From Streptomyces sp. NBC_01803 (GTDB lineage: Bacteria > Actinomycetota > Actinomycetes > Streptomycetales > Streptomycetaceae), in contig NZ_CP109073.1 of the NCBI RefSeq assembly GCF_035917415.1, forward strand, positions 2,998,501-3,062,500: a stretch of 64,000 bases of DNA. Direction: 5' to 3'. The first letter of the stretch is position 1. Every line of letters starts with the position of its first letter. Made by a program: the position numbers and the translations under genes. Positions 1 through 64,000 of the stretch are shown piece after piece. The notes beneath the pieces are model-generated. The model did not search any database and was not told the origin of the DNA. It saw nothing but the letters and a program-made list of their open reading frames with translations.

Positions 1-186
1 GTCCGCCGCCAGTTCAACGTCTGCTTCACAGGCCGCATCATCGGCGGCGAACTGGCGATCTCCGAGGAGTCCACCGAACTCCGCTTCGTCACCCCGAACG
101 AGCTGACCGACCTCCCTATGCACCACACGCAGCGACTCAGGCTGGAACACTACCTGGAGAACGGTGACCAGCCGCACCTTGGATAA
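1..186 (+). CDS. NUDIX hydrolase, C-terminal part (5' end outside window)
   Basis: An open frame enters from the left edge and ends at TAA 184-186, giving 61 residues. The reading FNVCFTGRIIGGEL, then TELRFVTPNELTDLPMHHT, is typical of the C-terminal strands and last helix of NUDIX hydrolases, where an E-x-RF-V segment is followed by a stretch choosing the substrate pocket. The NUDIX box itself would lie to the left of the window, so catalysis cannot be confirmed. Its codon use is ordinary for a high-GC actinomycete. The assignment is by family feel rather than by a catalytic motif. Confidence 0.6.
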   Translation, partial: VRRQFNVCFTGRIIGGELAISEESTELRFVTPNELTDLPMHHTQRLRLEHYLENGDQPHLG

Positions 187-250
187 CCATCACCCTAAAA
201 TCCAGAAGACGGCATATCAGAAAAATGACGGTTCAACACCGACCTAAACT

Positions 251-1255
251 CTACATTTCAACGCCCGCTCGCAGTAGCGCACGAACCAATACATCGTCAT
301 GTTCAGCATTCTGCCATTGAACGATCTCGCAAAGAGAAGTGTTTCCCCGCTCAGAGGGTGACGAATTGAAGGAAAGCACCGCCTGAGAGAGCGATGCATT
401 GGTGACGAGCACGACGGGAAGTACTGACGATTCAAACCGGGCCCTCACCATTTCAAGATCAGCTTGCCCGAACTGCCTATGGCGACGATACTTCACCTCG
501 ACCCCAACGAGTCCCTTCTCGCCGCCAACACGAAAATCATATCCACGATCACCATCTTCTCGGGCCACTGGAAAGTCCCACTGGAGAAGTGAACGGTGGA
601 TCGCTTTCTCATATCGAGCCGCATTAGCCTGGGGAGAGCCGGCCAAAGCGAGCGCCTCCGTAACCCGACGGGCAGCCAAAATATAGGAAATCGCCGCCTC
701 TGCAGTAAGGTACACATCTCTGCCGTGAGCAACGTGATTACGCAACTCCCTGAGGTCGTGAGCATTACGCACAAGGTCGTCCGGAAGTAGGCCCGTACGC
801 GCCGCCTCTAGAAGCATAGAGTCGGCATGGTGAGCGCGCATAGAGGAGATCGGCAGCGCCGCCGAAAGAGCGTTCTCCAACTCCCGCCATGCACCCATAA
901 CAGCAACAATGGGGGCGGATTGAGCGATTGGGAGCAGCTCGTCAAATTCTCTACTTGCTCGGCCTGAATCCCGAGAAGCATCCGGGGCATTTCCTTCAGA
1001 TTGAACGTCTTCGGAAATTACCGGCTCCCCGGCGCCCCTCTCGATGTCAGCGGCGATCTCGCCTTCAATTTCCGCCGCTTCTCCGGCGATAGCGTCTGCC
1101 TGTTTTTGGAAAGTGAGGCCACCCAAGGGAGTTTCGACGGATTCAACCCTTCCCGTTAATGCCGCAAGCTGCTTCCGGAAAACGATGCCCAGCACCAACA
1201 CGATGCTTGGCCATATGAGAGCTCGGATGTACTCAAGGAGTAGCCGCCAGTCCAC
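251..1255 (-). CDS. Membrane-anchored HEPN plus PD-(D/E)XK nuclease-like protein
   Basis: A 334-residue protein of unknown function with three visible parts. Residues about 8-26 form one hydrophobic helix (signal anchor). Residues about 100-205 are helical and contain RNHVAHG at 172-178, which fits the R-x4-H motif of HEPN domains, often RNases in defence and toxin systems. Residues about 215-290 look like a PD-(D/E)XK fold: YDFRV supplies D240, and GVEVKYR supplies E253-x-K255, followed by a helix and a VVLVTNA strand as in Mrr-like domains. The gene ends opposite the NUDIX gene and has no operon partner. It lies just left of the first attachment-site relic, which suggests it came with a mobile element. 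Nuclease activity is inferred from motifs only; it could also be a sensor of nucleic acid at the membrane. Confidence 0.6.
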   Translation of the reverse strand: MDWRLLLEYIRALIWPSIVLVLGIVFRKQLAALTGRVESVETPLGGLTFQKQADAIAGEAAEIEGEIAADIERGAGEPVISEDVQSEGNAPDASRDSGRASREFDELLPIAQSAPIVAVMGAWRELENALSAALPISSMRAHHADSMLLEAARTGLLPDDLVRNAHDLRELRNHVAHGRDVYLTAEAAISYILAARRVTEALALAGSPQANAARYEKAIHRSLLQWDFPVAREDGDRGYDFRVGGEKGLVGVEVKYRRHRQFGQADLEMVRARFESSVLPVVLVTNASLSQAVLSFNSSPSERGNTSLCEIVQWQNAEHDDVLVRALLRAGVEM

Positions 1256-1543
1256 CCGTGCATCATGTCATAGGTGACATGGCGGTATAGGCCTGATCAA
1301 GGATCCACCGCTCAATCCCGCAACCGTAGTTCGCTCACGTAGGGCACGGGGCCATGAGAGGCCCGTCCACGGTTCCTGTGACAGGTCGCAGCGGTGTCTG
1401 ACGCGCCCCCGTGTACGGTGATGCGTGCCAGGACGGGCGGGGAACCACGCGCAACGGCAGGGACGACGCAGTGCGCCGGCGCCGCAATCATGGCGACGTT
1501 CGCACAACTCAGCTGTCATTCATAGGCCACTTCATACAGTGAT
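1256..1543. other. Non-coding stretch left of att relic A
   Basis: I see no convincing gene in these 288 bases. It contains a 28-base block at 1420-1447 (GATGCGTGCCAG, then ACGGGCG, then GGAACCA) that recurs with three differences at 4098-4124. Both blocks lie exactly 124 bases before their attachment-site copy. This points to a conserved arm of the integrase-binding region. Confidence 0.5.
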
Positions 1544-1586
1544 TCCCGAGCTGAGAGCGCGAGTTCTATTCTCCTCACCCACTCCA
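1544..1586 (+). repeat. att relic A: decayed 3' half of tRNA-Gly(CCC)
   Basis: A 43-base match to the 3' half of a glycine tRNA (anticodon loop, variable loop, T arm, acceptor end with CCA). It differs from the other four copies in this window at several positions (CGAGCTGAG for CAAGCTCAG, TTCTATTCTCC for TTCGATTCTCG, ACCCAC for GCCCGC). The T stem and acceptor would no longer pair well. It is the oldest-looking copy. The bases before it do not form the D arm or 5' acceptor strand. Confidence 0.75.
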
Positions 1587-1813
1587 AGCGTCGAAGCCCA
1601 GGCCAAGGAGATAATCCCGAACCTGGGCCGTTGTGTCTGTAGCCCGTCTCAGCCCGCGCATGCTTGTTGCATGCCCGATGGGTGGGCGTCTTTTCACTGC
1701 GCCCGCACCGGGCTCAATGTCGGCCCCCAGCTCCCGCTGTCGCTCGCGATTGGGGGTGATGGTAGATTACCGGGCCTTCTCCGAGAACTGCCCCGCACAG
1801 ACCGTCATGTCCT

Positions 1814-1936
1814 TCAGGTCGCCCCGCTCTCCGTCGAGAGCATGTGACCGGTATGCCGCAGGTCATACAACCGGAAGTCCTCCGGCAACCCGACTTTTCG
1901 CCTGAGCCGCCACTTCCGCCCGAAAGTGGACGCCGG
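1814..1936 (-). pseudogene. Tyrosine integrase C-terminal stump
   Basis: On the minus strand a short frame reads ASTFGRKW, then LPEDFRLYDLRHTGH, then LSTESGAT. This is the box II region of phage-type tyrosine recombinases, with the H-x-x-R arginine in DLRHTGH. Nothing before it supplies the catalytic first arginine, and the frame stops before the final tyrosine box. It is a fragment left by deletion. A closely similar fragment lies at 62190-62330 on the same strand, so two related elements once existed here. Confidence 0.7.
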
Positions 1937-2039
1937 GACGGCATGTCCTGCTACCCCATGAATAACCCTGACCATGCCCAACCGCAACCCCGACTGGACA
2001 CCGCTCAATCCCACACCGCCGACTCTGCCTCCCCCTTAA

Positions 2040-2450
2040 CTATGTGGGGTAACATCTTCGAGACGCCTGGGCAAGTACCTCAGATATTTCCCGACGCCTG
2101 ATTCTATCGGGCTTGGGCACTTCACACTGAATCAATGCGTGAGCGATTCCTGCTGGAGGGTCATCGACGATTGGATCGGCAACCACGATCGCCTTACACG
2201 AACGCGGAGCTCTCGCAGGAAAGGCGTAGACCAACTGCCCCTCTCTTTTTATTGTTGCATCAGGCCCTAAGCTATTCTCCCTGAGAACCGAGCTTCGATA
2301 TACAGATATACCATCGTCATCCCACTGAAAGGCTGTGCGCGTAGGCACCCTTTCTCCCGTCAAAAGGTCGGGCGCCAAGAAGTCCGGCTTATCCGGGATG
2401 CGGCGATACATGTCCTCGTCGTCCGGGATCGGCGTATCCATCCAGGACAA
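2040..2450 (-). CDS. Hypothetical protein, third gene of TIGR04255 operon
   Basis: Acidic then basic 136-residue protein with no domain that I recognise. The middle reads FLAPDLLTGERVPTRTAFQWDD and the end is rich in arginine. The start is uncertain: TTG at 2450 has AGGGGAG three bases upstream, while ATG at 2441 has the same box twelve bases away. It follows the preceding minus-strand gene by 33 bases, so the two are probably cotranscribed. Function unknown; its place in the operon suggests that it works with the two upstream products. Confidence 0.55.
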   Translation of the reverse strand: MSWMDTPIPDDEDMYRRIPDKPDFLAPDLLTGERVPTRTAFQWDDDGISVYRSSVLRENSLGPDATIKREGQLVYAFPARAPRSCKAIVVADPIVDDPPAGIAHALIQCEVPKPDRIRRREISEVLAQASRRCYPT

Positions 2451-2483
2451 TTACTCCCCTTCCCCCTGCTCCGGTCCGCCTGT

Positions 2484-3035
2484 CTAAGTGAACAGCCTTT
2501 TCCAGCTCGGATTCGCAACCCAAATCCTTGATGAGAGAGCAGACAGGGCACGCCGCACGTCATCGTAGCTCACGCCGTCGTGCCCAATCACTCCGTCCAT
2601 TTGGACGTCACCCAGCACACTCACATGCCGAACGTAGGGCTTTTCTGTGGGATGGAACTCGATCTCGAGCCTTTCGACACCCGCCCTCCATTCGAGGAGG
2701 ACAGCACCCTCTTCCGCCGGAGTAATGAAGGGGTAAACGGTACGGAAGTCCGAGATCCGGTCAAGCATGCGATAAGCATCATGCGTGACACGTTGAGAGA
2801 TGGGCCCCCTGCTGCCCCCGTCCCAGCCCGGGGGCAGCGTCCGCAACTCGCGGAGCCTGCTTGTCACGTAAAGTTGCAGCTCGAGCTTGCTCCGCCTCTC
2901 TATGTCCGCGACGATGCGCTGTTCCCGCGTCACCTTTCGCGCACGGCGGATCATCCATAACCCTGAGGCAGGTCGCTCGGCGCTGTGCCCTGTGCTGTCG
3001 AACGCTGCCCTTTGGTGCACATTAAAGGCAGTCAT
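2484..3035 (-). CDS. Hypothetical protein, second gene of TIGR04255 operon
   Basis: A 183-residue protein. I take ATG 3035 because it overlaps the upstream stop codon as ATGA, the usual sign of translational coupling; an upstream in-frame ATG at 3050 is possible. The middle reads LRTLPPGWDGG and later EGAVLLEWRAGVERLEIEF. I have seen this layout (LPPGWDG, then a strand-rich part with E-G-x-x-x-L-E-W) in small proteins of mobile regions in many bacteria, but I know no tested function. A basic N-terminal helix (RRARKVTREQRIVADIERR) may bind nucleic acid. Coupling to the TIGR04255 gene suggests a two- or three-protein module. Confidence 0.6.
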   Translation of the reverse strand: MTAFNVHQRAAFDSTGHSAERPASGLWMIRRARKVTREQRIVADIERRSKLELQLYVTSRLRELRTLPPGWDGGSRGPISQRVTHDAYRMLDRISDFRTVYPFITPAEEGAVLLEWRAGVERLEIEFHPTEKPYVRHVSVLGDVQMDGVIGHDGVSYDDVRRALSALSSRIWVANPSWKRLFT

Positions 3036-3823
3036 TCTGGCTCCCCCCATTCCCGTCGCATCTGAGTGCTCGTGATCTCCAGAAAGGCCTTGGTGATTAC
3101 GTCATGGGCTGCATCGAGTCGACTTGCGAAGTTATCCTCCATGTCGACACGCGCCTCCGCCTCCAGGAGCAGCGAGGAGCTGTCAGCAAGTTCGCCGCTC
3201 GCATCCTCAGCAACTATTGAATCTACGCCAATAAGTACCTCTACCCGTGAATCCAACTCGGATTCGAAGTAGTGAACCCTGAAGCCAGAGTAATCAGGCT
3301 CCCGGAAAGGGAAGGCCGAAGACGCAGACCACCCTGTCAAAACACCAGTCATGGCCTCATGGGAAGAAATCCCAGACAGACGGTTGACGTATCGAGCGTC
3401 TGCCCTTTTCACTTCCGGAATAGTTCCCGATGCGTCATGGGAGAGCTTGGAGAATTGGTCAAACTTTTCAAGCAGTTCCGCCCGCAGGGATTGATAGCCG
3501 GGATACTGCTGACCCTCACCAAAAGTCCAGTGCAGGATGAAACGGTCTTGTTGGAATTTGATGCGCCTATCGCCCAGGTCGGTAGATAGAGAGCAGAGGC
3601 CCATCGGCCATGACACTCCCGACCCTACAAACTCGACCGCTTCCCTCTCAGAAGCCTGCCAAGGCGGCAGTGGTGTTGATTCCTGCAGCTCCGGATATTC
3701 ATCGCGCCACTCGACTCGTAAAGGCGCCAAGTCCAAGGTTCGCAACTTCGGCAACTCTTGGAACATCAGAGCCAACCTCACCTCATGAACAGGCGGTCGT
3801 GTGAGGCGCAGTGAGTCGCTCAT
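3032..3823 (-). CDS. TIGR04255-type protein
   Basis: A 263-residue protein, first gene of a three-gene minus-strand operon. ATG 3823 is chosen because the frame begins there with the typical N terminus SLRLTRPPVHEVRLALMFQ, and GGGG lies upstream; a longer frame to 3886 is poor in sense. The pattern of P-x-x-E-V-x-L at the start, a central strand-rich domain and a long C-terminal helix with DAAHDVITKAFLEITS resembles the sporadically distributed TIGR04255 family, whose role is unknown. Members sit in mobile and defence-rich regions. The stop overlaps the next start (ATGA). No catalytic motif is visible. A toxin or defence role is only inferred from context. Confidence 0.6.
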   Translation of the reverse strand: MSDSLRLTRPPVHEVRLALMFQELPKLRTLDLAPLRVEWRDEYPELQESTPLPPWQASEREAVEFVGSGVSWPMGLCSLSTDLGDRRIKFQQDRFILHWTFGEGQQYPGYQSLRAELLEKFDQFSKLSHDASGTIPEVKRADARYVNRLSGISSHEAMTGVLTGWSASSAFPFREPDYSGFRVHYFESELDSRVEVLIGVDSIVAEDASGELADSSSLLLEAEARVDMEDNFASRLDAAHDVITKAFLEITSTQMRREWGEPE

Positions 3824-4221
3824 GTGATCACCCCGATGCTTAGCGTACCCATGACGAGGGCTCAGGAACAGAGAATGCCCCAACATCCCCTACGGAACGC
3901 CGCAGGGACGACAGACTTTGCGGCGAGACGACCTAAAATGTCCACTCGAAGAGGTGAAGGTCATCGAGCGCGGGCCCCACCAGTGGTTCTGCGTGACACC
4001 TATGACGGCGCCAGCCAAGCCACCGGCGAGCGTGTGAGCATGGCGGTCTGAGTCGCGAAGCCACTGACAGAGAGGGGACGAAGCAGTCGCCATGCCAGAT
4101 GCGTGCCAGAACGGACGGGAACCAGCGGTCAACAGCGGCGATGGCGGAGCATGTGAAGAGCCCCGCCGCTGCGACGTTCGTGCAGGTCAGAGAGCATATT
4201 GCGGCCGTTTCGTACGTTGAT
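3824..4221. other. Non-coding left flank of att copy B
   Basis: About 400 bases without a convincing gene. At 4093-4110 two copies of TGCCAGA lie 11 bases apart, inside the block 4098-4124 that repeats 1420-1447. The block starts exactly 124 bases before att copy B. I read it as the right-end arm site of the element lying between copies A and B. Confidence 0.5.
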
Positions 4222-4264
4222 TCCCAAGCTCAGAGCGCGAGTTCGATTCTCGTCGCCCGCTCCA
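4222..4264 (+). repeat. att copy B: 3' half of tRNA-Gly(CCC)
   Basis: Forty-three bases from the anticodon loop (TTCCCAA, anticodon CCC) through variable loop, T arm and acceptor strand to CCA. They are identical to copies C and D. The upstream bases do not make a D arm or 5' acceptor strand, so this is an attachment-site duplicate and not a tRNA gene. The integrase gene starts 123 bases downstream. This is the left end of the 29-kb element that ends at copy C. Confidence 0.9.
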
Positions 4265-4281
4265 GAGAAACAGCAGGTCAC

Positions 4282-4311
4282 AGCCAGTTTCCGCTCCCAC
4301 GGAGGCTGGCT
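4282..4311 (+). terminator. Stem-loop after att copy B
   Basis: Inverted repeat with arms 4282-4293 and 4300-4311 (AGCCAG with CTGGCT outside, TCCG with CGGA inside, two G-T pairs between) and a six-base loop, followed by TTCCC. It probably derives from the tRNA terminator carried along with the attachment site. Confidence 0.5.
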
Positions 4312-4387
4312 TTCCCATTGTCCGGCCGACCTCCGTGATACATCGTGCGACCCTGACGGTCGCCACCGGGAGGAGGAGTCGGAATCC

Positions 4388-5722
4388 ATGCCACGCCGCC
4401 GGGCCTTCGACCATGTCCGCAGGCTACCGTCCGGGCGCTACCAGGCGTCCTACCTGGCCCCTGACGGCCGCCGCCGACCCGCGCCCACCACCTTCGAGAC
4501 CAAGACCGCGGCCAACCAGTGGCTCGCCACCGTCCAGGCGGACATGCTCCGGGGCGTCTGGCACCCCCAGGCGGGAACCATCACCCTCGGCGCGTACTAC
4601 GACAAGTGGCTCGCCACCAACCTAAGGATCAAGAAGCGGGGCACACGGTCCCTGTACCGGCGCGACGCCGACCGGTGGCTGCTCCCCGAGTTCACCAGCA
4701 GCGACGGCACCCGCGTGCACCTGGGCGCCATGCCCCTCAACCGCGTCCACCCGCCCGGCGTACGCGACTGGTACCAGGTCATGGGCGAGGGCGTACGGGC
4801 CGCCGCGACCGAACGGGCCAGCGGCCCCACCTACCGGGGCCACCCCGCCCGTTGGTGGGCCGAACGCTCCGGCTACGACGTGCCGCGCACCGGGCGCCTG
4901 CCCCGGGAACTGCTGGCCGCCTGGGAAACCGCCGGAAGTCCCACCCCGCCGCGCCGGGAACCGCCGGCGGACGCCGGACGTGACACCGTGGCCCGCCTGT
5001 ACCGGCTGCTGCACGCGGTGCTGGAGTCCGCCCGCAAGGACGGTCTGATCACCGTGAACCCGTGCCGGCTGGCAGGAGCCTCGGACCCGGGCCAGCGGGC
5101 CCGCGCCCCGGTCGAGCCGCGCGAAGTACACGGCATGGTCGCGGCGTTCACCGACCGGTACCGGGCGGCGCTGTGGTTCGCCGTGTACACCGCGCTGCGG
5201 GCCGGACAGGTCTGGGCACTGCGCAGGCGGGACGTCGATCTGGAGAACCTGCGCGTCCGCGTCGCGGTCGGCCTGGTCGAACTGCCCAAGGAGGGCATCA
5301 CATTCGACGACCCCAAGACCGAGGGCACCGCGCGCTGGACGACCATCACCCCCGCCATGGCCGCCATCCTGGCCAAGCACCTGGACGAGTACGTCCCGCC
5401 GGGCCCCGACGCGCTGGTCTTCGGCACCCGCACCGGCAGGCCCGTACGCGCCTCCCAGCGCTCGAAGATGTTCCACCGCGCCCGCCTCGCCGTGGGCCGC
5501 CCCGACGTCCGCTGGCAGGATCTCCGCAGCGCCACCGCGATGTTCATGCTCGACAGCGGCGCCTCGGACGCCGACGTGCGCGTCCAGCTCAACCACAAGA
5601 CCGACCGGGCCGCCCGCCGGTACCGGCGCACCTCCGAGGAACGGCGCCGCCGCCTGACCTCCGGCCTGGACGACCACCTCGCGGCGCCCGTCAACGTTCT
5701 CCCGCTGCGGAAGGGGGCGTGA
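4388..5722 (+). CDS. int: Tyrosine-type site-specific integrase
   Basis: A 444-residue phage-type integrase that would recombine the element with the tRNA-Gly gene. The start ATG 4388 follows GGGAGGAGGAG and gives a normal N terminus; the frame also runs back through the tRNA half, which is not coding. N-terminal SAM-like and arm-binding region to about residue 230, with a long insert at about 140-200; catalytic domain 245-425. Visible catalytic residues are R271 (ALRAGQ), K310, R380 (QDLR), H403 (LNHKT) and Y412. The box II histidine is replaced by Gln377, and the next position is Ser rather than His. This is unusual and may lower activity. The next gene starts two bases after its stop. Family sure; activity uncertain. 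Confidence 0.88.
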   Translation: MPRRRAFDHVRRLPSGRYQASYLAPDGRRRPAPTTFETKTAANQWLATVQADMLRGVWHPQAGTITLGAYYDKWLATNLRIKKRGTRSLYRRDADRWLLPEFTSSDGTRVHLGAMPLNRVHPPGVRDWYQVMGEGVRAAATERASGPTYRGHPARWWAERSGYDVPRTGRLPRELLAAWETAGSPTPPRREPPADAGRDTVARLYRLLHAVLESARKDGLITVNPCRLAGASDPGQRARAPVEPREVHGMVAAFTDRYRAALWFAVYTALRAGQVWALRRRDVDLENLRVRVAVGLVELPKEGITFDDPKTEGTARWTTITPAMAAILAKHLDEYVPPGPDALVFGTRTGRPVRASQRSKMFHRARLAVGRPDVRWQDLRSATAMFMLDSGASDADVRVQLNHKTDRAARRYRRTSEERRRRLTSGLDDHLAAPVNVLPLRKGA

Positions 5723-5724
5723 CC

Positions 5725-6219
5725 ATGAGCAGCAACACCGAAGCCCCCGGTACGGTGTTGGTCGTCCCGCTCTCGACGCAGCCGGAACAGGAAGACGACT
5801 GGGGCGCCGTGGCGGACGCGGCGGACCGGCTCCAGGCCGCCCTCACCCGCCGCCGGCACCGCACGGCGGACCGGCTGGCCCGCCGACCGGAGACCCTGCG
5901 CGCGGCCTTCCTGCTGCGGTACGCCGATCTCAACGCTCTGGAAGGCCGCCTGCGCCACGCGTTCTTCGAACACGACAGGGGCGTCCTGATGCTGGCCCGG
6001 CTGCTGCGAACGCTGTACGCGGCGGCGCTGGACCGGACGCCACTCCAGGAACTCCTGGAGCCCGCCGACCAGAAGCAGCGAGAAGCGGCTTACGCCGCGC
6101 TGCTCCGGCACCCGCCCCCGCCGCCTCCCCCGCCGACACTCCGCGCCCTGACCACCTGCGTCCTGACGGCCGCCCCGCCCCTGGCCGGGGCGGGCCAGGT
6201 GGCAGCGACCACACCGTAA
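5725..6219 (+). CDS. Hypothetical protein coupled to integrase
   Basis: A 164-residue protein that starts two bases after the integrase stop, so it is cotranscribed and probably coupled. Residues about 28-120 are helical and rich in Arg, Leu and Ala, with no motif that I recognise; a run of prolines near residues 133-140 precedes a hydrophobic tail. It has no signal peptide. By position it may assist recombination or control the element, but nothing in the sequence shows this. Confidence 0.6.
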   Translation: MSSNTEAPGTVLVVPLSTQPEQEDDWGAVADAADRLQAALTRRRHRTADRLARRPETLRAAFLLRYADLNALEGRLRHAFFEHDRGVLMLARLLRTLYAAALDRTPLQELLEPADQKQREAAYAALLRHPPPPPPPPTLRALTTCVLTAAPPLAGAGQVAATTP

Positions 6220-6303
6220 GGAGTCGGGCCGCGCAGCCGCGCAGCCATTCCGGCCCCACGCCCTCACCGCAGCCCTGAACATCGGCTGCTGCGGCCCGTG
6301 GAC

Positions 6304-6711
6304 ATGACCACGACCGCTGTTTCCCCGGACCCCCGGCACGTCAACCCGGACCCGTTCCTGACGGCCAAGGAGGCCGCCGCGTACCTCAACGTGTCGTTGC
6401 GGACGGTCTGGACGCTCCGGCAGTACGGGGACATCAAGGCCACCAAGATCGGACGACTGGCGCGCTTCCGGCGCTCCGAACTCGACCGATACACCGGCGC
6501 GACCGAACGGCGTGCCGACGACACCGCAGAGGACCCGCTGCTGACCATCCCCGAGGCGGCGACGTACCTCAGCATCAAGGAACGCCAGGTACGGAACCTG
6601 CAATACGCGCGCGAGCTGCACGTGGAGCGGGTGCGCGGACGCGTGCTCCTGCGCCGCTCGGAGCTGGAGCGTTACGCCGCCCGCACGACAGCCCACCCGG
6701 TCGAGCGGTGA
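6304..6711 (+). CDS. xis: Excisionase-like protein with two HTH_17 domains
   Basis: A 135-residue DNA-binding protein. Two tandem copies of the MerR/excisionase-type helix-turn-helix are clear: residues 18-63 (FLTAKEAAAYLNVSLRTVW, ending FRRSELDRY) and 79-124 (LLTIPEAATYLSIKERQVR, ending LRRSELERY). Excisionases of integrative elements and plasmid control proteins have one such domain; two in one chain would let a monomer hold paired sites. ATG 6304 is preferred over GTG 6298, although neither has a strong ribosome site. Its place between the integrase and the replication-type gene fits a role in excision or copy control. Confidence 0.75.
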   Translation: MTTTAVSPDPRHVNPDPFLTAKEAAAYLNVSLRTVWTLRQYGDIKATKIGRLARFRRSELDRYTGATERRADDTAEDPLLTIPEAATYLSIKERQVRNLQYARELHVERVRGRVLLRRSELERYAARTTAHPVER

Positions 6712-6765
6712 ACACGGCGGGACGTCATCGGTCACAACACGTCAGGTAGTTCAGCCCGGACAGGC

Positions 6766-6799
6766 GTGTGGCCCGACAGGAGAACCCGCCGGGCCACAC
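6766..6799 (+). terminator. Stem-loop after excisionase gene
   Basis: Perfect 10-base inverted repeat (GTGTGGCCCG at 6766-6775 and CGGGCCACAC at 6790-6799) with a 14-base loop, followed by AAAAG. It lies 55 bases after the excisionase stop and before the replication-type gene, and probably ends the int-xis transcript. Confidence 0.55.
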
Positions 6800-6921
6800 A
6801 AAAGCAGAAGACCGCGTCTCCTCGCCAAAGTTGACCGCGGTCTCCATACCCAGAAGCTGAGGCCCCAGACTACCCGGTTGCCGCCAGGTGTCGCTGCTGG
6901 GCTGCCTCGGCGGAGACGAGC

Positions 6922-8622
6922 ATGCACGCCCGACCCGTTTGGCATCCTAGTGCAGCCCGACGCACCGGCTCCAGCGCCGATACAGCACAGACGCCACGAA
7001 AATGCCCAATCAGCAATGAACGCCGCAAAGTCACGCGCTTCCCGCGCGCCTGGCTATCGCGCTACACCCCCATCCAGACCGCGACCGGCTCCCTAATCAC
7101 CGACTACGGCCGCAGTGGCAAGGGCTGCTACGCCTGGGACGCCACCCTCGCCGCGCAGTTGGGCGTGGACCGCTCCGCCATCTCCCGCGCCACGGCCGCC
7201 CTGACGGCCGGCGGCGACGTGCGCGTCACCGACACTTCCGGGCAACGCCGTACCCGGTGGGCCCGGCCCGTCGCCGAGGAAGAGGACGCCGTGGCGATCC
7301 CGGCGGCAGCCCGCGACGACCTGGCCATCCTCGGCGCCCCGTTCACCGTCTACGCGGAACTGTCCTTCCAGCGCGACGTCCAGAACGACCCTCAGGGCTG
7401 CCGCGTCTCCGGCACCGACCTGGCCGAGGCATGCGGCATCGGCGAACGGATGTCCCGCCGGGCGGTGGCCGAGTTGGAGGCGCGCGGCTGGATCACCCAT
7501 GCCGAGCCCGGCGGCGGCCGGGGCAAGGCACCCCGCTACCTGATCCACGACGCCCCGGTGCGCGGGCGGGCAACGCCGCTGGACCTGGTCACCGAGCGCC
7601 CCCGGCCCTACGCCCAGACGCCCCCCGAAAACGCCACCGTCCAAGCGCCCGAGATGGACGCCATACCCGGTCAGCTCACCCTCCCCGACCCCGTCGGCAC
7701 TGCCGGAAACCCGGTACTGAGCGCACACGAAACCCGGTACTCAGCGCACATCAAACCCGGTACTGAGCGCACACAGAACAAGCTCTTTCTAACAAGCTCT
7801 GTTGAACAGGCCGAGGTGGTGGGTGGTTGCAGTTCCCCCGAAGGGGAAAGGTCCGTACCGCGCGCACGCGCACGCGAGGCCGACGATCACGCCGCAGCCG
7901 CACCTGCGCCGCGTGGTGGCCCCGGTGATGGCGCGCCTCGCGCGGAACCGAACACGACCACCCTCGCCGGCTCCAGCACCACCCGGGCATGCCTACCGCC
8001 GCTCACCGTCACCCCCCGCGTCCACCACGTCCTGGCCGAACTCGGCCCGCTGGTCGGCCGGATGACCCGCTGGCAGCAACGGGAGACCGCCCGCGCCATC
8101 GGCCGAACCCTGGACACCGAGGGAGGCGACATCGAACGCCTGGCGCTCCGCGTCCGCTTCCGCGTCGCCACCGCCGACCTGGCCACCGTCCGCGACTCGT
8201 ACGCCTGGGCGACCCGCCGCGCCCTGCCCCGCCGGGGCTGCCACAACCCCGACTGCGAAGACGGCCATCTGTGGTCCACCGGGCAGGAGTGCCGCGCCTG
8301 TGCCGAGGCACTGACCAGGCGCCGCACCAGCCGCACCGAAGGCACGCGCCCCACGCCCGCCCCGGCCGCCCCCGGGTCCGTGCCCGTGGCGACGTGGCGC
8401 TGCGGCACCTGCGGTACCCCCGGCACCGGCGACCCGCCCGCCAGTAGCCAATGCCACACCTGCTGGGCGAACACCCCCGAGGGCGCGACGGACTTCCTTG
8501 CCGCCAGCCTCGCGCGCCCGGCCGAACCGGCCCCGGGGGCCCCTGACAACCCTCCCGACCTTCCCGGGACTACCACCTACCGGGCCATGCGCGCCGCCCT
8601 CCGCGCCCGGAGCCCGGCGTGA
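6922..8622 (+). CDS. Replication-initiator-like protein with winged helices and zinc fingers
   Basis: A 566-residue protein, probably the DNA-binding initiator or master regulator of the element. ATG 6922 follows GGAG with six bases between. Residues 60-100 read TDYGRSGKGCYAWDATLAAQ then GVDRSAISRATAAL, a helix-turn-helix; residues 164-210 form a second winged helix (SGTDLAEACGIGERMSRRAV). A low-complexity linker (about 215-365) separates them from a C-terminal helical part. Two zinc-ribbon-like pairs follow: near 440-460 (CHNPDC, then CRAC) and near 493-516 (CGTC, then CHTC). Three 23-base iterons lie inside the linker codons. The layout (N-terminal DNA binding, linker holding repeats, C-terminal domain) recalls phage lambda O, whose origin lies within its own gene. 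The replication role is inferred. Confidence 0.6.
   Translation: MHARPVWHPSAARRTGSSADTAQTPRKCPISNERRKVTRFPRAWLSRYTPIQTATGSLITDYGRSGKGCYAWDATLAAQLGVDRSAISRATAALTAGGDVRVTDTSGQRRTRWARPVAEEEDAVAIPAAARDDLAILGAPFTVYAELSFQRDVQNDPQGCRVSGTDLAEACGIGERMSRRAVAELEARGWITHAEPGGGRGKAPRYLIHDAPVRGRATPLDLVTERPRPYAQTPPENATVQAPEMDAIPGQLTLPDPVGTAGNPVLSAHETRYSAHIKPGTERTQNKLFLTSSVEQAEVVGGCSSPEGERSVPRARAREADDHAAAAPAPRGGPGDGAPRAEPNTTTLAGSSTTRACLPPLTVTPRVHHVLAELGPLVGRMTRWQQRETARAIGRTLDTEGGDIERLALRVRFRVATADLATVRDSYAWATRRALPRRGCHNPDCEDGHLWSTGQECRACAEALTRRRTSRTEGTRPTPAPAAPGSVPVATWRCGTCGTPGTGDPPASSQCHTCWANTPEGATDFLAASLARPAEPAPGAPDNPPDLPGTTTYRAMRAALRARSPA
7707..7775 (+). repeat. Three 23-bp iterons inside the initiator-like gene
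   Basis: Tandem copies at 7707-7729, 7730-7752 and 7753-7775 of AAACCCGGTACTGAGCGCAC plus three bases; only a few positions differ between copies. The 23-base period is not a multiple of three, so the three copies are read in three frames (PVLSAH, TRYSAH, KPGTERT). Conservation is therefore at the DNA level. A further direct repeat AACAAGCTCT occurs at 7777-7786 and 7791-7800. Candidate origin or operator. Confidence 0.75.
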
Positions 8623-8972
8623 TTAGCCCTACCCGGTGGCCCGCGTCGGATTGACCTGAGAGTCACCGACCCATCACAAATGAAAACTCAGCGCCGCGTC
8701 CCGGGGCACCGGGGGCACCGCGAAACCCATAACCTTCTGCCACTTTCATGTAACCCACGCCTCCACGTACACGACGAAAGTCATCCAAGCATCCATAAAA
8801 GGGTGTTGCGCATCGCGACGCCCCGGTGAACCACGCCCCGCGCCGCGGAGCGCACCAAGCAACCACGCTTCTTGCCACTTGGTCGAAACCACGCCGCGCG
8901 CGGGCACAGGGACCCCCAGGAATGGGCCCAACCCGCCTACCCACACGTCCCGCACGTTCGCGGGCACCGTCA
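8623..8972. other. Intergenic stretch after initiator-like gene
   Basis: About 350 bases with no gene that I can support. Frames on both strands are out of register with family sequences. It is the junction between the element core and the cargo block, and the convergent glycosyltransferase frame decays into it. Confidence 0.5.
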
Positions 8973-9752
8973 TTAACCGATGACGGTGGGGCTGACTGCT
9001 GCCCACGCCCCGCATGTACGGGCACGTTGCGGTCCATCCGGCCGGGCGGCTCGATCCGCTCCACCCGACACTGCATCAGCAGGGGCCTTCGCGCTGCCGG
9101 TCTTCCACCAATTCGACCGAGCAGACCTCCTCGGCCAGGCGGTCAGCCGTTCCTCGTCTGCTCGTGTCGCGGGCCGGCGGCCGAGGAGTTCGGCGGCGCG
9201 GAGGGCCAGGTGCGGGGCCTTCTGTTCGTCGATACGGCCGACCCACACGAGGTCGTCGCCCTTGATCGCGGGCGGTTCGGCTTCGCCGAGGCCGAGGTGG
9301 ACGGCGAGCTCAGCGCGGGGTTGGTGGGCCGCGTACCGTTCGATCATCTCGGGCGAGTAGCAGTACAGGCGGTCCCGTTTGCCGTCGAAGGCATCCGGCG
9401 CGTGCTGGAAGTCGGGGTTGTGCTGGAAGGTGGCCACGTCGCAGCCGAGCCTGTCCCGTATCCGGCGCCAGGCGGGCAGTGTGGGGTACTCGTGGCCGAC
9501 GACCAGCAGGTCGTAGCCGGTGGCGGCGAGGTCGCGGGTGGCGGCCGACCCCGGCAAGGTGTCCTCAAGGCGTACTGGCTTGCGGGTCCAGCCCGCTCCG
9601 AGGTCGTCGCGCCAGGCCGGCCCGAGGAGGTGTACGTCGGCGCCTGCAGCTTGCGCTCCTACGGCTACTGCCCATAACCAGCGTTCGATCCCACCGTATC
9701 CGGTCGGGGGGAATGCGTAGCTGCTGGGGAAGTCGCACACGCCGACCAACAT
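8973..9752 (-). CDS. GT4-like glycosyltransferase, C-terminal half lost or shifted
   Basis: A 259-codon frame that begins with a GT-B N-terminal domain: FPPTGYGGIERW near residue 15, LLVVGHEYPT, FQHNPD and CYSPEMIERY are typical of GT4-type transferases that move a sugar from a nucleotide donor. The frame reaches the start of the donor domain (DDLVWVGRIDEQKAPHLALR) and after LLGRR becomes arginine- and tryptophan-rich with no family character. The donor-binding C-terminal domain is missing, so this copy is probably inactive or truncated by deletion toward 8973. ATG 9752 follows directly after the SerRS stop with no gap, so it is the second gene of that operon. The acceptor is unknown. Confidence 0.6.
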   Translation of the reverse strand: MLVGVCDFPSSYAFPPTGYGGIERWLWAVAVGAQAAGADVHLLGPAWRDDLGAGWTRKPVRLEDTLPGSAATRDLAATGYDLLVVGHEYPTLPAWRRIRDRLGCDVATFQHNPDFQHAPDAFDGKRDRLYCYSPEMIERYAAHQPRAELAVHLGLGEAEPPAIKGDDLVWVGRIDEQKAPHLALRAAELLGRRPATRADEERLTAWPRRSARSNWWKTGSAKAPADAVSGGADRAARPDGPQRARTCGAWAAVSPTVIG

Positions 9753-11048
9753 TTATGCCTCCGAGGGCGCTCCGTCCGCCGTGATCCGGCGGAAGCCGAG
9801 GTAGGGGACGAGGGATTGCGGGAGCAGGACCGAGCCGTCCTGCTGCTGGTGCTGTTCGAGGACGGCTGCCAGGGTGCGGCCGACGGGCAGGCCGGAGCCG
9901 TTGACGGTGGCGGCCGGGGTGGACTTGTTGTGCTCGTCGCGGGTGCGGATGCCGGCCCGGCGGCCCTGGAAGGTGCCGAAGTCGGAGACCGAGGAGATCT
10001 CGCGGTACGTGCTCTGGCTGGGCAGCCAGACCTCGATGTCGTAGGTGAGCTGGGCGGAGAAACCGGTGTCGCCGGCGGCGAGGGTGACGACGCGGTAGGC
10101 GAGGTCGAGTTCCTTCAGGCACGCCTCGGCGTGGCCGACCATCTTCTCCATCTCGGCGCGGGAGTCGCCGGGGGCGCAGATGCGGACCATCTCGACTTTG
10201 GAGAACTGGTGCTGGCGGATCAGCCCGCGGGTGTCGCGCCCGTACGAACCGGCCTCGGACCGGAAGCAGGGAGTCTGCGCGGTCAGGGCCAGGGGCAGGC
10301 CGGCGGGCGGGATGATCTCGTCGGCGTAGAGGTTGGTGAGGGGGACCTCGGCGGTGGGGATCAGGAACAGCTCGCGATCGGCCACACCGGTGGCGAACAA
10401 GTCCTCTTCGAACTTGGGGAGTTGGCCGGTGCCGGTCATGGTCTTGCGGGTGACCAGGAACGGCACGGAGTGCTCGGTGTAGCCGTGGCGGCGGGTGTGC
10501 AGGTCGAGGAAGAGCGTCACGAGGGCGCGTTCGAGGGCGGCGCCGACACCGCGGAGGACGCTGAAGCGGGGGCCGGAGAGCTTGGTGGCCCGGCCGAAGT
10601 CGAGGATGCCCATGGCTTCGCCGAGGTCGACGTGGTCCTTCGGTTCGAAGGAGAAGGCGGGCGCGTTGCCGACGCGGCGTTGCTCGACGGCGAAGTCCTC
10701 GGAGTCACCGTCGGGTGCCTCGTCAGCGGGCAGATTCGGGATAGTGAGCAGGAGCTGGGTCAGCTCCTCCTGGACCCGGTCCTGCTCTGCCTCAGCCTCG
10801 CGGATCTGTTCTTTGAGCTTGCGGGCCTGGTCCTTGAGGGCGGAGGTGTCGCCGCCCGACCTCGCCGTCTTCTGGACCTCGGCCGCGACGCTCTTGGACT
10901 CGGAGCGCAGTTCATCGGCGATGCGGATGCTCTGGTTGCGGCGGGACTGGAGGGACTCCAGGGAGGAGAGGTCCAGGGTGTAGCCGCGACGGGCGAGGCG
11001 GCGGACCGCCTCGTCTCCCATGTCGATCAGAGCGCGCGCGTCATGCAT
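9753..11048 (-). CDS. serS: Seryl-tRNA synthetase paralogue
   Basis: A complete 431-residue class II synthetase that charges tRNA-Ser. Residues about 27-105 form the two-helix coiled-coil arm that grips the long variable arm of tRNA-Ser. Motif 1 lies near 155-172 (TKLSGPRF), TAE at 232-234, motif 2 at 262-290 (FRSEAGSYGRDTRGLIRQHQ) and motif 3 at 386-398 (GLPVGRTLAAVLE). ATG 11048 gives the normal start; a longer upstream frame is not needed. Its N terminus (HDARALIDMGDEAVRRLARR) is unlike the usual actinomycete housekeeping SerRS, and it lies in mobile cargo, so I read it as a second copy. Such copies give resistance to SerRS inhibitors or feed seryl-tRNA into biosynthesis (VlmL in valanimycin is the known example). 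It overlaps the upstream phosphatase remnant by 8 bases. Confidence 0.9.
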   Translation of the reverse strand: MHDARALIDMGDEAVRRLARRGYTLDLSSLESLQSRRNQSIRIADELRSESKSVAAEVQKTARSGGDTSALKDQARKLKEQIREAEAEQDRVQEELTQLLLTIPNLPADEAPDGDSEDFAVEQRRVGNAPAFSFEPKDHVDLGEAMGILDFGRATKLSGPRFSVLRGVGAALERALVTLFLDLHTRRHGYTEHSVPFLVTRKTMTGTGQLPKFEEDLFATGVADRELFLIPTAEVPLTNLYADEIIPPAGLPLALTAQTPCFRSEAGSYGRDTRGLIRQHQFSKVEMVRICAPGDSRAEMEKMVGHAEACLKELDLAYRVVTLAAGDTGFSAQLTYDIEVWLPSQSTYREISSVSDFGTFQGRRAGIRTRDEHNKSTPAATVNGSGLPVGRTLAAVLEQHQQQDGSVLLPQSLVPYLGFRRITADGAPSEA

Positions 11049-11730
11049 GAGGGGGTCTCTCCTCGGGCGGGGTCCGTAGGGGACCGAAGTTAGCAAGGAT
11101 GGGCATCCCTCCCCGACGCGATTCCCTACGCTCACCCCCTGTCGGCTCTGCGCCCGCTCGGCTCCGGTTGAGGTCATCGATGAGCCGTCCCGTGAGGCCG
11201 TGCAGCCGGGCGTCCGAGGTGATCAGCGGGTCCAGGCAAGCGGCTTCCGGGAAGAACAGGGGGATGGGCGTGCCGGGTGGTTCGGCCAGTGCCCAGGTGA
11301 GCGACGACAGCAGCAGGCCATGGGCGACAATCACGCGCGTGGACCGGGGCGTGTCAGCGTGCCCTGGACTCCGGCGAGCATTCGCGCGAAGGCTTCGCCC
11401 TGCGACTCGGCGGAGCCCGGCGGGCGGGCCCAGGGGCCGTGTCGTCCGAGCCAGGTGGCGTAGTCGAGGAAGGAGCCGCCTTCGAAGTCGCCGTAGCCGA
11501 GTTCGTTGAGGCGGGGGTCGCTTCGGAATTCGGCCCGGGTGGCGCCTGCGAGGAGGAGGGCGGTCTGCTGGGTTCGTTGGAAGCCGCTGGTGATCCACAC
11601 TCGGGCGTCGCTCAGGGAACCGGTGTGGTGGAGGCGGTGGCATGCGGCGATGCCTTCCGCGTTGAGCGGGAGGGCGGCGCTCGGGTCGCCGTTCACCAGG
11701 TAGCTAGTTTGCTGAAGGGCGGATCTGCGA
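11041..11730 (-). pseudogene. Histidine phosphatase, 5'-truncated and frameshifted
   Basis: Two frames together encode most of a phosphoglycerate-mutase-type phosphatase: first QTSYLVNGDPSAALPLNAEG to GTLTRPGPR, then RVIVAHGLLLSSLTWALAEP to the stop at 11041. The switch falls in CGCGCG at 11334-11339 and looks like a 2-base insertion. At the 5' end the family's R-H-G before QTSYL is replaced by A-L-Q, so the catalytic histidine is absent and the break falls just there, next to the divergent HAD start. It once preceded SerRS in an operon. An intact relative lies at 21734. The frameshift could be a sequencing error, but the lost RHG could not. Confidence 0.65.
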
Positions 11731-11741
11731 AGGGAGCGGGC

Positions 11742-12383
11742 GTGAGTTATCGCGGGCTGATTCTGGACTTCGCCGGGGTACTGGCGACGGGCATCGGGGA
11801 AGCGATCGGGCAGTGGTGCGTCGGGGAGGGGCTGGCGCCGGACGCGTGGCTCCGGGCCTTGGCGGTTGACCCGGAGGGGCGTGAGCGGTATCTCGCTCTG
11901 GAGGCGGGGCGGTTGACGCAGGCCGAGTGGAACCGGCACACAGCGCGAGCGCTCGGCTTGGCGGAGTCCGAGAACCTCATGGGCCGGGTGTGGGCCGGCG
12001 TGCGGCGCGCGGAGGAGGTGATCGCTGTGGCGAGGGCGGCTCGTGAGGCGGGGATGACGGTGGCGATGCTGTCCAACAGCTTCGGGCTGGATCCGTACGA
12101 CCCGTATGAATACGTCGGTGTGTGGGAGCTGTTCGACGTCGCGGTGATATCCGAGCGGGAGGGGATCGCCAAGCCGGATCCGGAGATCTACCGGCTGACG
12201 TTGGAGCGCATGGGCCTGAGCGGCGAGGAGTGCGTCTTCGTGGACGATCAGGCGGTCAACCTCCCGCCGGCCACCGCGCTGGGCATCACCACCGTGCATG
12301 CCGACGGCGATCCCGGCTACGTCGGGCGCCTGGCGGGACTGCTCGGCCTGGAGTTGGCACCTGAGACGCCACGGGTGGTGTAG
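11742..12383 (+). CDS. HAD-superfamily hydrolase
   Basis: A 213-residue HAD-IA type phosphatase-like enzyme. GTG 11742 follows AGGGAG. Motif I is LDFAGVL at residues 8-14, giving the nucleophile Asp9 and the D-F-G/A-G-V form seen in small phosphatases and dehalogenase-like members; motif II is the SNS of AMLSNSFG near 109; motif III is the lysine of AKPDPEIY; motif IV is FVDDQ. A helical cap follows motif I. Phosphorylated sugars or nucleotides are the usual substrates, which would fit the sugar/nucleotide operon nearby. Its 3' end overlaps the convergent flavoprotein gene by 67 bases. Confidence 0.82.
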   Translation: MSYRGLILDFAGVLATGIGEAIGQWCVGEGLAPDAWLRALAVDPEGRERYLALEAGRLTQAEWNRHTARALGLAESENLMGRVWAGVRRAEEVIAVARAAREAGMTVAMLSNSFGLDPYDPYEYVGVWELFDVAVISEREGIAKPDPEIYRLTLERMGLSGEECVFVDDQAVNLPPATALGITTVHADGDPGYVGRLAGLLGLELAPETPRVV

Positions 12384-13216
12384 TAGGCGCGCAGGGCAGC
12401 TTCGGCGCCGGAACCGCTGGCCGTCATGATCCGCTGGTACTGGGCGAAGCGCAGGTCTCCGGCGACGATGAGGCCCGGGTGCTGGAGGTCGGGCGGGCAG
12501 TAGCCGTCCACGTCCCGGACAACGCCAGGGGGTGGGGCCGGGGCGCTGCCGATGTTGGTGAAGGCGGCGTCGCCGCGCAGTCCGCCGGGCTCGGCGGTCA
12601 GGGCGCTGGTCAGGGTCAGGCGTGGTGTGGGGAGCAGGGTGACGCGGGGGTCAGCGGCGACTTCCTCCGCCTTGTAGGCGTCGGTGGCGGGGTGAGGGAC
12701 CAGGAGGGTGACGTCGAGGTCGGGATGGGCCCGCAAGAAGGTACCCAAAGGGCGGTCGGCGCCGACGATGAGCCAGGTGCGGCCCTTGACCTCGGCGGGG
12801 TCGGCTTCCCACAGCGGGGGCAGCCGGAGACCGGCCGGTGCTTCGATCCAGTCCGCATCAGCGGGCTGGAGTGGGGCGACCCCGGTGGCCAGCACGGCGT
12901 AGGGAGCGGTGAGCCGGGTGCCGTCATTCAGCGTGACGGTGACCTCCTCATCGCCCGGGGCGATCGCGGTGACGTCAAGGCCCGTGCGGATCTGGCACAG
13001 AGCGTTCACGGCGAGGTCAGCGGTGATGGCGGCGGCGAGGTCCGGACCCGTCTGGAAGCCGCCGAGCACGTTGTTCAGGGCCGGGATGCTGTACAGCTTC
13101 CGGCACAGGACCGCCTTTCGCTCGATCAGGACGGAACGCATGCCGACGCCCGCCGCGGTGATGGCGGCGGCGCAGCCGGCCGGGCCGCCGCCGATGATCA
13201 GCAGGTCCGGGGTCAA
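12317..13216 (-). CDS. Thioredoxin-reductase-like flavoprotein lacking CxxC
   Basis: A 299-residue FAD protein of the thioredoxin reductase fold. The FAD site IIGGGPAG lies at residues 6-13, and TGVAPL followed by the YCPPDLQHPGLIVAGDLR segment marks the second FAD contact. The NAD(P) domain has VGADRPLG instead of G-x-G-x-x-G. The redox C-x-x-C expected near residue 135 is absent: that part reads WIEAPAGLRLPPLW. It therefore cannot work as a thioredoxin reductase; it resembles actinomycete relatives of unknown role that use FAD for other chemistry. The start is TTG 13216, overlapping the upstream stop (TTGA), so it is coupled to the cysteine hydrolase gene. It ends inside the convergent HAD gene. 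Confidence 0.75.
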   Translation of the reverse strand: MTPDLLIIGGGPAGCAAAITAAGVGMRSVLIERKAVLCRKLYSIPALNNVLGGFQTGPDLAAAITADLAVNALCQIRTGLDVTAIAPGDEEVTVTLNDGTRLTAPYAVLATGVAPLQPADADWIEAPAGLRLPPLWEADPAEVKGRTWLIVGADRPLGTFLRAHPDLDVTLLVPHPATDAYKAEEVAADPRVTLLPTPRLTLTSALTAEPGGLRGDAAFTNIGSAPAPPPGVVRDVDGYCPPDLQHPGLIVAGDLRFAQYQRIMTASGSGAEAALRAYYTTRGVSGANSRPSSPARRPT

Positions 13217-13776
13217 CGCGGGTTCTCCTGATCGGAGGTGAGGAGGGCGTCGGTGGTGATGAGCTGGCCACGGCCGATGAGGCGGCGGGCGACAAGCAGC
13301 CCGGCGTCGTGGACAGCAGGTCCGGCGTCACTGGCGCAGGCGTCGGTGACGATCCAGGGCGCGAGTCCTCGCTCGAACGTGTCGGCGGCGGACTTCAGCA
13401 CGCAGCTCTCGGTCGCGATCCCGCAGAAGATCAGATCCGTCCAGCCCTCTTTGGCGACCAGTTCTTCCCCCTGCGGGTTGAGGAAGGAGTAGCCCGTCTT
13501 GTCGATGACCGGGTGGGCGGCTTCGGCAAGTTCGGCCAGCGCGGGGACCAAGTCGGTGTCCGGTGAGCCCTGCAGGCGGGTCCAGGAGAAGAAACGCTCG
13601 TAGGGGCTGTCCGGGTAGTTGTGGTAGCAGGTGAAGACCACGGGTCGGCGCAGGGCGATCCACTCGCGCGCAAGGTTCACGACGGCCGGGACGACATGCC
13701 CGCTGTGTTCGTTCACGAAGCCGTTCTGCACATCGACCACGACGAGGACCGCGGTCTCCGCCTGAATTCGGGGCAC
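13213..13776 (-). CDS. Isochorismatase-like cysteine hydrolase
   Basis: A 187-residue alpha/beta hydrolase of the isochorismatase/nicotinamidase fold. The catalytic triad can be placed at D15 (VVDVQN), K93 (IDKTGYSF) and C125 (ATESCVL), with the cis-peptide segment before the cysteine. Members cleave amides, N-carbamoyl groups or vinyl ethers; the substrate cannot be told here. GTG 13776 begins at the family start VPRIQAETAVLVVVD. It starts 13 bases after the regulator gene and its stop overlaps the flavoprotein start, so the three form one minus-strand operon. Metal-site residues of nicotinamidases (D-x-H) are not evident. Confidence 0.85.
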   Translation of the reverse strand: MPRIQAETAVLVVVDVQNGFVNEHSGHVVPAVVNLAREWIALRRPVVFTCYHNYPDSPYERFFSWTRLQGSPDTDLVPALAELAEAAHPVIDKTGYSFLNPQGEELVAKEGWTDLIFCGIATESCVLKSAADTFERGLAPWIVTDACASDAGPAVHDAGLLVARRLIGRGQLITTDALLTSDQENPR

Positions 13777-13789
13777 CTTGTCGCGCCGC

Positions 13790-14924
13790 TCAGACAGTGG
13801 TCTCGCGCAGAGCATGCTGCGCTTCCCGCAGCCGTTCGGCCAGCCCGCTGGTCTTCACGATCGCCTCCCGCATCAAACAGTGCTGCGCCGTCTCTTGAGG
13901 ACGCGCCGCTGTAAGCCGAGAGTACGCGGCACGTAGGAACCGCCAGCCGTACCGGTCCGGCACGGCTGGGTCCCGGCCGTCTTCGATCAGCTTCTGGATG
14001 TGGCGGGAGTAGCACCACAGAGTCTGCACGGTCACCTCGCAGGAGACGAGTTCATCGATGGTGAGAGCGCGTTCCGGCGCCTGAGCCGCATAGGCCACGC
14101 CGGACCAGCCCGCGTACCCGGTGGAGACGCCCCGGACGCCGAAGGGCACCACGTCCGGATGGTCGAACCCCGAGGTGAGCAACGTCTTTTCGATGGACTC
14201 GTCCAGGCCGGTCGGCCCTCCCGGCGCTCCCCGGTCCACCAGGACGGACGGTGTCGACAACAGGCGCAGCGCGGTGTGCAGTTCGCGGTCCACCCAGGGG
14301 ATGGAGCGGAGCCAGTAGAGAGAGCACGTACTCGGGGGGCGGGCGTCGTAGGTCGTTCCCCAGAAGCTCGCACAGCGTCCGGGCGGCCCAGGGCAGGTCC
14401 GACGCATAGCTGCGGTAACGCCAAACCGCCAGCTCCGTAAGGGACTCCGGGCGCCGCTCCTGCACGATGTGGAAGAGCGCCGTGCCGCAACCCGCGATAT
14501 GCAGCGTGCAGGAGCCGGCGTCGGGATGTTCGACGCGCAGCGACGTCGTCTCCGGCCACGAATCGGCCGACCCCGGCCCATGGTCGGCCATAACCGCCTG
14601 TGCACTGTCGGCACCGATGAACGCTGGGATGAACTTGTGCGAGTCCAGGATCAGTTCGTCAGAAGCCGTCGGCCGAGGGGCATTCGCGGGGCCTTCGAAC
14701 GCGGCGGCGAAGCGAGCTTGCACGTCATCCGACGAACGGGCCAGGGCGGTGTCCAGCAGTGCCTGAGACTCCGAGCGGGGCACGTAACCGTCGGCACCGG
14801 CCTCCCACTTGGACACGGCGCGATCGCTGACGCCCAGATACGACGCGAAGTCCCGCAAGGTCATCCGCAGCGCCTCGCGGAGCAGCCGCGCCTCGCGCCC
14901 CGTCCACCGCCGCACCGTCACCAT
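13790..14924 (-). pseudogene. XRE-family regulator with frameshift in an AG repeat
   Basis: ATG 14924, with GGGGG eight bases upstream, begins a regulator whose residues about 8-60 form an XRE helix-turn-helix (LREALRMTLRDFASYLGVSD, then RAVSKWEAG). A long ligand or dimer domain follows. The frame changes near 14317-14324, a run of four AG pairs (CT on the coding strand): before it the reading is RRPPPEYVLS, after it LYWLRSIPWVDRELHTALRL, which continues sensibly to the stop at 13790. Both halves are well kept, so this may be a recent slip, a phase-variable switch or a sequencing error. It is divergent from the NUDIX operon across 190 bases (14925-15114), which probably hold both promoters and its operator. 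Confidence 0.7.
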
Positions 14925-15114
14925 CACCGGTCCCCCTGCCCGATCGCGAGCCGAACCACCCAGCGTAGCCGGGCCAGTTCGGCGGGGGTACAGCGTTGGT
15001 GCGGCGGCCGGACATCCTCCCGGCGCGCGGCATGACCCATGCTGGATCAGCACGGCGAGAAAGCGGACCCTCACCCGGAGTGAGAGCCCTACTGAGGCGG
15101 CAAGGAGGCCAAGA

Positions 15115-15582
15115 ATGACCGACATCATCAAGCGCAGCGCCCGAGCGATCCTCCTCGACGGGGAGGAACTCGTCCTCATCAAGCGCACCCGCCCCGGACG
15201 TGACCCGTACTGGGTGACCGTCGGTGGCGGTATCGAGGACGACGACGTGAGCGTCGAGGACGCCCTGCGACGGGAGGTCTTCGAGGAGCTCGGCGGAACG
15301 GTGGGCAGGGCCGAGCTGGTCCATCTCGTGACCGACCGGTTGGAAGGCGGGCTCGGCGTCCAGCACGTCTTCGCCGCCCGCCTGGAATCCATGGACCTGG
15401 CGGCGCGCACGGGCACGGAGTTCTCCAAGCCGGAGCGCGGGAGCTACGCGGTGGTGCGCATCCCCTTCACCGCGGAGGCCATTCGGAGCATCGAGCTGAT
15501 GCCCCCGGCTCTGGCGGACTTCGCGGCGGAGAACACCGAGGCGATCCGCTCCGTCCTGGACACCCCGATCCGCAAGGACTGA
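15115..15582 (+). CDS. NUDIX hydrolase
   Basis: A 155-residue NUDIX enzyme that hydrolyses nucleoside diphosphate-linked compounds. ATG 15115 follows AAGGAGG. The NUDIX box is complete in the segment that begins GGGIEDDDVSVEDAL and continues RREVFEELGG: G-x5-E-x7-R-E-x-x-E-E-x-G, with the metal-binding glutamates present. The substrate is unknown. It is the first gene of a plus-strand operon of nine genes that runs to 22479 with overlapping or close-spaced frames. A sanitising role for a modified nucleotide made by the operon is an inference. Confidence 0.88.
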   Translation: MTDIIKRSARAILLDGEELVLIKRTRPGRDPYWVTVGGGIEDDDVSVEDALRREVFEELGGTVGRAELVHLVTDRLEGGLGVQHVFAARLESMDLAARTGTEFSKPERGSYAVVRIPFTAEAIRSIELMPPALADFAAENTEAIRSVLDTPIRKD

Positions 15583-15587
15583 ATGTC

Positions 15588-16244
15588 GTGGACGGACTCC
15601 CGGAGTACATCAGCCTCAACGGGCCGGACAATGTCGGCAAGACCACCCAGCTTCGTCGGCTCGCCGAGATGTCGCCGCGCTTCCAGCCGCTGGGCTCGGT
15701 ACACGAACATGATTCGGAGACCTGGCATCGGGTGGCGGGCGAGGGCTACGCGCGGTGGTGGTTCGAGACGTCCACGACCGCCGAGCTGACGCGCATGCTG
15801 ATCTCCGGCCACACCAAGCGTGCCACCGCCAAGGCGGTTGGCCGGGCAGGCTTGCTGGATCGCGGCAGACCGATGCTGTTGGCCGTCGCCGCCGCGACGT
15901 GTGCGCTGAAGGACGGCCTGACCGTACCGGCGGCGCTGGATCGCGTGACGGTACTCGCCGAGCAGCCGTCTCCGGACGAGACCTCGGTGCTCCTGCTGCC
16001 ATCCCGCGACCCTGACCGCAGCTACGCGATCACCAGCGCGCGGGAGAACCGCCCCTGGACCGGCGTGTATCCCGCCTACCAGCGTCTCCTGCACCAAGTC
16101 CTCCTGCTCCAGGCCGAACGCGGGACGTACCCCGTGGTCGTCCTGTGCGAAGGCCGATCGGCAGCCGATATCCACGCGGCGGTGGCCGGCCACCTCTCCT
16201 CCTACCTTCCGACCTCACAGCGCGCGGAAAGGAACAGCCCGTGA
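15588..16244 (+). CDS. Thymidylate-kinase-like P-loop protein
   Basis: A 218-residue protein with a P-loop at residues 11-20 (NGPDNVGKTT), as in dTMP kinases (usual form G-x-D-G-x-G-K-S/T), where N-V replaces the usual G-A pair. A later LLDRGRPML provides the D-R-x of the substrate-binding region. The rest is more divergent than a housekeeping kinase: no clear lid arginine cluster is visible. GTG 15588 lies five bases after the NUDIX stop, and its own stop overlaps the next start (GTGA). It probably phosphorylates a nucleotide or a nucleotide-linked intermediate in the pathway of this operon. Actual substrate unknown. Confidence 0.75.
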   Translation: MDGLPEYISLNGPDNVGKTTQLRRLAEMSPRFQPLGSVHEHDSETWHRVAGEGYARWWFETSTTAELTRMLISGHTKRATAKAVGRAGLLDRGRPMLLAVAAATCALKDGLTVPAALDRVTVLAEQPSPDETSVLLLPSRDPDRSYAITSARENRPWTGVYPAYQRLLHQVLLLQAERGTYPVVVLCEGRSAADIHAAVAGHLSSYLPTSQRAERNSP

Positions 16245-18046
16245 AGCCCCCCGATCACCCGCCTCCGCTGGTGCTCCCGCCCGGCCTGGTCCGAGCAACG
16301 GACTCGCTGAGCGCGAAGGATCAGCGACGTCTGGACGACGCCGTTACCAGACTGCACACGGTCAACGGTCGCCTGTGGGACGCCGAGGACCAGGTGCGCG
16401 ACACCAGCATCTCCACGCTGCGGGTGGCGGATCTCAAGCGGGAGATCGACCAGCTCAACGCCGAGCGGAACGCCTTGGCCGAACGAGCCGACGACATCCT
16501 CGTCGCTCTCGCGCCGACACCGCATCTCAACGCGCCCCCGCATACCGAGACGCTGGCCTCGACCGTGGACCGCCTCTCGGTGCTGACCCTGCGGATCTGG
16601 CACAACGAGCGCTCCGCGCGGTGCGACGACCTGGCCCGTCGACGTACGCCCGTGCTCCTGCGCCAGCGCACTGAGCTGTGTGCGGCCGTCGACGCCCTGG
16701 TCAACGACGTGCGAGCGGGACGCGTACGACTGCCCTCAGCCGCCCGCCACAAGCTGTACGGCCGTCCCGACGCCGGCACCACGGAGGTCACGCCGAGCCC
16801 TCGCCTTGAACGGGTCATCGCCTTCGGCGGGTTGAGCGAGTGCGGCAAGAGCACGAGCGCGGCGTTCGTTCAACACACCTGTGGAGCGCAGCGGCTCAAG
16901 ATGGGCTATCTCTTCCGCCAGGCCGCACAGCGTCATGGCCTGGCCGACCCGTACGCTCTCTCCGCCCGCCGTCAGGCCGAGCTGCTCCTCGACGAGCTGA
17001 ACCGCTTCGCCGAAGGGCACGCCGACCAGCGGCTGTTCACCATCGAGTCGGTCCACGACGACGCCTCCATCGCCGAGCTCAAGCAGCTCATGGGCGACCG
17101 CCTCCGGATCGTGTACCTGGACGCCGACTTCGCCGAGCGCGTACGACGCTCCGGCACGCCGGCACAAGCCGTGGCCGCCAAGGACGAGATCAAGATCAGT
17201 CGGGGAGCCCACCGCGTCGCCGCCTTCGCCGACCACGTCATCGACAACTCCGGCAGCGTCATCGCGCTGCGCGCCCAGCTCCGCCGCATCGCCAGTCCCG
17301 GTGGAATCGCGGGCCTGCGCACCGCCACGCCCTACGGCCTGGGCCTGTCGGCGGCCGCCGCCGGCGCGACCGCCGACCTCGTCGACGCCCTGCAACCGTG
17401 CAGCCCCGCGGTGGGCCTTGTCGCCCTCACCGGCAGTCCGGGTGAACACGCCTGGATCGCCGGCTGGTCCGACCTCGACCTGCTCGTCGTCGCCGACCCC
17501 CAGGCGACCGACGACGTGTCCGCCGCGGTCGCCCACTACCGGGAGGCCTTGAATAACGCGGCGTCTGTCGGGCTCACCCTGGCCACGGCAGCCGAACTGA
17601 GCGCCCGGCGCGTCACACCGCGCGTCGCCTTTGCCCTGCACCAGCTCCAAGAGGGAAGTCCCGTCCTCTACGCCTCCCCCGGACTGGAACTGCCGTTCAT
17701 CAATCGGCACGATTTGGCCCTCGCCGCGGTCCACGAGCTGCCGCAAGTCATCCTGGCCCTGCGCCGCCTGCGCGCCGACGCCCAGCCGGACAAGCTCCGG
17801 CAGCTGTACAAGCACATCGTCCTGGCCTGCCGACTCCTCCTGCGCGAGCACGGCAACTGGCTCGCGGGCGCCGACCGGATCCTCGCCGCCTCCGCCACAC
17901 TGCCCGGCTTCCCGAAGCTGGCCGTGCCCCCGCTCGCGGAAGTCGCCGCCGCCTGGCGCGAGGACAAGGCGCACGAGGCCCTCCCCTCGATCACCGCGGC
18001 GGCCGACCAACTCCTCGCCTGGTACGCCCACGACGTAGCCGCCTGA
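16241..18046 (+). CDS. Triple fusion: DUF4254, P-loop kinase and nucleotidyltransferase
   Basis: A 601-residue protein. GTG 16241 overlaps the previous stop. Residues about 15-175 resemble DUF4254, a helical domain with N-x-x-L-W-x-x-E-D at 42-50 and K-R-x-I-D-x-L-N at 67-74, met in glycan and heptose clusters. Residues about 190-380 are a P-loop kinase-like domain with GGLSECGKST at 196-205 and a later LRIVYLDADF strand as in adenylate and cytidylate kinases. Residues about 395-601 fit a Pol-beta type nucleotidyltransferase: GSPGEHAWIAGWSDLDLLVV gives the G-S and the D410-x-D412 pair. Such a chain could phosphorylate and nucleotidylate one intermediate. I do not know this fusion from any described pathway. 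The nucleotidyl domain could instead be a regulator. Confidence 0.7.
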   Translation: MKPPDHPPPLVLPPGLVRATDSLSAKDQRRLDDAVTRLHTVNGRLWDAEDQVRDTSISTLRVADLKREIDQLNAERNALAERADDILVALAPTPHLNAPPHTETLASTVDRLSVLTLRIWHNERSARCDDLARRRTPVLLRQRTELCAAVDALVNDVRAGRVRLPSAARHKLYGRPDAGTTEVTPSPRLERVIAFGGLSECGKSTSAAFVQHTCGAQRLKMGYLFRQAAQRHGLADPYALSARRQAELLLDELNRFAEGHADQRLFTIESVHDDASIAELKQLMGDRLRIVYLDADFAERVRRSGTPAQAVAAKDEIKISRGAHRVAAFADHVIDNSGSVIALRAQLRRIASPGGIAGLRTATPYGLGLSAAAAGATADLVDALQPCSPAVGLVALTGSPGEHAWIAGWSDLDLLVVADPQATDDVSAAVAHYREALNNAASVGLTLATAAELSARRVTPRVAFALHQLQEGSPVLYASPGLELPFINRHDLALAAVHELPQVILALRRLRADAQPDKLRQLYKHIVLACRLLLREHGNWLAGADRILAASATLPGFPKLAVPPLAEVAAAWREDKAHEALPSITAAADQLLAWYAHDVAA

Positions 18047-18114
18047 CCCGCGTTCCGCCGCACGCGACCGCATCCTCTTTCACCTTTCACCGCACCACCG
18101 ACAGGAGCCTCGCC

Positions 18115-18693
18115 ATGCCCGAAACCCTGGCCATACCACCGCGGTTCTCTGCCCGGATCATCGAACGCCTCAGCATTGGTCCCTCCAGCCGTCCCGAACG
18201 CGTCATCCACTCGCTCGACGGCGTGGAGGAGGCTGTCCGCCCCGCGGCACTCGCCGCCGCGGGCGCCGAGCTGTGGCAGCGCGCTCGCAGCGATATCCCC
18301 GGAATCCGGGACGGCATCGACTTCCTCCTGGGCCTGGACGCCGGCGGCATCCTGCCCACCGTCTCACTGGCCACGGCCGCTGAACTGCCGTACAAGATCG
18401 CGTGGAAGCTGCACCTCCCCCTGGACGGCGAGGTGCGCTTCACCGAACCGCATGCCACGCGCACCGACGTCTTCGCGTACGGCATCGCCGCCGGTCAGCG
18501 CATCCTGCTGGTCGACGACGAAATCACCACCGGCTGGACGCTCGCCAACCTGACCACCCGTCTTCGCGAAGCGGGAGCCATCCCCGTAGGAGCCGCATGC
18601 CTCGTCGAGGACACCGAACGCGGCGGACGGGCCCGCCTCGCCGAACTCGACCTCCCGCTCGTCTCCCTCGCTCACGTGGGAGCCTCACGGTGA
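18115..18693 (+). CDS. Type I phosphoribosyltransferase
   Basis: A 192-residue PRTase. The PRPP-binding loop ILLVDDEITTGWTL at about 130-143 is canonical (hydrophobic stretch, D-D/E, then T-T-G-x-T). The flexible-loop region and hood are typical of small purine-type enzymes, but the base acceptor cannot be read. It starts 68 bases after the fusion gene; ACAGGAG lies before ATG 18115. Its stop overlaps the next start (GTGA). Within the operon it could attach ribose 5-phosphate to a base or remove it, feeding the kinase and nucleotidyltransferase steps. Confidence 0.85.
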   Translation: MPETLAIPPRFSARIIERLSIGPSSRPERVIHSLDGVEEAVRPAALAAAGAELWQRARSDIPGIRDGIDFLLGLDAGGILPTVSLATAAELPYKIAWKLHLPLDGEVRFTEPHATRTDVFAYGIAAGQRILLVDDEITTGWTLANLTTRLREAGAIPVGAACLVEDTERGGRARLAELDLPLVSLAHVGASR

Positions 18694-19856
18694 CCACCAC
18701 AGCGCCAACGGCCCACTTCCGCCCCGGAACCCACGTGACGGGCGAGCACGAGGTGCACAGCACACCACTCGGCTACGACCGCGCGACCCTCCCCGCTGGC
18801 GCCCTCCTGCCGCTCCCCGCATCCGACGCGCTCGTCGAGGGCGTGAGCCACGCCACCACTGTGGAGCTGGCCTTCCACGGCAAGCTCGGCGACAGCCTCC
18901 TCGCCCTGTCCGCTGCACGAGCGGCCCTCGACTGGCTCGCTCAGCGGATGGACGCCGTACCCGTCAATGTCCGCGCCTCAGGTCCCCACGCCGACCTCGT
19001 GCGCCGCACGAGTCTCCTCGCCCAAGCCGTGCCATCCACGGCGCCCGAAGGATCTCGCCTTCTCATCGGCGACCGGGCGGGCATCGCGGCCCGAGGCGCT
19101 GAAGCCGCGACCAGCCTGGTGTGCGATCCAGCGGCACCGCCCTGTTGGTCCGCGGACGGCATCGCACACACCTCGCTCCCCAACCGCTACTACCTGGCGC
19201 TCGAACGCCGCCTCGGCGTCCGTCTGCCGACAGACCCGCCCTTCACTCCGCAGTTGGTGGCCCGGCCGAACTGGCTGGTGCGGCGTCTCCGAGCGACCGG
19301 CTGGTTCGAGGGCATCACCCTGGCCGCCATCACGGCCACCAGCCGACCCGACCTCAAGGACTACACCGCACAGCGCTACATCGAGGTGGCCCAACTCCTC
19401 GCACAGATTCTCAACGCCCAGGTCCGGCTCCTCCTCATCGGCGGACACCATGCGAGCGGGTCCCGCATTACGGCCGCCGACGCAAACGCGCAACTCCAGT
19501 CCCTCCGCCTGGACGGCCTCCCGGTCAATGACCTCGCCGACCTGCTCCCGCATTGCTCCCTCGTCATCGGCAACGACACCGGCCTCACCCACCTCGCCGC
19601 CCTGTCCCGTGGCGAGACAGGCGAAGGACCGCACGTCATCGGCCTGCACGCCCGCCACAGCCACAGCAAATGGAACACCGGCCTGCCCCACCACCATGCC
19701 GTGAGCACCGTCTTCGCCCACCAGATGCACCAAGGCGACCTCTGCCCGGTACGCGACGCTCTCACCCCCACCGATGATGACTGCCACCTCGACGCCGTCG
19801 CCCCAGCCTGGCTGGCCAGCATCTGTGCCGAACTCCTCCTGGGAGGCGTCCGATGA
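18690..19856 (+). CDS. GT9 heptosyltransferase-like glycosyltransferase
   Basis: A 388-residue GT-B enzyme of the GT9 (ADP-heptose:LPS heptosyltransferase) type. The N-terminal domain has VELAFHGKLGDSLLALSAAR, which matches the G-x-x-G-D-x-x-L loop of the family; the C-terminal donor domain has VIGNDTGLTHLAAL, the S/N-D-T/S-G-x-x-H signature. A late HSKWNTG and CPVRD occupy the donor-pocket end. In Gram-negative bacteria such enzymes use ADP-heptose to build LPS; in a Gram-positive actinomycete without LPS the acceptor must be something else. GTG 18690 overlaps the previous stop, and ATGA joins it to the next gene. The donor sugar is not known. Confidence 0.8.
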   Translation: MTTTAPTAHFRPGTHVTGEHEVHSTPLGYDRATLPAGALLPLPASDALVEGVSHATTVELAFHGKLGDSLLALSAARAALDWLAQRMDAVPVNVRASGPHADLVRRTSLLAQAVPSTAPEGSRLLIGDRAGIAARGAEAATSLVCDPAAPPCWSADGIAHTSLPNRYYLALERRLGVRLPTDPPFTPQLVARPNWLVRRLRATGWFEGITLAAITATSRPDLKDYTAQRYIEVAQLLAQILNAQVRLLLIGGHHASGSRITAADANAQLQSLRLDGLPVNDLADLLPHCSLVIGNDTGLTHLAALSRGETGEGPHVIGLHARHSHSKWNTGLPHHHAVSTVFAHQMHQGDLCPVRDALTPTDDDCHLDAVAPAWLASICAELLLGGVR

Positions 19857-20995
19857 CGCCATCCACCGGGCGTCGTTGGTCGATCGGGCCCCTGCGGCGC
19901 TTCACGCGCAATCTGCTGCTCCCCGTGAACGCCGCAGGCAGTCCGCTCCTCTTGAAGTACACCCGCCACCCCGCCGAGGCCCGCGAAGAGATCCGAGGCC
20001 ACCGCCAAGTCTCTGCCAACTACCGAGTCCCCACGCTCCATGCCCACTTGCGCGTCCCCGGCGGACACCTCGTGGTCTACGAACGGCTCCCGGCAGGACG
20101 CGACCGGGGCCTCCTCCTCGACCTCCTCAACACCGAGCAGCCCACCCCCGACCTCACGCGCTACCTCGACGACCTCACCAGCCACTACCGACACGTCATC
20201 CTCAGCACCGCGCGCCTGGCGGACCCGACCGACATCATCCGCAAGCTCTACTGGGACCGCGCCGCCCCCGGCGGACGCCTCGACCACTACTACGCGGACA
20301 CCGATCCCCTCCTCACCGTCGGGACCGACCACCTGCCCCTGTCCCAACTCGCGGGCTACACCCTCCACATCAACGGCGACGAGCTTCACCTCGACTGGAC
20401 CGCGACGCTCACCGACCTGAAGCGGCACTTCCACTCCAACGAACCGGTCTGGGCCGCCATCACCCAGGGAGACCCCACCGACGTCAACCTGGCTCACCCG
20501 CTCGCCTGGCTGGACCTCGACACCGGCGGCCTGAACAGCATCGCGGGCGAGTTCGCCAACTACCTCTGGTACACCACCGCCCTCGGCGGCTGGCTCGTCC
20601 CCACCTACAACCCCGCAGCCTTCGCCGACCACCCCGCCACCCTCACCCGCCTGCCCGCCAACACCCCCGAACTGCACAAGGCGCGTATCGACATCGGCAA
20701 CCGCGTGATCACCGTCTCCTACACCCTGCGGCTCTCCCAACCCCGCCGCCTCGCGGCAGCCACCTACTGGCACCGGCTCGTCCAGCCCGTCGCCGCCGAA
20801 CTCTGGCCCGACACGAACCTCGCCGACATCCTGCGCCCCTACGTGGCCATGCGCATCCTCGCCGTCTACAACCTCGACGACCTCGCCCCCGCAGACCGGC
20901 TGGTCCTCATCATCCGACTCGCGGAAGTCATGAGCGGCGACTTCTCCGCGGAGTCCTTCTTCCTTGCCCCGGAGCCAGCATGTCCAGCCTCCTGA
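19853..20995 (+). CDS. Aminoglycoside-phosphotransferase-like kinase
   Basis: A 380-residue protein with a protein-kinase-like fold of the APH/choline kinase group. The N-lobe has a glycine-poor nucleotide loop and LLLKYT with the likely ATP lysine. The catalytic loop reads QGDPTDVNLAHP at about 205-216 (Asp207, Asn212; the usual H-x-D is Q-G-D). The metal site follows as WLDLDTGG near 219-226. Small-molecule hydroxyl groups are the normal substrate; a sugar is a fair guess. It overlaps both neighbours (ATGA at its start and 16 bases with the SDR gene at its end). The His-to-Gln change in the catalytic loop is tolerated in some relatives. Confidence 0.75.
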   Translation: MTPSTGRRWSIGPLRRFTRNLLLPVNAAGSPLLLKYTRHPAEAREEIRGHRQVSANYRVPTLHAHLRVPGGHLVVYERLPAGRDRGLLLDLLNTEQPTPDLTRYLDDLTSHYRHVILSTARLADPTDIIRKLYWDRAAPGGRLDHYYADTDPLLTVGTDHLPLSQLAGYTLHINGDELHLDWTATLTDLKRHFHSNEPVWAAITQGDPTDVNLAHPLAWLDLDTGGLNSIAGEFANYLWYTTALGGWLVPTYNPAAFADHPATLTRLPANTPELHKARIDIGNRVITVSYTLRLSQPRRLAAATYWHRLVQPVAAELWPDTNLADILRPYVAMRILAVYNLDDLAPADRLVLIIRLAEVMSGDFSAESFFLAPEPACPAS

Positions 20996-21741
20996 CAGGA
21001 CGGACCGCCCTCATCACCGGCGCGACCGGCGGCATCGGCTCGGCCCTCAGCCGCCGCATCGCGGCCCAGGGCGCGGCCATCGCACTCACCCACCTCAACG
21101 ACCACCGGGCCGCCGAAACCCTCACCACCGACATCACCACCCACGGCGGAACCGCCATCCCCCTCGAAGCAGACCTGCGAGACGCCGACGCCCTCGAAGT
21201 CCTGTGCCGCCGCGCCACGTCGCGCATCGGCCCGATCGACATCCTGATCAGCAACGCTGGCGCCTACCCACGCGTCCCCTGGCCGACCATGACCCCCACC
21301 GACTGGCACGAAGCCCTCGACATCAACCTCACCAGCCACTACCTCCTCGCCCGAGCCCTTACCCCCGCCATGACCGCCCGAGGCCACGGCCGCGTCATCA
21401 CCATCGGCTCCGTCCTGGCCGTCGCGGGCCGCCACGACCTCGCCGGATACATCAGCGCCAAGGCTGGCCTCGAAGGACTCACCCGTGCCCTGGCCCGAGA
21501 ACTCGGCCCCGCCGGCATCACCGCCAACTGCGTCGCGCCCGGCTCCATCCAGGTGTCCGCCGAGAACGCCGTCGTCGACGACTCCGTCGCCATGACCGCC
21601 CGCCAACTGGCCCGCCAGTGCATACAGCGCCGAGGAATCCCCGACGACATCGCAGCCGTCGTCGCCTTCCTCGCCTCCGACGACGCCGGGTTCATCACCG
21701 GCCAGACCCTGCGCGTGGACGGAGGCTGGATCCTTGGCTGA
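20980..21741 (+). CDS. Short-chain dehydrogenase/reductase
   Basis: A 253-residue classical SDR. The NAD(P) loop TGATGGIG lies at residues 13-20, NAG at 92-94, Ser144, and YISAK gives Tyr157 and Lys161, so the catalytic set is complete. The C terminus with GQTLRVDGGW is standard. ATG 20980 overlaps the kinase gene, and its stop overlaps the start of the phosphatase gene. It probably oxidises, reduces or epimerises a hydroxyl group on the operon's sugar or nucleotide intermediate. Confidence 0.87.
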   Translation: MSSLLTGRTALITGATGGIGSALSRRIAAQGAAIALTHLNDHRAAETLTTDITTHGGTAIPLEADLRDADALEVLCRRATSRIGPIDILISNAGAYPRVPWPTMTPTDWHEALDINLTSHYLLARALTPAMTARGHGRVITIGSVLAVAGRHDLAGYISAKAGLEGLTRALARELGPAGITANCVAPGSIQVSAENAVVDDSVAMTARQLARQCIQRRGIPDDIAAVVAFLASDDAGFITGQTLRVDGGWILG

Positions 21742-22315
21742 CATCTGGCTCATGCGCCACGCCGCCTACGAAGGCCACCGCCCCGGCTACCACGCCCCAC
21801 CCAACGCCGCCCTCACCCCCGAGGGCCACGACCAGATCCGCCATGCCCTCCCCCTACCCGACGGCATCACCGGCATCGTCACCAGCCCGCTCCTCCGAGC
21901 CCGCCAGACGGCGGAAGCCCTTCGCTCCCTCACCGGACTCCCCATCGTCGCCACCACCGACCTCCTTGCCGAATGGCACGCCCCCACCGCCGTCCACGGC
22001 CACACCCCCGACACCTACCCACCCGCCTACCGCACTTGGCGAACCCACCGCACCACCTACCCCGACCTCGCCTACGAAGACGGCGAGTCCCTCACCACCC
22101 TCCACACCCGAGCCACCCACTGCGCTCACTATCTACGCGGCCTCACCGAACAGCGCCAAGGCCCCGTCCTCGCCATCTCCCACAAGCTCCTCCTCGGCGT
22201 CCTCCTCCGCCTTCCCCAGGGCCCCGCGTCTTTCGAAGCCACCGTCCATACCCCTTGGCCCTTCGCTACGGTCAAGTTCCTGCCGCGCCCGAGCTGCGAC
22301 GGAGCCCAACGATGA
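21734..22315 (+). CDS. Histidine phosphatase (phosphoglycerate-mutase-like)
   Basis: A 193-residue enzyme of the histidine phosphatase superfamily. LMRHA at residues 6-10 supplies Arg8 and the phosphoacceptor His9; SPLLRARQTAEAL provides the second arginine; the second catalytic histidine lies in AISHKLL. The start appears to be TTG 21734, eight bases inside the SDR gene. It has no signal peptide, so it acts in the cytoplasm. It may remove a phosphate from the pathway intermediate. A second, broken family member lies upstream of SerRS at 11041-11730. Confidence 0.85.
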   Translation: MADIWLMRHAAYEGHRPGYHAPPNAALTPEGHDQIRHALPLPDGITGIVTSPLLRARQTAEALRSLTGLPIVATTDLLAEWHAPTAVHGHTPDTYPPAYRTWRTHRTTYPDLAYEDGESLTTLHTRATHCAHYLRGLTEQRQGPVLAISHKLLLGVLLRLPQGPASFEATVHTPWPFATVKFLPRPSCDGAQR

Positions 22316-22479
22316 GCCCCCGCCGTACGCTCCGCCTCTTCCTCGCACGCCGAGCCGGCGAGGTACGCCGCCACCTCGCGGCCTCCCTGCTCACCATCGC
22401 GCTGGTCGTCCTGATCTTCGGCCTCATCGGTTACCCCTTGGCCACCCTCGCCGCCGGAATGCCGACTGTCATCGCTTAA
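22312..22479 (+). CDS. Small single-span membrane protein ending the operon
   Basis: Fifty-five residues. ATG 22312 overlaps the phosphatase stop as ATGA, so it is coupled. A basic N terminus with eight arginines (residues 4-20) is followed by a hydrophobic span at about 24-48 (LLTIALVVLIFGLIGYPLAT). The inside-positive rule places the N terminus in the cytoplasm. It has no known family. As the last gene of an operon of soluble enzymes it may anchor the enzymes or act as an exporter accessory; this is a guess. Confidence 0.6.
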   Translation: MSPRRTLRLFLARRAGEVRRHLAASLLTIALVVLIFGLIGYPLATLAAGMPTVIA

Positions 22480-22486
22480 CGCCCGA

Positions 22487-22830
22487 GGCGGCATCGACGA
22501 TCACCGACGTCCAGTCCAACTTGCCGCGCCTACCGAGTTCGTCCAGCACCGCCCGGTGCAGCCGACGCCACAGACCCGCTTCCGTCCAGGCGGTGAACCG
22601 GCGGGGTGCGCGGTGGCCGACGAGACACCGAATGTCGGCGGCAGATGCCGCCACGCACACCCGCTGGTCAGCACGTACACCACAGCGGTGAACACCGCCC
22701 GCTCGTCCGGCGGCGACGTACCGCTGCCCTGGCAACGCGGCGTGAACGACGGCAGAAACGCCGCGACCAGATCCCATAACCCGTCGGGAACCAGCCGCCG
22801 CCGCGAAAGATCAGCACCCACAAAGAGCAA
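22487..22830 (-). pseudogene. IS5-family transposase N-terminal remnant
   Basis: Minus-strand frames give the start of an IS5-type transposase: RRLVPDGLWDLVAAFLPSF, then GCAWRHLPPTFGVSSATAH, then in another frame RRFTAWTEAGLWRRLHRAVL and DWTSVIVDAAS. One frameshift near 22600 and loss of everything after VDAAS, including the DDE catalytic core, make it a dead fragment. It separates the SerRS/GT9 cargo from the restriction island and may mark the junction where they were joined. Confidence 0.75.
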
Positions 22831-22951
22831 TATGCCGCACCTGACGACACAGCCACATGAGACATCATCTCAGCGGCATTGGTCTGCGGGAAGTCCCGCC
22901 GGGGTTAATTCGACTACTGCGTTTCCTGATCACTCGTCGGCATCGAGGAGA

Positions 22952-23824
22952 TCAGCCTGAAGTGATCGCCTCGGGTGATGCCTCCGGCTCGGTCTCGACC
23001 ACCTCGCCAGAACGGTAGTACCGCCAGGCACTCTTGTACTCGTTCGGGGAGTCCGGGTACATGATCACATACCCCATGAGAGCGGCGATCTGCCAGGCAT
23101 CTGAAAGCGCCTCGGATACCGATTGGAACGCCTCGTTGGCGGACAGGCCGACCTGCGGCACAGCCAGGAAGATCGACTTCGAGCGCGGCGGCTCGACGTA
23201 CCGGAAGTTGTATGGCAGTCCGTTCTTGAGCGCCTTGAGGAAGGTGCTCAGCGCGATCTGCCCGGGCTTCAGACCCTCGACACGACGATCAAGGTCGATC
23301 GGGAAGATAACGTCGAAGTGGTTTATTTTAAGGACCGTGCTGTCACGCTGACGCCCCGGGTCCTTATTACCGAACCCGTTGTTGTTCCAAGGTATGTTGC
23401 CCATTTCCTTGTGGTGGCTTATGAGCAGCTGCTCGGGTGCTAGGGCGGAGAAGTCCTCATCTACGTACAGGCAGGAGAATGTAACGTCGCGAAGGTCGAT
23501 GTTGCGCCGGCCCGAGAGCTTCCGCAGATGGTTGGCCAGTCGACTGGGCAGGGACTTATCAGCCTTGCCCACATAGACGAACTCACCGTGAAGGTAGAGC
23601 TGGTAGACGCCGGGGCGCTCGTCGAGACTGGCTAGGCACTGCTCGGCGAGCGGGGCGCGGCGGAGGCGCGTCAGCGCGTGGGCCAGTTGATCGCCAAGCG
23701 CCTTGGTGATGCTCAACCGGAAGTCATCGTGGTAGATGCCACGGCCGTCTGACCTGGCCGCCTGCGTCATTCTCTTGGACTCCTTCTGTCGCGTTGCCAC
23801 CACGAACCCTATGGTCTTGCTCAC
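22952..23824 (-). CDS. GIY-YIG restriction endonuclease, Eco29kI-like
   Basis: A 290-residue protein with a GIY-YIG nuclease core: GVYQLYL at 72-78, FVYVGKA at 82-88, and Arg95 in SRLANHL. The later NNNGFGNKDPGRQRDS matches the N-G-F-G-N-x-D-P-G stretch that I associate with R.Eco29kI-type enzymes (that enzyme cuts CCGCGG). A partner C5-cytosine methyltransferase starts 63 bases away on the other strand, so this is a type II restriction gene. The start could be at 23824 or at the internal ATG 23770. The recognition sequence here is unknown; relation to CCGCGG is an inference from family resemblance. Confidence 0.8.
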   Translation of the reverse strand: MSKTIGFVVATRQKESKRMTQAARSDGRGIYHDDFRLSITKALGDQLAHALTRLRRAPLAEQCLASLDERPGVYQLYLHGEFVYVGKADKSLPSRLANHLRKLSGRRNIDLRDVTFSCLYVDEDFSALAPEQLLISHHKEMGNIPWNNNGFGNKDPGRQRDSTVLKINHFDVIFPIDLDRRVEGLKPGQIALSTFLKALKNGLPYNFRYVEPPRSKSIFLAVPQVGLSANEAFQSVSEALSDAWQIAALMGYVIMYPDSPNEYKSAWRYYRSGEVVETEPEASPEAITSG

Positions 23825-23887
23825 TCATAGGCGACCCGTCCGGGTGGAAACCCGCCGTGATCACCAACTCCGCGGTATGGTTTCCCC

Positions 23888-25240
23888 ATGGTTGACCTGC
23901 CTGAAGATGCGACGAGGCTGCGGACCAGCGTTGAACTGTTCGCAGGTGGAGGTGGCCTTGCCATGGCGGTCCACCAAGCGGGCTTCCGCCCACTCCTGTT
24001 CAACGAGTTCGACAGCCGGGCCTGCGAGACGCTCATCGCGAGTGCGCGGAAGACCCTTGGCGTCGACGGCTTGGAGCGCACCGCGGAGAAGAACCCCAAG
24101 CCGCCACAGTCGGGGCAGCCCGCTCCTCTCTACCCGGGGGACGTGTCCGACCTGGACCTGAGCGCCCTCCAAGGGAAGGTCGACGTCCTCGCTGGAGGTC
24201 CTCCATGCCAGCCGTTCAGCGCGGGCGGGGTCGCCAAGGGTGACGAGGACAGGCGCAACATGTTCCCCGCTATGTTCAAGGCCGTGCGAGAGATGCGACC
24301 CAAGGCGGTTATCTGCGAGAACGTCCGCGGGCTACTGCGACCGTCATTCGCCGAGTACTTCCAATACATCCAGAATGAGCTGCGCCTCCCATTTGAGAAG
24401 CGCGACGATAAGGATAAGTGGCAGGACCACAATGCCCACCTGACGCGCATTCTCGACAAACTGTCCGATGAGGACAGTGACCGGGATCGCTACAAAGTCG
24501 TGATGATGCCGGTCAACGCCGCCAATTACGGCGTCCCGCAGGTACGCAACCGCGTCGTCATCGTGGCCTTTCGGGCCGATCTCGGCGTGGACATCGACGC
24601 CTTCGAAAAGTACGTGAAGACGGAGAAATTCTCCGAGTGGGCCTTGTATCGATCCATGCGTGACGAGGACGGGCCCTACTGGAAGCGTCATCCGAACGTG
24701 CCGGACCACGTTCGCGACCGAGTACGAGCGCGTCTTCCCAAAATGATCAAGGAAGACGACTGCCAGCCGTGGCGCACGTTGCGTGACGCGATTCAGGGAT
24801 ACGGAACAGATGTGAAGCTCCCGGCGCTGCCCCAAGTCAACGTAGAGCGACTTACCGAGAAGTTCGACTTTGGTCGGGAGATTGGCGTCGTCGGCCACAT
24901 CGGCTGGCCTGGAGCCCGCATCTACAAGGGGCACACCCCGAACGAACTGGACCGTCCCGCGAAGACGGTCAAGGCCGGCGTTCACGGCGTGCCGGGTGGC
25001 GAGTCCGTGATGCTGTTGGACGAGCGGATCCGCGACGCTTCATCGCCGGACGGTTGGACCTACTTGCATCGCTACATGACCGTGCGCGAGACCGCCCGAG
25101 TGATGACGTTCCCGGATGAATGGCACGGCTCAGGCCCCCGTGGCGAGCAAATGCGGCAGTTGGGCAACGCTGTTCCGGTCGTCCTTGGTGAGTTTTTCGC
25201 CAAGGCTGTCGCCGACGCCCTGGCTGCGGCGGGACACTAG
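23888..25240 (+). CDS. DNA (cytosine-5) methyltransferase
   Basis: A 450-residue C5-cytosine methyltransferase. Motif I ELFAGGGGLAMAV lies at about 16-28, motif IV GGPPCQPFSAGG at 103-114 with the catalytic Cys107, motif VI ENVRGL at 144-149, motif VIII as QVRNR at 218-222, a target-recognition region at about 230-390, and motifs IX-X near the end (RETARVMTFPD, QLGNAVP). It methylates the site cut by the divergent GIY-YIG nuclease. The Vsr gene five bases downstream would repair T:G mismatches from deamination of the 5-methylcytosine it makes. Start ATG 23888 has only a weak ribosome site. The intergenic region 23825-23887 must hold the promoters of both genes. Confidence 0.93.
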   Translation: MVDLPEDATRLRTSVELFAGGGGLAMAVHQAGFRPLLFNEFDSRACETLIASARKTLGVDGLERTAEKNPKPPQSGQPAPLYPGDVSDLDLSALQGKVDVLAGGPPCQPFSAGGVAKGDEDRRNMFPAMFKAVREMRPKAVICENVRGLLRPSFAEYFQYIQNELRLPFEKRDDKDKWQDHNAHLTRILDKLSDEDSDRDRYKVVMMPVNAANYGVPQVRNRVVIVAFRADLGVDIDAFEKYVKTEKFSEWALYRSMRDEDGPYWKRHPNVPDHVRDRVRARLPKMIKEDDCQPWRTLRDAIQGYGTDVKLPALPQVNVERLTEKFDFGREIGVVGHIGWPGARIYKGHTPNELDRPAKTVKAGVHGVPGGESVMLLDERIRDASSPDGWTYLHRYMTVRETARVMTFPDEWHGSGPRGEQMRQLGNAVPVVLGEFFAKAVADALAAAGH

Positions 25241-25244
25241 ATCT

Positions 25245-26042
25245 ATGCCGCAGACAGGGGCTGGGGGCCACTGGAAGGACAAGCTGCCCCCGGAGCGCGC
25301 GTATAAGCGTCGAGCCGGCGCGGCCGCGCCGGCAGTTGAGCAAGACCGCGCCGCCGGCGGCCGCGGCCGCCGCAACGTCGACCTAGGTGACGGGCGCCTC
25401 GCACGTGCCTCGATCGCACTTCGCTTGTACCGGAGCACACGACGAGTTCGCGCCTATCTACGTTGGTCACAGGACGGCAAGACCGAGGAGAGGTACGTCT
25501 GCGAGGTCGAGTCCGACTCACGCAAACAGAATCTGACTGAGGCGTGGCGACAAGCACGGGCGAAGGGACTTCTGGCGGAAGAAGCACTACCGCCCGAGTC
25601 GAAGGCGTCGTCGATCGAGGTGCGGGCCTCTATGCGCGGCAACCGCGGTAAGAACACCAGGCCGGAACTGCTGCTCCGCAGCCTGCTCCATCGCCGCGGC
25701 ATGCGATATCGAGTCGACACCCGGCCAATCGCCGAGGTCCGACGCAAAGCCGACCTCGTCTTCCCCGGCGACCGCATCGCGGTCTTCGTGGACGGCTGTT
25801 TCTGGCATGGCTGCCCGGACCACTACCGGCCTGCCACGAAGAACGCGGACTTCTGGCGGGAGAAGATCAACGGCAACAGAGCAAGGGACACGGAGACCAA
25901 CGAGACTCTGACGGCGGCCGGCTGGACAGTCATCCGCGTATGGGAGCACGACGACCTCGTCCAGGCAGCGGCTCGAATCGAGAACGCAGTCCGGCGAAAG
26001 CGTGGCTCAGCGCACCTCGTCGCTAGAGCGGACGACCACTGA
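25245..26042 (+). CDS. vsr: Very short patch repair (Vsr) endonuclease with N-terminal extension
   Basis: A 265-residue protein. The C-terminal half is Vsr: RGNRGKNTRPELLLRSLL, then RKADLVFPGDRIAVFVDGCF, WHGCPDHY and VIRVWEHD, with the catalytic Asp of ADLVF and the zinc-binding W-H-x-C-P. Vsr nicks beside T:G mismatches formed by deamination of 5-methylcytosine. Residues 1-125 are an extension not found in classical Vsr (about 150 residues); it has a strand-rich part (RVRAYLRWSQDGKTEERYVC) that may contact DNA. ATG 25245 is chosen because it lies just after the methyltransferase stop. Confidence 0.88.
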   Translation: MPQTGAGGHWKDKLPPERAYKRRAGAAAPAVEQDRAAGGRGRRNVDLGDGRLARASIALRLYRSTRRVRAYLRWSQDGKTEERYVCEVESDSRKQNLTEAWRQARAKGLLAEEALPPESKASSIEVRASMRGNRGKNTRPELLLRSLLHRRGMRYRVDTRPIAEVRRKADLVFPGDRIAVFVDGCFWHGCPDHYRPATKNADFWREKINGNRARDTETNETLTAAGWTVIRVWEHDDLVQAAARIENAVRRKRGSAHLVARADDH

Positions 26043-26083
26043 TCAGGTCACAGGGTGCAACGACGAGTGAGGCGGTTTACCGT

Positions 26084-26400
26084 GTGGTCCGGGGCTCTCC
26101 GGCCGCTGTCGCACGGGCGGCGTCCGCGCTACCGCGTCTTCGCGGGCCCGTGCCGGCACTGCGCCAGACGGCCGACCTCGTCTTCACCAGGGCCCGCGTC
26201 GCGGTCTTCGTGGATGGTTGTTCTGGCACGGATGTCCAGAGCATCCGCTGTCGGCGACGACTAACAGCGCCTTCTGGCGGGACAAGATCGCCGCCAACCG
26301 GATCCGGGACGCCGAGACGGACCGGATTTTCACCCAAGGGGGTTGGGGCATCCCGTGGTTCAGGGCACACGAGCCCATGAGGCCACCGCAGAACGCGTCG
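26084..26400 (+). pseudogene. Decayed second Vsr copy
   Basis: Two adjacent frames show a second Vsr core: RQTADLVFTRARVAVFVDGC in one, then FWHGCPEHPLSATTNSAFW followed by RDKIAANRIRDAETD in the other. One missing T in the run after TGT (near 26222) accounts for the shift. The N-terminal part and the last motif are poor. It lies 41 bases after the intact Vsr gene and probably arose by gene duplication or replacement. Confidence 0.7.
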
Positions 26401-26675
26401 CGGACTGGTGCGTGAGAAGACCGCGGCCGCAGCGGCCACCCGCTCCTCCCATCAGCCGTGACCGGATCATCCCTGTTCACAAGAGTTCAACACCTTCGTC
26501 CCCGTCCCGGTAGCCACACGATTCGCCGGGGTTCGCAAACTTCGGCCGGATCGTCAGTGGTCCCCTCTATTCTCGGAATCGAACGCTCGGCTCATGAGAG
26601 TCGGTGGCGTCGCCGTGCCCACGCACGCCGTGGCCACCGTGACAGCGTCCCAAACCGCCAGGAGGTTCCGCAGGA

Positions 26676-29018
26676 GTGAAGATCACGCCTTCCGCCCGCG
26701 TGTTGAGCATGCTGGGCGAGATCGACTTCGACGAGTGGCAATGCGTGGCCGAACTCGTCGACAACCCCTTCGACAACTTCCTCGACATCCTCCGCTCGGG
26801 GACGGAGTGGCCCGACGGCTTCACGGTCAGCGTGACCCTGCCGTCTTCCCCGAAGGGGGTCCTGGAGGTCCGCGACACCGGGCGGGGCATGTCGTACGAC
26901 CAGCTGGCGCGCGCGGTGCGTGCCGGTTGGTCCGGGAACGACATGCACGACAAGCTCGGCCTGTTCGGAATGGGCTTCAACATCTCGACCGCCCGCCTCG
27001 GCCGGCGCACCCGTGTCCTGACGACCCGCGCGGGCGACACGGAGTGGATCGGCGTCGAGATCGACCTCGACCGAATCAAAGACGATTTCGAGGCGGAGGA
27101 CATCACCGAGCCGAAGAGCGACCCGTCCCAACACGGCACGAGGATCATCGTCGACCGCCTGCACCGGACGCGTGCCGAGTGGCTGCGCCGCAACGGTTCG
27201 GCGCTCCGCAACACCCTCGGCTCGGTGTACTCGTGGATCCTCGCCGAGCACCCCTTCGACCTCTACGTCGGCGGGACCCGGGTCAAGCCGGTCCGCCACT
27301 GTCGCTGGGGCGACGACCGCTACGTGCTCTACAACGGCAAGGAGCGGATCCCCGCCTACATCCAGATCGACCAAAAGCTCCAGGACGGGATCGCCTGCCA
27401 GGACTGCGGAGAGTGGCAGATCGGCTCGGGGGAGGTCTGCTCCGTCTGCGGTGGCGGGAATCTAACTGTGCGCGAGCGCCGGATCCACGGCTGGCTCGGC
27501 GTCCAGCGTTACCTCGACAAGACCGAGTACGGGATCGACTTCCTGCGCAATGGCCGGAAGATCCTGCGCTGGGACAAGCGGCTCTTCACTTGGAACAACC
27601 CCGACGGGATCGCGGGGAACGAGGAGCCCGAGTACCCGGTCGAACTCGCCCACCAGGGCGGTCGCCTCATCGGCGAGATCCACCTCGACCACGTCCCTGT
27701 CACCTATCAGAAGGACGCCTTCGAATACGGGGACCGCAGCTGGCTTACCACCGTGGAGCTGCTGCGTGGCGCGGCGCCGCTTCAGCCCCAGCGCGCCCAC
27801 AAACTCGGCTACCCGGAGAACGATAGTCCGCTGGCCCTGCTCTTCAAGGGTTTCCGCCGCAACGACGCGGGCCTGCGCTACCTCGTCCCCGGCGACGGCC
27901 ACAAGCCGGTCCACGCTGCCACCCGCGACTGGGGCCGGAAGTTCCAGGCCGGTGACCCGGAGTTCCAGACCGACGAGCACTGGTGGCAGCAAGTTCTACG
28001 ACATGAGGAGATCAAGAACCGGGGCAAGGAGGCGAGGACGGCGGCCAGCGTGCCGACCCAGCCCGACGAGAAGGCCGTCGCGGAAGCGCTCGGGTTCCCG
28101 ACCGACATGCCCACCTCCGGCATGGCTCGACCGGAGATCGCGGCCACCGCCTCCGCTCCGGCGGCCCCCGTGTCCGTGAAAGAGAAGAAGGAGACTCGTA
28201 GCGAGCGCCTGGCTCGCTACGAGAGCGTGGCGACGCCCCACGCGTACCTGCACCGGTCGTTCGGCCACCCCGAGCTCGGCTACGTGAAGGTGCGGACCCT
28301 GCTGCTGAAGTCGGATGAGCGGCTTCTCGACGACAACGGGTTGCACGTTCCGGTCCTCCTCGACCAGAGGTCCGGCAACGAGCTCACCGCCCTCATCGAC
28401 CCCGAGCACGCCGCGTTCCGGCGGTTCGGCGCGGACTACGCCGATCTCCTCCTGGTCGACCTGGCCGCCGTCCTGAAGGTGCGGGCGCGCTCCGACTGGA
28501 GCCCGTCCCAGCTCGTCGCCGCGATCCGCGCCGAGTCCCTGCAGGACAGCGCGCTCGACGGCACCACTGTCGGCGCGGAGGCCCGCGACCTCCTCGCGGA
28601 GATCCGTGCGCGTGTGGCCGAGGCTCTCGACCATAGTGACGGTTACGCCACGGCCTACGATCACCTCACGCCTGAGGAGCAGTTCGCGACCGAGGAGGAG
28701 ATGATCGCCGCCGGACGTGTCAGCCTCGTCGGCCATCTCGGCCGGAACTCCGGTTTCGTCCACCACATGCCCGCTCTGGCCCTGGTCCGGCTCGTCCAAG
28801 CGATGCCGGAGTCGTTCATGGACGGTGCCGTCTTCCGTGGCCCGTACGCCGGGGTGTCGTCGCCGTCCGGGAAGGCGCTGAGCCTGGCCCGGGTCACGGG
28901 TTGCCTCGCGGACGTGGCGACGCTCGGCACATTCGCGGGTGGGGCAACCGCCCAGCAGATGCGGCGGGCTCGCTTGAGCATCGCCCTCCTGCGCGACGAA
29001 TTGGCGGGTGAGGAGTGA
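26676..29018 (+). CDS. MORC/MutL-type GHKL ATPase
   Basis: A 780-residue protein. The GHKL ATP site is clear: N-box ELVDN at 26-30, G1 box RDTGRGM at 66-72, and G2 box GLFGMGFNIST at 95-105. After an S5-like transducer domain (about 160-240) comes a zinc ribbon with C241, C244, C255 and C258. The C-terminal half is helical, with a charged linker near 485-520. Prokaryotic GHKL ATPases of this MORC-like kind are known from restriction-type gene neighbourhoods with Vsr, cytosine methylases and superfamily II helicases. GTG 26676 follows GGAGG. It probably forms an ATP-closed clamp on DNA that activates or targets the nuclease-helicase encoded next; its stop overlaps that gene's start (GTGA). Confidence 0.82.
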   Translation: MKITPSARVLSMLGEIDFDEWQCVAELVDNPFDNFLDILRSGTEWPDGFTVSVTLPSSPKGVLEVRDTGRGMSYDQLARAVRAGWSGNDMHDKLGLFGMGFNISTARLGRRTRVLTTRAGDTEWIGVEIDLDRIKDDFEAEDITEPKSDPSQHGTRIIVDRLHRTRAEWLRRNGSALRNTLGSVYSWILAEHPFDLYVGGTRVKPVRHCRWGDDRYVLYNGKERIPAYIQIDQKLQDGIACQDCGEWQIGSGEVCSVCGGGNLTVRERRIHGWLGVQRYLDKTEYGIDFLRNGRKILRWDKRLFTWNNPDGIAGNEEPEYPVELAHQGGRLIGEIHLDHVPVTYQKDAFEYGDRSWLTTVELLRGAAPLQPQRAHKLGYPENDSPLALLFKGFRRNDAGLRYLVPGDGHKPVHAATRDWGRKFQAGDPEFQTDEHWWQQVLRHEEIKNRGKEARTAASVPTQPDEKAVAEALGFPTDMPTSGMARPEIAATASAPAAPVSVKEKKETRSERLARYESVATPHAYLHRSFGHPELGYVKVRTLLLKSDERLLDDNGLHVPVLLDQRSGNELTALIDPEHAAFRRFGADYADLLLVDLAAVLKVRARSDWSPSQLVAAIRAESLQDSALDGTTVGAEARDLLAEIRARVAEALDHSDGYATAYDHLTPEEQFATEEEMIAAGRVSLVGHLGRNSGFVHHMPALALVRLVQAMPESFMDGAVFRGPYAGVSSPSGKALSLARVTGCLADVATLGTFAGGATAQQMRRARLSIALLRDELAGEE

Positions 29019-30682
29019 GCGCCGTGTTCCTGACGGCCGCCGAACTGCGCGACGGCGGCCCGGAGGGACTGACCAAGGCGCTCGAGCGGACCCTGTGGCA
29101 CCTGGGCTTCCAGGACGTCCGCGTCATCGACGGCGCCCACGACCACGGCGCCGACCTGCTCGCGGTTCGCGACCGTGAGCAGTGGGTGTTCCAGAGCAAG
29201 TGGAAGGCGCACGGCGCGGCCGACCACGCGGGTGTCGACGACCTCGAGCGCGCCCGCACCCACTACCGCGCCGACAAGGCCGTTCTGGTGACCAACACGG
29301 ACATCACCGCGTCGGCCGAGGCGCGGCGCCGGGCGTTGGCGGGGATCGGCGTCGACATCATCTTGTGGCACGGGGCCACCCTGGACGCCATCGGCCAGGG
29401 GATGCCCGACCGCGTGCCCGCTCCCTACGCCCTGCGGCCGTACCAGGAGCGGGCCGTGACCGCTATCCAGCGGGACCTCGACGCCGAAGGGACGGCACTG
29501 CTGGTCCTGGCGACGGGGCTGGGCAAGACGGTCGTCGGCGGCGAGGTCATCGGTAACCTCCTCGTCGCGCGTCCGGACGCCTGCGTCCTGGTAGTCGCAC
29601 ACATGCGCGACCTGGTCGGCCAGTTGGAGAAAGCGCTGTGGCGGCATCTCCCGAAGAATGTGCCCACCCGCCTTCTCACCGGCGAGAGCAAGTCGCCCCG
29701 GGCCCTTGACGGCGTTGTCGTCGCGACCGTGGAGTCGGCGCTGTCCGCCGTGCGCACGGGCTACGAACCCGACCTCGTCATGATCGACGAGACCCATCAC
29801 GTGGCCGAGACCGGCAGGTTTGCGGAACTCCTTGATCTGTGTGGGGCTGCGGGGCGTTTTGGAGTCACCGCTACCCCCTGGCGTGGCGACAAATTCGACA
29901 TCACGGCCCGCTTCGGCCGCCCCAGCTTCAAGATGGGCATCGCCGAAGGCATGGCGGCGGGCTACCTGTCGGCCGTCGACTACAAGCTGTACGCGGACGG
30001 CGTCGACTGGGACACCGTCCAAGAGATCAGCCGTCACGGTTACTCCATCAAGGATCTGAACCGGCGCCTGTTCCTCCCCCAGCGGGACGAGGAGATCATC
30101 GAGCACCTGCGGACGGCCTGGCGGGAGACAGCCGAACCCCGCGCCATCGTGTTCTGCCAGACAATCGAGCATGCCGAGCACATGGCGGGCCTTCTCGCCG
30201 TCTCGGATCCGGCATGGGCCAACGCCTCTCACCTTCACAGCGGTCTGCCGAAGCGTCACCGCGACGTCCTGCTCAACGAGTTCCGTCTCGGCCGCGTCCC
30301 GGTGATCACCTGCGTTGACGTGTTCAACGAAGGCGTCGACGTGCCCGACGTGAATCTGATTGCCTTCCTTCGAGTCACCCATAGCCGCAGGATCTTCGTG
30401 CAGCAACTCGGCCGGGGGCTGCGTCTGAGCCCCGGCAAGAAGACCCTGAAGGTCCTCGACTTCGTGACCGACATCCGTCGCGCCGCGGCGGTGCTGAACC
30501 TGCGCCGGACGCTGGAGGCTGAGGAGACAGAGCACTTGGAACTCCCGCACGTCTCCCGAATCGAGTTCCAGGACGAGACGGTCGGCTCCCTGATGGACAT
30601 GTGGATCCAGGACGCCGCCGACCTCGAGACCGCGGCGGACGAGGTCCGCCTCCAGTTCCCTCTGCCGAAAGGAATTCTGTGA
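29015..30682 (+). CDS. Mrr-like nuclease fused to superfamily II helicase
   Basis: A 555-residue protein. Residues 15-110 form an Mrr-type PD-(D/E)XK domain: GADLLAV with Asp47 and FQSKWK with Gln60-x-Lys62, the Q-x-K form used by Mrr. Residues 135-500 form a type I/III restriction-like SF2 helicase: Walker A ATGLGKT at 166-172, DETH at 258-261, VTATP, and motif VI QQLGRGLR. The nuclease and translocase in one chain resemble restriction effectors. GTG 29015 overlaps the ATPase stop, so the two are made in similar amounts. It may cut unmodified or replicating foreign DNA when the MORC-type ATPase engages it; partner action is an inference. Confidence 0.88.
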   Translation: MSAVFLTAAELRDGGPEGLTKALERTLWHLGFQDVRVIDGAHDHGADLLAVRDREQWVFQSKWKAHGAADHAGVDDLERARTHYRADKAVLVTNTDITASAEARRRALAGIGVDIILWHGATLDAIGQGMPDRVPAPYALRPYQERAVTAIQRDLDAEGTALLVLATGLGKTVVGGEVIGNLLVARPDACVLVVAHMRDLVGQLEKALWRHLPKNVPTRLLTGESKSPRALDGVVVATVESALSAVRTGYEPDLVMIDETHHVAETGRFAELLDLCGAAGRFGVTATPWRGDKFDITARFGRPSFKMGIAEGMAAGYLSAVDYKLYADGVDWDTVQEISRHGYSIKDLNRRLFLPQRDEEIIEHLRTAWRETAEPRAIVFCQTIEHAEHMAGLLAVSDPAWANASHLHSGLPKRHRDVLLNEFRLGRVPVITCVDVFNEGVDVPDVNLIAFLRVTHSRRIFVQQLGRGLRLSPGKKTLKVLDFVTDIRRAAAVLNLRRTLEAEETEHLELPHVSRIEFQDETVGSLMDMWIQDAADLETAADEVRLQFPLPKGIL

Positions 30683-31278
30683 CCGACTACAAGATCCCGC
30701 CCGCCGTCGAGAAGGCCGTAGTCACGCGGATTTACGCCCAGGCCGATGAGGCCCAGTGGCCGCACCTCCAGGACGCGGACCGCACCCGCCTGTACAGGGA
30801 GTGGACGGAAGACCCCGAAATCGGCGGCCGCCTCCTCGACTTCGTGGGGCAGCGGGCGAACATCCGCCCGTGGCTCAAGGATTGCCCCATGAAGGAGTAC
30901 GAGCGGGCGCGGCGAGGGGAGGGCAAGTACGCCAAGTACGTGACACGGCCAGCCGCGACGCTCGAGCAGATGGTCGCGGCGACCCTCGGTCCCGGCTGGA
31001 AGGTCGTCCCAGGGACCACCCGGCAGAAGCCGATGCGCGCGAGAATCCGCGAGGTGGGGACTGAGGAGGAGGAGCGGCACTTCGTGGCCGGTACGTCGGC
31101 GAACCTCAAGCACCTCGTGTGGCCGGCCATTCTCGACCGGTCCACCGGGGAGACGTGGCCCTGGATGATCTGCGTCGTCGATCCGTTCCGTTCCCCCGTG
31201 TCGCCCGAGGAGAAGGACGAGCACCGGCGTGTGGCCGAGTTCCTCGGCGTGCGGGTTGTCTACTTCAACGAGATGTAG
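30679..31278 (+). CDS. Unknown protein of the MORC-type defence operon
   Basis: A 199-residue protein that I cannot place in a family. GTG 30679 overlaps the helicase stop (GTGA). Residues about 60-95 are rich in Arg, Lys and Tyr. The C-terminal half (WKVVPGTTR to VAEFLGVRVVYFNEM) is strand-rich with a final hydrophobic strand and could be a small alpha/beta fold. An E-E-E-R-H and an Asn-Leu-Lys-His stretch are present but do not make a known active site. Coupling to nuclease-helicase and ATPase implies a structural or sensor part of that complex. Confidence 0.65.
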   Translation: MTDYKIPPAVEKAVVTRIYAQADEAQWPHLQDADRTRLYREWTEDPEIGGRLLDFVGQRANIRPWLKDCPMKEYERARRGEGKYAKYVTRPAATLEQMVAATLGPGWKVVPGTTRQKPMRARIREVGTEEEERHFVAGTSANLKHLVWPAILDRSTGETWPWMICVVDPFRSPVSPEEKDEHRRVAEFLGVRVVYFNEM

Positions 31279-31287
31279 GGGGATTCG

Positions 31288-32640
31288 ATGGGGGAGGAGT
31301 GGTCGATGGGTGAGTGGCTGGTCAGGGCGTGGGAGGCCGGGGCCTTCGACGAGCGTGAGCGGGCGGTCGTCGCGGGTCGGGCCGAGGGCCGGACTTTGGA
31401 CGAGGTCGGGGCTGTGCTCGGGCTGAGCCGCGAGCGCGCGCGCCAGCTCCAGAACGGGGCGCGGAAGCGGCTCGCGGGGATGGCGGACATCATCCAGAGC
31501 GGCTGGCGGGAGACGGCCCGCGCCGCGGGCGCGGGCCCGGCCGCCCCGCGAGAGGCCTTCGCCGCCGCGCTTGGGGTCGTCGACCACGTGGCGCTGGAAG
31601 AGCTGTTGGCCGCAGCCGGACTGGACGCGCCGCGGACGTGGGCAGGGCCCTTGCGCGGGTGGTGGAGTGTCGATCCCAGGGCGCTGGGCGGCGCTCTGCG
31701 TCGACTCGTCGACGCCGCGCCCTTCCGCGGTGACGAGCTCGGCCGGGTGGCTGCCGAAGCCGGACTGCCGGCGGGCCTCCCCCTGACCTGGCTTCTGAAG
31801 CACTCCGAGTCGCGGCTGGCCTTGAGCCCCGACGGGCACTGGGTCCGCCGTAAGGCGCGGGGACGCGACGCCGCGTACCTGTGGCTGCTGGAGGCCGGGC
31901 GTCCATGCCGACCCGACGAACTGCTCGACCCGATGGCCGCGACGACCGTCGCGGCGGTGCGGGAGGCACTGCGCCGTGACGACCGGTTCCAGCAGATCCG
32001 CCCTGAGGGCACCTGGGCCCTGACTGAGTGGACGCACCTGCGCGCTTCCCCGTACGCCACGGCGGTGGAGGCAATGGTCGCGGTGGTCACCGAGTCGGGC
32101 CCCCTTTCCCGGGCGCAACTCTTCGCCCGGGTGATGGAACTGCACCCGGTCACCCCGTGGCGCCTGAAGCAGTGCCTGGTCAGCGATCAACTGGGCGAGA
32201 CTCCTGACGGCCTCGTCGATCTCGTCTCCCGCGGCGCCCGCCCCATCGAGGAGGAGGAACCGCTCCAGCCCGACTCGATGGTCATCGAGGGCGACGTCCT
32301 GGGCGTGCGGATCCCTGTCACCCGGGACATCCTGCGCGGCAGCGGCGTCAACGTGCACACCTGGCTGACCTGGCGGCTCGGGCTGCGCCGGGCCCCGATG
32401 AGCCGCACATTCGCGACGCTCGGCGACCACTCGCCGCTCGTCGTCCGCCGCAGCACCAGCAGCGCCCAGCTTTCCAGCCTGCGCCGCCACGCGCTCGAAC
32501 TCGAGGTCGTCGACGGCTGTGTGCTCGCCGTCCTCCTCCGCCTCGAAGACGACACCGCGCGCGTCGGACATGGCTGTGCGTCGGACACTTGCCCGGCGCG
32601 GCGGGCACGGGCAGCCGCGCCGCCTGCGGTGAAGGCCTGA
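31288..32640 (+). CDS. Sigma-region-4 HTH protein with repeated winged-helix-like domains
   Basis: A 450-residue protein. Residues 22-62 match sigma-70 region 4: ERERAVVAGRAEGRTLDEVG, then AVLGLSRERARQLQNGARKR. The rest seems to hold two or three winged-helix-like repeats (for example RDAAYLWLLEAGRPCRPDEL and ATAVEAMVAVVTESGPLSRA), as in RNA-polymerase-delta/HARE-HTH type modules that occur in restriction neighbourhoods. No sigma region 2 is present, so it is not a complete sigma factor. The tail after about 430 is Arg- and Ala-rich and may have been altered. It starts nine bases after the previous stop. It may recognise DNA for the operon's effectors or control its transcription. Confidence 0.68.
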   Translation: MGEEWSMGEWLVRAWEAGAFDERERAVVAGRAEGRTLDEVGAVLGLSRERARQLQNGARKRLAGMADIIQSGWRETARAAGAGPAAPREAFAAALGVVDHVALEELLAAAGLDAPRTWAGPLRGWWSVDPRALGGALRRLVDAAPFRGDELGRVAAEAGLPAGLPLTWLLKHSESRLALSPDGHWVRRKARGRDAAYLWLLEAGRPCRPDELLDPMAATTVAAVREALRRDDRFQQIRPEGTWALTEWTHLRASPYATAVEAMVAVVTESGPLSRAQLFARVMELHPVTPWRLKQCLVSDQLGETPDGLVDLVSRGARPIEEEEPLQPDSMVIEGDVLGVRIPVTRDILRGSGVNVHTWLTWRLGLRRAPMSRTFATLGDHSPLVVRRSTSSAQLSSLRRHALELEVVDGCVLAVLLRLEDDTARVGHGCASDTCPARRARAAAPPAVKA

Positions 32641-32923
32641 CGCCGCGTCAGGACAAGGCGACCCAGTCGAGGGCCACTTGCCCAAGAGCCACTCGCCCCG
32701 GCCCGCATACTGCAGTCTCTACCGAACCCCTTCACCGGGGACACCCGGGTGCGCCAGAGCCACACGAGCGGGAGCTGAACCGCCCTCGCCCGGGTCCGTG
32801 TCGGAGCCCTCTGGGAGCCGGCCTGCTCCCCGAGCACTCGGGAGACCACGCCGCGCCATTCAAAGCCGACACCCTCACCAGCACAAGCGTCTTCGGGGCT
32901 GGTCGCGATCTCCCCCGGTCTCA
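32641..32923. other. Intergenic tail of the 29-kb element
   Basis: No gene that I can support. Short frames on both strands lack ribosome sites or family character. The stretch leads into the tRNA-Pro relic. Confidence 0.4.
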
Positions 32924-32964
32924 TTCGGGACGAAGAGGCCGTGGGTTCAAATCCCTACCCCGGC
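32924..32964 (+). repeat. Relic of tRNA-Pro(CGG) 3' half
   Basis: TTCGGGA (anticodon loop, CGG), then CGAAG (stem strand), a variable loop, and GTGGGTTCAAATCCCT (T arm), then ACCCCGGCA. This agrees with the 3' half of an actinomycete proline tRNA, except that part of the T stem and acceptor is altered or deleted. The D arm and 5' strands are missing. Proline tRNAs are common integration targets, so this is probably an old attachment site from another element. Confidence 0.65.
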
Positions 32965-33316
32965 AGAGGAGCACCAGTTCAGGGACCTACCCACGTAGCG
33001 GATCGGGCCCCTGGGCGATGCCCCCGGACCCAGTCCCTCGTCGCCTCCGCGCTCGCCTGCCTCGACCCGCCACCGACACGGCCGACCACCGGACGACTCC
33101 GCTGCCCGTGCTCCTCAACCGCGCGATGGGCACACTGACCGGATGGGCGCCGACTGCGATCCGTGGAGGAAGTCGGCCACCCCCACGCCACTTTCACACC
33201 AGTCAGGGTGGTGTCTCGCAGGGAACAGCGGGCAGCAGTGGTATTGCCCCTCCTGTTGGCCGACTCGGCGCGGATACCGCCTGACCTGCACGTATTTGGC
33301 GGAATGCCCCTGTGAT
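32965..33316. other. Non-coding left flank of att copy C
   Basis: About 350 bases with no convincing gene; it is the right-hand end of the 29-kb element. I do not find the TGCCAGA arm block that stands before copies A and B. Confidence 0.4.
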
Positions 33317-33359
33317 TCCCAAGCTCAGAGCGCGAGTTCGATTCTCGTCGCCCGCTCCA
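33317..33359 (+). repeat. att copy C: 3' half of tRNA-Gly(CCC)
   Basis: Forty-three bases identical to copies B and D, again without a 5' half. It closes the 29-kb element on the right and opens the next segment. Confidence 0.9.
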
Positions 33360-33364
33360 CGACA

Positions 33365-33391
33365 AAGCTCCAGGTCAGCGGCCTGGAGCTT
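33365..33391 (+). terminator. Terminator after att copy C
   Basis: Ten-base stem (AAGCTCCAGG at 33365-33374 with CCTGGAGCTT at 33382-33391), seven-base loop TCAGCGG, followed by TGTTTGTTG. The loop-side sequence CCAGGTCAGCG also stands after copy D, so the hairpin travels with the attachment site and is probably the native tRNA terminator. Confidence 0.75.
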
Positions 33392-33420
33392 GTTTGTTGT
33401 CCAGCCCTCTTCAGGCCCCT

Positions 33421-33442
33421 CGCATTACTTGCGCACCACTTG
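33421..33442 (+). repeat. 11-bp direct repeat, candidate integrase arm site
   Basis: CGCATTACTTG followed directly by CGCACCACTTG. It begins 62 bases after the end of att copy C. A similar 11-bp pair begins 62 bases after att copy D (46780-46801). Confidence 0.5.
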
Positions 33443-33671
33443 AGTCCTCGAAGCCCCCCGGGCGGCACACCGAGGATGCAATCGCTTGCGAGTTCGACAG
33501 GGGCCTCAAGTAGTGAGATTGATTTCAAGTGACCTGCGCCACACTCGCATCGGGCGGGCGGCGCAGCCGGGGTTGCGGCCACACACACTAAATCCTTTGT
33601 GCTCATTGGGAGTTGAGTGACTAGAGGTGGCTCCTCATCTGTCCCGGAGGCGCCGTCTTCATGGCCGTAGG

Positions 33672-33720
33672 CCCGTCTCTGGGGGGCCGACACGGTGTGT
33701 GTCGGCCCCCCAGAGACGGG
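33672..33720 (+). terminator. Perfect 22-bp hairpin
   Basis: Arms 33672-33693 and 33699-33720 are perfect complements over 22 bases (outer part CCCGTCTCTGGGGGG), with a five-base loop GGTGT. No T run follows. It is strong enough to act as a two-way transcription barrier between the attachment site and the downstream insertion sequence. Confidence 0.6.
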
Positions 33721-33741
33721 TGTCGGAGGGAGTCAGGCGCG

Positions 33742-33763
33742 GCGCACCACTCGCGCACCACTC
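33742..33763 (+). repeat. Perfect 11-bp tandem repeat
   Basis: GCGCACCACTC occurs twice in direct succession (33742-33752 and 33753-33763). It shares the GCACCA core with the 11-bp repeats next to att copies C and D, so it is a further candidate arm-type integrase site. Confidence 0.55.
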
Positions 33764-33912
33764 GGGGCGCTGTCCGAGCCTGACCGCCCATCGCCGTTCC
33801 TGTCCACAGTGAGCACTGTGCATCGTGAAGTTGCTGGTCGCGGGTCTGGTGTGCGCGGGGTTCGGGATGCTCGCGCTGGTCGTGGGCGGATGACTTTGGC
33901 GAAGATCGTCGG

Positions 33913-34449
33913 TCACCGGGCGATTTCGCAGTTCGTCAGGACCAGTAGCGCCCTGACCAGAGCGGTCGCCCACGTGGGGTCGGTGCGGACCTTGCCGAGG
34001 ACGCGCCAGTTCTTCAGGTGGGCGAACCCGTGCTCGACCGGTGCCCGTACTGCCGCCAATGCCTTGTTGGACAGCTTCTGCCCGCGCGTCAGCGGCCGGT
34101 TCCTGGAGGCCTTGTAGCCGGTGATCACCGTCGGGTCGGCGTGGGGATCGCTGTCGTCGAGCCCGATTAATCCCAGGTCGGCGATCGCGCCGAGCCCGGC
34201 CGCCCGTAACTTGCTGGTGAGTTTGCGTGACGGCAGGCGGTGACCTCCGAGGTCCGTCCGGGGTGGGCCGCCCGGCCGCTGGTCACAGCGCAGCACCGCC
34301 GGCACCAGGCCCGCGATCCTTCCCAGGGGCAGGGCCCGCCACCGCGACCCGATCTTCTTGCAGTGGCCGCGTATCAGATCGGCGAGATAGTTCAAAGTGG
34401 CGCTCGACAGTGGCAGGCGGGCGGTGCAGACAAGGCCATCAGGGCCCTC
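33913..34449 (-). pseudogene. DDE transposase (DDE_Tnp_4 type) with internal deletion
   Basis: The N terminus LPLSSATLNYLADLIRGHCK and KIGSRWRALPLGRIAGLV, and the C terminus APVEHGFAHLKNWRVLGKVR and WATALVRALLVLTN, belong to one transposase of the IS5/HARBI1-like group. Between them only about 50 residues remain where relatives have about 150, and the catalytic aspartates are lost; RPGGPPRTDLGGHRLPSRK is the scar. The frame is still open, so the deletion kept the reading phase. Inactive. Confidence 0.75.
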
Positions 34450-34480
34450 GGTGGTGTGCTGGTTGTTCTTTACACCAACC

Positions 34481-34993
34481 TCAACTGCCGCCGGGAGCCT
34501 GCCGGTTACGCCCGGCCGCGCCCCTTCCTCCTGCGCGGCTACGGGCGGGCGTGAACTTCCCGTCGCCTCGTTTGTGCAGCCAGCCGCGGTCGGCGAGCTT
34601 GGTCAACTTCGCCCGCAGCGGCTCCAGCTTGCCGCGCACCGCCACCTGAAGGCCCAGCTCCTCACCGACACTCCTGGCCTGCACCGGCCCGCCGACGGCC
34701 CGCACGACCTGCAGGATCTTGCGGTAGTCAGCGGGCAGCGCGGCCTCGTCACCACTCTCGCCGCGGTGCGGGATCAGCAGCACCGCCTGGCCTGCCACCC
34801 GGGCCGGCCTCGGGGCGACGGCCGCAGCGTCATCGTCCGCGGCCCGGTTCTGCTCGGCCGGCCGGTGAAGGACCCGCTCGGCGATCACCAGCTCCTCCCG
34901 CTCCGCCTGGACCTCCTGCAGCTGTTTGGTCAGCTCCTCGGTCAGTGCGTCCAGTTCGCCCCGGCGGGCCGTGATCTGCTCCAGCTCCCGCAT
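34481..34993 (-). CDS. Coiled-coil and winged-helix protein of the insertion sequence
   Basis: A 170-residue protein. Residues 1-40 form a heptad-rich coiled coil (LDALTEELTKQLQEVQAERE), followed by a low-complexity linker, and residues about 85-155 form a winged-helix-like part (LPADYRKILQVVRAVGGPVQ, then LEPLRAKLTKLADRGWLHKR). I have often met this protein beside transposases of the same group in Streptomyces, which fits its position within the inverted repeats. Function unknown; it may be a DNA-binding accessory or regulator of transposition. Confidence 0.65.
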   Translation of the reverse strand: MRELEQITARRGELDALTEELTKQLQEVQAEREELVIAERVLHRPAEQNRAADDDAAAVAPRPARVAGQAVLLIPHRGESGDEAALPADYRKILQVVRAVGGPVQARSVGEELGLQVAVRGKLEPLRAKLTKLADRGWLHKRGDGKFTPARSRAGGRGAAGRNRQAPGGS

Positions 34994-35197
34994 CCCCGCA
35001 CCCTCCCGCGCTCCCGGCGTACCGGCCCGGTCACGGATCGTAGGAGCGGCACCACGCCAGGCGCAGCAGAACCCGAGAACGGCTCCGACCGACCGGTCAG
35101 ACGATCTTCACCATGGACACCCGCCACCGACCGGCACGAGCACCTCTCCCAGCCCGCATACCACACCCGTGACCAGCAACTTCACGATGCGCACATC

Positions 35198-35821
35198 TCA
35201 GTCGGCGATGTTGACGCCGAGGGAGAAGTTGTAGTTCCCCACGCCATGGCGTCCCAGGCCCATCATCAGCACGCCGGCTCCCTCCAGCCACTGCGCCATC
35301 TTCAGGTCGCCGGTGTCCATCGGGCGGAGTCCGATGCTCTCGATGAACGCTGACGTGCTCGCCTTGGCCTGCGCGTCGTCACCGGCGATGAACACGTCCA
35401 GCGGGCGCCCCTGGGCCAGGACATCGCCGAAGACGGTGTTGAACGCCTTGACGACGTGGGCGCTCGCTGGGGCGGCCTTGGCAACCTCCTGCGCGACGGA
35501 GGTGCCGTCGGGGGTGACAACCCCAGTGGCACTGGGGTTGAAGGGGTTCGTGATGTCGACGATGACCTTGCCGGCCAGTGCGTCCCCGTACAGGCTGACG
35601 AGCGGCACGGCGCTGCCGTGGGGCACGGCGAGGATGACGATGTCTCCGGCCGGGACTGCGCCTACTGTTCCCGCCGTGGCGCCGCGGCCGAGCGCGCCGG
35701 CCACGTCCGCGGCCTTGGCCGCGTCACGGCCGATGACCTCGACGGTGTTGGCGCCGTCGAGCGCGCGGGCAGCGAGAACGCGGGCCATCTGCCCCAGACC
35801 GATGATGCTGATGTTGCTCAT
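35198..35821 (-). CDS. NADPH-dependent F420-reductase-like oxidoreductase
   Basis: A 207-residue single Rossmann-domain protein. ISIIGLGQMARVLAARAL at the start is the G-x-G-x-x-A nucleotide loop; VVKAFNTVFGD and the C-terminal GVNIAD are typical of the NADPH:F420 oxidoreductase-like (NADP-binding) family. It could move hydride between NADPH and F420, but relatives with other substrates are common. Two more family members occur at 51528 (broken) and 58304. It is the last gene of a minus-strand pair with the SDR upstream (53 bases apart). Confidence 0.8.
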   Translation of the reverse strand: MSNISIIGLGQMARVLAARALDGANTVEVIGRDAAKAADVAGALGRGATAGTVGAVPAGDIVILAVPHGSAVPLVSLYGDALAGKVIVDITNPFNPSATGVVTPDGTSVAQEVAKAAPASAHVVKAFNTVFGDVLAQGRPLDVFIAGDDAQAKASTSAFIESIGLRPMDTGDLKMAQWLEGAGVLMMGLGRHGVGNYNFSLGVNIAD

Positions 35822-35873
35822 GGTGAGTGCTCCTTCTTTTGTTGCTGCTCTTCACTTGTGTCGCGTTGCCGGG

Positions 35874-36602
35874 TCAGGACCAGCGCGCTCCACCGTCGAC
35901 GTGGAGGGTCTCGCCGGTGATGTACGGATTGATCAACAACGCGCAGGCGGCAGCCGAGACGTCGGAGGGATCCCCCACACGGCGCGCCGGCGCGGAGGCT
36001 GCGACGTGTCGGAACAGCTCCTGCTTGTCGGGCACCACGGCGTCCCAGTTGCTGGTGTCGATCACGCCGGGCGAGATGGCGTTGACACGCGTGGGCGCCA
36101 ATTCGACCGCGAGAGCGGACGCAAGTGTGCTCACGCTGCCGTTGGTGGCTGCCATCGCGACGAGTCCCGGCGACGGCCGCCACGCGGCCAGGCCCGAGAA
36201 GAACAGCAGCGACCCCTCCTCGGCGATCAACCGGGCGAAGTGCTTGGCCAGCAGGATCGGGCCCACGACCTTGGCATCGAAGGCCGCGAGCAGCGCGCGG
36301 CGCTCAAGGGAGGCGACCGGCCCATTGCCTCGCTCCGTGGCGACGCTGACGAGATGATCCAGCCCGCCGGCGGCCCTGACCTGATCCGCGGCCGCCCGGA
36401 TCGACTCCTCGTTCGAGAGGTCGAGTGCGATGGGCCGGACGGCGTCCCCGACGGCCTTCGCCGCGGCGGCCGTCTTCTCGATGTTCCGGCCCGCGAGCGT
36501 GACCCGTGCGCCCTCCTGGAGGAGATCAGTGGCCAGGGCAGCAGCGATGTCAGAGCCGCCTCCCACGATGAGAACGCGTTTGCCCTTCAATGAATACGGC
36601 AT
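35874..36602 (-). CDS. Short-chain dehydrogenase with atypical active site
   Basis: A 242-residue SDR. ATG 36602 gives the normal N terminus MPYSLKGKRVLIVGG with the GGGSDIA nucleotide loop. The usual Y-x-x-x-K is not clear: that region reads SGLAAWRPSPGLVAMAATNG, where the tyrosine position has Val or Pro, so catalysis may differ from classical SDRs. The end TGETLHVDGGARW is standard. It is probably cotranscribed with the F420-reductase-like gene. The substrate is unknown. Confidence 0.78.
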   Translation of the reverse strand: MPYSLKGKRVLIVGGGSDIAAALATDLLQEGARVTLAGRNIEKTAAAAKAVGDAVRPIALDLSNEESIRAAADQVRAAGGLDHLVSVATERGNGPVASLERRALLAAFDAKVVGPILLAKHFARLIAEEGSLLFFSGLAAWRPSPGLVAMAATNGSVSTLASALAVELAPTRVNAISPGVIDTSNWDAVVPDKQELFRHVAASAPARRVGDPSDVSAAACALLINPYITGETLHVDGGARWS

Positions 36603-36779
36603 CGAACGCTCCACGCATGTTCCGCAGGACAGGCGGTGCACCCGTCCTCGTCGGACAGTCCAACAGCCAGGGAGGTACCCGCCCTTCCCGTCCGATCATC
36701 GATAAAAGTAAGAGTTGCGATAGATCCTTCTCATGCCAGAACGGTGAGCGGCATCTCCGCCCCCTGGCAACTCACGGTG
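36603..36779. other. Upstream region of the SDR gene
   Basis: A 177-base stretch between the minus-strand SDR and the TPP-enzyme pseudogene. The part CGATAAAAGTAAGAGTTGCGA near 36700 is the AT-richest point and may hold the SDR promoter. No gene is seen. Confidence 0.35.
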
Positions 36780-37096
36780 GCATTTATTGGCGCCATCCTG
36801 CCGCCGGGCGCCACCCTCCGCGATGAGTCGATCATGGCCGGTAAGGTACGCTGCATGCCGCCACAGCCAGTGCGCAGGCCCACGACCTCCTCGGATTGAC
36901 CGGCCTGTCGATCGGACAGGGACTGTCCCTGGCCACCGGGGCCGCGGACCTGGCTCGTCCGGATCTGGACTTCGTCTCCCTCGCCACAGGCATGGGTGTG
37001 CCCGCCGCTCGCGCCCGGACCGCGGAGGAACTCGCCCAGCAATTTCGCCGCGCACTGCTTGAGCCCGGTCCCCACCTCATCGAGGCCATGCTGTGA
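36780..37096 (+). pseudogene. Thiamine-diphosphate enzyme remnant with internal deletion
   Basis: Pieces of a benzoylformate-decarboxylase/acetolactate-synthase-like protein: AILPPGATLRDESI in one frame, then after a shift AHDLLGLTGLSIGQGLSLAT and PDLDFVSLATGMGVPAARAR, ending PGPHLIEAML and TGA 37094-37096. In intact enzymes more than 100 residues, including the G-D-G...N-N motif that binds thiamine diphosphate, separate LATGAA from DLDFV-like segments; here they are joined directly. The copy cannot bind its cofactor. Confidence 0.7.
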
Positions 37097-37558
37097 CCTC
37101 ACCACAACCGCTCCGCCGATTCGGATGATTCCTGTTGACCGGAAACAGCTGATCGTCGAGGTTGGTGTCCTGAACCGACAGGGCGTAGTCGCTGCTGACA
37201 ACCGGCCCTGTCGGGCTGGGAAAGGCAGCAGAGCCGCAGAGCGGACGGCAGGTACCGATCCAGGAAGGGGTCGAGGTAGTCCGGCTTGACTGGGCAATCC
37301 GCGGGCGGTGCTGTCCGTTGTCGGGACGTCGGAAGAGGACAGCGCACTTCTCGGCTTGTGCGGTTCGGAACGCCAAGACTTCAGCTGCCGCCCCGCCGGT
37401 CCACGTCATCTCCTGTCACGCGGGCCCGACCCGAGCGATGATCGCCTCGGCGTCTTCGTTGGCCAGCAGGGGCACCTGCACTACGCGCCGCCCGACCGCG
37501 ATGCCTGACGGCGCCCATTGCCGTCGCCCTGCACTGATACTTCAGCGATCACTGAACC
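37097..37558. other. Stretch without a supportable gene
   Basis: About 460 bases. Frames on both strands are short and lack family character. A plus-strand frame ending at 37508 reads LGVFVGQQGHLHYAPPDRDA and could be the tail of a lost gene, but I cannot name it. Confidence 0.35.
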
Positions 37559-38041
37559 TCACACGGCGTTGTCCATGCCGACGAACAGCTTCGCGATGCG
37601 CCACTCGCCGTCGGCGTGCCGCAGAGCGAACGTGTAGAAGCCGGTCGCGATCACGTTCACGCTCCCGCCCGCGTTCGACGTCAGCATCAGATAGGCCCAC
37701 ACCACTGCCGTGTCGGTGTCCGCATGGTGGAATACCAGGTTGATCAGGTTGTGCCTTCGTTGATCGGTTCGGGCTTCGGTCGCATCTCGCACGAGGCCGA
37801 GAATCGCTGCGTGCCCGACGAAGGGGCCCTGCTCGACCTCACCGGCGATGTTGACCGTCCAGGTGGCGTCTTCCGTCAGGACGCTCGCCAGCGTGACCAG
37901 ATCTCCGTGATCCAGGGCGAAGGCGTAGCGTCCCAGCGTCTGCTGGATGGCGAGCTGCTCCACCGGGTCAAGATCCACCTCTCCCGCCGATGTTGTGTTC
38001 AGATGGCTGCTTCCCCAGCCGGAAGCGGTAGTTGTCGTCAT
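37559..38041 (-). CDS. SnoaL/NTF2-like protein
   Basis: A 160-residue protein of the SnoaL-like or nuclear-transport-factor-2 fold. Residues 27-60 (EQLAIQQTLGRYAFALDHGD) form the first helices with the usual Y and D of the pocket, LTEDATWTV follows, and the end (GFYTFALRHADGEWRIAKLF) forms the last strands. Members are polyketide cyclases, dehydratases or binding proteins. ATG 38041 is the family start. The MDR gene is upstream on the same strand, separated by 212 bases. Confidence 0.78.
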   Translation of the reverse strand: MTTTTASGWGSSHLNTTSAGEVDLDPVEQLAIQQTLGRYAFALDHGDLVTLASVLTEDATWTVNIAGEVEQGPFVGHAAILGLVRDATEARTDQRRHNLINLVFHHADTDTAVVWAYLMLTSNAGGSVNVIATGFYTFALRHADGEWRIAKLFVGMDNAV

Positions 38042-38253
38042 ATCAAGTCTCGCTTGTGCTCGGTTGTCGGTAAGAGAGATCGGGCGCGCACATCGGCAGC
38101 GGCCACTCGGCGGGCCAGGGAGAGCGGGCGATGGGACATGAGCATCGCGACCGCCTGGGCGCCGACCGCGCCCCACGTTCTCCGCGTCGGCTGTCTCGAT
38201 GGCCGCCGATGCCGCGAGGACGGGCACGGACGCCCTGGTGAAGCGGCTCGTTC

Positions 38254-39264
38254 CTAGACGACCGTGAGCACGATCTTGCCGCGGATGTGCCCCCGGGCGG
38301 CGCGTTCGTGCGCGGCTCGTGCATCCGGGAGCGTGAACGTGCTGTCGATCGCGACGCGGACCGTGCCCGTGTCGAGCAGGCGTACCAGTTCGGCGAGCTG
38401 CGCGCCGTTCGAGCGGACCTGGGCACTCGAGACCGTGACGTCCAGCTTCGCGGTTTCTTCTTCGTCGAAGTCCCCGGGAAGTACGGGGAACTGAGCGCCG
38501 CCGCGCTTGAGCGTGCGCAGGAAGCGGTTGCTGTGGGGGCCGCCGACGGTGTCCAGAACGAGGTCGACGTCGTGTACAAGCTCCTCGGGACGGCTCTTGG
38601 TGTAGTCGATGAACCGGTCGGCGCCGAGATCCCTCAGGAACGATTCATGCGCGCCGGATGCCACCGCGATGACCCGCGCGCCCTTCCATTTCGCGAGCTG
38701 CACTGCGAAGTGCCCCACGCCGCCCGCGGCGCCGTTGATGAGCACCGTCGCGTCGGCGTCGAGTGCCGTCGGGCGATGCCGTGCCTCCTGGAAGGGCGAA
38801 GGATGATCGTGACCGACTTCGATCAGGAACTGCCACGCGGTGAGGCCGGCCATGGGTGCCCCGGCGGCGTGCAGGTGATCGATGCCGGTCGGTTTGCGTG
38901 CGAGGTCCGACGCGGGGGCGGCGACGTACTCGGCGTATGCGCTGCCGTTGAAGCTGGGAAAGCGCAGGAGGCCGAAGACTTCGTCGCCTACGGCGAGGCC
39001 GTGCACGTCCGTGGCGACGGCCTCGACGACGCCCGACACGTCTGTCCCCGGAATCACCGGCAGGCTGACTGTCGATTCCGGCTCTCCGGGCATCGTGGTC
39101 AGCCCGCCGCGCAGGTACCAGTCCGGAGGATTGATGCCGATGGCGTGCACGCGGACGAGTACCTCACCCGGCCCCGGCTCAGGAATCGGCACCTCGTCGT
39201 AACGCAGAACTTCGGGGCCGCCGTGCTCATGGAGCCGGACCGCCCGCATCGTGTGTGTCGGCAT
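38254..39264 (-). CDS. Zinc-independent quinone oxidoreductase (MDR family)
   Basis: A 336-residue medium-chain reductase. The N-terminal catalytic domain has MRAVRLHEHGGPEVLRYDEV and GINPPDWYLRGG; the NADP domain has INGAAGGVGHFAVQLAKWKG. Cysteine and histidine zinc ligands are absent, so it is of the quinone oxidoreductase type, which reduces enones or quinones with NADPH. ATG 39264 is chosen over a longer upstream frame that is arginine- and serine-rich. It is divergent from a TetR gene across 109 bases that hold a paired inverted repeat, so the regulator probably controls it. Confidence 0.88.
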   Translation of the reverse strand: MPTHTMRAVRLHEHGGPEVLRYDEVPIPEPGPGEVLVRVHAIGINPPDWYLRGGLTTMPGEPESTVSLPVIPGTDVSGVVEAVATDVHGLAVGDEVFGLLRFPSFNGSAYAEYVAAPASDLARKPTGIDHLHAAGAPMAGLTAWQFLIEVGHDHPSPFQEARHRPTALDADATVLINGAAGGVGHFAVQLAKWKGARVIAVASGAHESFLRDLGADRFIDYTKSRPEELVHDVDLVLDTVGGPHSNRFLRTLKRGGAQFPVLPGDFDEEETAKLDVTVSSAQVRSNGAQLAELVRLLDTGTVRVAIDSTFTLPDARAAHERAARGHIRGKIVLTVV

Positions 39265-39297
39265 TGTTTTCTCCTGCCCGGACTGCGGGATACGCTT

Positions 39298-39360
39298 ATT
39301 CGGATCAGTGACCCACATAAGTGGACCACTGGTGCGAATATATGGATCACTGATCCGGAT
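39298..39360. promoter_or_regulatory. Operator region between MDR and TetR genes
   Basis: ATTCGGATCAGTGA (39298-39311) and its near reverse complement TCACTGATCCGGAT (39347-39360) flank a shorter repeat (AAGTGGACCACTGG). One mismatch separates the outer arms. The layout between divergent genes is typical of TetR autoregulation. Confidence 0.6.
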
Positions 39361-39373
39361 AGTCAAGGGACAG

Positions 39374-39967
39374 ATGCGGGCCGACGCCAGGAAGAACCGC
39401 GACCAGCTGCTCGCAGTAGCGGGCACCGCCATCACCGAGCAAGGCGTCGACGTGTCACTGCGCGACATCGCACGCAGGGCAGACGTCGGGCTCGCCACGC
39501 TGCTGCGGCACTTCCCGACCCGCGAGGCGCTGCTCGATGCCCTGCTCCGCACGAGCTTCGACGAGTTGACGGCAAAGGCGGACGAGCTGGAGAGGATGAG
39601 CGAACCCGAAGACGCGCTCGTCTCGTGGCTGCGCGACTGCGTCGCCTGGACAACCGAGTACCGGGGCGTGACCGTGTTGATGGCAGCCGCCATCGAGGAC
39701 AGCGAATCCGCACTCCACGCCTCGTGTGTCACCCTGCGCGCAGCCGGTGCGCGGCTCCTCACACGCGCCCAGGCCGCGGGCGCAGCCCGGACCGACATCG
39801 ACGGCACCGATCTGTTCGCGCTGGTGGCGGCGCTCGCCTGGCTCGGCGACCAACCCTCGCTCGCGCCACGCGCCGGCCACCTCTTCGAAGTGGTCGCGAG
39901 CGCGATCCTGACCAATGCGGAGAGCGGCAATGCCGAGGCAGAACGCCGTCCTGGGGTCCGTAGCTGA
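39374..39967 (+). CDS. TetR-family regulator
   Basis: A 197-residue repressor. The N-terminal HTH is VSLRDIARRADVGLATLLRH followed by FPTREALLDALL (residues about 25-60), preceded by RKNRDQLLAVAGTAITEQG. The ligand domain ends near LFEVVASAILTN. ATG 39374 is the family start. It most likely represses the divergent quinone oxidoreductase and itself through the 39298-39360 repeats. The inducer is unknown. Confidence 0.87.
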   Translation: MRADARKNRDQLLAVAGTAITEQGVDVSLRDIARRADVGLATLLRHFPTREALLDALLRTSFDELTAKADELERMSEPEDALVSWLRDCVAWTTEYRGVTVLMAAAIEDSESALHASCVTLRAAGARLLTRAQAAGAARTDIDGTDLFALVAALAWLGDQPSLAPRAGHLFEVVASAILTNAESGNAEAERRPGVRS

Positions 39968-40057
39968 ATTGGTCGCGCACACGGATCAGCGAACTCGGCC
40001 GCGCACTCGGCAAGGCGCGGTTCGACCCGAGTTCACCGTGGCGGCCCCTCACGCTTG

Positions 40058-41464
40058 TCAGATCGTGGGGTGCTGGTCACGGACCGGGCTGAGCGACTCC
40101 AACAGCGAGGCGATGTGCAGGATTGTCGACTCGGAGTGCCAGTTTGCTGCCAGCTGCACACCGATCGGCATGCCGTCGCCGCTGGTGCCGAACCGCATGG
40201 ACAGCGCCGGGAGTCCGGTCAGGTTGAACGGAATGGTCGCTGTCTGGATGTGGGCGGCTTTCACCGTCTGGCCGTTGATGGTGAACCGGGAGAGTCCGTG
40301 TTCGTGGGCAGGGATGGGCAGGACCGGGAGCAGGAGGACGTCGTACTGCTGGAAGTACTCGGTGAATGCGTCCCGGAGACGTTCGACGCCCTGTTCGGCC
40401 AGGACGTAGTCGTGGATGGACGTGTCGGGGCTTGCGAGCATGTGCTTCGAGACCTTGGCCATCTGGTCCTCGTGACCGGCGGTGACGTCCCGGAAGGCCG
40501 GCTTGACCTCCATGACGTGCTGTCGGTAGAAGAGGTCGAGCGGATTGTCCCCCTCTAGCGCCGGGATGCTCACCGCATCGACCAGAACCCCCGTACTCTG
40601 CAGCGCTTCGGCGGCCTTCTGCACGGTGGCGGCGACCTCCGAGTCGATCGGGCCGAGTCCGGAGTCGATCAGCCATCCGACGCGGACGGGCCGGTCCGGC
40701 GACGTGCCCAGGCCGGCGTCGAATTCGTGCGGAACGGTGGCGAAACCGTCGGCACCGTCCGGGCCGGACAGCAGCGAATAGGCCAGTGCGAGGTCGCGGA
40801 TGGTGCGGGCCATCGGGCCGGCGTGCCAGTCACGGCGGGGCGCCCGTGGCCAGACCCCGGTCATCGGGATTCGCCCGTGCGTTGCCTTGAGGGCGACGAT
40901 GCCGGTGTGAGCAGCCGGCCCGCGCACCGAGATGGCCAGGTCGCTGCCGAGCCCGAGAGGCGACATGCCGGCCGCGATCGCTGCTGATTCGCCGCCGCTG
41001 GAACCGCCGGACGTACGGTCGAGGTTCCAGGGGTTGTTCGTCCTGCCTGTCAGGAGGTTGTCGGACTCGGTCGAGTACGAGAACTCCGGGAGGTTGGTCT
41101 TCGCGAGGAGGATCGCGCCGGCACGCTTCAGACGGGCCACGCTGGTGGCGTCCGTGTCCGGGATGCGGCCCTCGAAGATCGGGGAACCACGCTGGGTCAG
41201 CACCCCGGCGGTGTCGAACGAGTCCTTGGCCGTGAACGGCACGCCGTGCAACGGCCCGACCTCCACGCCGGCCGCCACTGCAGCGTCCGCGGCCTTCGCG
41301 GACTCAAGAGCCCCGTCGGCGAGCGTAACGATGGCATTGACCTTCGGATTGGTGGCCTCGATGCGATCGAGGTGCGCCTGCACCACCTCGACGGAAGAGA
41401 CCTCCCTGTTGCGGATCAACTCAGCGAGTTCGCTCGCGTCGGAGTGGATGAGGTTGGTGGTCAC
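40058..41464 (-). CDS. Amidase (amidase signature family)
   Basis: A 468-residue amidase that hydrolyses amide bonds of small molecules. The Ser-cisSer-Lys triad can be placed at Lys80 (FTAKDSF), cis-Ser155/156 (TSGGSSGGES) and the nucleophile Ser179 (GSDLAISVRGPA). In most members that last segment is G-S-D-x-G-G-S-I-R-x-P-A; here A-I replaces G-G, a small change beside the nucleophile. GTG 41464 is chosen because GGAGG lies five bases upstream. A perfect TAGACCGGTCTA palindrome sits 15 bases before the start, so the adjacent TetR protein probably controls it. Confidence 0.88.
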   Translation of the reverse strand: MTTNLIHSDASELAELIRNREVSSVEVVQAHLDRIEATNPKVNAIVTLADGALESAKAADAAVAAGVEVGPLHGVPFTAKDSFDTAGVLTQRGSPIFEGRIPDTDATSVARLKRAGAILLAKTNLPEFSYSTESDNLLTGRTNNPWNLDRTSGGSSGGESAAIAAGMSPLGLGSDLAISVRGPAAHTGIVALKATHGRIPMTGVWPRAPRRDWHAGPMARTIRDLALAYSLLSGPDGADGFATVPHEFDAGLGTSPDRPVRVGWLIDSGLGPIDSEVAATVQKAAEALQSTGVLVDAVSIPALEGDNPLDLFYRQHVMEVKPAFRDVTAGHEDQMAKVSKHMLASPDTSIHDYVLAEQGVERLRDAFTEYFQQYDVLLLPVLPIPAHEHGLSRFTINGQTVKAAHIQTATIPFNLTGLPALSMRFGTSGDGMPIGVQLAANWHSESTILHIASLLESLSPVRDQHPTI

Positions 41465-41479
41465 GACGGCCTCCAAGTT

Positions 41480-41491
41480 TAGACCGGTCTA
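41480..41491. promoter_or_regulatory. TetR operator before amidase gene
   Basis: Perfect 12-base palindrome TAGACCGGTCTA, 15 bases upstream of the amidase start. A near copy stands before the TetR gene at 42156-42170. Confidence 0.7.
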
Positions 41492-41546
41492 CTAGTAGAT
41501 GGAGCCCGCCGCCTGGACCGGTGTGTCGCAGGCAGTAGAGGGCTTG

Positions 41547-42134
41547 TCAGGTGTGGAGGACCTGGCGGGTGACAGTCATGGCACGGTCGAGATGGTGCGC
41601 ACTGCGATGAATCTTCGCCATCATGCTCGCTCCGAGCCACAGGTCGTAGAGAGCCTCGGCCGCCGTGCGGGGGCTTGCATCCACGGACACGGACCCATCC
41701 GCAATACCGTCGGCGATCATCTGCTCCAGGCGGTCGACGATCGCAGTGGTCCCGACTTTCGTCACCACCCTCATCACCTCGGAGAGGTCGGCAACCTCCG
41801 CGCCGAGCTTGACGACCAGGCACCCGCCTTGGCAGTCGTCCACAGCCTGCGTGTCGTAAAACCTCTGCCAGTAGCTCATCAGGTGCTCTGCAGAGCTCTT
41901 GCCCTTGTCGACAACGATGCCATCCATGGTCGTGAGGTAGTCGTCGAAGTAGCTCTTCATCATCGCCTCGCCGAAGGCGTCCTTGGAGGCGAAGTAGTGG
42001 TAAAACGACCCCTTTGGGACACCGGCCGCGGCGAGGACCTCATTGATGCCGACCGCGGCGTAGCCCTTCGCGGCTACGATCCGTCGTGCGGCTTCCAGAA
42101 GACTCTGGCGCGTCTCCACCTTGGTGACTGACAT
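41547..42134 (-). CDS. TetR-family regulator of the amidase
   Basis: A 195-residue repressor. The HTH is GINEVLAAAGVPKGSFYHYF with ASKDAFGEAMM (residues about 28-58). The C-terminal domain has GCLVVKLGAEVADLSEVMR, as in the NemR/AcuR-like group that senses reactive small molecules; the Cys pair DCQGGC near 100-105 could be redox- or electrophile-sensitive. ATG 42134. Matching operators lie in front of this gene and in front of the amidase just downstream, so it probably controls both. Confidence 0.88.
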   Translation of the reverse strand: MSVTKVETRQSLLEAARRIVAAKGYAAVGINEVLAAAGVPKGSFYHYFASKDAFGEAMMKSYFDDYLTTMDGIVVDKGKSSAEHLMSYWQRFYDTQAVDDCQGGCLVVKLGAEVADLSEVMRVVTKVGTTAIVDRLEQMIADGIADGSVSVDASPRTAAEALYDLWLGASMMAKIHRSAHHLDRAMTVTRQVLHT

Positions 42135-42155
42135 GTGTAGACCGTAACACCAGAT

Positions 42156-42170
42156 TAGACCGGTCGTCTA
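42156..42170. promoter_or_regulatory. TetR operator in its own promoter
   Basis: TAGACCGGTCGTCTA, an imperfect copy of the palindrome at 41480-41491, 22 bases before the TetR start. A half site TAGACCG is present at 42138-42144, even closer to the start. Confidence 0.65.
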
Positions 42171-42410
42171 GAATGCGAGACCGGGGGACCGGGGACCGGC
42201 AGCCGACAGCGCGTTTTGTCGCACGTGGTGGTCGGTACGCGGACGCCAGGACGGCTACACCCGGTTCTCAGTCGGCGCGGGAAGTCACATCTTCCGTGTG
42301 AACAGCTAGAAACACTTGTGGTGAGGAAGCGCAGGGCAGAGCAAAGCACGGCTGGAGGCTGGTAGCCGTTCGCCAGTGGGGCCTCGCTCACGCGGGGCCC
42401 CACGACGGGA

Positions 42411-43138
42411 TCAGAGGGTGAGGACGAGCTTGCCCTGGAGGTGACCGCCGTCGAGCAGCCGGTGCGCGTCGGTGACGCGCTCGAACGGGAACGTCTCCTG
42501 CACGTGGACCCGGAGCCTGCCCTGTTCGACGAGTTCGACGAGTTCGACGAGTTCGACGAGACCGCGCAGGGCGACCGGATCGGGGTCGACCGCGATGCCG
42601 CTGAAGCGCACGCCGGCCGCCTCGTACTTGGCGACGAGTTGCGCGTCGTCCTCGGCGACCGCCGTCACCAGGTGCCCGCCGGGGCGGAGCACGTCGAGCG
42701 ACCGCTCGACGGTGTCGCCGCCGATCATGTCGAGTACGACGTCGATGTCGCGGACCGCCTCGGTGAAGTCGACCTCCGTGCAGTCGATCACCTCGTCGGC
42801 GCCGAACGCCTCGACGAACTTTCGCTTGCTCCCGCCGGCGGTCGTGATCACATGCGCGCCGAGCGCTTTCGCGATCTGGATCGCGACGTGGCCGGCCCCG
42901 CCACCACCGCCGTGGACCAGGACGCGGTCGCCCTCGCTCACGCCGGCGAGGTCGACGAGGCCCTGCCACGCCGTCAGCCCGACGACCGGCAGCGCTGCCG
43001 CCTCGACGTGCGAGAGCGACGCCGGCTTGCGTACCAGGTGCGACGCCGGCGCCGACACGACCTCGGCGTACGCGCTCGCCGCCCGCGGGAACAGCGGCAT
43101 CCCGAACACCTCGTCGCCGTCGGCTGCGGCGGCGATGC
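42411..43138 (-). pseudogene. Quinone oxidoreductase with N-terminal third missing
   Basis: The frame begins in mid-protein at AAAADGDEVFGMPLFPRAAS and continues through the NADP loop VLVHGGGGGAGHVAIQIAKA to HLQGKLVLTL. About 85 N-terminal residues, with the family start M-x-A-x-x-x, are absent. The break is at the stop codon of the LysR gene (43139), so a deletion joined the two. The C-terminal part holds LVE repeated four times, written by a 9-bp tandem repeat at 42524-42559. Probably not functional. Confidence 0.75.
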
Positions 43139-44080
43139 TCAGGAGGACGGCCGTGGTGTCTCCTCCGGAAGACCGTCCTGTGCGAGCTGATTCCGCACAT
43201 CGAGAGGCACACTCATGCCGAGACTGCGCAGATCGCCGATGAAACGTGCGACAAGCGGATCCGGTTCCGTGGACGTCACCGCCACCAGTTGTCTGACCCA
43301 CCGCGGAGAGAACGGTCGCACTGCTCCCGGAAAGCCGTGGCTGACCGCGCTCACGGGACACACGGCGATTCCCAATCCGGCAGCCGCGAGCTGCGGCGCC
43401 GTCGCAGTCACCGATGTCCTCATCACCGTCTCCGGGTGGACTCCCGCGCGGGCGAAGGACTGGTCGAGCCAGGCGCTGAGGCCGTTGTCCGGTGTGAAGT
43501 GAACGAGCGGCGCACCTTCAAGATCCTCAAGGCGTACCGCCGACTGCTCGGCCAGCAGATGGTCGACGGGTGTCGCCACCACGATCTCCTCCTCTGCGAC
43601 GGCGGTGATTGTGAAGCGGCCGGCCGAGGGAGCGGTCAGCACTGCTACGTCGACTTCGTCGGAGTCCACGAGGCCGAGTGCCTCGTCCATCGCCGTGGAC
43701 TCGCGCAGCGTGATCGCGACCTCTGGATAGCGGCGATGCCACTGACGAATGACGGCAGCGAGCAGCGGCACCGTGAGGCTCTGCGCACAGACCAATCGCA
43801 GGACACCCCCAGCCGCTTGACCCGCTGCGCGTGCCGACCGCACCGCGGAAGCGGCCGCTTCGATCGCTCGTCTGGCATCCGCGACGGCGGCACGCCCCGC
43901 AGAAGTGAGCTTGACCCCCCGAGGCTCGCGGCGAAGCAGGACCGTCCGGGTCTCGCGTTCCAACGAAGCGAGCTGATGAGAGACAGCAGGTTGCGACGAA
44001 TGCAGCAGCAGCGCGGCCTGCGTGATCGATCCGGAGTCCGCGACGGCGACAAGGCACTCCAGTGCCCGTAGAGAAGCCAT
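43139..44080 (-). CDS. LysR-family regulator
   Basis: A 313-residue regulator. Residues 1-62 form the winged HTH (LRALECLVAVADSGSITQAA, then LLHSSQPAVSHQLASLERE). The effector domain starts near 90 (GGVLRLVCAQSLTVPLLAAV). ATG 44080. It is divergent from the epimerase gene over 136 bases, the usual arrangement for a LysR target. Its 3' end is abutted by the truncated reductase gene; the protein itself has a normal length. Confidence 0.88.
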   Translation of the reverse strand: MASLRALECLVAVADSGSITQAALLLHSSQPAVSHQLASLERETRTVLLRREPRGVKLTSAGRAAVADARRAIEAAASAVRSARAAGQAAGGVLRLVCAQSLTVPLLAAVIRQWHRRYPEVAITLRESTAMDEALGLVDSDEVDVAVLTAPSAGRFTITAVAEEEIVVATPVDHLLAEQSAVRLEDLEGAPLVHFTPDNGLSAWLDQSFARAGVHPETVMRTSVTATAPQLAAAGLGIAVCPVSAVSHGFPGAVRPFSPRWVRQLVAVTSTEPDPLVARFIGDLRSLGMSVPLDVRNQLAQDGLPEETPRPSS

Positions 44081-44216
44081 CCATGAATTTTATCGCAGAC
44101 CTTCGAAGCATGACTGTGATTGAGGGAAGCCATCCGGATCCCTGGTTGCTCTGAACCCACGAGACCTTCTCGCCCAGGGCTGGCGAGGGGACTCACACAG
44201 AGCGAAGGAGAGATTC

Positions 44217-45149
44217 ATGGCACAGGTGTTCGTTACCGGCGGTTCCGGGTTCATCGGCCAGGTGCTGGTACGTCGGCTCCTCGGCGCGGGGCACTCGGTA
44301 GGTGTTCTGGTTCGAAGTGAGGCATCGGCTGCGAAGATCTCGGCGCTGGGCGCGGAGCCCGTGCGGGGCGAGTTGACCGACCCGCTCACGTGGCGGAACG
44401 ATGTGACGGGCAGTGATGTGGTGTTCCACCTCGCCGCCGAGACGGATGTCGCCGCTGATCGTGAGCGCCATGAGCTGGTGACGGTTCGCGGCACCCAGGC
44501 AGCCGTCGATGCGGCCCGCTACGCGCAGGTTCCACGTTTCGTCCACTGCGGGAGCGAAGCCGCGCTGCTCGCCGGCGCCCCGCTCGTCGAGGTCGACGAG
44601 ACCGCGCCGCTGCGGCCCGACTCGGAGGCCGCTTACAGTGCGGTGAAGGCCGTGGCCGAGAAGATCGTGCTCGACGCGAATACCCCGGGCTTCGCCACGG
44701 TATCGATTCGCCCGCGGTTCGTCTGGGGTCCCGACAGCTTCCTCGTCGAGGGCCTGGTCGCGGCGGCGAAGGCGGGACAGTTCGCTTGGATCGACGGAGG
44801 CCGGTACACAACCGACGTCACGTTCGTCGAGAACGCCGTCGAGGGACTCGTGCTCGGATGGCAGCGCGGCCGGCCGGGTCAGGCCTACTTCATCACTGAC
44901 CGGCACCGCGTCACCCTTCGCGAGTTCCTGGAGACCCAGTTCGAGATCTATGGCGTCGACGTCCCGATCCCCGACATGGACGCCGAGACCGCCGCCGACG
45001 AGGTCCCCGTTCCCGCGCGATGGTTCCTCGGGCAGCAGTGCACCCTGCGGACGGACAAGGCCGTTGCCGAGCTCGGATACGAGCCCGTTGTCGAGCACGC
45101 CGCCGGCCTGGACGCCGTCAGAAACTCGGTGGCACTCAGCCGCGCATGA
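44217..45149 (+). CDS. NAD-dependent epimerase/dehydratase
   Basis: A 310-residue extended SDR. FVTGGSGFIGQVLVRRLL at the start is the T-G-G-x-G-x-x-G loop; the active site Y-x-x-x-K is YSAVK near residue 142; FHLAAETDV and YTTDVTFVENAVEGLVLG are typical of the family. GAAGGAG lies before ATG 44217. It could act on a sugar nucleotide or on another ketone/alcohol; relatives called dihydroflavonol-reductase-like are similar. The divergent LysR protein is the likely regulator. Confidence 0.85.
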   Translation: MAQVFVTGGSGFIGQVLVRRLLGAGHSVGVLVRSEASAAKISALGAEPVRGELTDPLTWRNDVTGSDVVFHLAAETDVAADRERHELVTVRGTQAAVDAARYAQVPRFVHCGSEAALLAGAPLVEVDETAPLRPDSEAAYSAVKAVAEKIVLDANTPGFATVSIRPRFVWGPDSFLVEGLVAAAKAGQFAWIDGGRYTTDVTFVENAVEGLVLGWQRGRPGQAYFITDRHRVTLREFLETQFEIYGVDVPIPDMDAETAADEVPVPARWFLGQQCTLRTDKAVAELGYEPVVEHAAGLDAVRNSVALSRA

Positions 45150-45359
45150 AGCGCCATCCACCTTCAACCGGGCGCACGTCAACGTTCTGGCCGGCCTGTG
45201 TACGGCGAAGCGCACAAGCAGCGAGTGCGGCCGAGCAACTCGTACGTCGATGACGAGGGAGACCGCGACTTCGAAGATGCGGTCGGGCTGCTCGCGGGCA
45301 TCCAGCCGGCGTCGCGAATACATGACCGCCAGGGAGCGGTCCAACGTTTGGAGATTTCC

Positions 45360-45854
45360 ATGTTTGAAGCAATAAATTGGCCGGAGGCCATGGCTCCCAG
45401 CCGCTCCCCCATCCACTTCACCAACGAGCTCGAGGTCGAAGCCTCTCCGGAAACGATCTGGTCCCTGCTCGTGGACCCTCGAACCTGGCCCACCTTCTAC
45501 CCGGGCGTCGGACATGTCCAGCTGCTTGACGGCCATGACTCACTGCGCCTCGGAACTCGATTCGAAACCAACCTGGCCGGCCAGGACGTCTTCGCGTCCG
45601 TACAGGAGTTCCAGCCTGAGACGCGTATCGCCTGGGGTGGTTACCCCAAGGCGTCTGAAGCATCCAGGGCTTACCACGCCTGGATCATCACACCCACGCC
45701 AAAGGGGAGCCACCTCTGGACCGAGGAGACGATGCGGGGCCCGCTCTGGATCGAACTGGCGAAGCAGGATCCCGAAGTCTTTTGGCGCACGCACGAGAAC
45801 CTTCTCACGGCGCTCGCCAAGGTGGCGACCGAGCGTGAAAATCAAGCCGGTTGA
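45360..45854 (+). CDS. SRPBCC (START/Bet v1-like) protein 1
   Basis: A 164-residue hydrophobic-pocket protein. HFTNELEVEASPETIWSLLV near residue 20-39 is the SRPBCC start, RIAWGGYPK and AYHAWIITPTPKGSHLWTEE form the middle and late strands, and a long C-terminal helix closes the pocket. ATG 45360. It is followed after 55 bases by a paralogue. The proteins probably bind or convert a lipid-like or aromatic ligand. Confidence 0.83.
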   Translation: MFEAINWPEAMAPSRSPIHFTNELEVEASPETIWSLLVDPRTWPTFYPGVGHVQLLDGHDSLRLGTRFETNLAGQDVFASVQEFQPETRIAWGGYPKASEASRAYHAWIITPTPKGSHLWTEETMRGPLWIELAKQDPEVFWRTHENLLTALAKVATERENQAG

Positions 45855-45909
45855 CTCGCGAGGCGCATTGAAGTGCTCTCACCAAAACACCCTGAAAGGA
45901 AAATGGCCG

Positions 45910-46413
45910 ATGTATGACAAGGTAAAATGGCCCGAACGGTATGACCCGAAGTTGTCGGCTCTCTACGCGCTCAATGATATCGACGTGAAGGCGCCGCCTG
46001 AAGTGGTATGGAAGCTGCTCGTCGACGCCGAGAACTGGTCGAGTTACTTCCCTCCCGAAGATCGCGTGAAGATCCTGACCGGCGAGTCGGTACTGGCTCT
46101 CCGAACCAAGTTCAGCCGAGTGACGGTTGGATTTCCCATGACTCTCGACGTGACGGAGTATGAGCCGTTCACCAGGCTCGCGTGGGAGACGACAGTCGAC
46201 GGCGACGAAACGGGTTCGAGCGCGTACCACGGCTGGGTCATCACGCCCACGGACAATGGTTGTCACGTATTGACCGAGGAAACACAGCAGGGCCCCTTCT
46301 TCGTCGAGGAACTCGGACGTAAGCATCCCGGTGCGCTTTACCGCTATCACCAGGACTGGGTCGAGCGCCTCGCCCGTGCCGCCGAGGCGGAAGTGGCAAA
46401 GCCTGCGGCCTGA
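45910..46413 (+). CDS. SRPBCC (START/Bet v1-like) protein 2
   Basis: A 167-residue paralogue of the preceding protein: NDIDVKAPPEVVWKLLVDAE, then RLAWETTVDG and SAYHGWVITPTDNGCHVLTE. The two genes arose by tandem duplication and have since diverged to roughly a third identity by eye. ATG 45910 follows GAAAGGAAAATGGCC. Perhaps they form a heterodimer or act on successive intermediates. Confidence 0.83.
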   Translation: MYDKVKWPERYDPKLSALYALNDIDVKAPPEVVWKLLVDAENWSSYFPPEDRVKILTGESVLALRTKFSRVTVGFPMTLDVTEYEPFTRLAWETTVDGDETGSSAYHGWVITPTDNGCHVLTEETQQGPFFVEELGRKHPGALYRYHQDWVERLARAAEAEVAKPAA

Positions 46414-46675
46414 CCCGCACGAATGCATGACCGTCGGCGAGTCCCCCAAAATCCTTACGCCGCCGGCGAAGACCACCCTCGTCAACCACGCACGAGGTCG
46501 CTGGCCACAAATCGGCCCAGCGCCCGTGCTATTGCGTGCGACAGGCGTGCAAGAAAGTGCGAGTAAAGATCGGCAACTGGTGCGTTGAGTCGCGTGTCGC
46601 TGTAAAGTGATCCTGCTGGTCGGAGCCGGATATGAGGGCGCTGGCCAGCAGGGACGGAAGCTGTCCGTGTGATCT
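46414..46675. other. Non-coding left flank of att copy D
   Basis: No gene seen in these 262 bases. It is the right-hand end of the segment between att copies C and D. Confidence 0.4.
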
Positions 46676-46718
46676 TCCCAAGCTCAGAGCGCGAGTTCGA
46701 TTCTCGTCGCCCGCTCCA
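46676..46718 (+). repeat. att copy D: 3' half of tRNA-Gly(CCC)
   Basis: Forty-three bases identical to copies B and C. It is preceded by GATCT rather than GTGAT; the extra tRNA-like base suggests the crossover lies just upstream of the anticodon loop. Confidence 0.9.
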
Positions 46719-46719
46719 C

Positions 46720-46754
46720 CCCCAACCCCCAGGTCAGCGACCTGGGGGTTGGGG
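46720..46754 (+). terminator. Terminator after att copy D
   Basis: Perfect 16-bp stem (46720-46735 with 46739-46754; CCCCAACCCCCAGGTC) and a three-base loop. The central CCAGGTCAGCGACCTGG is nearly the same as after copy C. Confidence 0.75.
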
Positions 46755-46779
46755 ATTGTCCAGACCGGTCCAGGCCGTT

Positions 46780-46801
46780 GCACCAGGTCCGCACCAGAAG
46801 C
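46780..46801 (+). repeat. 11-bp direct repeat after att copy D
   Basis: GCACCAGGTCC followed by GCACCAGAAGC. It begins 62 bases after copy D, the same distance as the pair after copy C. Confidence 0.5.
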
Positions 46802-46905
46802 TTCGACCGTGCCGAGTTCCGATCCGGAACCCCTTCCGGGACGGGAAACTTCTCGCGCTCACTCATGCCGCGTTCCGTCGGCCTCGGATTGGGTCCGGAG
46901 GTTGT

Positions 46906-47423
46906 TCACCAGGAGCGTAGCCGTATGGGAGAAAGGGTAGTTCGGGCATCCCAAGCTCCTTTCGCATGGCGTTCCGAAGTCGCCTGGAGCGCACGGGAAT
47001 ACCGCAACTGAGCGGCACGGAAGACCTCATCATGATGCCCTCGGCCGTCGGCCAGGAGATCGCGGACGGCCCTGCACTTACGGAACGCATGCACCGCCGT
47101 TGCGACCACCGCCGTCGGCGCAAGCATGGTGAGCCGGAACCGCGTCTCATACACATTGGCGTCTTCGAACTTGGCCAGGATGGCCCGGCGGCGTTCCTGT
47201 GCCGAGTCGTAGTCGTCCTCGGCTGCCATCCTCATCCCTCGAAGGCGCGCGCCATGTGCGTGAGATAGGCGGGGTACACCTGACGCTGGACCTCCCCCAC
47301 CGTCCGCTGCCGGTTTCTCGCTTCCACCGCCGCCTCTCCACGGCCAGGGACGACCGGGCACCGATGACCATACCCGTGATCGCGAACAGCGGAGCTACCC
47401 AGCCCGAGGGACCCCTCCCGTGA
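46906..47423 (-). pseudogene. Broken small membrane-associated protein
   Basis: Three minus-strand frames follow one another: WVAPLFAITGMVIGARSSLA (a hydrophobic start with basic VERRRWKRE after it), then RQVYPAYLTHMARAFEG, then MRMAAEDDYDSAQERRRAIL to HAFRKCRAVRDLL and the stop at 46906. Joined together they look like a Streptomyces protein with one N-terminal membrane span and a helical cytoplasmic part. Two frameshifts break it. No function is known. Confidence 0.5.
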
Positions 47424-47627
47424 TCTCCCCTGGCTCCTGACGGACGCGGAGCCACCGCGGCCATGAGATCGACAAGTACTGACGTCGCGCAAGCATGGAC
47501 CGGGCCATCGGCTCCGCAGTGGACGGGCCACGGCCGATGGAGTGGTGTACCGACGGCCGCCTGACAAGTGACTTGCATTGAAGAAACTTTCTTGTTTGCA
47601 TGTTTCAAACCAATGGAAGGGGCGATC

Positions 47628-49049
47628 ATGGATGGTTTCGTCGGGCGACGCACCGAGCTGGCAACGCTTGAGGACCTGCTGGCGCCAGTGGTCACCGGAG
47701 GTCGTGGCGGGCGGCGAGGTCGCGCCGTGCTCATCCGAGGGCGTCGGCGGGTAGGCAAGTCGCGGCTGGTTGAGGAGTTCCTGGAGCGTTCAGGGTTTCC
47801 GCACGTGTTCTTCACAGCCGTCGGGGGCTCGAAGCAGGAAGACTTGGCGGGCTTCGCCGCCGAGGTGGCCGGATCTGAGCTGCCCGACGCCTCCCATGTT
47901 GCCGACTTCTCCGTACCGCAGACCTGGGACGCCGCCCTGAACCTCCTGGCGGGGGTGCTGCCCGCTGACACACCTAGCGTCGTCGTTTTCGACGAGATGC
48001 CGTACCTCGTACGGGAAGATCCCGCGTTCGAAGGCGCGCTGCAAAAGGCTTTCGACCGGACCCTGTCCAAGTTGCCCGTACTGCTGATCCTCATCGGCTC
48101 CGATCTGGCCATGATGGAGCAGCTGAACACCTACGGGCGCCCCTTCTACCAGCGCGGCACCGAAATGGTCGTCCCGCCGCTCAACCCGGCCGAGGTGGCC
48201 GCCATGCTCGATCTGCCGCCCGCCGACGCCTTCGACGCCTTCCTGATCACCGGCGGACTTCCGCTGATCCTCGAGGAGTGGCCTCGGGGCGCCGACCTCT
48301 GGGGTTACCTGGACCGGGCCTTGCGGCGGCCAACCTCCGCTCTGCTGATCAGCGGTGAGCGCGCCCTGGCGGCGGAGTTCCCCACCGAGGCACAGGCCCG
48401 CACGGTCCTCAGCGCCATCGGACACGGAGAGCGCACCTTCACCCTCATCGGCCGCGCGGCCGGCGGCCTCAACCCCGGCTCACTGACCCGCTCACTGGAG
48501 CTGCTCACCTCCCGCCGGATCGTCGCTGCCGACACCCCTCTCTCCACCCGCCCGAGCCGGGAGACCCGCTACCGAATCGAAGACCCGTACCTCCGCTTCT
48601 GGCTCTCCTTCATCGGTCCGGGTATCCCCACCATCGAGCGGGGCCGCGGGGAGCGGGTCGTCGAAGCGATCCGCAGCAGCTGGCCCTCCTGGAGAGGACG
48701 GGCCGTCGAACCCGTTCTCCGGGACGCTCTGTGGCGACTGGCCGACGACCGGCTTCCTCCTGGCACTGATGCTATCGGCGGGTACTGGACCCGGAGCAAC
48801 GATCCGGAAATCGACATCGTCGGCGCGGACCGCTCGCCCATCGCCAAGAAGGTCACGCTCGTCGGCTCGATCAAGTGGCTGGAGAACAAGCCCTTTGACC
48901 AGCGAGACCTCTCCCGTCTGATCGTCCACCGGTCCCAGCTGCCGGGCGCCGACGACGCCACCCCGCTGCTCGCCGTAGCACGCAGCGGATGCACCGCCGG
49001 AGGGATCGCCCACCTCACCCCGGACGACCTCCTCGACGCCTGGGCATAA
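47628..49049 (+). CDS. ATPase with C-terminal DUF234-type domain
   Basis: A 473-residue P-loop ATPase of the archaeal-ATPase group. Residues 1-10 (MDGFVGRRTE) are the family start; Walker A GRRRVGKSR lies at 38-46, Walker B VVVFDE at 118-123. The winged-helix part follows near 255-320 and the C-terminal domain (PYLRFWLSFIGP, then EIDIVGADRS and LVGSIKWLENKPFDQRDLSR) is the DUF234 type, which has a PD-(D/E)XK-like core (E-x-D, then K). ATG 47628 has GGAAGGGG upstream. Such ATPases are suspected of defence or DNA roles. It overlaps the end of a truncated AbiEii-like gene on the other strand. Confidence 0.85.
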   Translation: MDGFVGRRTELATLEDLLAPVVTGGRGGRRGRAVLIRGRRRVGKSRLVEEFLERSGFPHVFFTAVGGSKQEDLAGFAAEVAGSELPDASHVADFSVPQTWDAALNLLAGVLPADTPSVVVFDEMPYLVREDPAFEGALQKAFDRTLSKLPVLLILIGSDLAMMEQLNTYGRPFYQRGTEMVVPPLNPAEVAAMLDLPPADAFDAFLITGGLPLILEEWPRGADLWGYLDRALRRPTSALLISGERALAAEFPTEAQARTVLSAIGHGERTFTLIGRAAGGLNPGSLTRSLELLTSRRIVAADTPLSTRPSRETRYRIEDPYLRFWLSFIGPGIPTIERGRGERVVEAIRSSWPSWRGRAVEPVLRDALWRLADDRLPPGTDAIGGYWTRSNDPEIDIVGADRSPIAKKVTLVGSIKWLENKPFDQRDLSRLIVHRSQLPGADDATPLLAVARSGCTAGGIAHLTPDDLLDAWA

Positions 49050-49389
49050 CCACGAGGCCGAGCCCGACCGATGCGAGCCCGCGCCCTGGTTTACCGGCGG
49101 CGGCAATGCTCCGGACAGCATCGAGGACGGCTTCCGGCGTCGCCGCCAGCCGATCGGCCCGCAGAGCCACGTCGCGGGTAGGGCGACGGATGTCGTAGGC
49201 GGCCAGCAGCGCACCTCCCTTGAGGACGAACCGGTCCGCGTACGGGGAGCGCACGAGGCGGTCCAGAAAGCACTCCAGGACATACAGCTGATGCAGCTCC
49301 TCGGTGGGCCGGCCGCTGCGCCGGGCCAGGTTCTGCAAGTCCAGGTAGGTGCGGCCGGCCTCGGTGGCTCGCGTGGGACGGGGAGTCAC
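49015..49389 (-). CDS. AbiEii-like nucleotidyltransferase toxin, C-terminally truncated
   Basis: A 124-codon frame that begins like AbiEii/AbiGii toxins: LHQLYVLECFLDRLVRSPYA, then RFVLKGGALLAAYDIRRPTR and DVALRAD. The F-V-L-K-G-G and R-x-T-x-D parts belong to the nucleotidyltransferase core, but Ala replaces the expected acidic residue in T-R-D-x-D (here DVA). Family members are about 250-300 residues; this one loses its family character after about 95 and stops at 49015 inside the 3' end of the ATPase gene. Truncated and probably inactive. Confidence 0.7.
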   Translation of the reverse strand: MTPRPTRATEAGRTYLDLQNLARRSGRPTEELHQLYVLECFLDRLVRSPYADRFVLKGGALLAAYDIRRPTRDVALRADRLAATPEAVLDAVRSIAAAGKPGRGLASVGLGLVVMPRRRGGRPG

Positions 49390-49530
49390 AGCAGGACCTC
49401 CAAGGCCTTACGCAAGGGTGCGGATGCCTGGGGAAAGTGCTTGGCCATCGCCATGAACGTCGCCGGACGGCTGCCGCGGCGGCGCAGCCAGGCACGCAGC
49501 GCCTCAACGGCAAGATCCGTTGCGCCGGTG
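49386..49530 (-). pseudogene. AbiEi-like antitoxin, last 45 codons only
   Basis: Upstream of the AbiEii start on the minus strand the frame reads AVEALRAWLRRRGSRPATFM, then AMAKHFPQASAPLRKALEVL and stops so that the toxin start overlaps. This is the C-terminal end typical of the partner antitoxin. Everything before it is replaced by att copy E at 49533. The toxin therefore has lost its antitoxin. Confidence 0.65.
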
Positions 49531-49532
49531 AT

Positions 49533-49573
49533 TCCCAAGCTCAGAGCGCGAGTTCGATTCTCGTCGCCCGCTC
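49533..49573 (+). repeat. att copy E: 3' half of tRNA-Gly(CCC)
   Basis: Forty-one bases identical to copies B-D up to CGCCCGCTC; the final CA is replaced by TG. It cuts the antitoxin gene on its left side. It is the rightmost copy, the outer boundary of the array. Confidence 0.88.
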
Positions 49574-50045
49574 TGAAAGTGTAAACCTGCAGGTCATAGG
49601 CGCTCTTCGTGTCTCGAGGGGCGCCTTCGGCATTCCTCGAGCCAGGCAACTGATGCACCTTTTGCTACATTTCGTGACCCTTCTGCGCCCTGAGCTCAGC
49701 CTTTCCATGAGCCTTCAAGTCGCCCGCAAAGGCCCAAGTTCAGGAGCCCTGCACGGAACGGCGCACCAGTTCGCGCGCGAGATAGATACCACAGGCAGGT
49801 GCATCTCGAGAGTGCGCGATGTTGACCACCATGCCGACAGCGAACGCCGACCGAGTCAAAAACCGCCGGCTCAAGTTGAGACAGCGGTGTCGGGCTGCGA
49901 CGCCGGGTTTCGTCCGCGTACGGCATCGCGCCGATCGCCTTCCGCGCCCTGTCTCCCGAGTCGGCGCCGCACTCCCCCGCCGAGACCGGCGGGCTGGCCG
50001 CGCTGGCGGCGCTCCTGCCGTGGGGCGAGTGAGGGCGTCGGCCGG
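49574..50045. other. Stretch right of att copy E
   Basis: About 470 bases. No gene can be supported. Frames on both strands are short and lack ribosome sites. The part 49590-49720 has a lower GC content than its surroundings. Confidence 0.4.
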
Positions 50046-50330
50046 TCAGGCGTCGCAGAACGCGGCGGTGAGCGGCGGCAGCGGCGGCGCCGCCCAGGGG
50101 GCTGGTCCTGGCCGCTCACCTCCGCCGCCAGGTCGTAGACGGTGGTGCCGACGACGAGCCGGCGGTCGCCGAACGGGGCGGTCAGCGCGTAGCTGTAGTA
50201 GCCGGGTCCGGCGCCGGTGGCGCCCCACTGCTCCGCCCCCTCCCGCACCACTGCCGCCGGGGCAGTCCGCAGCTTTCGTCCTGCCCGGGGTGTTGCAGTG
50301 CACGGTTGGCGGCCCTCGCCGGCTGCGCGA
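50046..50330 (-). pseudogene. Serine hydrolase (beta-lactamase family) C-terminal remnant
   Basis: Minus-strand frame TAPAAVVREGAEQWGATGAG and PGYYSYALTAPFGDRRLVVG, TTVYDLAAEV, then after a shift PPLPPLTAAFCDA with the stop at 50046. The shape (G-x-x-x-Y-x-Y-A-L, D-G-R-R-x-x-V-V) is the end of a D-alanyl-D-alanine carboxypeptidase-like hydrolase. The catalytic S-x-x-K and Y-x-N parts are missing. A relic. Confidence 0.55.
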
Positions 50331-50412
50331 CGCAGGCGACGGGGTCGAACGACCGCGACCGTGCGTGTCGGAGCGATTCGGTGATCGAGGCTGCGGGCCG
50401 CAGCATCACGCG

Positions 50413-51342
50413 CTAGGTGATGGGCCTGCGTAGCCATCCGTTGCGTTCAGCGCATCGTCGGGCGGTGGCGAGGACACCCGCAATGGCAGGCGACGGATCG
50501 TTCGCGGGCCACAGCACCGAGAGTTCTGCCACGATCAACGGATCGACCACATCGCGACGAACGATGCCGGTGTTGGCCTTCGCGGCGTGCTCGGCGAACG
50601 ATTTAGGGGCCAAGCCGACCTCGCGTCCGCTGGAGAGCCTGGCGAGCATGGCGTTTACCGGCGGATCCTCGAACGCGCAAATCTCGGGTGAGAAGCCTGC
50701 TTCGTGGCACGCGGCGACGATGCCGTCGTAGTACGCCGGGGCGAGACGCCGAGGGAACAGCTGCAGCGTCTCGTCGCGGAGGACCGTCACCGGGATCGTC
50801 GGTGCGGCAGCGAGGCGGTGGCGAGTGCTGAGAAGCGCGGAAACGGGCTCTTCACGGAGAATCTCGTCCCCTACCCCGTCGCGCGGCTGCGGTGAGAGGG
50901 CGAGACCGATGTCCAAGTCGCCAGCACAGAGCCGTTCGGGAATCTCGGCGCTGAACAACTCTCGAGGGTCGATCGTGAAGTCGGGGTGGTCTTCCTGGAG
51001 AGCATTCAGAAGCACCGTGAGCGTGCCGAAGCTCGTGACCGGCGTATAGCCCAACCGAATCGTCGTCGCGATCCCGGACCCGGCCCGCTGGGTGAACTGC
51101 ACGGCTTGCTCCAGCGCGGCCAGCGCTATCGGTGCCTCGTGCGCCAGCGTCCGGCCCGCGGCCGTGAGCTGCACCCGACGGCTCGAACGCACAAAGAGCG
51201 GGGTTTCGAGGGTCTCCTCAAGCTTGCGAATCTGATGGCTCAGGGACGGCTGGGAGATGTAGAGACGCATGGCTGCGCGGCCGAAGTGGAGTTCCTCGGC
51301 TACGGCCATGAAGTAGCGGAGGACGCGGGGGCTGACATCCAT
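50413..51342 (-). CDS. LysR-family regulator
   Basis: A 309-residue regulator. Winged HTH at residues 1-62 (RVLRYFMAVAEELHFGRAAM, then LYISQPSLSHQIRKLEETLE) and an effector domain from about 92 (TTIRLGYTPVTSFGTLTVLL). This BenM/CatM-like opening often belongs to regulators of aromatic-compound or oxidative genes. It is divergent from the broken F420-reductase-like gene at 51528, which may have been its target. Confidence 0.9.
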   Translation of the reverse strand: MDVSPRVLRYFMAVAEELHFGRAAMRLYISQPSLSHQIRKLEETLETPLFVRSSRRVQLTAAGRTLAHEAPIALAALEQAVQFTQRAGSGIATTIRLGYTPVTSFGTLTVLLNALQEDHPDFTIDPRELFSAEIPERLCAGDLDIGLALSPQPRDGVGDEILREEPVSALLSTRHRLAAAPTIPVTVLRDETLQLFPRRLAPAYYDGIVAACHEAGFSPEICAFEDPPVNAMLARLSSGREVGLAPKSFAEHAAKANTGIVRRDVVDPLIVAELSVLWPANDPSPAIAGVLATARRCAERNGWLRRPIT

Positions 51343-51527
51343 AGACGAATCCTATTGCCCGGCGTCCGGACAAGTCTTGGACGCCCGCCGGATGGCCGCC
51401 GTAGCGTCGGTTCACGCCACGGGAGACGTCCCAACCTGCCCCGCCGAGTCTGGCCGAGCCTGGCCGGAACCGGTCTCGGTTGACGTGACCGGCCTCCATG
51501 GCACATCAGCCCGGCAAGGAGAGAAGC

Positions 51528-52080
51528 GTGAACATCGCCGTGATCGGACGAGGCAACATCGGCGGCGGGCTCGCCGAGCTGTGGGAACGTGCCGGGCACC
51601 AGGTGACGCGGCTGGGGCGCGGAGGCGGCGACGTCGGCGCCTCGGAGGCGGTGCTGCTCTCCGTCCCGGGAACCGCCGTGGAGGTCGCTCTGTCATCCAT
51701 CGTCGGCCTTGAGGGCAAGACGGTGCTCGACGCCACGAACCTCTATGTCGGTGCCCGGCCTCCGGCCGGGTTCTCCTCCAACGCCGAGTACGTCACGTCG
51801 GTGACGGGCGGGCCGACGGCGAAGGCGTTCAACACAACTTCGCCTCTTTCTTCGGCAGATCGCCGATGCCCGTGTACGGCCGAGCAACCTGAGGTCCGGT
51901 GACGACGAAGCCCAAGGCCTTGTCAGGCAGCTCAGTCTCGACGCCGGATACGACGCGGTCCGCCTGGGCGACCTGAGCATGGCCGCCGCTCAGCAAGGCC
52001 TGGTCGGCCCGTTCTTCGCGATCGCGCAGTCCGGGCTCGGCCAGTTCGTCTACCGGATGGCATCGCCCGAACAACTCTGA
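51528..52080 (+). pseudogene. F420-reductase-like gene with two frameshifts
   Basis: Starts at GTG 51528 (NIAVIGRGNIGGGLAELWER, the nucleotide loop) and runs to VTGGPTAKAFNT; then two successive shifts near 51838 and 51872 lead through NFASFF into QIADARVRPSNLRSGDDEAQ and RLGDLSMAAAQQGLVGPFFA, ending at TGA 52078-52080. All parts match the same NADP-binding family as 35198 and 58304. As written it makes only about 105 sensible residues. Confidence 0.78.
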
Positions 52081-52122
52081 CTCTCACCATCGACCGTTCA
52101 ACCCATCACAGAAGGAACCACC

Positions 52123-52785
52123 GTGACGCGCACCGCAAAGGCCGGACTGGAAGCACTGCTCACCCCCGGGGAGAGCGTCCTGGTGCTCATTGACCACCAG
52201 CCCTTCCAGTTCACCAATCTCAACAGCCACGAATCAACCATGATCGTCAACAACGTCGTCGGCCTGGCCAAGGCCGCGAAGGTGTTCGACGTCCCCACGG
52301 TGCTGACCACGGTGATAGAAGAACGCGGCGGCTACCTCATCCAGGGCCTCCAGGACGTCTTCCCGGACCAGAAGCCGATCAACCGCACGTTCATCAACAC
52401 CTGGGAAGACCGTCGCGTCGTCGACGTCGTGGAGAACACGGGGCGCAAGAAGCTGATCATTGCCGGGCTGTGGACGGAGGTCTGCGTCGCCATGCCCGCC
52501 CTCCAGGCGCTGGGTGAGGGGTACGACGTCTTCGTCGTCACGGACGCCAGCGGCGGGGTCACTGCCGAGGCGCACGACATGGCGGTGCGTCGCATGGTGC
52601 AGGCCGGCGTGGTACCCATCACCTGGCTGGCCGTGGCCAGCGAATGGCAGCGCGACTGGGCTCGCGAGTCGACGGCCGCCGCGCTCGCGCCGGTTCTCTT
52701 CGACCACGGTGGCGCTAGCGGGATCGCGCTCACCTGGGAGCTGCAGCTGCTGGCCACACCCACCACCGAGGGTGCTGGCGTGTAG
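52123..52785 (+). CDS. YcaC-like cysteine hydrolase
   Basis: A 220-residue isochorismatase-fold protein of the YcaC type. LVLIDHQPFQF gives Asp24; GLWTEVCVAMPALQALGEGY gives Cys121 with the conserved surroundings; the lysine expected about 34 residues before it falls where INRTF has Arg88. FVVTDASGGVTAEAH is typical. GTG 52123 follows GAAGGA. The substrate of YcaC enzymes is not settled. It lies 43 bases after the broken reductase gene. Confidence 0.85.
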   Translation: MTRTAKAGLEALLTPGESVLVLIDHQPFQFTNLNSHESTMIVNNVVGLAKAAKVFDVPTVLTTVIEERGGYLIQGLQDVFPDQKPINRTFINTWEDRRVVDVVENTGRKKLIIAGLWTEVCVAMPALQALGEGYDVFVVTDASGGVTAEAHDMAVRRMVQAGVVPITWLAVASEWQRDWARESTAAALAPVLFDHGGASGIALTWELQLLATPTTEGAGV

Positions 52786-52920
52786 CGCTGACGGCTGCTG
52801 AGCCGGAGGCGGTCTGGCGCTCACGGCCGTGAGCGCCAGACCGTCTCCCAGTGTTTCAACGAGCGGTCGGCGACCGCACACCACGAAGACAAGCGCCGCA
52901 GAAGCATCGTAAGGATGGTC

Positions 52921-54210
52921 ATGTCCGCAACCGTCACAGGCACAGACGCGCCAGACGAGGGCAGCACGGGAAACGGCGCAGCTCACTCGGAGCGCGCGTT
53001 GCGGTACCCGGCAGCCACCGACCAGCACGAGGCGATCACGATCGGAGTGAGCATGTCTCTGACCGGCCCGCTCGGCCTCAACGGGCGTTCGGCCCTCCTC
53101 GCGCAGAAGATCTGGACCGACGACATCAACGGCCGCGGTGGACTGCTCGGGCGTCCCGTCCAGCTCGTCGTCTACGACGATCGAACCGATGGCACGCTGG
53201 TCCCCGGCATCTACCGGCGGTTGATGGACGTCGACGAGGTCGACCTTGTGCTCGGCGGCTACGGCACGAACACACTCGCTCCGGCGATGCCGCTCATCGC
53301 CGAACGCAACCAATATTTCGTGGGACTGATGGGACTCGGCGTCAACACCGAGCGGCAATACCCGAACTACTTCGCGATGATACCCACCGGACCAAACCCC
53401 AGCTCTACGCTGACAGAGGGTTTCTTCGAGCTCGCCGCCCGGCAGGTGCCGCGTCCCCGCACCGTGGCCTTCATCTCAGCGGACGCGGAATTCGCCCACA
53501 ACCCCATCATCGGTGCCGCGGAGAACGCCAAGAAGCACGGATTCGCCGTCGTCGACGAGAGAACCTATCCGCTGTCGACCAGCGCGTTCACGCCGATCAT
53601 CGACTCCGTGGCCAGCAAGGACCCTGACCTGCTGCTCCTGTGCTCCTACCTCGATGACTCGATCGGCCTGGTACGGGCGCTGCGTGGCAGTGACTGGGCG
53701 CCGAAGATGGTCGGCGGGGCCATGATCGGCCCTCAGAACACAGCGGTGGGGACGGAGCTCGGCCCGTTGCTCAACGGTTTCGTGAACTACGAGTACTGGG
53801 CGCCGGTATGCCTAAAATGATGTTCCCGGGCGTTCAGGAAGTGCTGAACGCCTATCAGGAACGGGCCGGTGAAGGCCGGTGTCGACCTCCTGGGGCACTA
53901 CATGGTTCCACTCGCCTACGCCCAGATGCAGGTGGTCGCCAAGGCCGTCGACGCAACGGGCGGTGTCGACGACGCGAGTCTCTCGGCGTACGCACGGGAG
54001 GTGACCTTCCCGACCGTCATGGGCGATGTCAGGTTTGGAGCCAAGGGCGAGTGGTCGGAGCCCCGTGTCCTGCAGGTCCAGTTCCAGGGAATCTCCGGCC
54101 ATGAGGTCGGTCAATTCCAGAACGGATCGCGGCAGATCGTCATGTCCCCACCGGAATCGTCCTCCGGAGAGCTTATCTTCCCCTACGCGGAAGCTTTCGC
54201 CGCCGAGTGA
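52921..54210 (+). pseudogene. Type-1 periplasmic-binding-like protein with frameshifts
   Basis: ATG 52921, with AAGGA upstream, starts a branched-chain amino acid/amide-binding type protein: ITIGVSMSLTGPLGLNGRSA, DDINGRGGLLGRPVQLVVYD, VLGGYGTNTLAPAM. After NYEYWAP (53800) the frame ends; the match resumes in two other frames as PKMMFPGVQEVLNAYQERA and then AGVDLLGHYMVPLAYAQMQV to the stop at 54210. There is no signal peptide or lipobox at the start, so even the intact protein would be cytoplasmic; such relatives are known as sensors or enzymes partners. Two indels break this copy. Confidence 0.75.
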
Positions 54211-54469
54211 CGGAGGCCAACCGCAACCTTTCCAAAACGGATCGCCGGATACGGCGGCGACCCGTTTTCGAATCGCTCAGGACAGGACGTTGTCCAGGTA
54301 CTCGGGAACGCCCTGGGGTACCGGCCTCCTCTGAGCGCGAACTTCAGGGCGGGGCGCTGAAGTTGCCGTAAGTGGGTGTGGCCACGCTTGCAAATTAGAC
54401 ACATCGATTCATCAACTGGACTGGGTTTGGCGTGAAGCAAGGCCCATGCGGAAAGCACATGGAGAACAC
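54211..54469. other. Stretch without a gene
   Basis: No gene seen. It contains GGATCGCCGGATACGGCGGCGACCCG (a short hairpin near 54240) that could end the transcript of the binding-protein remnant. Confidence 0.35.
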
Positions 54470-54778
54470 GTGACAGTGGAAGTGAGTGACGTTCCCGAGG
54501 CTAAGCGGTACGAGGCTCGGGTCGATGGAGAGTCCAAGGTCGCGGGCGTCGCGGATTACATCCGTACGACGGAACTCGTCGCCTTCGTGCATACCGAGGT
54601 CTCACCGGAGCACGAGGGCAGGGGGGTTGGGGCGGCATTGGCGCGCACCGCCCTCGACGAGGCGCGCGCCGCGAACCTGCGGGTGCTGGCCACCTGCCCG
54701 TTCTTCGCGGGGTGGATCGCCCGGCACCCCGAGTACATGGACCTGCTGTATCAGTCCCGCAGCAGAGTCAGCGACTGA
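54470..54778 (+). CDS. GNAT-like acetyltransferase, YjdJ-type
   Basis: A 102-residue minimal GNAT domain. VAFVHTEVSPEHEGRGVGAA covers strand 4 and the acetyl-CoA loop (R-G-x-G-x-A), followed by CPFFAGWIARHPEYMDLL. GTG 54470 has GGAG five bases upstream; ATG 54446 is an alternative. The next gene encodes a YjdI-type iron-sulfur protein, and the yjdI-yjdJ pair is a known conserved neighbourhood in Escherichia coli and elsewhere. Substrate unknown. Confidence 0.85.
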   Translation: MTVEVSDVPEAKRYEARVDGESKVAGVADYIRTTELVAFVHTEVSPEHEGRGVGAALARTALDEARAANLRVLATCPFFAGWIARHPEYMDLLYQSRSRVSD

Positions 54779-54808
54779 ACACCGAATATGGCAGCGACGG
54801 AGGCTGGT

Positions 54809-55231
54809 ATGAGCAGCGGAACCGAGAAGAAGGCGTACGAGGGCAAGTCGATCACCGTGACCTTCGAGGCCAGGCGCTGCCTGCACGCCGCCGAATGCGT
54901 CCACGGTTTGCCTGAGGTCTTCGACCCGGGTGAGCGCCCGTGGATCCGGCCGGACGGCGCCGAGGCCGAGCGCCTGGCCGAGGTGGTGCGGCGCTGTCCC
55001 TCGGGTGCGCTGCAGTACGAACTCGTGGACGGAGGGTCGGAGCCCTCGGACCGGCCCACGCAGATCACGCACAACTCCGCCGGGCAGTTGATCGCGCGCG
55101 GCGAGTTGAGCATGGACACGGCGGCAGGCCCGCGCGCGGAGACCAGGGTCGTTCTGTGTGGTTGCGGGCAGAGCCGCCTTCAGCCGTACTGCGACCATAC
55201 GGGGCCATGCGGTCAGGCAGCGTCGGGCTGA
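54809..55231 (+). CDS. Iron-sulfur protein: Fer4_19 plus altered CDGSH domain
   Basis: A 140-residue protein. Residues 13-70 form a divergent mono-cluster ferredoxin-like domain (Cys24, Cys30, Cys63 before PSGAL). Residues 85-135 form a CDGSH domain: CGCGQSRLQPYCDHTG with Cys117, Cys119, Cys128. In normal CDGSH domains the last ligand is the His of C-D-G-S-H; here G-S is missing and the sequence is C-D-H-T, which moves His130 two residues closer. A six-base in-frame deletion would explain this. Cluster binding may be changed. GGAGG lies five bases before ATG 54809. Confidence 0.83.
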   Translation: MSSGTEKKAYEGKSITVTFEARRCLHAAECVHGLPEVFDPGERPWIRPDGAEAERLAEVVRRCPSGALQYELVDGGSEPSDRPTQITHNSAGQLIARGELSMDTAAGPRAETRVVLCGCGQSRLQPYCDHTGPCGQAASG

Positions 55232-55280
55232 CCCGCCCCTCTCACACGTAAGTGGCCCAGAAGAACCAGGAGTCGAGCAG

Positions 55281-55379
55281 ATGTCCCTCGCCGTGCAGTT
55301 CTCCGAGTACGGCACCCCTGACGTGCAGCGTGTCGTCGATGTTCCGCCGCCCACCGCGGGCCCTGGACAGGTGGCGTGA
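55281..55379 (+). pseudogene. Quinone oxidoreductase, first 32 codons only
   Basis: ATG 55281 begins MSLAVQFSEYGTPDVQRVVD and VPPPTAGPGQV, the normal N terminus of a medium-chain reductase, then the frame stops at TGA 55377-55379. The rest of the gene is gone; the following frame belongs to a different family. The stop overlaps the start of the next fragment. Confidence 0.65.
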
Positions 55380-55633
55380 AGAAGGACGCAGACATCGCGC
55401 TCAGCCGCAGTGAGCTGAATTGGCTGATTCTCCGTCCATCACTACTTATCGACGGTCCAGGAGCCGGCGCCGTGTCCCTCGGTCCAGCGGAGTTCCGCGG
55501 CCAGATCACCCGCGACGACGTTGCCAGCACCCTCGCCGAACTGCTCCACGAGCCCCGTATCGGTCGGCAGATCCTCGAACTCAACACAGGTTCAACACCG
55601 ATCGAAGAGGCGGTCCGAGCGAATGTTCGCTAA
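55376..55633 (+). pseudogene. NmrA-like SDR, C-terminal third only
   Basis: The frame reads KKDADIALSRSELNWLILRP, SLLIDGPGAG, then FRGQITRDDVASTLAELLHE and RQILELNTG. This is the end of an atypical SDR (NAD(P)H-binding, NmrA-like), where K-x-x-x-D-x-x-L-x-x-S-x-L-x-W-x-I-x-R-P is a hallmark. The nucleotide-binding N terminus is missing. A deletion joined this tail to the head of the reductase gene before it. Confidence 0.7.
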
Positions 55634-55750
55634 CCAGGGAGTGTCTTGCCGATCATGGTCGAGCCAGATGAGTGTGCTGGCGAGATGCGCATGAGCTGAT
55701 GCTGCTGGACCGCGATCTGAAGATGGTGGTCTGGAGGCCCCACCGCTTAA

Positions 55751-56722
<972 letters not shown>

Positions 56723-57233
56723 ATCCGCGACGAGACCGAAAGGCATTCGTCATCGGCTGTTGATTACTGAGGTGCGGTTCCTTACTCGCGGCGCACCACG
56801 GAGCAGTCTTGGCGGCGTGAAGACCCCATAGGGCACTGGCCGGTGGCCTCTTATTGTTACCAGGGCTTCATACGAGAACGGCTACCCCCGCTTCCAATGA
56901 GAGCGGGGGTAGCCGGGCAACGAATGGTGACAGGTGTGCGCTGCCCACCGGCCTTCCCGAGTCGACGAGCCCCACCGCCTTGCCGAGCATCTCGTTCTCC
57001 GCCGATAGCGTCGCCGGTTCGAACTGACGCATGGCTTTCGACACCTGCCGCGTCAGGCGCGGGAGCAGAGCGTCCGACTGTTCGGCGAGCAAGTCGCCCG
57101 CGCGTAACTGAACTTCCAGCTGGGAGCCAACCGGCAGGGAACTTGCGCAGATCACTCAGGGCGGCGAACCCGCCCGCGCCTCATGACCTCGCACCACCAC
57201 ACACGGACACAACGAAAGCTCTGAGGAAGTTAA
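56723..57233. other. Intergenic region with terminator
   Basis: About 510 bases. Apart from the hairpin at 56881-56913 I see no supportable gene. A minus-strand frame at 56868-57155 (with MRQFEPATLSAENEMLG) has no recognisable family and crosses the terminator. Confidence 0.45.
56881..56913 (+). terminator. Strong hairpin after hydrolase gene
   Basis: Perfect 12-bp stem GCTACCCCCGCT (56881-56892) with AGCGGGGGTAGC (56902-56913), nine-base loop. No T run follows, as is common in actinomycetes. Confidence 0.7.
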
Positions 57234-58307
57234 ATGATGGATGTTTCGCAGATCGAGTTCGGTATCGACAGCTTCGGGGACCGGCCCCGTGACGACCGCG
57301 GGGAGATCGTCTCGCACGCGCAGGCGATCCGCGCGGCTGTGACCGAGGCGGTGCTGGCCGATCAGGTCGGCATCAACGTGGTCGCGTTGGGCGAGCACCA
57401 CCGGCCGGAGTTCGCGATCTCGAGCCCTGAGACGGTGCTGGCCGGCATCGCGACCGCCACGAAGCGCATCCGGCTCGCCTCGGGGGTGACGGTTCTGTCT
57501 TCGGACGACCCGGTGCGAGTGTTCCAACGCTTTGCCACCGTCGACGCGCTCTCCAGCGGCCGCGCCGAGGTGATCCTCGGACGGGGTTCGTTCACCGAGT
57601 CGTTCCCGCTGTTCGGGTACGACCTGAAAGACTACGAGGTGCTGTTCGAAGAGAAGATCGATCTGTTCCACCGACTCCTGGACGAGACGCCGGTTACCTG
57701 GGAGGGCACCACGCGTGCCGCCCTACATGATGCGGACGTGTACCCGAAGACCGAGTCGGGACGTCTCGATACCTGGGTAGGGGTTGGCGGGTCACCACAG
57801 TCCGTGATCCGCACCGCCCACTACGGGTTTCGGCTCATGCTCGCCATCATCGGCGGCGCCCCCGGCCGGTTCGCTCCCTATGTTGACCTGTACCGGCGGG
57901 CGAGCGAGCAGCTCGGCACCACCGCACAGCCGATCGGGATGCACTCGCCGGGGTTTGTCGCCGCCACCGACGCCGAGGCGAAAGAACTGTTCTACCCCGG
58001 GTTCAAGGAGACTCGCGACCGGATCGGGGCGCTGCGCGGCTGGCCGCCGATCCGCCGGGAAGAGTTCGACGCCGAGGTGGATCACGGATCTCTCTATGTC
58101 GGCTCGGTCGAGACGGTCGCGAACAAGATCGCCCAGGCGATCCGAGCGCTCGATGCAGGCCGGTTCGACATGATCTACTCGGCCGCCGGCACCGTCTCCG
58201 CCACCGCCCGGCTACGTTCAGTCGAGCTGTATGGCACCCAGGTCATCCCCCGGGTCCGCGAGCTGCTGGCCGAACAGCCCACCACCACGGCGGGGGCGAC
58301 ACGATGA
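57234..58307 (+). CDS. LLM-class flavin-dependent oxidoreductase
   Basis: A 357-residue luciferase-like TIM-barrel monooxygenase. [39 protein letters not shown] and [20 protein letters not shown] are typical of the class, which uses reduced FMN or F420. The gene that follows encodes a F420-reductase-like protein and overlaps the stop (ATGA), so reduced F420 is a fair guess for the cofactor. Starts at ATG 57234 or 57237; AGGAAG is upstream of both. The substrate is unknown. Confidence 0.9.
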
Positions 58308-58972
58308 CCACGCCCGTCACCACCATCGGCATCCTGGGGGCCGGGAAGGTCGGCACCGTCTTGGCGCGCCTCGCGGTCGCAGCCGGCTACCGGGTCCTGA
58401 TCTCCGGATCCGGAGACCCGGCGAAGATCGCGCTGACCACCGAGATCCTCACCCCCGGCGCGACCGCCGTGTGGCCGTCCAAGGCCTCGGACGCCGCCGA
58501 CGTGGTGATCCTCGCCCTCCCGCTCAGCAAACACCGCAACCTCCCGATCGCGGAGCTGGTGGGGAAGCTGGTCGTCGACGCGATGAACCACTGGTGGGAA
58601 ATCGATGGTCCCCGCGAAACGATCGTCCCGCCCGATACCTCCTCGAGCGAGGTCGTGCAACAGTTTCTGACGGGCGCGCGAGTCGTGAAAGCCCTCAACC
58701 ACATGGGTTACCACGACCTCGAAGACGGGGCCCGCCCAGCCGGAACCCCCGGGCGCAAGGCGATCGCGATCGCCGGCGACTCACCCGGGGATCTCGCCGT
58801 CGTGTCGGAGCTGATCGAGAGGCTCGGATTCGACTCACTCACCATCGGCGACCTCGCAGCGGGCGTCCGGCTCGAGCCCGGCACGCCTGCCTTCGGCGCC
58901 AACGTGGGCGTCGACCAGCTTCGCACTCTTACCAGCATCCCTGCTCCGGCCACACTCATGGAGCGCCCATGA
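58304..58972 (+). CDS. NADPH-dependent F420-reductase-like oxidoreductase
   Basis: A 222-residue Rossmann protein: [20 protein letters not shown] at the start is the nucleotide loop, [24 protein letters not shown] and [15 protein letters not shown] follow the family. It overlaps the LLM gene by ATGA, so the two make an operon in which this protein could supply reduced cofactor to the monooxygenase. It is the only intact partner pair among the three family members in this window. Confidence 0.85.
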
Positions 58973-59064
58973 ACCGACAGTCGGCACCTCGGCCGGACGC
59001 TGAACCCTCTCTGGTCTCCTACCGCTTCCCACACGACGACTCGTGTCTCGTGATCCTGTTCACA

Positions 59065-59199
59065 TCAGTTCGAGTTGTTATTGACGAGTTTCTTCACGTT
59101 GGTCGCGACGAGTCGGACCTTCGCGAGAACCTCGTCGGCAGTCGCGGTCCAGGTAAACGGTTTCGCTGTCGTGTTCCAGGAGTTGATGTAGTCGCGGAT
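59065..59199 (-). pseudogene. IS630-type transposase C-terminal remnant
   Basis: Minus-strand codons read IRDYINSWNTTAKPFTWTAT and ADEVLAKVRLVATNVKKLVN, then end at TGA (59065-59067). This is the tail of IS630-family transposases. A stop codon directly precedes it and nothing of the DDE core remains. Confidence 0.75.
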
Positions 59200-59320
59200 C
59201 TACGCAGCTCAGCCCCAAGGAAGCCATTCCTTCCGGGGCCGAAACCCCGGGCCTCCTGGCTAGATAGCAGCGGCATAGAACCTGGAACGCTTCAGATGCC
59301 ACCCACCGTGTGGTGCCTGC

Positions 59321-60073
59321 TCAGATCTGGTTCGCGCCTCCGTCAACGTAGAAGTTCGCGCCGACGACGTAGCTGCTCTGTTCCGAGGCCAGGAAGGCCA
59401 CGACTGCGGCGGCCTCCTCAGGCTGACCCATGCGGCCCCTGGCCACGGTCGCGGCGACATTCTCCTTGACGGCCCGAGCGGTCTCCTCGTCGCCGAAAGC
59501 GGCGGTGCCCCCGGGAGTCTCGATCCATGCCGGCGAGACCACGTTGACCCGGATGCCATGGTCCTTGAGCTCGTTGGACCACGTCCGCGCGAAGGACCGG
59601 ACGGCCGCCTTCGACGCCGCGTATGCGCCGAACGCCTCTACTCCACGGTCGCCGGCAGTCGAACCGACCAGGACGATCGAGGCTTCGTCGTTGAGCAGCG
59701 GCAACGCCTTCTGCACGGTGAACAGCGTGCCTCGGACGTTGACCGCGAAGGTCTGGTCGAAGTGCTCCTCGGTGGTCTGCTCCAGCGTCACGAACGCGCC
59801 GACCGCCGCGTTCGCCACAAGCACGTCCAAACCCTTGCCCCGCGCCCGGACCGCAGCATAGAGCCGGTCCAGGTCCTCCGGCTTCGAGATGTCGCCGACG
59901 ACCGCGGTGGCCCGGTCTGCTCCGATCGTCTTGACGGCGGCCTCCAGTTCGGCCTCGCGCCGGCCGGTGACGAATACGTACGCGCCCTCGTCCGCCAGCC
60001 GTACGGCGGTGGCCAGACCGATCCCGCTGCTGCCCCCGGTGACCACCGACGTCTTGCCATCCAGCTGTCCCAT
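59321..60073 (-). CDS. Short-chain dehydrogenase/reductase
   Basis: A 250-residue classical SDR: TGGSSGIG at 13-20, NAA at about 88, YAASK with the catalytic Tyr and Lys near 152-156, and GANFYVDGGANQI at the end. ATG 60073. It is divergent from the AraC-type regulator at 60196 over 122 bases, and so is its probable target. Substrate unknown. Confidence 0.9.
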   Translation of the reverse strand: MGQLDGKTSVVTGGSSGIGLATAVRLADEGAYVFVTGRREAELEAAVKTIGADRATAVVGDISKPEDLDRLYAAVRARGKGLDVLVANAAVGAFVTLEQTTEEHFDQTFAVNVRGTLFTVQKALPLLNDEASIVLVGSTAGDRGVEAFGAYAASKAAVRSFARTWSNELKDHGIRVNVVSPAWIETPGGTAAFGDEETARAVKENVAATVARGRMGQPEEAAAVVAFLASEQSSYVVGANFYVDGGANQI

Positions 60074-60195
60074 GTGGGTGTCTCCATCACTCTCTCGATG
60101 CCGATCCGTTCAACATCGATACTGCGGGAGATCGGGGATACTATCCATGATGCAGAGTCCGGTATTCTTTACGTATCGTCCAGGAGGTGTCGTCG

Positions 60196-61146
60196 GTGCT
60201 CGGATTTCGGGATCCAGTGGCTGACGCGATCGGCCTGCTCCGGCCCCGCACGGTGATCGGGCCCAGCCTCCGGGCCGCGGCAGAGTGGGCGTTGCGCTTC
60301 GACACGTTCTTGCACGTGCGGATCGGGGGCCTCGTGCGCGGCACGTGCTGGTTGATCCTCGAGGGGCACGAGCCGGTGCTCCTGCAGGAGGGTGACACCT
60401 TCATGCTGGGCAACCCGCCACCTTACGTGCTGGCCAGCACGCTCGACGCAAGCCCGCGCCCTGCGGAGCCGGTGTGGGCGGGCGCCGAAGACGGGTTCGT
60501 GCGGATCGGCCCGGAGTCCGAGGAGGACCTCTACCTCTGCATCGGGCACATCGCGTTCGACGACAGGAACGCGGCCCTCCTGACCGATCTTCTGCCGCCG
60601 CTCGTGATCGTCCGCGTGGCCGATCCTCATGGCAGGCGGCTCGCGCAGCTGATCGATCTCCTGGCCACCGAGGTCGGGGTCGCCGCCGCCGGCGGCCCGC
60701 TGGTGCAGAACCACCTCGCACAGGTCCTGCTCGTGCACATGCTGCGCGCTCACGCCGGTCAAACAGACCGGCCCACCGGCTGGCTGGGCGCCCTGAGCGA
60801 GGACGGCATAGGTGCTGCCCTGCGCGCCGTGCACGCGGACGTGGCGCACTCCTGGAGTCTCAAGGAGCTCGCCGAGATCAGCCACATGTCGCGTTCCGCG
60901 TTCGCCCAGGCCTTCAAGAGGCACGTCGGGGTCCCGCCGTTGGAGTACCTGATCCAATGGCGCATGAGCCTCGCGCGCGATGCCCTCGCCCGCGACACTC
61001 TGTCGATCCCCGAGCTCGCACGGGCCACGGGCTACCTGTCCGAGAGCGCGTTCAGCACCGCGTTCCGCCGTGTGGTCGGCTCATCGCCCGCACAGTTCCG
61101 GAACCAGGCACGGCAGCCACCGCGCTCGGCCGCGAACGGAAGCTGA
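60196..61146 (+). CDS. AraC-family regulator (cupin_6 type)
   Basis: A 316-residue regulator. GTG 60196 is chosen because AGGAGG lies eight bases upstream; the earlier GTG 60187 sits inside that box. The N-terminal cupin-like domain (LRGAA-like start, GTCWLILEGHEPVLLQEGDT) is followed by two HTH motifs: WSLKELAEISHMSRSAFAQA with FKRHVGVPPLEYL, and LSIPELARATGYLSESAFST with AFRRVVGSSPAQFR. It probably controls the divergent SDR gene. Confidence 0.9.
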   Translation: MLGFRDPVADAIGLLRPRTVIGPSLRAAAEWALRFDTFLHVRIGGLVRGTCWLILEGHEPVLLQEGDTFMLGNPPPYVLASTLDASPRPAEPVWAGAEDGFVRIGPESEEDLYLCIGHIAFDDRNAALLTDLLPPLVIVRVADPHGRRLAQLIDLLATEVGVAAAGGPLVQNHLAQVLLVHMLRAHAGQTDRPTGWLGALSEDGIGAALRAVHADVAHSWSLKELAEISHMSRSAFAQAFKRHVGVPPLEYLIQWRMSLARDALARDTLSIPELARATGYLSESAFSTAFRRVVGSSPAQFRNQARQPPRSAANGS

Positions 61147-61566
61147 AGGAGGCGTCCTGTGCTCAGCTGCGCCGCTCACGCTGGCGACGAAGACACCAGC
61201 GCACCGCCCGCCGACACCACTACCAGCGACGCGGACACGCGTCATAAACGCGATGTAGTTACTAGAACGCAGCGCCCTGGCCGAGGTTGAGATAGTACGC
61301 GCCCTCAGGCGCGCCGACCCTGCGGCCCTGCCGCGCGTACCGGAGTTCCTCGTGCCCCTCGCAGCGGTGGGCCACAGACGGAGTGTCGGCGTCGGCCGAA
61401 CTCGGCGTCGCGGTTCGCTGCCGTAGGCCGACGGGCCGGCGCTGCCCTTCACTCCTCACGCAGTGACGGATCCGATTCTCTTGGTTACCCGCCGTCGCGC
61501 TTGAGTTCCCGTTATCGTCAGACACGCTGGCTGGCAGCCGACAACGAAGAGAGAAGGGGCACCCGC
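61147..61566. other. Stretch without a firm gene
   Basis: About 420 bases. On the minus strand a frame ending at 61262 reads ELRYARQGRRVGAPEGAYYL followed by NLGQGAAF, which has the look of a real C terminus, but I cannot follow it upstream or name it. Confidence 0.4.
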
Positions 61567-61945
61567 ATGACGACCGCATCGGACTCCTCGGCCGGACGTT
61601 CCCCGGATCCCCCAGCCTGCCGGCACCCCTGAGGATCTGCGTGCCGCACTCGCGTTGCTCGCTCCCCAAACGCTGCCCACGTTCGACGCCGAACGCGCCG
61701 TCGCCCTCCAGCAGGCTCGCGAGCAGGTGAGCGCCGCGCCCATGCGCCGCTTTGTCGGTCAGTGGGCGCTGTATGTCGCGATCGAGCGCCACCCGAATCG
61801 GACCGCACACCTGCGAGCACTGGAAACGCGCGCCTCCGAGGCCGACGAACTCGCAGAGGCCCGCGTCACCGCGGCCGAAATCGGTGACATCATCGACACC
61901 GCAGTGGCCGAAGCCGGCATCCAGCGCGGCCAGAGCGCACTGTGA
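61567..61945 (+). pseudogene. Hypothetical small protein with frameshift in a C5 run
   Basis: ATG 61567 starts MTTASDSSAGRSPDPPA and stops at 61632. If one C of CCCCC at 61609-61613 is left out, the frame continues as QPAGTPEDLRAALALLAPQT and VSAAPMRRFVGQWALYVAIE to GIQRGQSAL and TGA 61943-61945, a helical protein of about 125 residues. The stop overlaps the next start (GTGA), so the pair was an operon. The shift could be a sequencing error. Confidence 0.6.
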
Positions 61946-62180
61946 GCGACAAGGAACAGTGGCGGTGGGAGTACGACCCCGACGGCGAGCACGTTGCCTC
62001 CGGACTTCCCCCACACGTAGTCACCGAAGTCGAGCGACTGGCCGACGAACTGGTAGCCCTCGCTGAAGTCGGCATCGACGTCACTGACATCGGCGCCGGC
62101 CCAAGCCACGGCGGGCCCGGCGGACTTCGCCGCATCCCTCTCCTCACGGACGGCTGGTTCTTCGCCCTCCCCGCACCCGT
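61942..62180 (+). pseudogene. Second gene of the small pair, 3' end lost
   Basis: GTG 61942 starts SDKEQWRWEYDPDGEHVASG, LPPHVVTEVERLADELVALA, VDVTDIGAG-like and LLTDGWFFALPAP. After that the frame enters sequence that on the other strand is integrase code, so the end has been replaced. Two small coupled genes of this shape could be a toxin-antitoxin type module, but I have no direct sign. Confidence 0.5.
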
Positions 62181-62189
62181 CCTTCCGCG

Positions 62190-62330
62190 TCGCCCCGCTC
62201 TGCGTGGAGAGGGTGTGCCCGGTATGCCGCAGGTCGTAGAACCGGAAATCCTCAGGCAGTCCCGCCCCGCCCTGAATCGCCTGTGATACCAGGCGGTCGT
62301 TGGCGATGTCGGCGAAGGTCCGGGCGGTGT
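62190..62330 (-). pseudogene. Tyrosine integrase C-terminal stump
   Basis: On the minus strand: TFADIANDRLVSQAIQGGAG, LPEDFRFYDLRHTGHTLSTQ, SGAT, then it leaves the family. It matches the stump at 1814-1936 (LPEDFRLYDLRHTGH). Only the box II region is left. Confidence 0.7.
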
Positions 62331-62375
62331 ACGGATGCCGGCCCGGTGCGGACATCGCCGTGAGCGCTGCGGACG

Positions 62376-63365
62376 TCATGGCCGGGGCTTGTGCGCGAAC
62401 ACCCACCGATTCCCCTCCAGCGCGTCGTTCGGCTCGGGGAGGGGGCCGCGTCCGTGCTGGTGGGTGAAGTCGAAGGGGGTGTGTACCCGGGTGGACCAGC
62501 CCTTGGCCGTCAGGTCGCCGACGGAGTCGGGTCGTGGTCCCTTGTCGAAGAGGTGGAGCAGGTCGATGCCGATCTGTGCTCGCGTCGCCGTGTAGATCGC
62601 GCTGTCGCGGTACGCCAGCAGGTCCTTCTCCAGCTTGGCCTCGAAGGCCAGTGCGCTACCCGCGGTGGTCAGCCGGTCCACCGAGTCGATGAGCCGCGTC
62701 TCGGCGGGGCTCGGCAGGTAGAAGAGCAGTCCCTCGGCCAGCCAGACGCTCGGTGCGGCTGGGTCGAAGCCGGCGGCGGTCAGCGCGGTGACCCAGTCGG
62801 CGCACAGGTCGGCCGGTACGGGGACGCACTTCACCTGCGGGGTGGCCGACAGGTCCGTGAGCACCTGGTGCTTGAACGCCAGCACGCCCGCCCTGTCGAT
62901 CTCGAAGACCACGCAGTCGGACGGCCAGTCCAGCCGGAAGGCGCGGGTATCCAACCCGGCACCCAGCAGGACCACTTGGCGAGCGCTCGTGTGGACCGAC
63001 CGGAGGAGGAAGTCGTCGAGGACCCTGGTCCGCAGGCCGAAATAGCGGGCGAACCGCCCCCACAGCGCGTTGTCGTCGCCGTCCGGGACCTGCTGGATGC
63101 GCACCGGCCAGTCCGCGCACGCCGGGGCGGCGCGCACGAAGTGTTCCGCGTAGACGTCCTGGGCCAGGCTGTCGTGGCGGTGGGTCTCGATCGCCCGTGC
63201 CGCAGCGACCAGGAGGGCGGTCAGACCCACGCCTCCCTCCACGCCGTCCACGTCCGTGTGCTGCGGCGCCATGCCGACCATCTTTCCTCCATTGGCGGGA
63301 GTGGGGGCTACGAGGTGCCTGCTTGTCGGATGCGGTGAGTCGGCGGTGTCGCGTGCCTCGCTCAT
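62376..63365 (-). CDS. SAM-dependent methyltransferase (TIGR00027/LCM-like)
   Basis: A 329-residue class I methyltransferase. QVVLLGAGLDTRAFRLDWP near 135-153 is the SAM motif of the TIGR00027 group related to leucine carboxyl methyltransferases; VVFEIDRAGVLAFKHQVL and VWLAEGLLFYLP follow in the right order. The N terminus has a long basic/polar start before VGLTALLVAAARAIET. ATG 63365 overlaps the stop of the upstream dehydrogenase (ATGA). Substrate unknown; these enzymes often O-methylate secondary metabolites. Confidence 0.88.
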   Translation of the reverse strand: MSEARDTADSPHPTSRHLVAPTPANGGKMVGMAPQHTDVDGVEGGVGLTALLVAAARAIETHRHDSLAQDVYAEHFVRAAPACADWPVRIQQVPDGDDNALWGRFARYFGLRTRVLDDFLLRSVHTSARQVVLLGAGLDTRAFRLDWPSDCVVFEIDRAGVLAFKHQVLTDLSATPQVKCVPVPADLCADWVTALTAAGFDPAAPSVWLAEGLLFYLPSPAETRLIDSVDRLTTAGSALAFEAKLEKDLLAYRDSAIYTATRAQIGIDLLHLFDKGPRPDSVGDLTAKGWSTRVHTPFDFTHQHGRGPLPEPNDALEGNRWVFAHKPRP

Positions 63366-64000
63366 CGGCTTCCTCTCTCCGGGAGCAGGACGGGTTTGAC
63401 CACGCGGCCCGCGTCACAGTCGCGTTCGGCCTCGTTGATGTCGGCCAGCGGGTAGGTGCGGATCAGCTGGTCGAAGGGGAAGCGTCCGGTCTGCCACAGC
63501 CTGGTCAGCAGGGGTATCAACAGTCCAGGTACGGCGTCCCCCTCGCTTATGTGGCGGATGCTGCGGCCTCGGTCCAGCGTGCCCGGTTCGAGCGGCAGCG
63601 CGGTGTGGAGCCGTGCCACCAGGCCGAGGCTGCCGGTGGGGCGCAGTGCCCGGAGCGCGTCGTTGATGAGCGGCGGCGAAGCCGTGGTGTCCAGCGCGTA
63701 CTGCGCGCCGCCGTCGGTCAGCCGCCGGATCCGCTCGGGCAGTCCGGCCGTTCCGGCGGGCAGCGGGATCGCGCCGAACCGTTCGGCCAGGACCAACCGT
63801 TGAGGATGCCGGTCGACGGCCACGGTCAGCGCGCCGGCGGCGGTGGCCGCCATCACCGCGGCCAAGCCCACCGCTCCCGCGCCGAAGACCGCGAGGGTGT
63901 CGCCAGGGCCAACGCCGAAGGCGTTCAGCACGGCTCCGGCGCCGGTGAGGAAGCCGCAGCCGAGCGGCCCGAGCAGTTCGACGGGCAGTGCGGGGTCCAC
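63362..64000 (-). CDS. Medium-chain alcohol dehydrogenase, 5' end outside window
   Basis: The last 212 codons of a zinc-type medium-chain dehydrogenase. LGCGFLTGAGAVLNAFGVGP at the edge is the end of the catalytic domain typical of aryl-alcohol-dehydrogenase-like proteins, and LAVFGAGAVGLAAVMAATAA is the nucleotide loop; FPFDQLIRTYPLADINEAER is the usual end. The zinc ligands lie outside the window. It is coupled to the methyltransferase gene by ATGA. Confidence 0.88.
   Translation of the reverse strand: MDPALPVELLGPLGCGFLTGAGAVLNAFGVGPGDTLAVFGAGAVGLAAVMAATAAGALTVAVDRHPQRLVLAERFGAIPLPAGTAGLPERIRRLTDGGAQYALDTTASPPLINDALRALRPTGSLGLVARLHTALPLEPGTLDRGRSIRHISEGDAVPGLLIPLLTRLWQTGRFPFDQLIRTYPLADINEAERDCDAGRVVKPVLLPERGSR

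Follow-up and report, generated by a model that had tools for sequence, protein, structure and literature searches.

A Streptomyces integrative element carries two independent cargo units: the remnant of a seryl-tRNA synthetase operon and a conserved candidate small-molecule operon

In Streptomyces sp. NBC_01803, a second seryl-tRNA synthetase gene (SerRS-2) lies beside an operon of nucleotide- and sugar-handling enzymes, which raises the question of whether these genes work together and what they make. The window analysed here is a stretch of 64,000 nucleotides (contig NZ_CP109073.1, positions 2,998,501 to 3,062,500), and all coordinates refer to it. The original prediction placed the genes inside an integrative element. 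This placement was borne out: a 29.1-kb element (4218-33359) sits at tRNA-Gly(CCC), with an integrase gene and, on both sides, direct repeats matching the tRNA 3′ end, as is characteristic of tRNA-targeting elements (Table 1). The listed integrase reading frame opens at 4199, and the true start probably lies 3′ of the att repeat. No FtsK/Tra-type transfer gene was named among the element genes scanned, which were part of the ORFs. An Rfam search gave a single match, far below the gathering score. The cargo comprises two units, here called A and B.

Table 1 Features of the integrative element and its cargo.
Feature	Position	Strand	Evidence
att repeat, left	4218..4264	+	47-bp direct repeat, 3′ end of tRNA-Gly(CCC); identical to 33313-33359
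Integrase gene (phage integrase family)	4265..5722	+	PF00589, E 1.1e-12
Excisionase-like HTH_17 gene	6298..6711	+	PF12728, E 4.9e-23
Putative replication-initiator-like gene	6922..8622	+	weak HTH matches only; tentative label
GT4 gene, truncated (unit A)	8973..9752	-	PF13439, 28.5 bits; 259 aa vs 340 aa in L081
SerRS-2, intact (unit A)	9753..11051	-	TIGR00414, 442.7 bits; class II motifs 2 and 3 intact
Histidine phosphatase remnant, broken (unit A)	11052..11717	-	reading-frame change
HAD hydrolase	11727..12335 (about)	+	PF00702
Thioredoxin-reductase-like flavoprotein, FLAV (unit B)	12317..13216	-	occurs with the operon in other loci
Isochorismatase-like cysteine hydrolase, ISO (unit B)	13213..13815	-	PF00857, E 1.4e-29
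XRE regulator (unit B)	13790..14924	-	split over two frames near 14290
NUDIX hydrolase (unit B)	15115..15582	+	PF00293, E 3e-13
Thymidylate-kinase-like P-loop kinase, TMK (unit B)	15588..16244	+	P-loop, DRG motifs
DUF4254/adenylate-kinase-like kinase/AadA-like nucleotidyltransferase fusion, 601 aa (unit B)	16241..18046	+	PF14063, 113.8 bits
Phosphoribosyltransferase, PRTase (unit B)	18115..18693	+	PF00156; APRT/OPRT relatives
GT9 glycosyltransferase (unit B)	18690..19856	+	PF01075, 43.2 bits (cut-off 22)
APH-fold kinase (unit B)	19853..20995	+	no Pfam match; conserved QGDPT..N and D residues
Classical SDR (unit B)	20980..21741	+	PF13561 (adh_short_C2), 192.5 bits vs Epimerase 28 bits
Histidine phosphatase (unit B)	21734..22315	+	PF00300, 72 bits
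Small membrane protein	22312..22479	+	relatives in 3 loci only: L003, L004, L024
Remaining cargo	22952..32640		Eco29kI-type REase (-), Dcm, Vsr-like, HATPase, Mrr/helicase, unknown gene, sigma-r4 protein (+)
att repeat, right	33313..33359	+	copy of 4218-4264

Unit A contains the synthetase. The genome has two SerRS genes, and the predicted status of SerRS-2 as an extra class II enzyme was confirmed by its model match and motifs; its dN/dS against three relatives is 0.12-0.16. SerRS-2 was found in 29 of 295 same-genus genomes (78-100% identity). Elsewhere it belongs to an operon of six genes (MAT, APH6-like, histidine phosphatase, SerRS, GT4 and X405), all of which were present in 12 of 15 other loci sampled from the 28 other same-genus genomes having SerRS-2. 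The window retains three of the six. The GT4 gene is of the family predicted, but it is truncated, with the retained part 73-78% identical to relatives. The histidine phosphatase gene, overlooked in the original inventory, is broken, and the RHG stretch found at the start of its relatives was not seen in it. Unit A is thus what remains of an independent SerRS/AdoMet-synthetase operon; of its genes, the SerRS alone is intact here. Genome mining could target this operon in its own right, apart from unit B.

SerRS-2 is 57-59% identical to nine SerRS encoded on Streptomyces plasmids, and VlmB-like genes adjoin the two of these that were viewed. VlmL-type SerRS occur in 17 same-genus genomes (57-60% identity to SerRS-2), one of which (G152) has both types. 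In a tree drawn with a midpoint root and including one long row (L067), SerRS-2 and the plasmid SerRS formed a joint group (15 rows, support 99/99) apart from the housekeeping SerRS. By sequence, SerRS-2 groups with the SerRS of apparently azoxy-type, VlmB-bearing clusters and not with housekeeping SerRS.

Unit B is a divergent cluster (12317-22479) in which the FLAV, ISO and XRE genes face the plus-strand operon. Profile matches agreed with the families predicted for the NUDIX, DUF4254, PRTase, GT9 and histidine phosphatase proteins (NUDIX, DUF4254, Pribosyltran, Glyco_transf_9 and His_Phos_1, respectively), as well as for the flavoprotein and the cysteine hydrolase, the latter having an isochorismatase fold. 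The GT9 protein also gave a weak match to heptosyltransferase II (E 0.0023). TMK had no Pfam match, and its TMK-family matches were weak. For the APH-like kinase, the predicted fold was recovered in a structure model (pLDDT 91.8), which resembled APH(3′)-Ia, MTR kinase and APH(4). In the modelled fusion protein, the kinase domain is adenylate-kinase-like and the C-terminal 230 residues match the AadA/AAD(9) fold at 16% sequence identity; the conserved GS...GW.D.D motif, two-domain fold and catalytic aspartates of the AadA type are present. The SDR is of the predicted family, but it scores as a classical enzyme and not as an extended NDP-sugar epimerase. The plus-strand frames mostly overlap, as predicted: with start codons chosen by us, overlaps of 4-16 bases occur at six of the eight junctions, and the genes at the remaining two are separated by 5 and 68 bases. 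The NUDIX protein is 71-81% identical in Streptomycetaceae loci, and the region upstream of its gene shows conserved patches in an alignment, which yielded no operator. The predicted XRE gene is present but split over two frames, whereas its relatives have a single frame (with HTH_31 in the L003 orthologue); the local copy of unit B may therefore be misregulated. For this frame change and that of the unit A histidine phosphatase, decay and sequencing error are indistinguishable. Between the units, the HAD hydrolase is of the predicted family, but on the plus strand; its relatives lie beside operon B in L012 and L031 (= L125) (60-62%) and in the SerRS-2 locus L158 (61%).

Comparison with 41 unit B loci of Streptomycetaceae, Nocardiopsis and Glycomyces, which share some species with the same-genus genome counts, showed that all eight plus-strand genes from NUDIX through histidine phosphatase keep their order and strand in 38 loci. 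FLAV and ISO accompany the operon in 32 of 41, and reduced relatives lack GT9 and DUF4254. Unit B is kept under selection in relatives; two ISO values (1.6 and 1.8) were dropped because they were evidently misaligned. It is patchy within the genus and present in several actinobacterial families. Candidate phage and plasmid carriage were both rejected: a scan of viral contigs matched 61 stretches, none a unit B relative, and no plasmid record reached 80% coverage of the full fusion. The original prediction regarded the SerRS, GT4 and plus-strand operon as one unit whose genes should co-occur. The operon genes do, but SerRS-2 is not among them: unit B was absent from all 15 other SerRS-2 loci (about 20 kb read in each), and the SerRS type of the window was near none of the 41 operon B loci. 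The block therefore consists of two independent units carried as element cargo.

What does unit B do? As anticipated, literature searches turned up no described counterpart of this gene set, and the product of this strictly ordered eight-gene operon with its three-domain enzyme is not assigned in the literature searched, where the term DUF4254 came up in a single paper. We tentatively favor, at somewhat less than even chances, an undescribed small-molecule operon with a divergent regulator arm, separate from unit A, that acts in the synthesis or modification of a single small polar molecule. The catalytic steps and the product are our inference throughout; folds do not reveal substrates. The PRTase and kinases would assemble a phosphorylated core resembling a nucleoside or sugar, onto which the AadA-like domain of the fusion may transfer a nucleotide. 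GT9, with DUF4254, would glycosylate the product and the APH-like kinase would phosphorylate it, while the SDR, flavoprotein and isochorismatase-like protein may tailor it. The histidine phosphatase and NUDIX protein would take off phosphate or nucleotide last, and the XRE protein would regulate the unit. If such a product is found, DUF4254 would gain a role. Against synthesis, profile searches of the unit B proteins matched no exporter family, which is unusual for a secreted product. AadA- and APH-like enzymes are also characteristic of drug inactivation, and unit B could accordingly act on an existing molecule instead of producing one.

The missing exporter match would suit immunity or detoxification, an unlikely alternative but the strongest one. 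Here the AadA- and APH-like enzymes would cap a toxin resembling an aminocyclitol or nucleoside, whether it arrives from outside or is self-made, and the phosphatase and NUDIX protein would remove the caps again. AadA/AAD(9) and APH are standard antibiotic-capping folds. Spare aminoacyl-tRNA synthetases (aaRS) near six of the 41 loci could be insensitive targets; the albomycin SerRS2 confers such immunity (PMC9032320). However, a PRTase, GT9 and SDR in strict order, with FLAV and ISO in most loci, exceed the needs of resistance.

It is rather improbable that unit B makes part of a surface or wall glycan, as DUF4254-GT9-kinase loci of Bacteroidota seem to do. DUF4254 does adjoin GT9 and an InaA-type LPS kinase in Parabacteroides, GT9 and galactofuranose genes in Bacteroides, and two flanking GT9 genes in Burkholderia. 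However, no flippase, polymerase or lipid-carrier enzyme was matched in unit B, and the reduced relatives dispense with GT9 and DUF4254. The heptose analogy of the original prediction also failed, as unit B has no extended-SDR epimerase and the HldE-type signature (rfaE_dom_II at E 1e-3) was detected in three of ten carriers, the genome studied here included, versus six of ten non-carriers. ADP-heptose from HldE was thus rejected as a general donor. SIS_2 was present in all 20 genomes and hence uninformative.

Anti-phage defence by alteration of nucleotides is still less probable. Unit B shares its element with restriction-modification and Vsr/HATPase/Mrr genes, and the Glycomyces operon (L039) is also adjoined by related Dcm (58%) and REase (51%) genes. 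However, a PADLOC search with ten unit B proteins (XRE excluded) gave weak matches (best E 2.5e-5) for three of them (NUDIX, fusion and PRTase), the viral scan found no relative, and the flanking families were diverse: of 106 flanking proteins listed, 73 were scanned, and three of the matches were to relaxases.

Weakest of all is a single pathway joining SerRS and unit B toward a seryl-bearing product: the two adjoin in the window, and in Fisher's exact tests, which ignore relatedness among genomes, SerRS-2 is commoner with full or reduced modules (7/25 vs 22/270, P = 0.006; 6/24 and P = 0.017 excluding the window's own genome) while VlmL-type SerRS is not enriched (2/25 vs 15/270, P = 0.43), but full operons alone, own genome excluded, gave 2/10 vs 26/284 (P = 0.24), the genes in those two genomes lie on separate contigs (G250) or 1.85 Mb apart (G283), and SerRS-2 belongs to a separate operon that has decayed here.

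The link to SerRS-2 specifically was thus lost, but a weaker form stands, since an extra aaRS, variously of the Ser, Glu, Asp or Val type, lies near unit B in the six loci and the window. Full-length aaRS of these four types were found in none of 40 control stretches, a comparison made after the link had been noticed and covering only the types seen, plus one Tyr-like, and in none of the three loci (L127, L128 and L209) that were new among nine further carrier regions (L125, L127, L128 and L204-L209). Motif scans were incomplete, missing the AspRS-like gene of L023 and the SerRS of L043. Pfam assigned a Glu/Gln-type class in L039, and two further proteins matched tRNA-synt_2; aspartyl, valyl and tyrosyl specificities were read from the sequences by eye and not from a curated model. 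It is conceivable, at long odds, that operon B makes a nucleotide-like scaffold matched in each lineage with a different aaRS. This scaffold would be the shared core of a compound family not yet seen, synthetase-directed or dependent on aminoacyl-tRNA, whose amino acid can be exchanged and for which the spare aaRS provides supply, immunity or both. A product of unit B could explain the several kinds of spare aaRS beside it.

Among known systems, the albomycin cluster encodes a nucleoside pathway that is likewise from Streptomyces and includes a second, divergent SerRS (AbmK, SerRS2), which supplies seryl-adenylate as well as immunity (PMC9032320). Judged by its enzyme families, unit B instead features a PRTase, a GT9 and AadA- and APH-like enzymes, and the SerRS of the window is part of another, decayed operon. 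The likeness to VlmL-type SerRS of valanimycin and azoxy pathways runs via plasmid SerRS beside VlmB-like genes and not via VlmL itself; SerRS-2 belongs to a distinct operon that also encodes AdoMet synthetase, a kinase, a phosphatase and GT4, and Pfam and NCBIfam profile searches named no Vlm-type gene in the block. The ADP-heptose pathway consists of GmhA, HldE, GmhB, HldD and GT9. Unit B has a GT9, kinase, phosphatase and nucleotidyltransferase alike in name, but its SDR and nucleotidyltransferase belong to other families, and no unit B protein had a Pfam match to GmhA, HldE or HldD-type families. The loci of Bacteroidota and Burkholderia have in common with unit B a DUF4254 gene adjoining GT9, once with a kinase. 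Their DUF4254 is standalone or joined to a domain that by eye looks GT2-like, whereas that of unit B shares one polypeptide with kinase and AadA-like domains, in an operon whose enzymes handle nucleotides. Finally, the AadA/AAD(9) adenylyltransferases share their fold and motif with the fusion C-terminus; in unit B, this domain sits behind a fused kinase.

Unit B, in which a minus-strand FLAV-ISO-XRE arm faces an eight-gene plus-strand core (NUDIX, TMK-like, DUF4254/kinase/nucleotidyltransferase fusion, PRTase, GT9, APH-like, SDR and histidine phosphatase), is a genuine orphan operon, conserved in relatives and carried by a tRNA-targeting element; beside it lies the remnant of another operon. 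The genome is a single contig of 5.85 Mb, with the window at 2998501-3062500. A perfect 47-bp direct repeat, matching the 3' end of tRNA-Gly(CCC), bounds a 29.1-kb segment that holds unit B, the decayed operon of the window's second seryl-tRNA synthetase (unit A; SerRS-2), and integrase and Xis-like genes; the intact tRNA gene lies upstream of the window. Extra copies of the repeat, each imperfect across the 47 bp, suggest that elements at tRNA-Gly(CCC) may form a tandem array. Besides the tRNA gene, five att-like sites (window 1540, 4218, 33313, 46672 and 49529) were seen, the whole spanning 59 kb (2989310-3048075 of the genome). Dcm and REase genes akin to those of the window adjoin the operon in a Glycomyces locus (L039). 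Most of the original gene calls were upheld by Pfam and NCBIfam, with four corrections: HAD is encoded on the plus strand; a histidine-phosphatase gene adjoining SerRS-2, which is broken, had been overlooked; the GT4 gene is truncated; and the XRE gene changes frame near 14290. Six of the eight junctions in the plus-strand operon are overlaps and two are short gaps.

Features of the tRNA-Gly(CCC) element and synthetase genes found near unit B in relatives
Feature	Location	Remark
Intact tRNA-Gly(CCC) gene	genome 2989310-2989383	
47-bp direct repeat, first copy	window 4218-4264	perfect
47-bp direct repeat, second copy	window 33313-33359	perfect
Extra att-like copies	window 1540, 46672, 49529	
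Eco29kI-type REase, Dcm, Vsr-like, HATPase, Mrr/helicase genes	window 22952-32640	rest of element cargo
AspRS-like gene	L023; L027	
ValRS-like gene	L029	
GluRS-like gene	L035; L039	
GluRS-like gene and SerRS	L043	

The conservation of unit B was assessed through its fusion protein, by a pattern-based scan built on a 15-row alignment against a collection with one genome per species (84,980 species). The scan, which divergent copies may escape, returned 56 loci, of which 41 (L003-L043) were counted; left out were a partial locus (L044), reduced loci (L045-L047, L050-L053 and L055), one with a fused TMK in which DUF4254 was not seen (L048), and distant ones (L049, L054 and L056-L058). The eight core genes were complete, in order and on the same strand in 38 of the 41 loci, distal core genes being missing from L015, L021 and L027. 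The FLAV-ISO-XRE arm was kept in 32, and no further neighbour family common to most of the 41 loci was found. Streptomyces sp. SirexAA-E (L010) is one example of a carrier whose regulator gene is intact. The closest relatives of the fusion with a named source were mostly from Streptomyces. Among 295 same-genus genomes, 33 had any match to the fusion: full in 10 (one a split copy), fragmented in one, a reduced kinase/nucleotidyltransferase in 14, DUF4254 alone in five, and weak matches in three. Reduced modules at L045, L046, L049, L050 and L053 join TMK, kinase and nucleotidyltransferase in one protein, with APH, SDR and/or NUDIX genes close by. Kinase relatives also occur in Nomurabacteria and Berkelbacteria bins, and a Burkholderia DUF4254 protein (L130:5887-7638), whose second half appears GT2-like by eye, is flanked by two GT9 genes.

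The original prediction had placed SerRS-2 and the plus-strand operon in one cluster, a grouping that did not survive comparison. SerRS-2 (78-100% identity) occurs in 29 of the 295 genomes, own genome counted, and VlmL-type SerRS (57-60% identity) in 17. Neighbourhoods of about 20 kb were inspected in 15 of the 28 other genomes with SerRS-2: none contained a unit-B core gene, and 12 had SerRS-2 in a separate operon with AdoMet synthetase, an APH6-like kinase, histidine phosphatase, GT4 and an unnamed protein. In these 12 (L079-L081, L152-L157, L159, L162 and L163) it forms another orphan operon that is conserved in its own right. One of the 15 neighbourhoods (L158) contained a relative of the HAD gene. 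What is left of this operon in the window is the SerRS, the truncated GT4 and the broken phosphatase. SerRS-2 is under purifying selection (dN/dS 0.12-0.16); the remaining GT4 part also shows a dN/dS of 0.18-0.24, so the decay of GT4 would be recent. The genome has two SerRS genes, SerRS-2 being 39% identical to the host's enzyme. In a tree in which VlmL itself was not among the rows, SerRS-2 joined the SerRS of VlmB-bearing clusters (support 99/99), apart from housekeeping SerRS. At L063 and L064 (genomes G139 and G117, of another family), the sole SerRS match among the matches listed belongs to the SerRS-2 type, at 70% identity.

A synthetase may nevertheless matter to unit B, in a form broader than first proposed, involving various aminoacyl-tRNA synthetases (aaRS) rather than a single SerRS group. 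Around the 41 loci, 73 of 106 listed flanking proteins were scanned, together with ORFs by motif and shared families, giving seven aaRS genes in six loci, the window's SerRS being extra. Each of these genomes had at least one other match to the same enzyme elsewhere, often divergent. The flanks covered 464,644 bases, and in 40 control windows (800,000 bases, six genomes) the only trace of an aaRS of these types was a 61-residue fragment, with no full-length gene; the comparison is post hoc, the types having been picked after sighting and the controls being random windows rather than accessory islands. The GluRS-like genes of L035 and L039 possibly reflect a single event, and the L040 flank has a 62-residue GluRS fragment. 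No such aaRS was found in three further unit-B loci, and the 11 loci L045-L055 gave one distant match (L054, 27%). With kinship uncorrected throughout, SerRS-2 was commoner in carriers of the full or reduced fusion than in other genomes (7/25 versus 22/270, P = 0.006; 6/24 and P = 0.017 without the own genome), with no enrichment for full operons alone (2/10 versus 26/284, P = 0.24) or for VlmL-type SerRS in carriers (P = 0.43). The gene near DUF4254 alone at L119, L120 and L122 appears by eye to be a spare tyrosyl-tRNA synthetase. The Kitasatospora genome G358, home of L043, has four SerRS matches, one partial.

In the literature searched, which mostly excluded subscription journals, no description of the unit-B operon was found, and DUF4254 was mentioned in a single paper. 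Unit B matched neither the heptose pathway, to which the original prediction had likened it, nor known defence systems. ADP-heptoses are mentioned for septacidin-type antibiotics (PMC10948575). A SerRS is reported to serve both biosynthesis and immunity in albomycin, according to a review (PMC9032320), and biosynthesis in azodyrecin (PMC9379638). These two papers support no more than the principle that a SerRS can have such a role.
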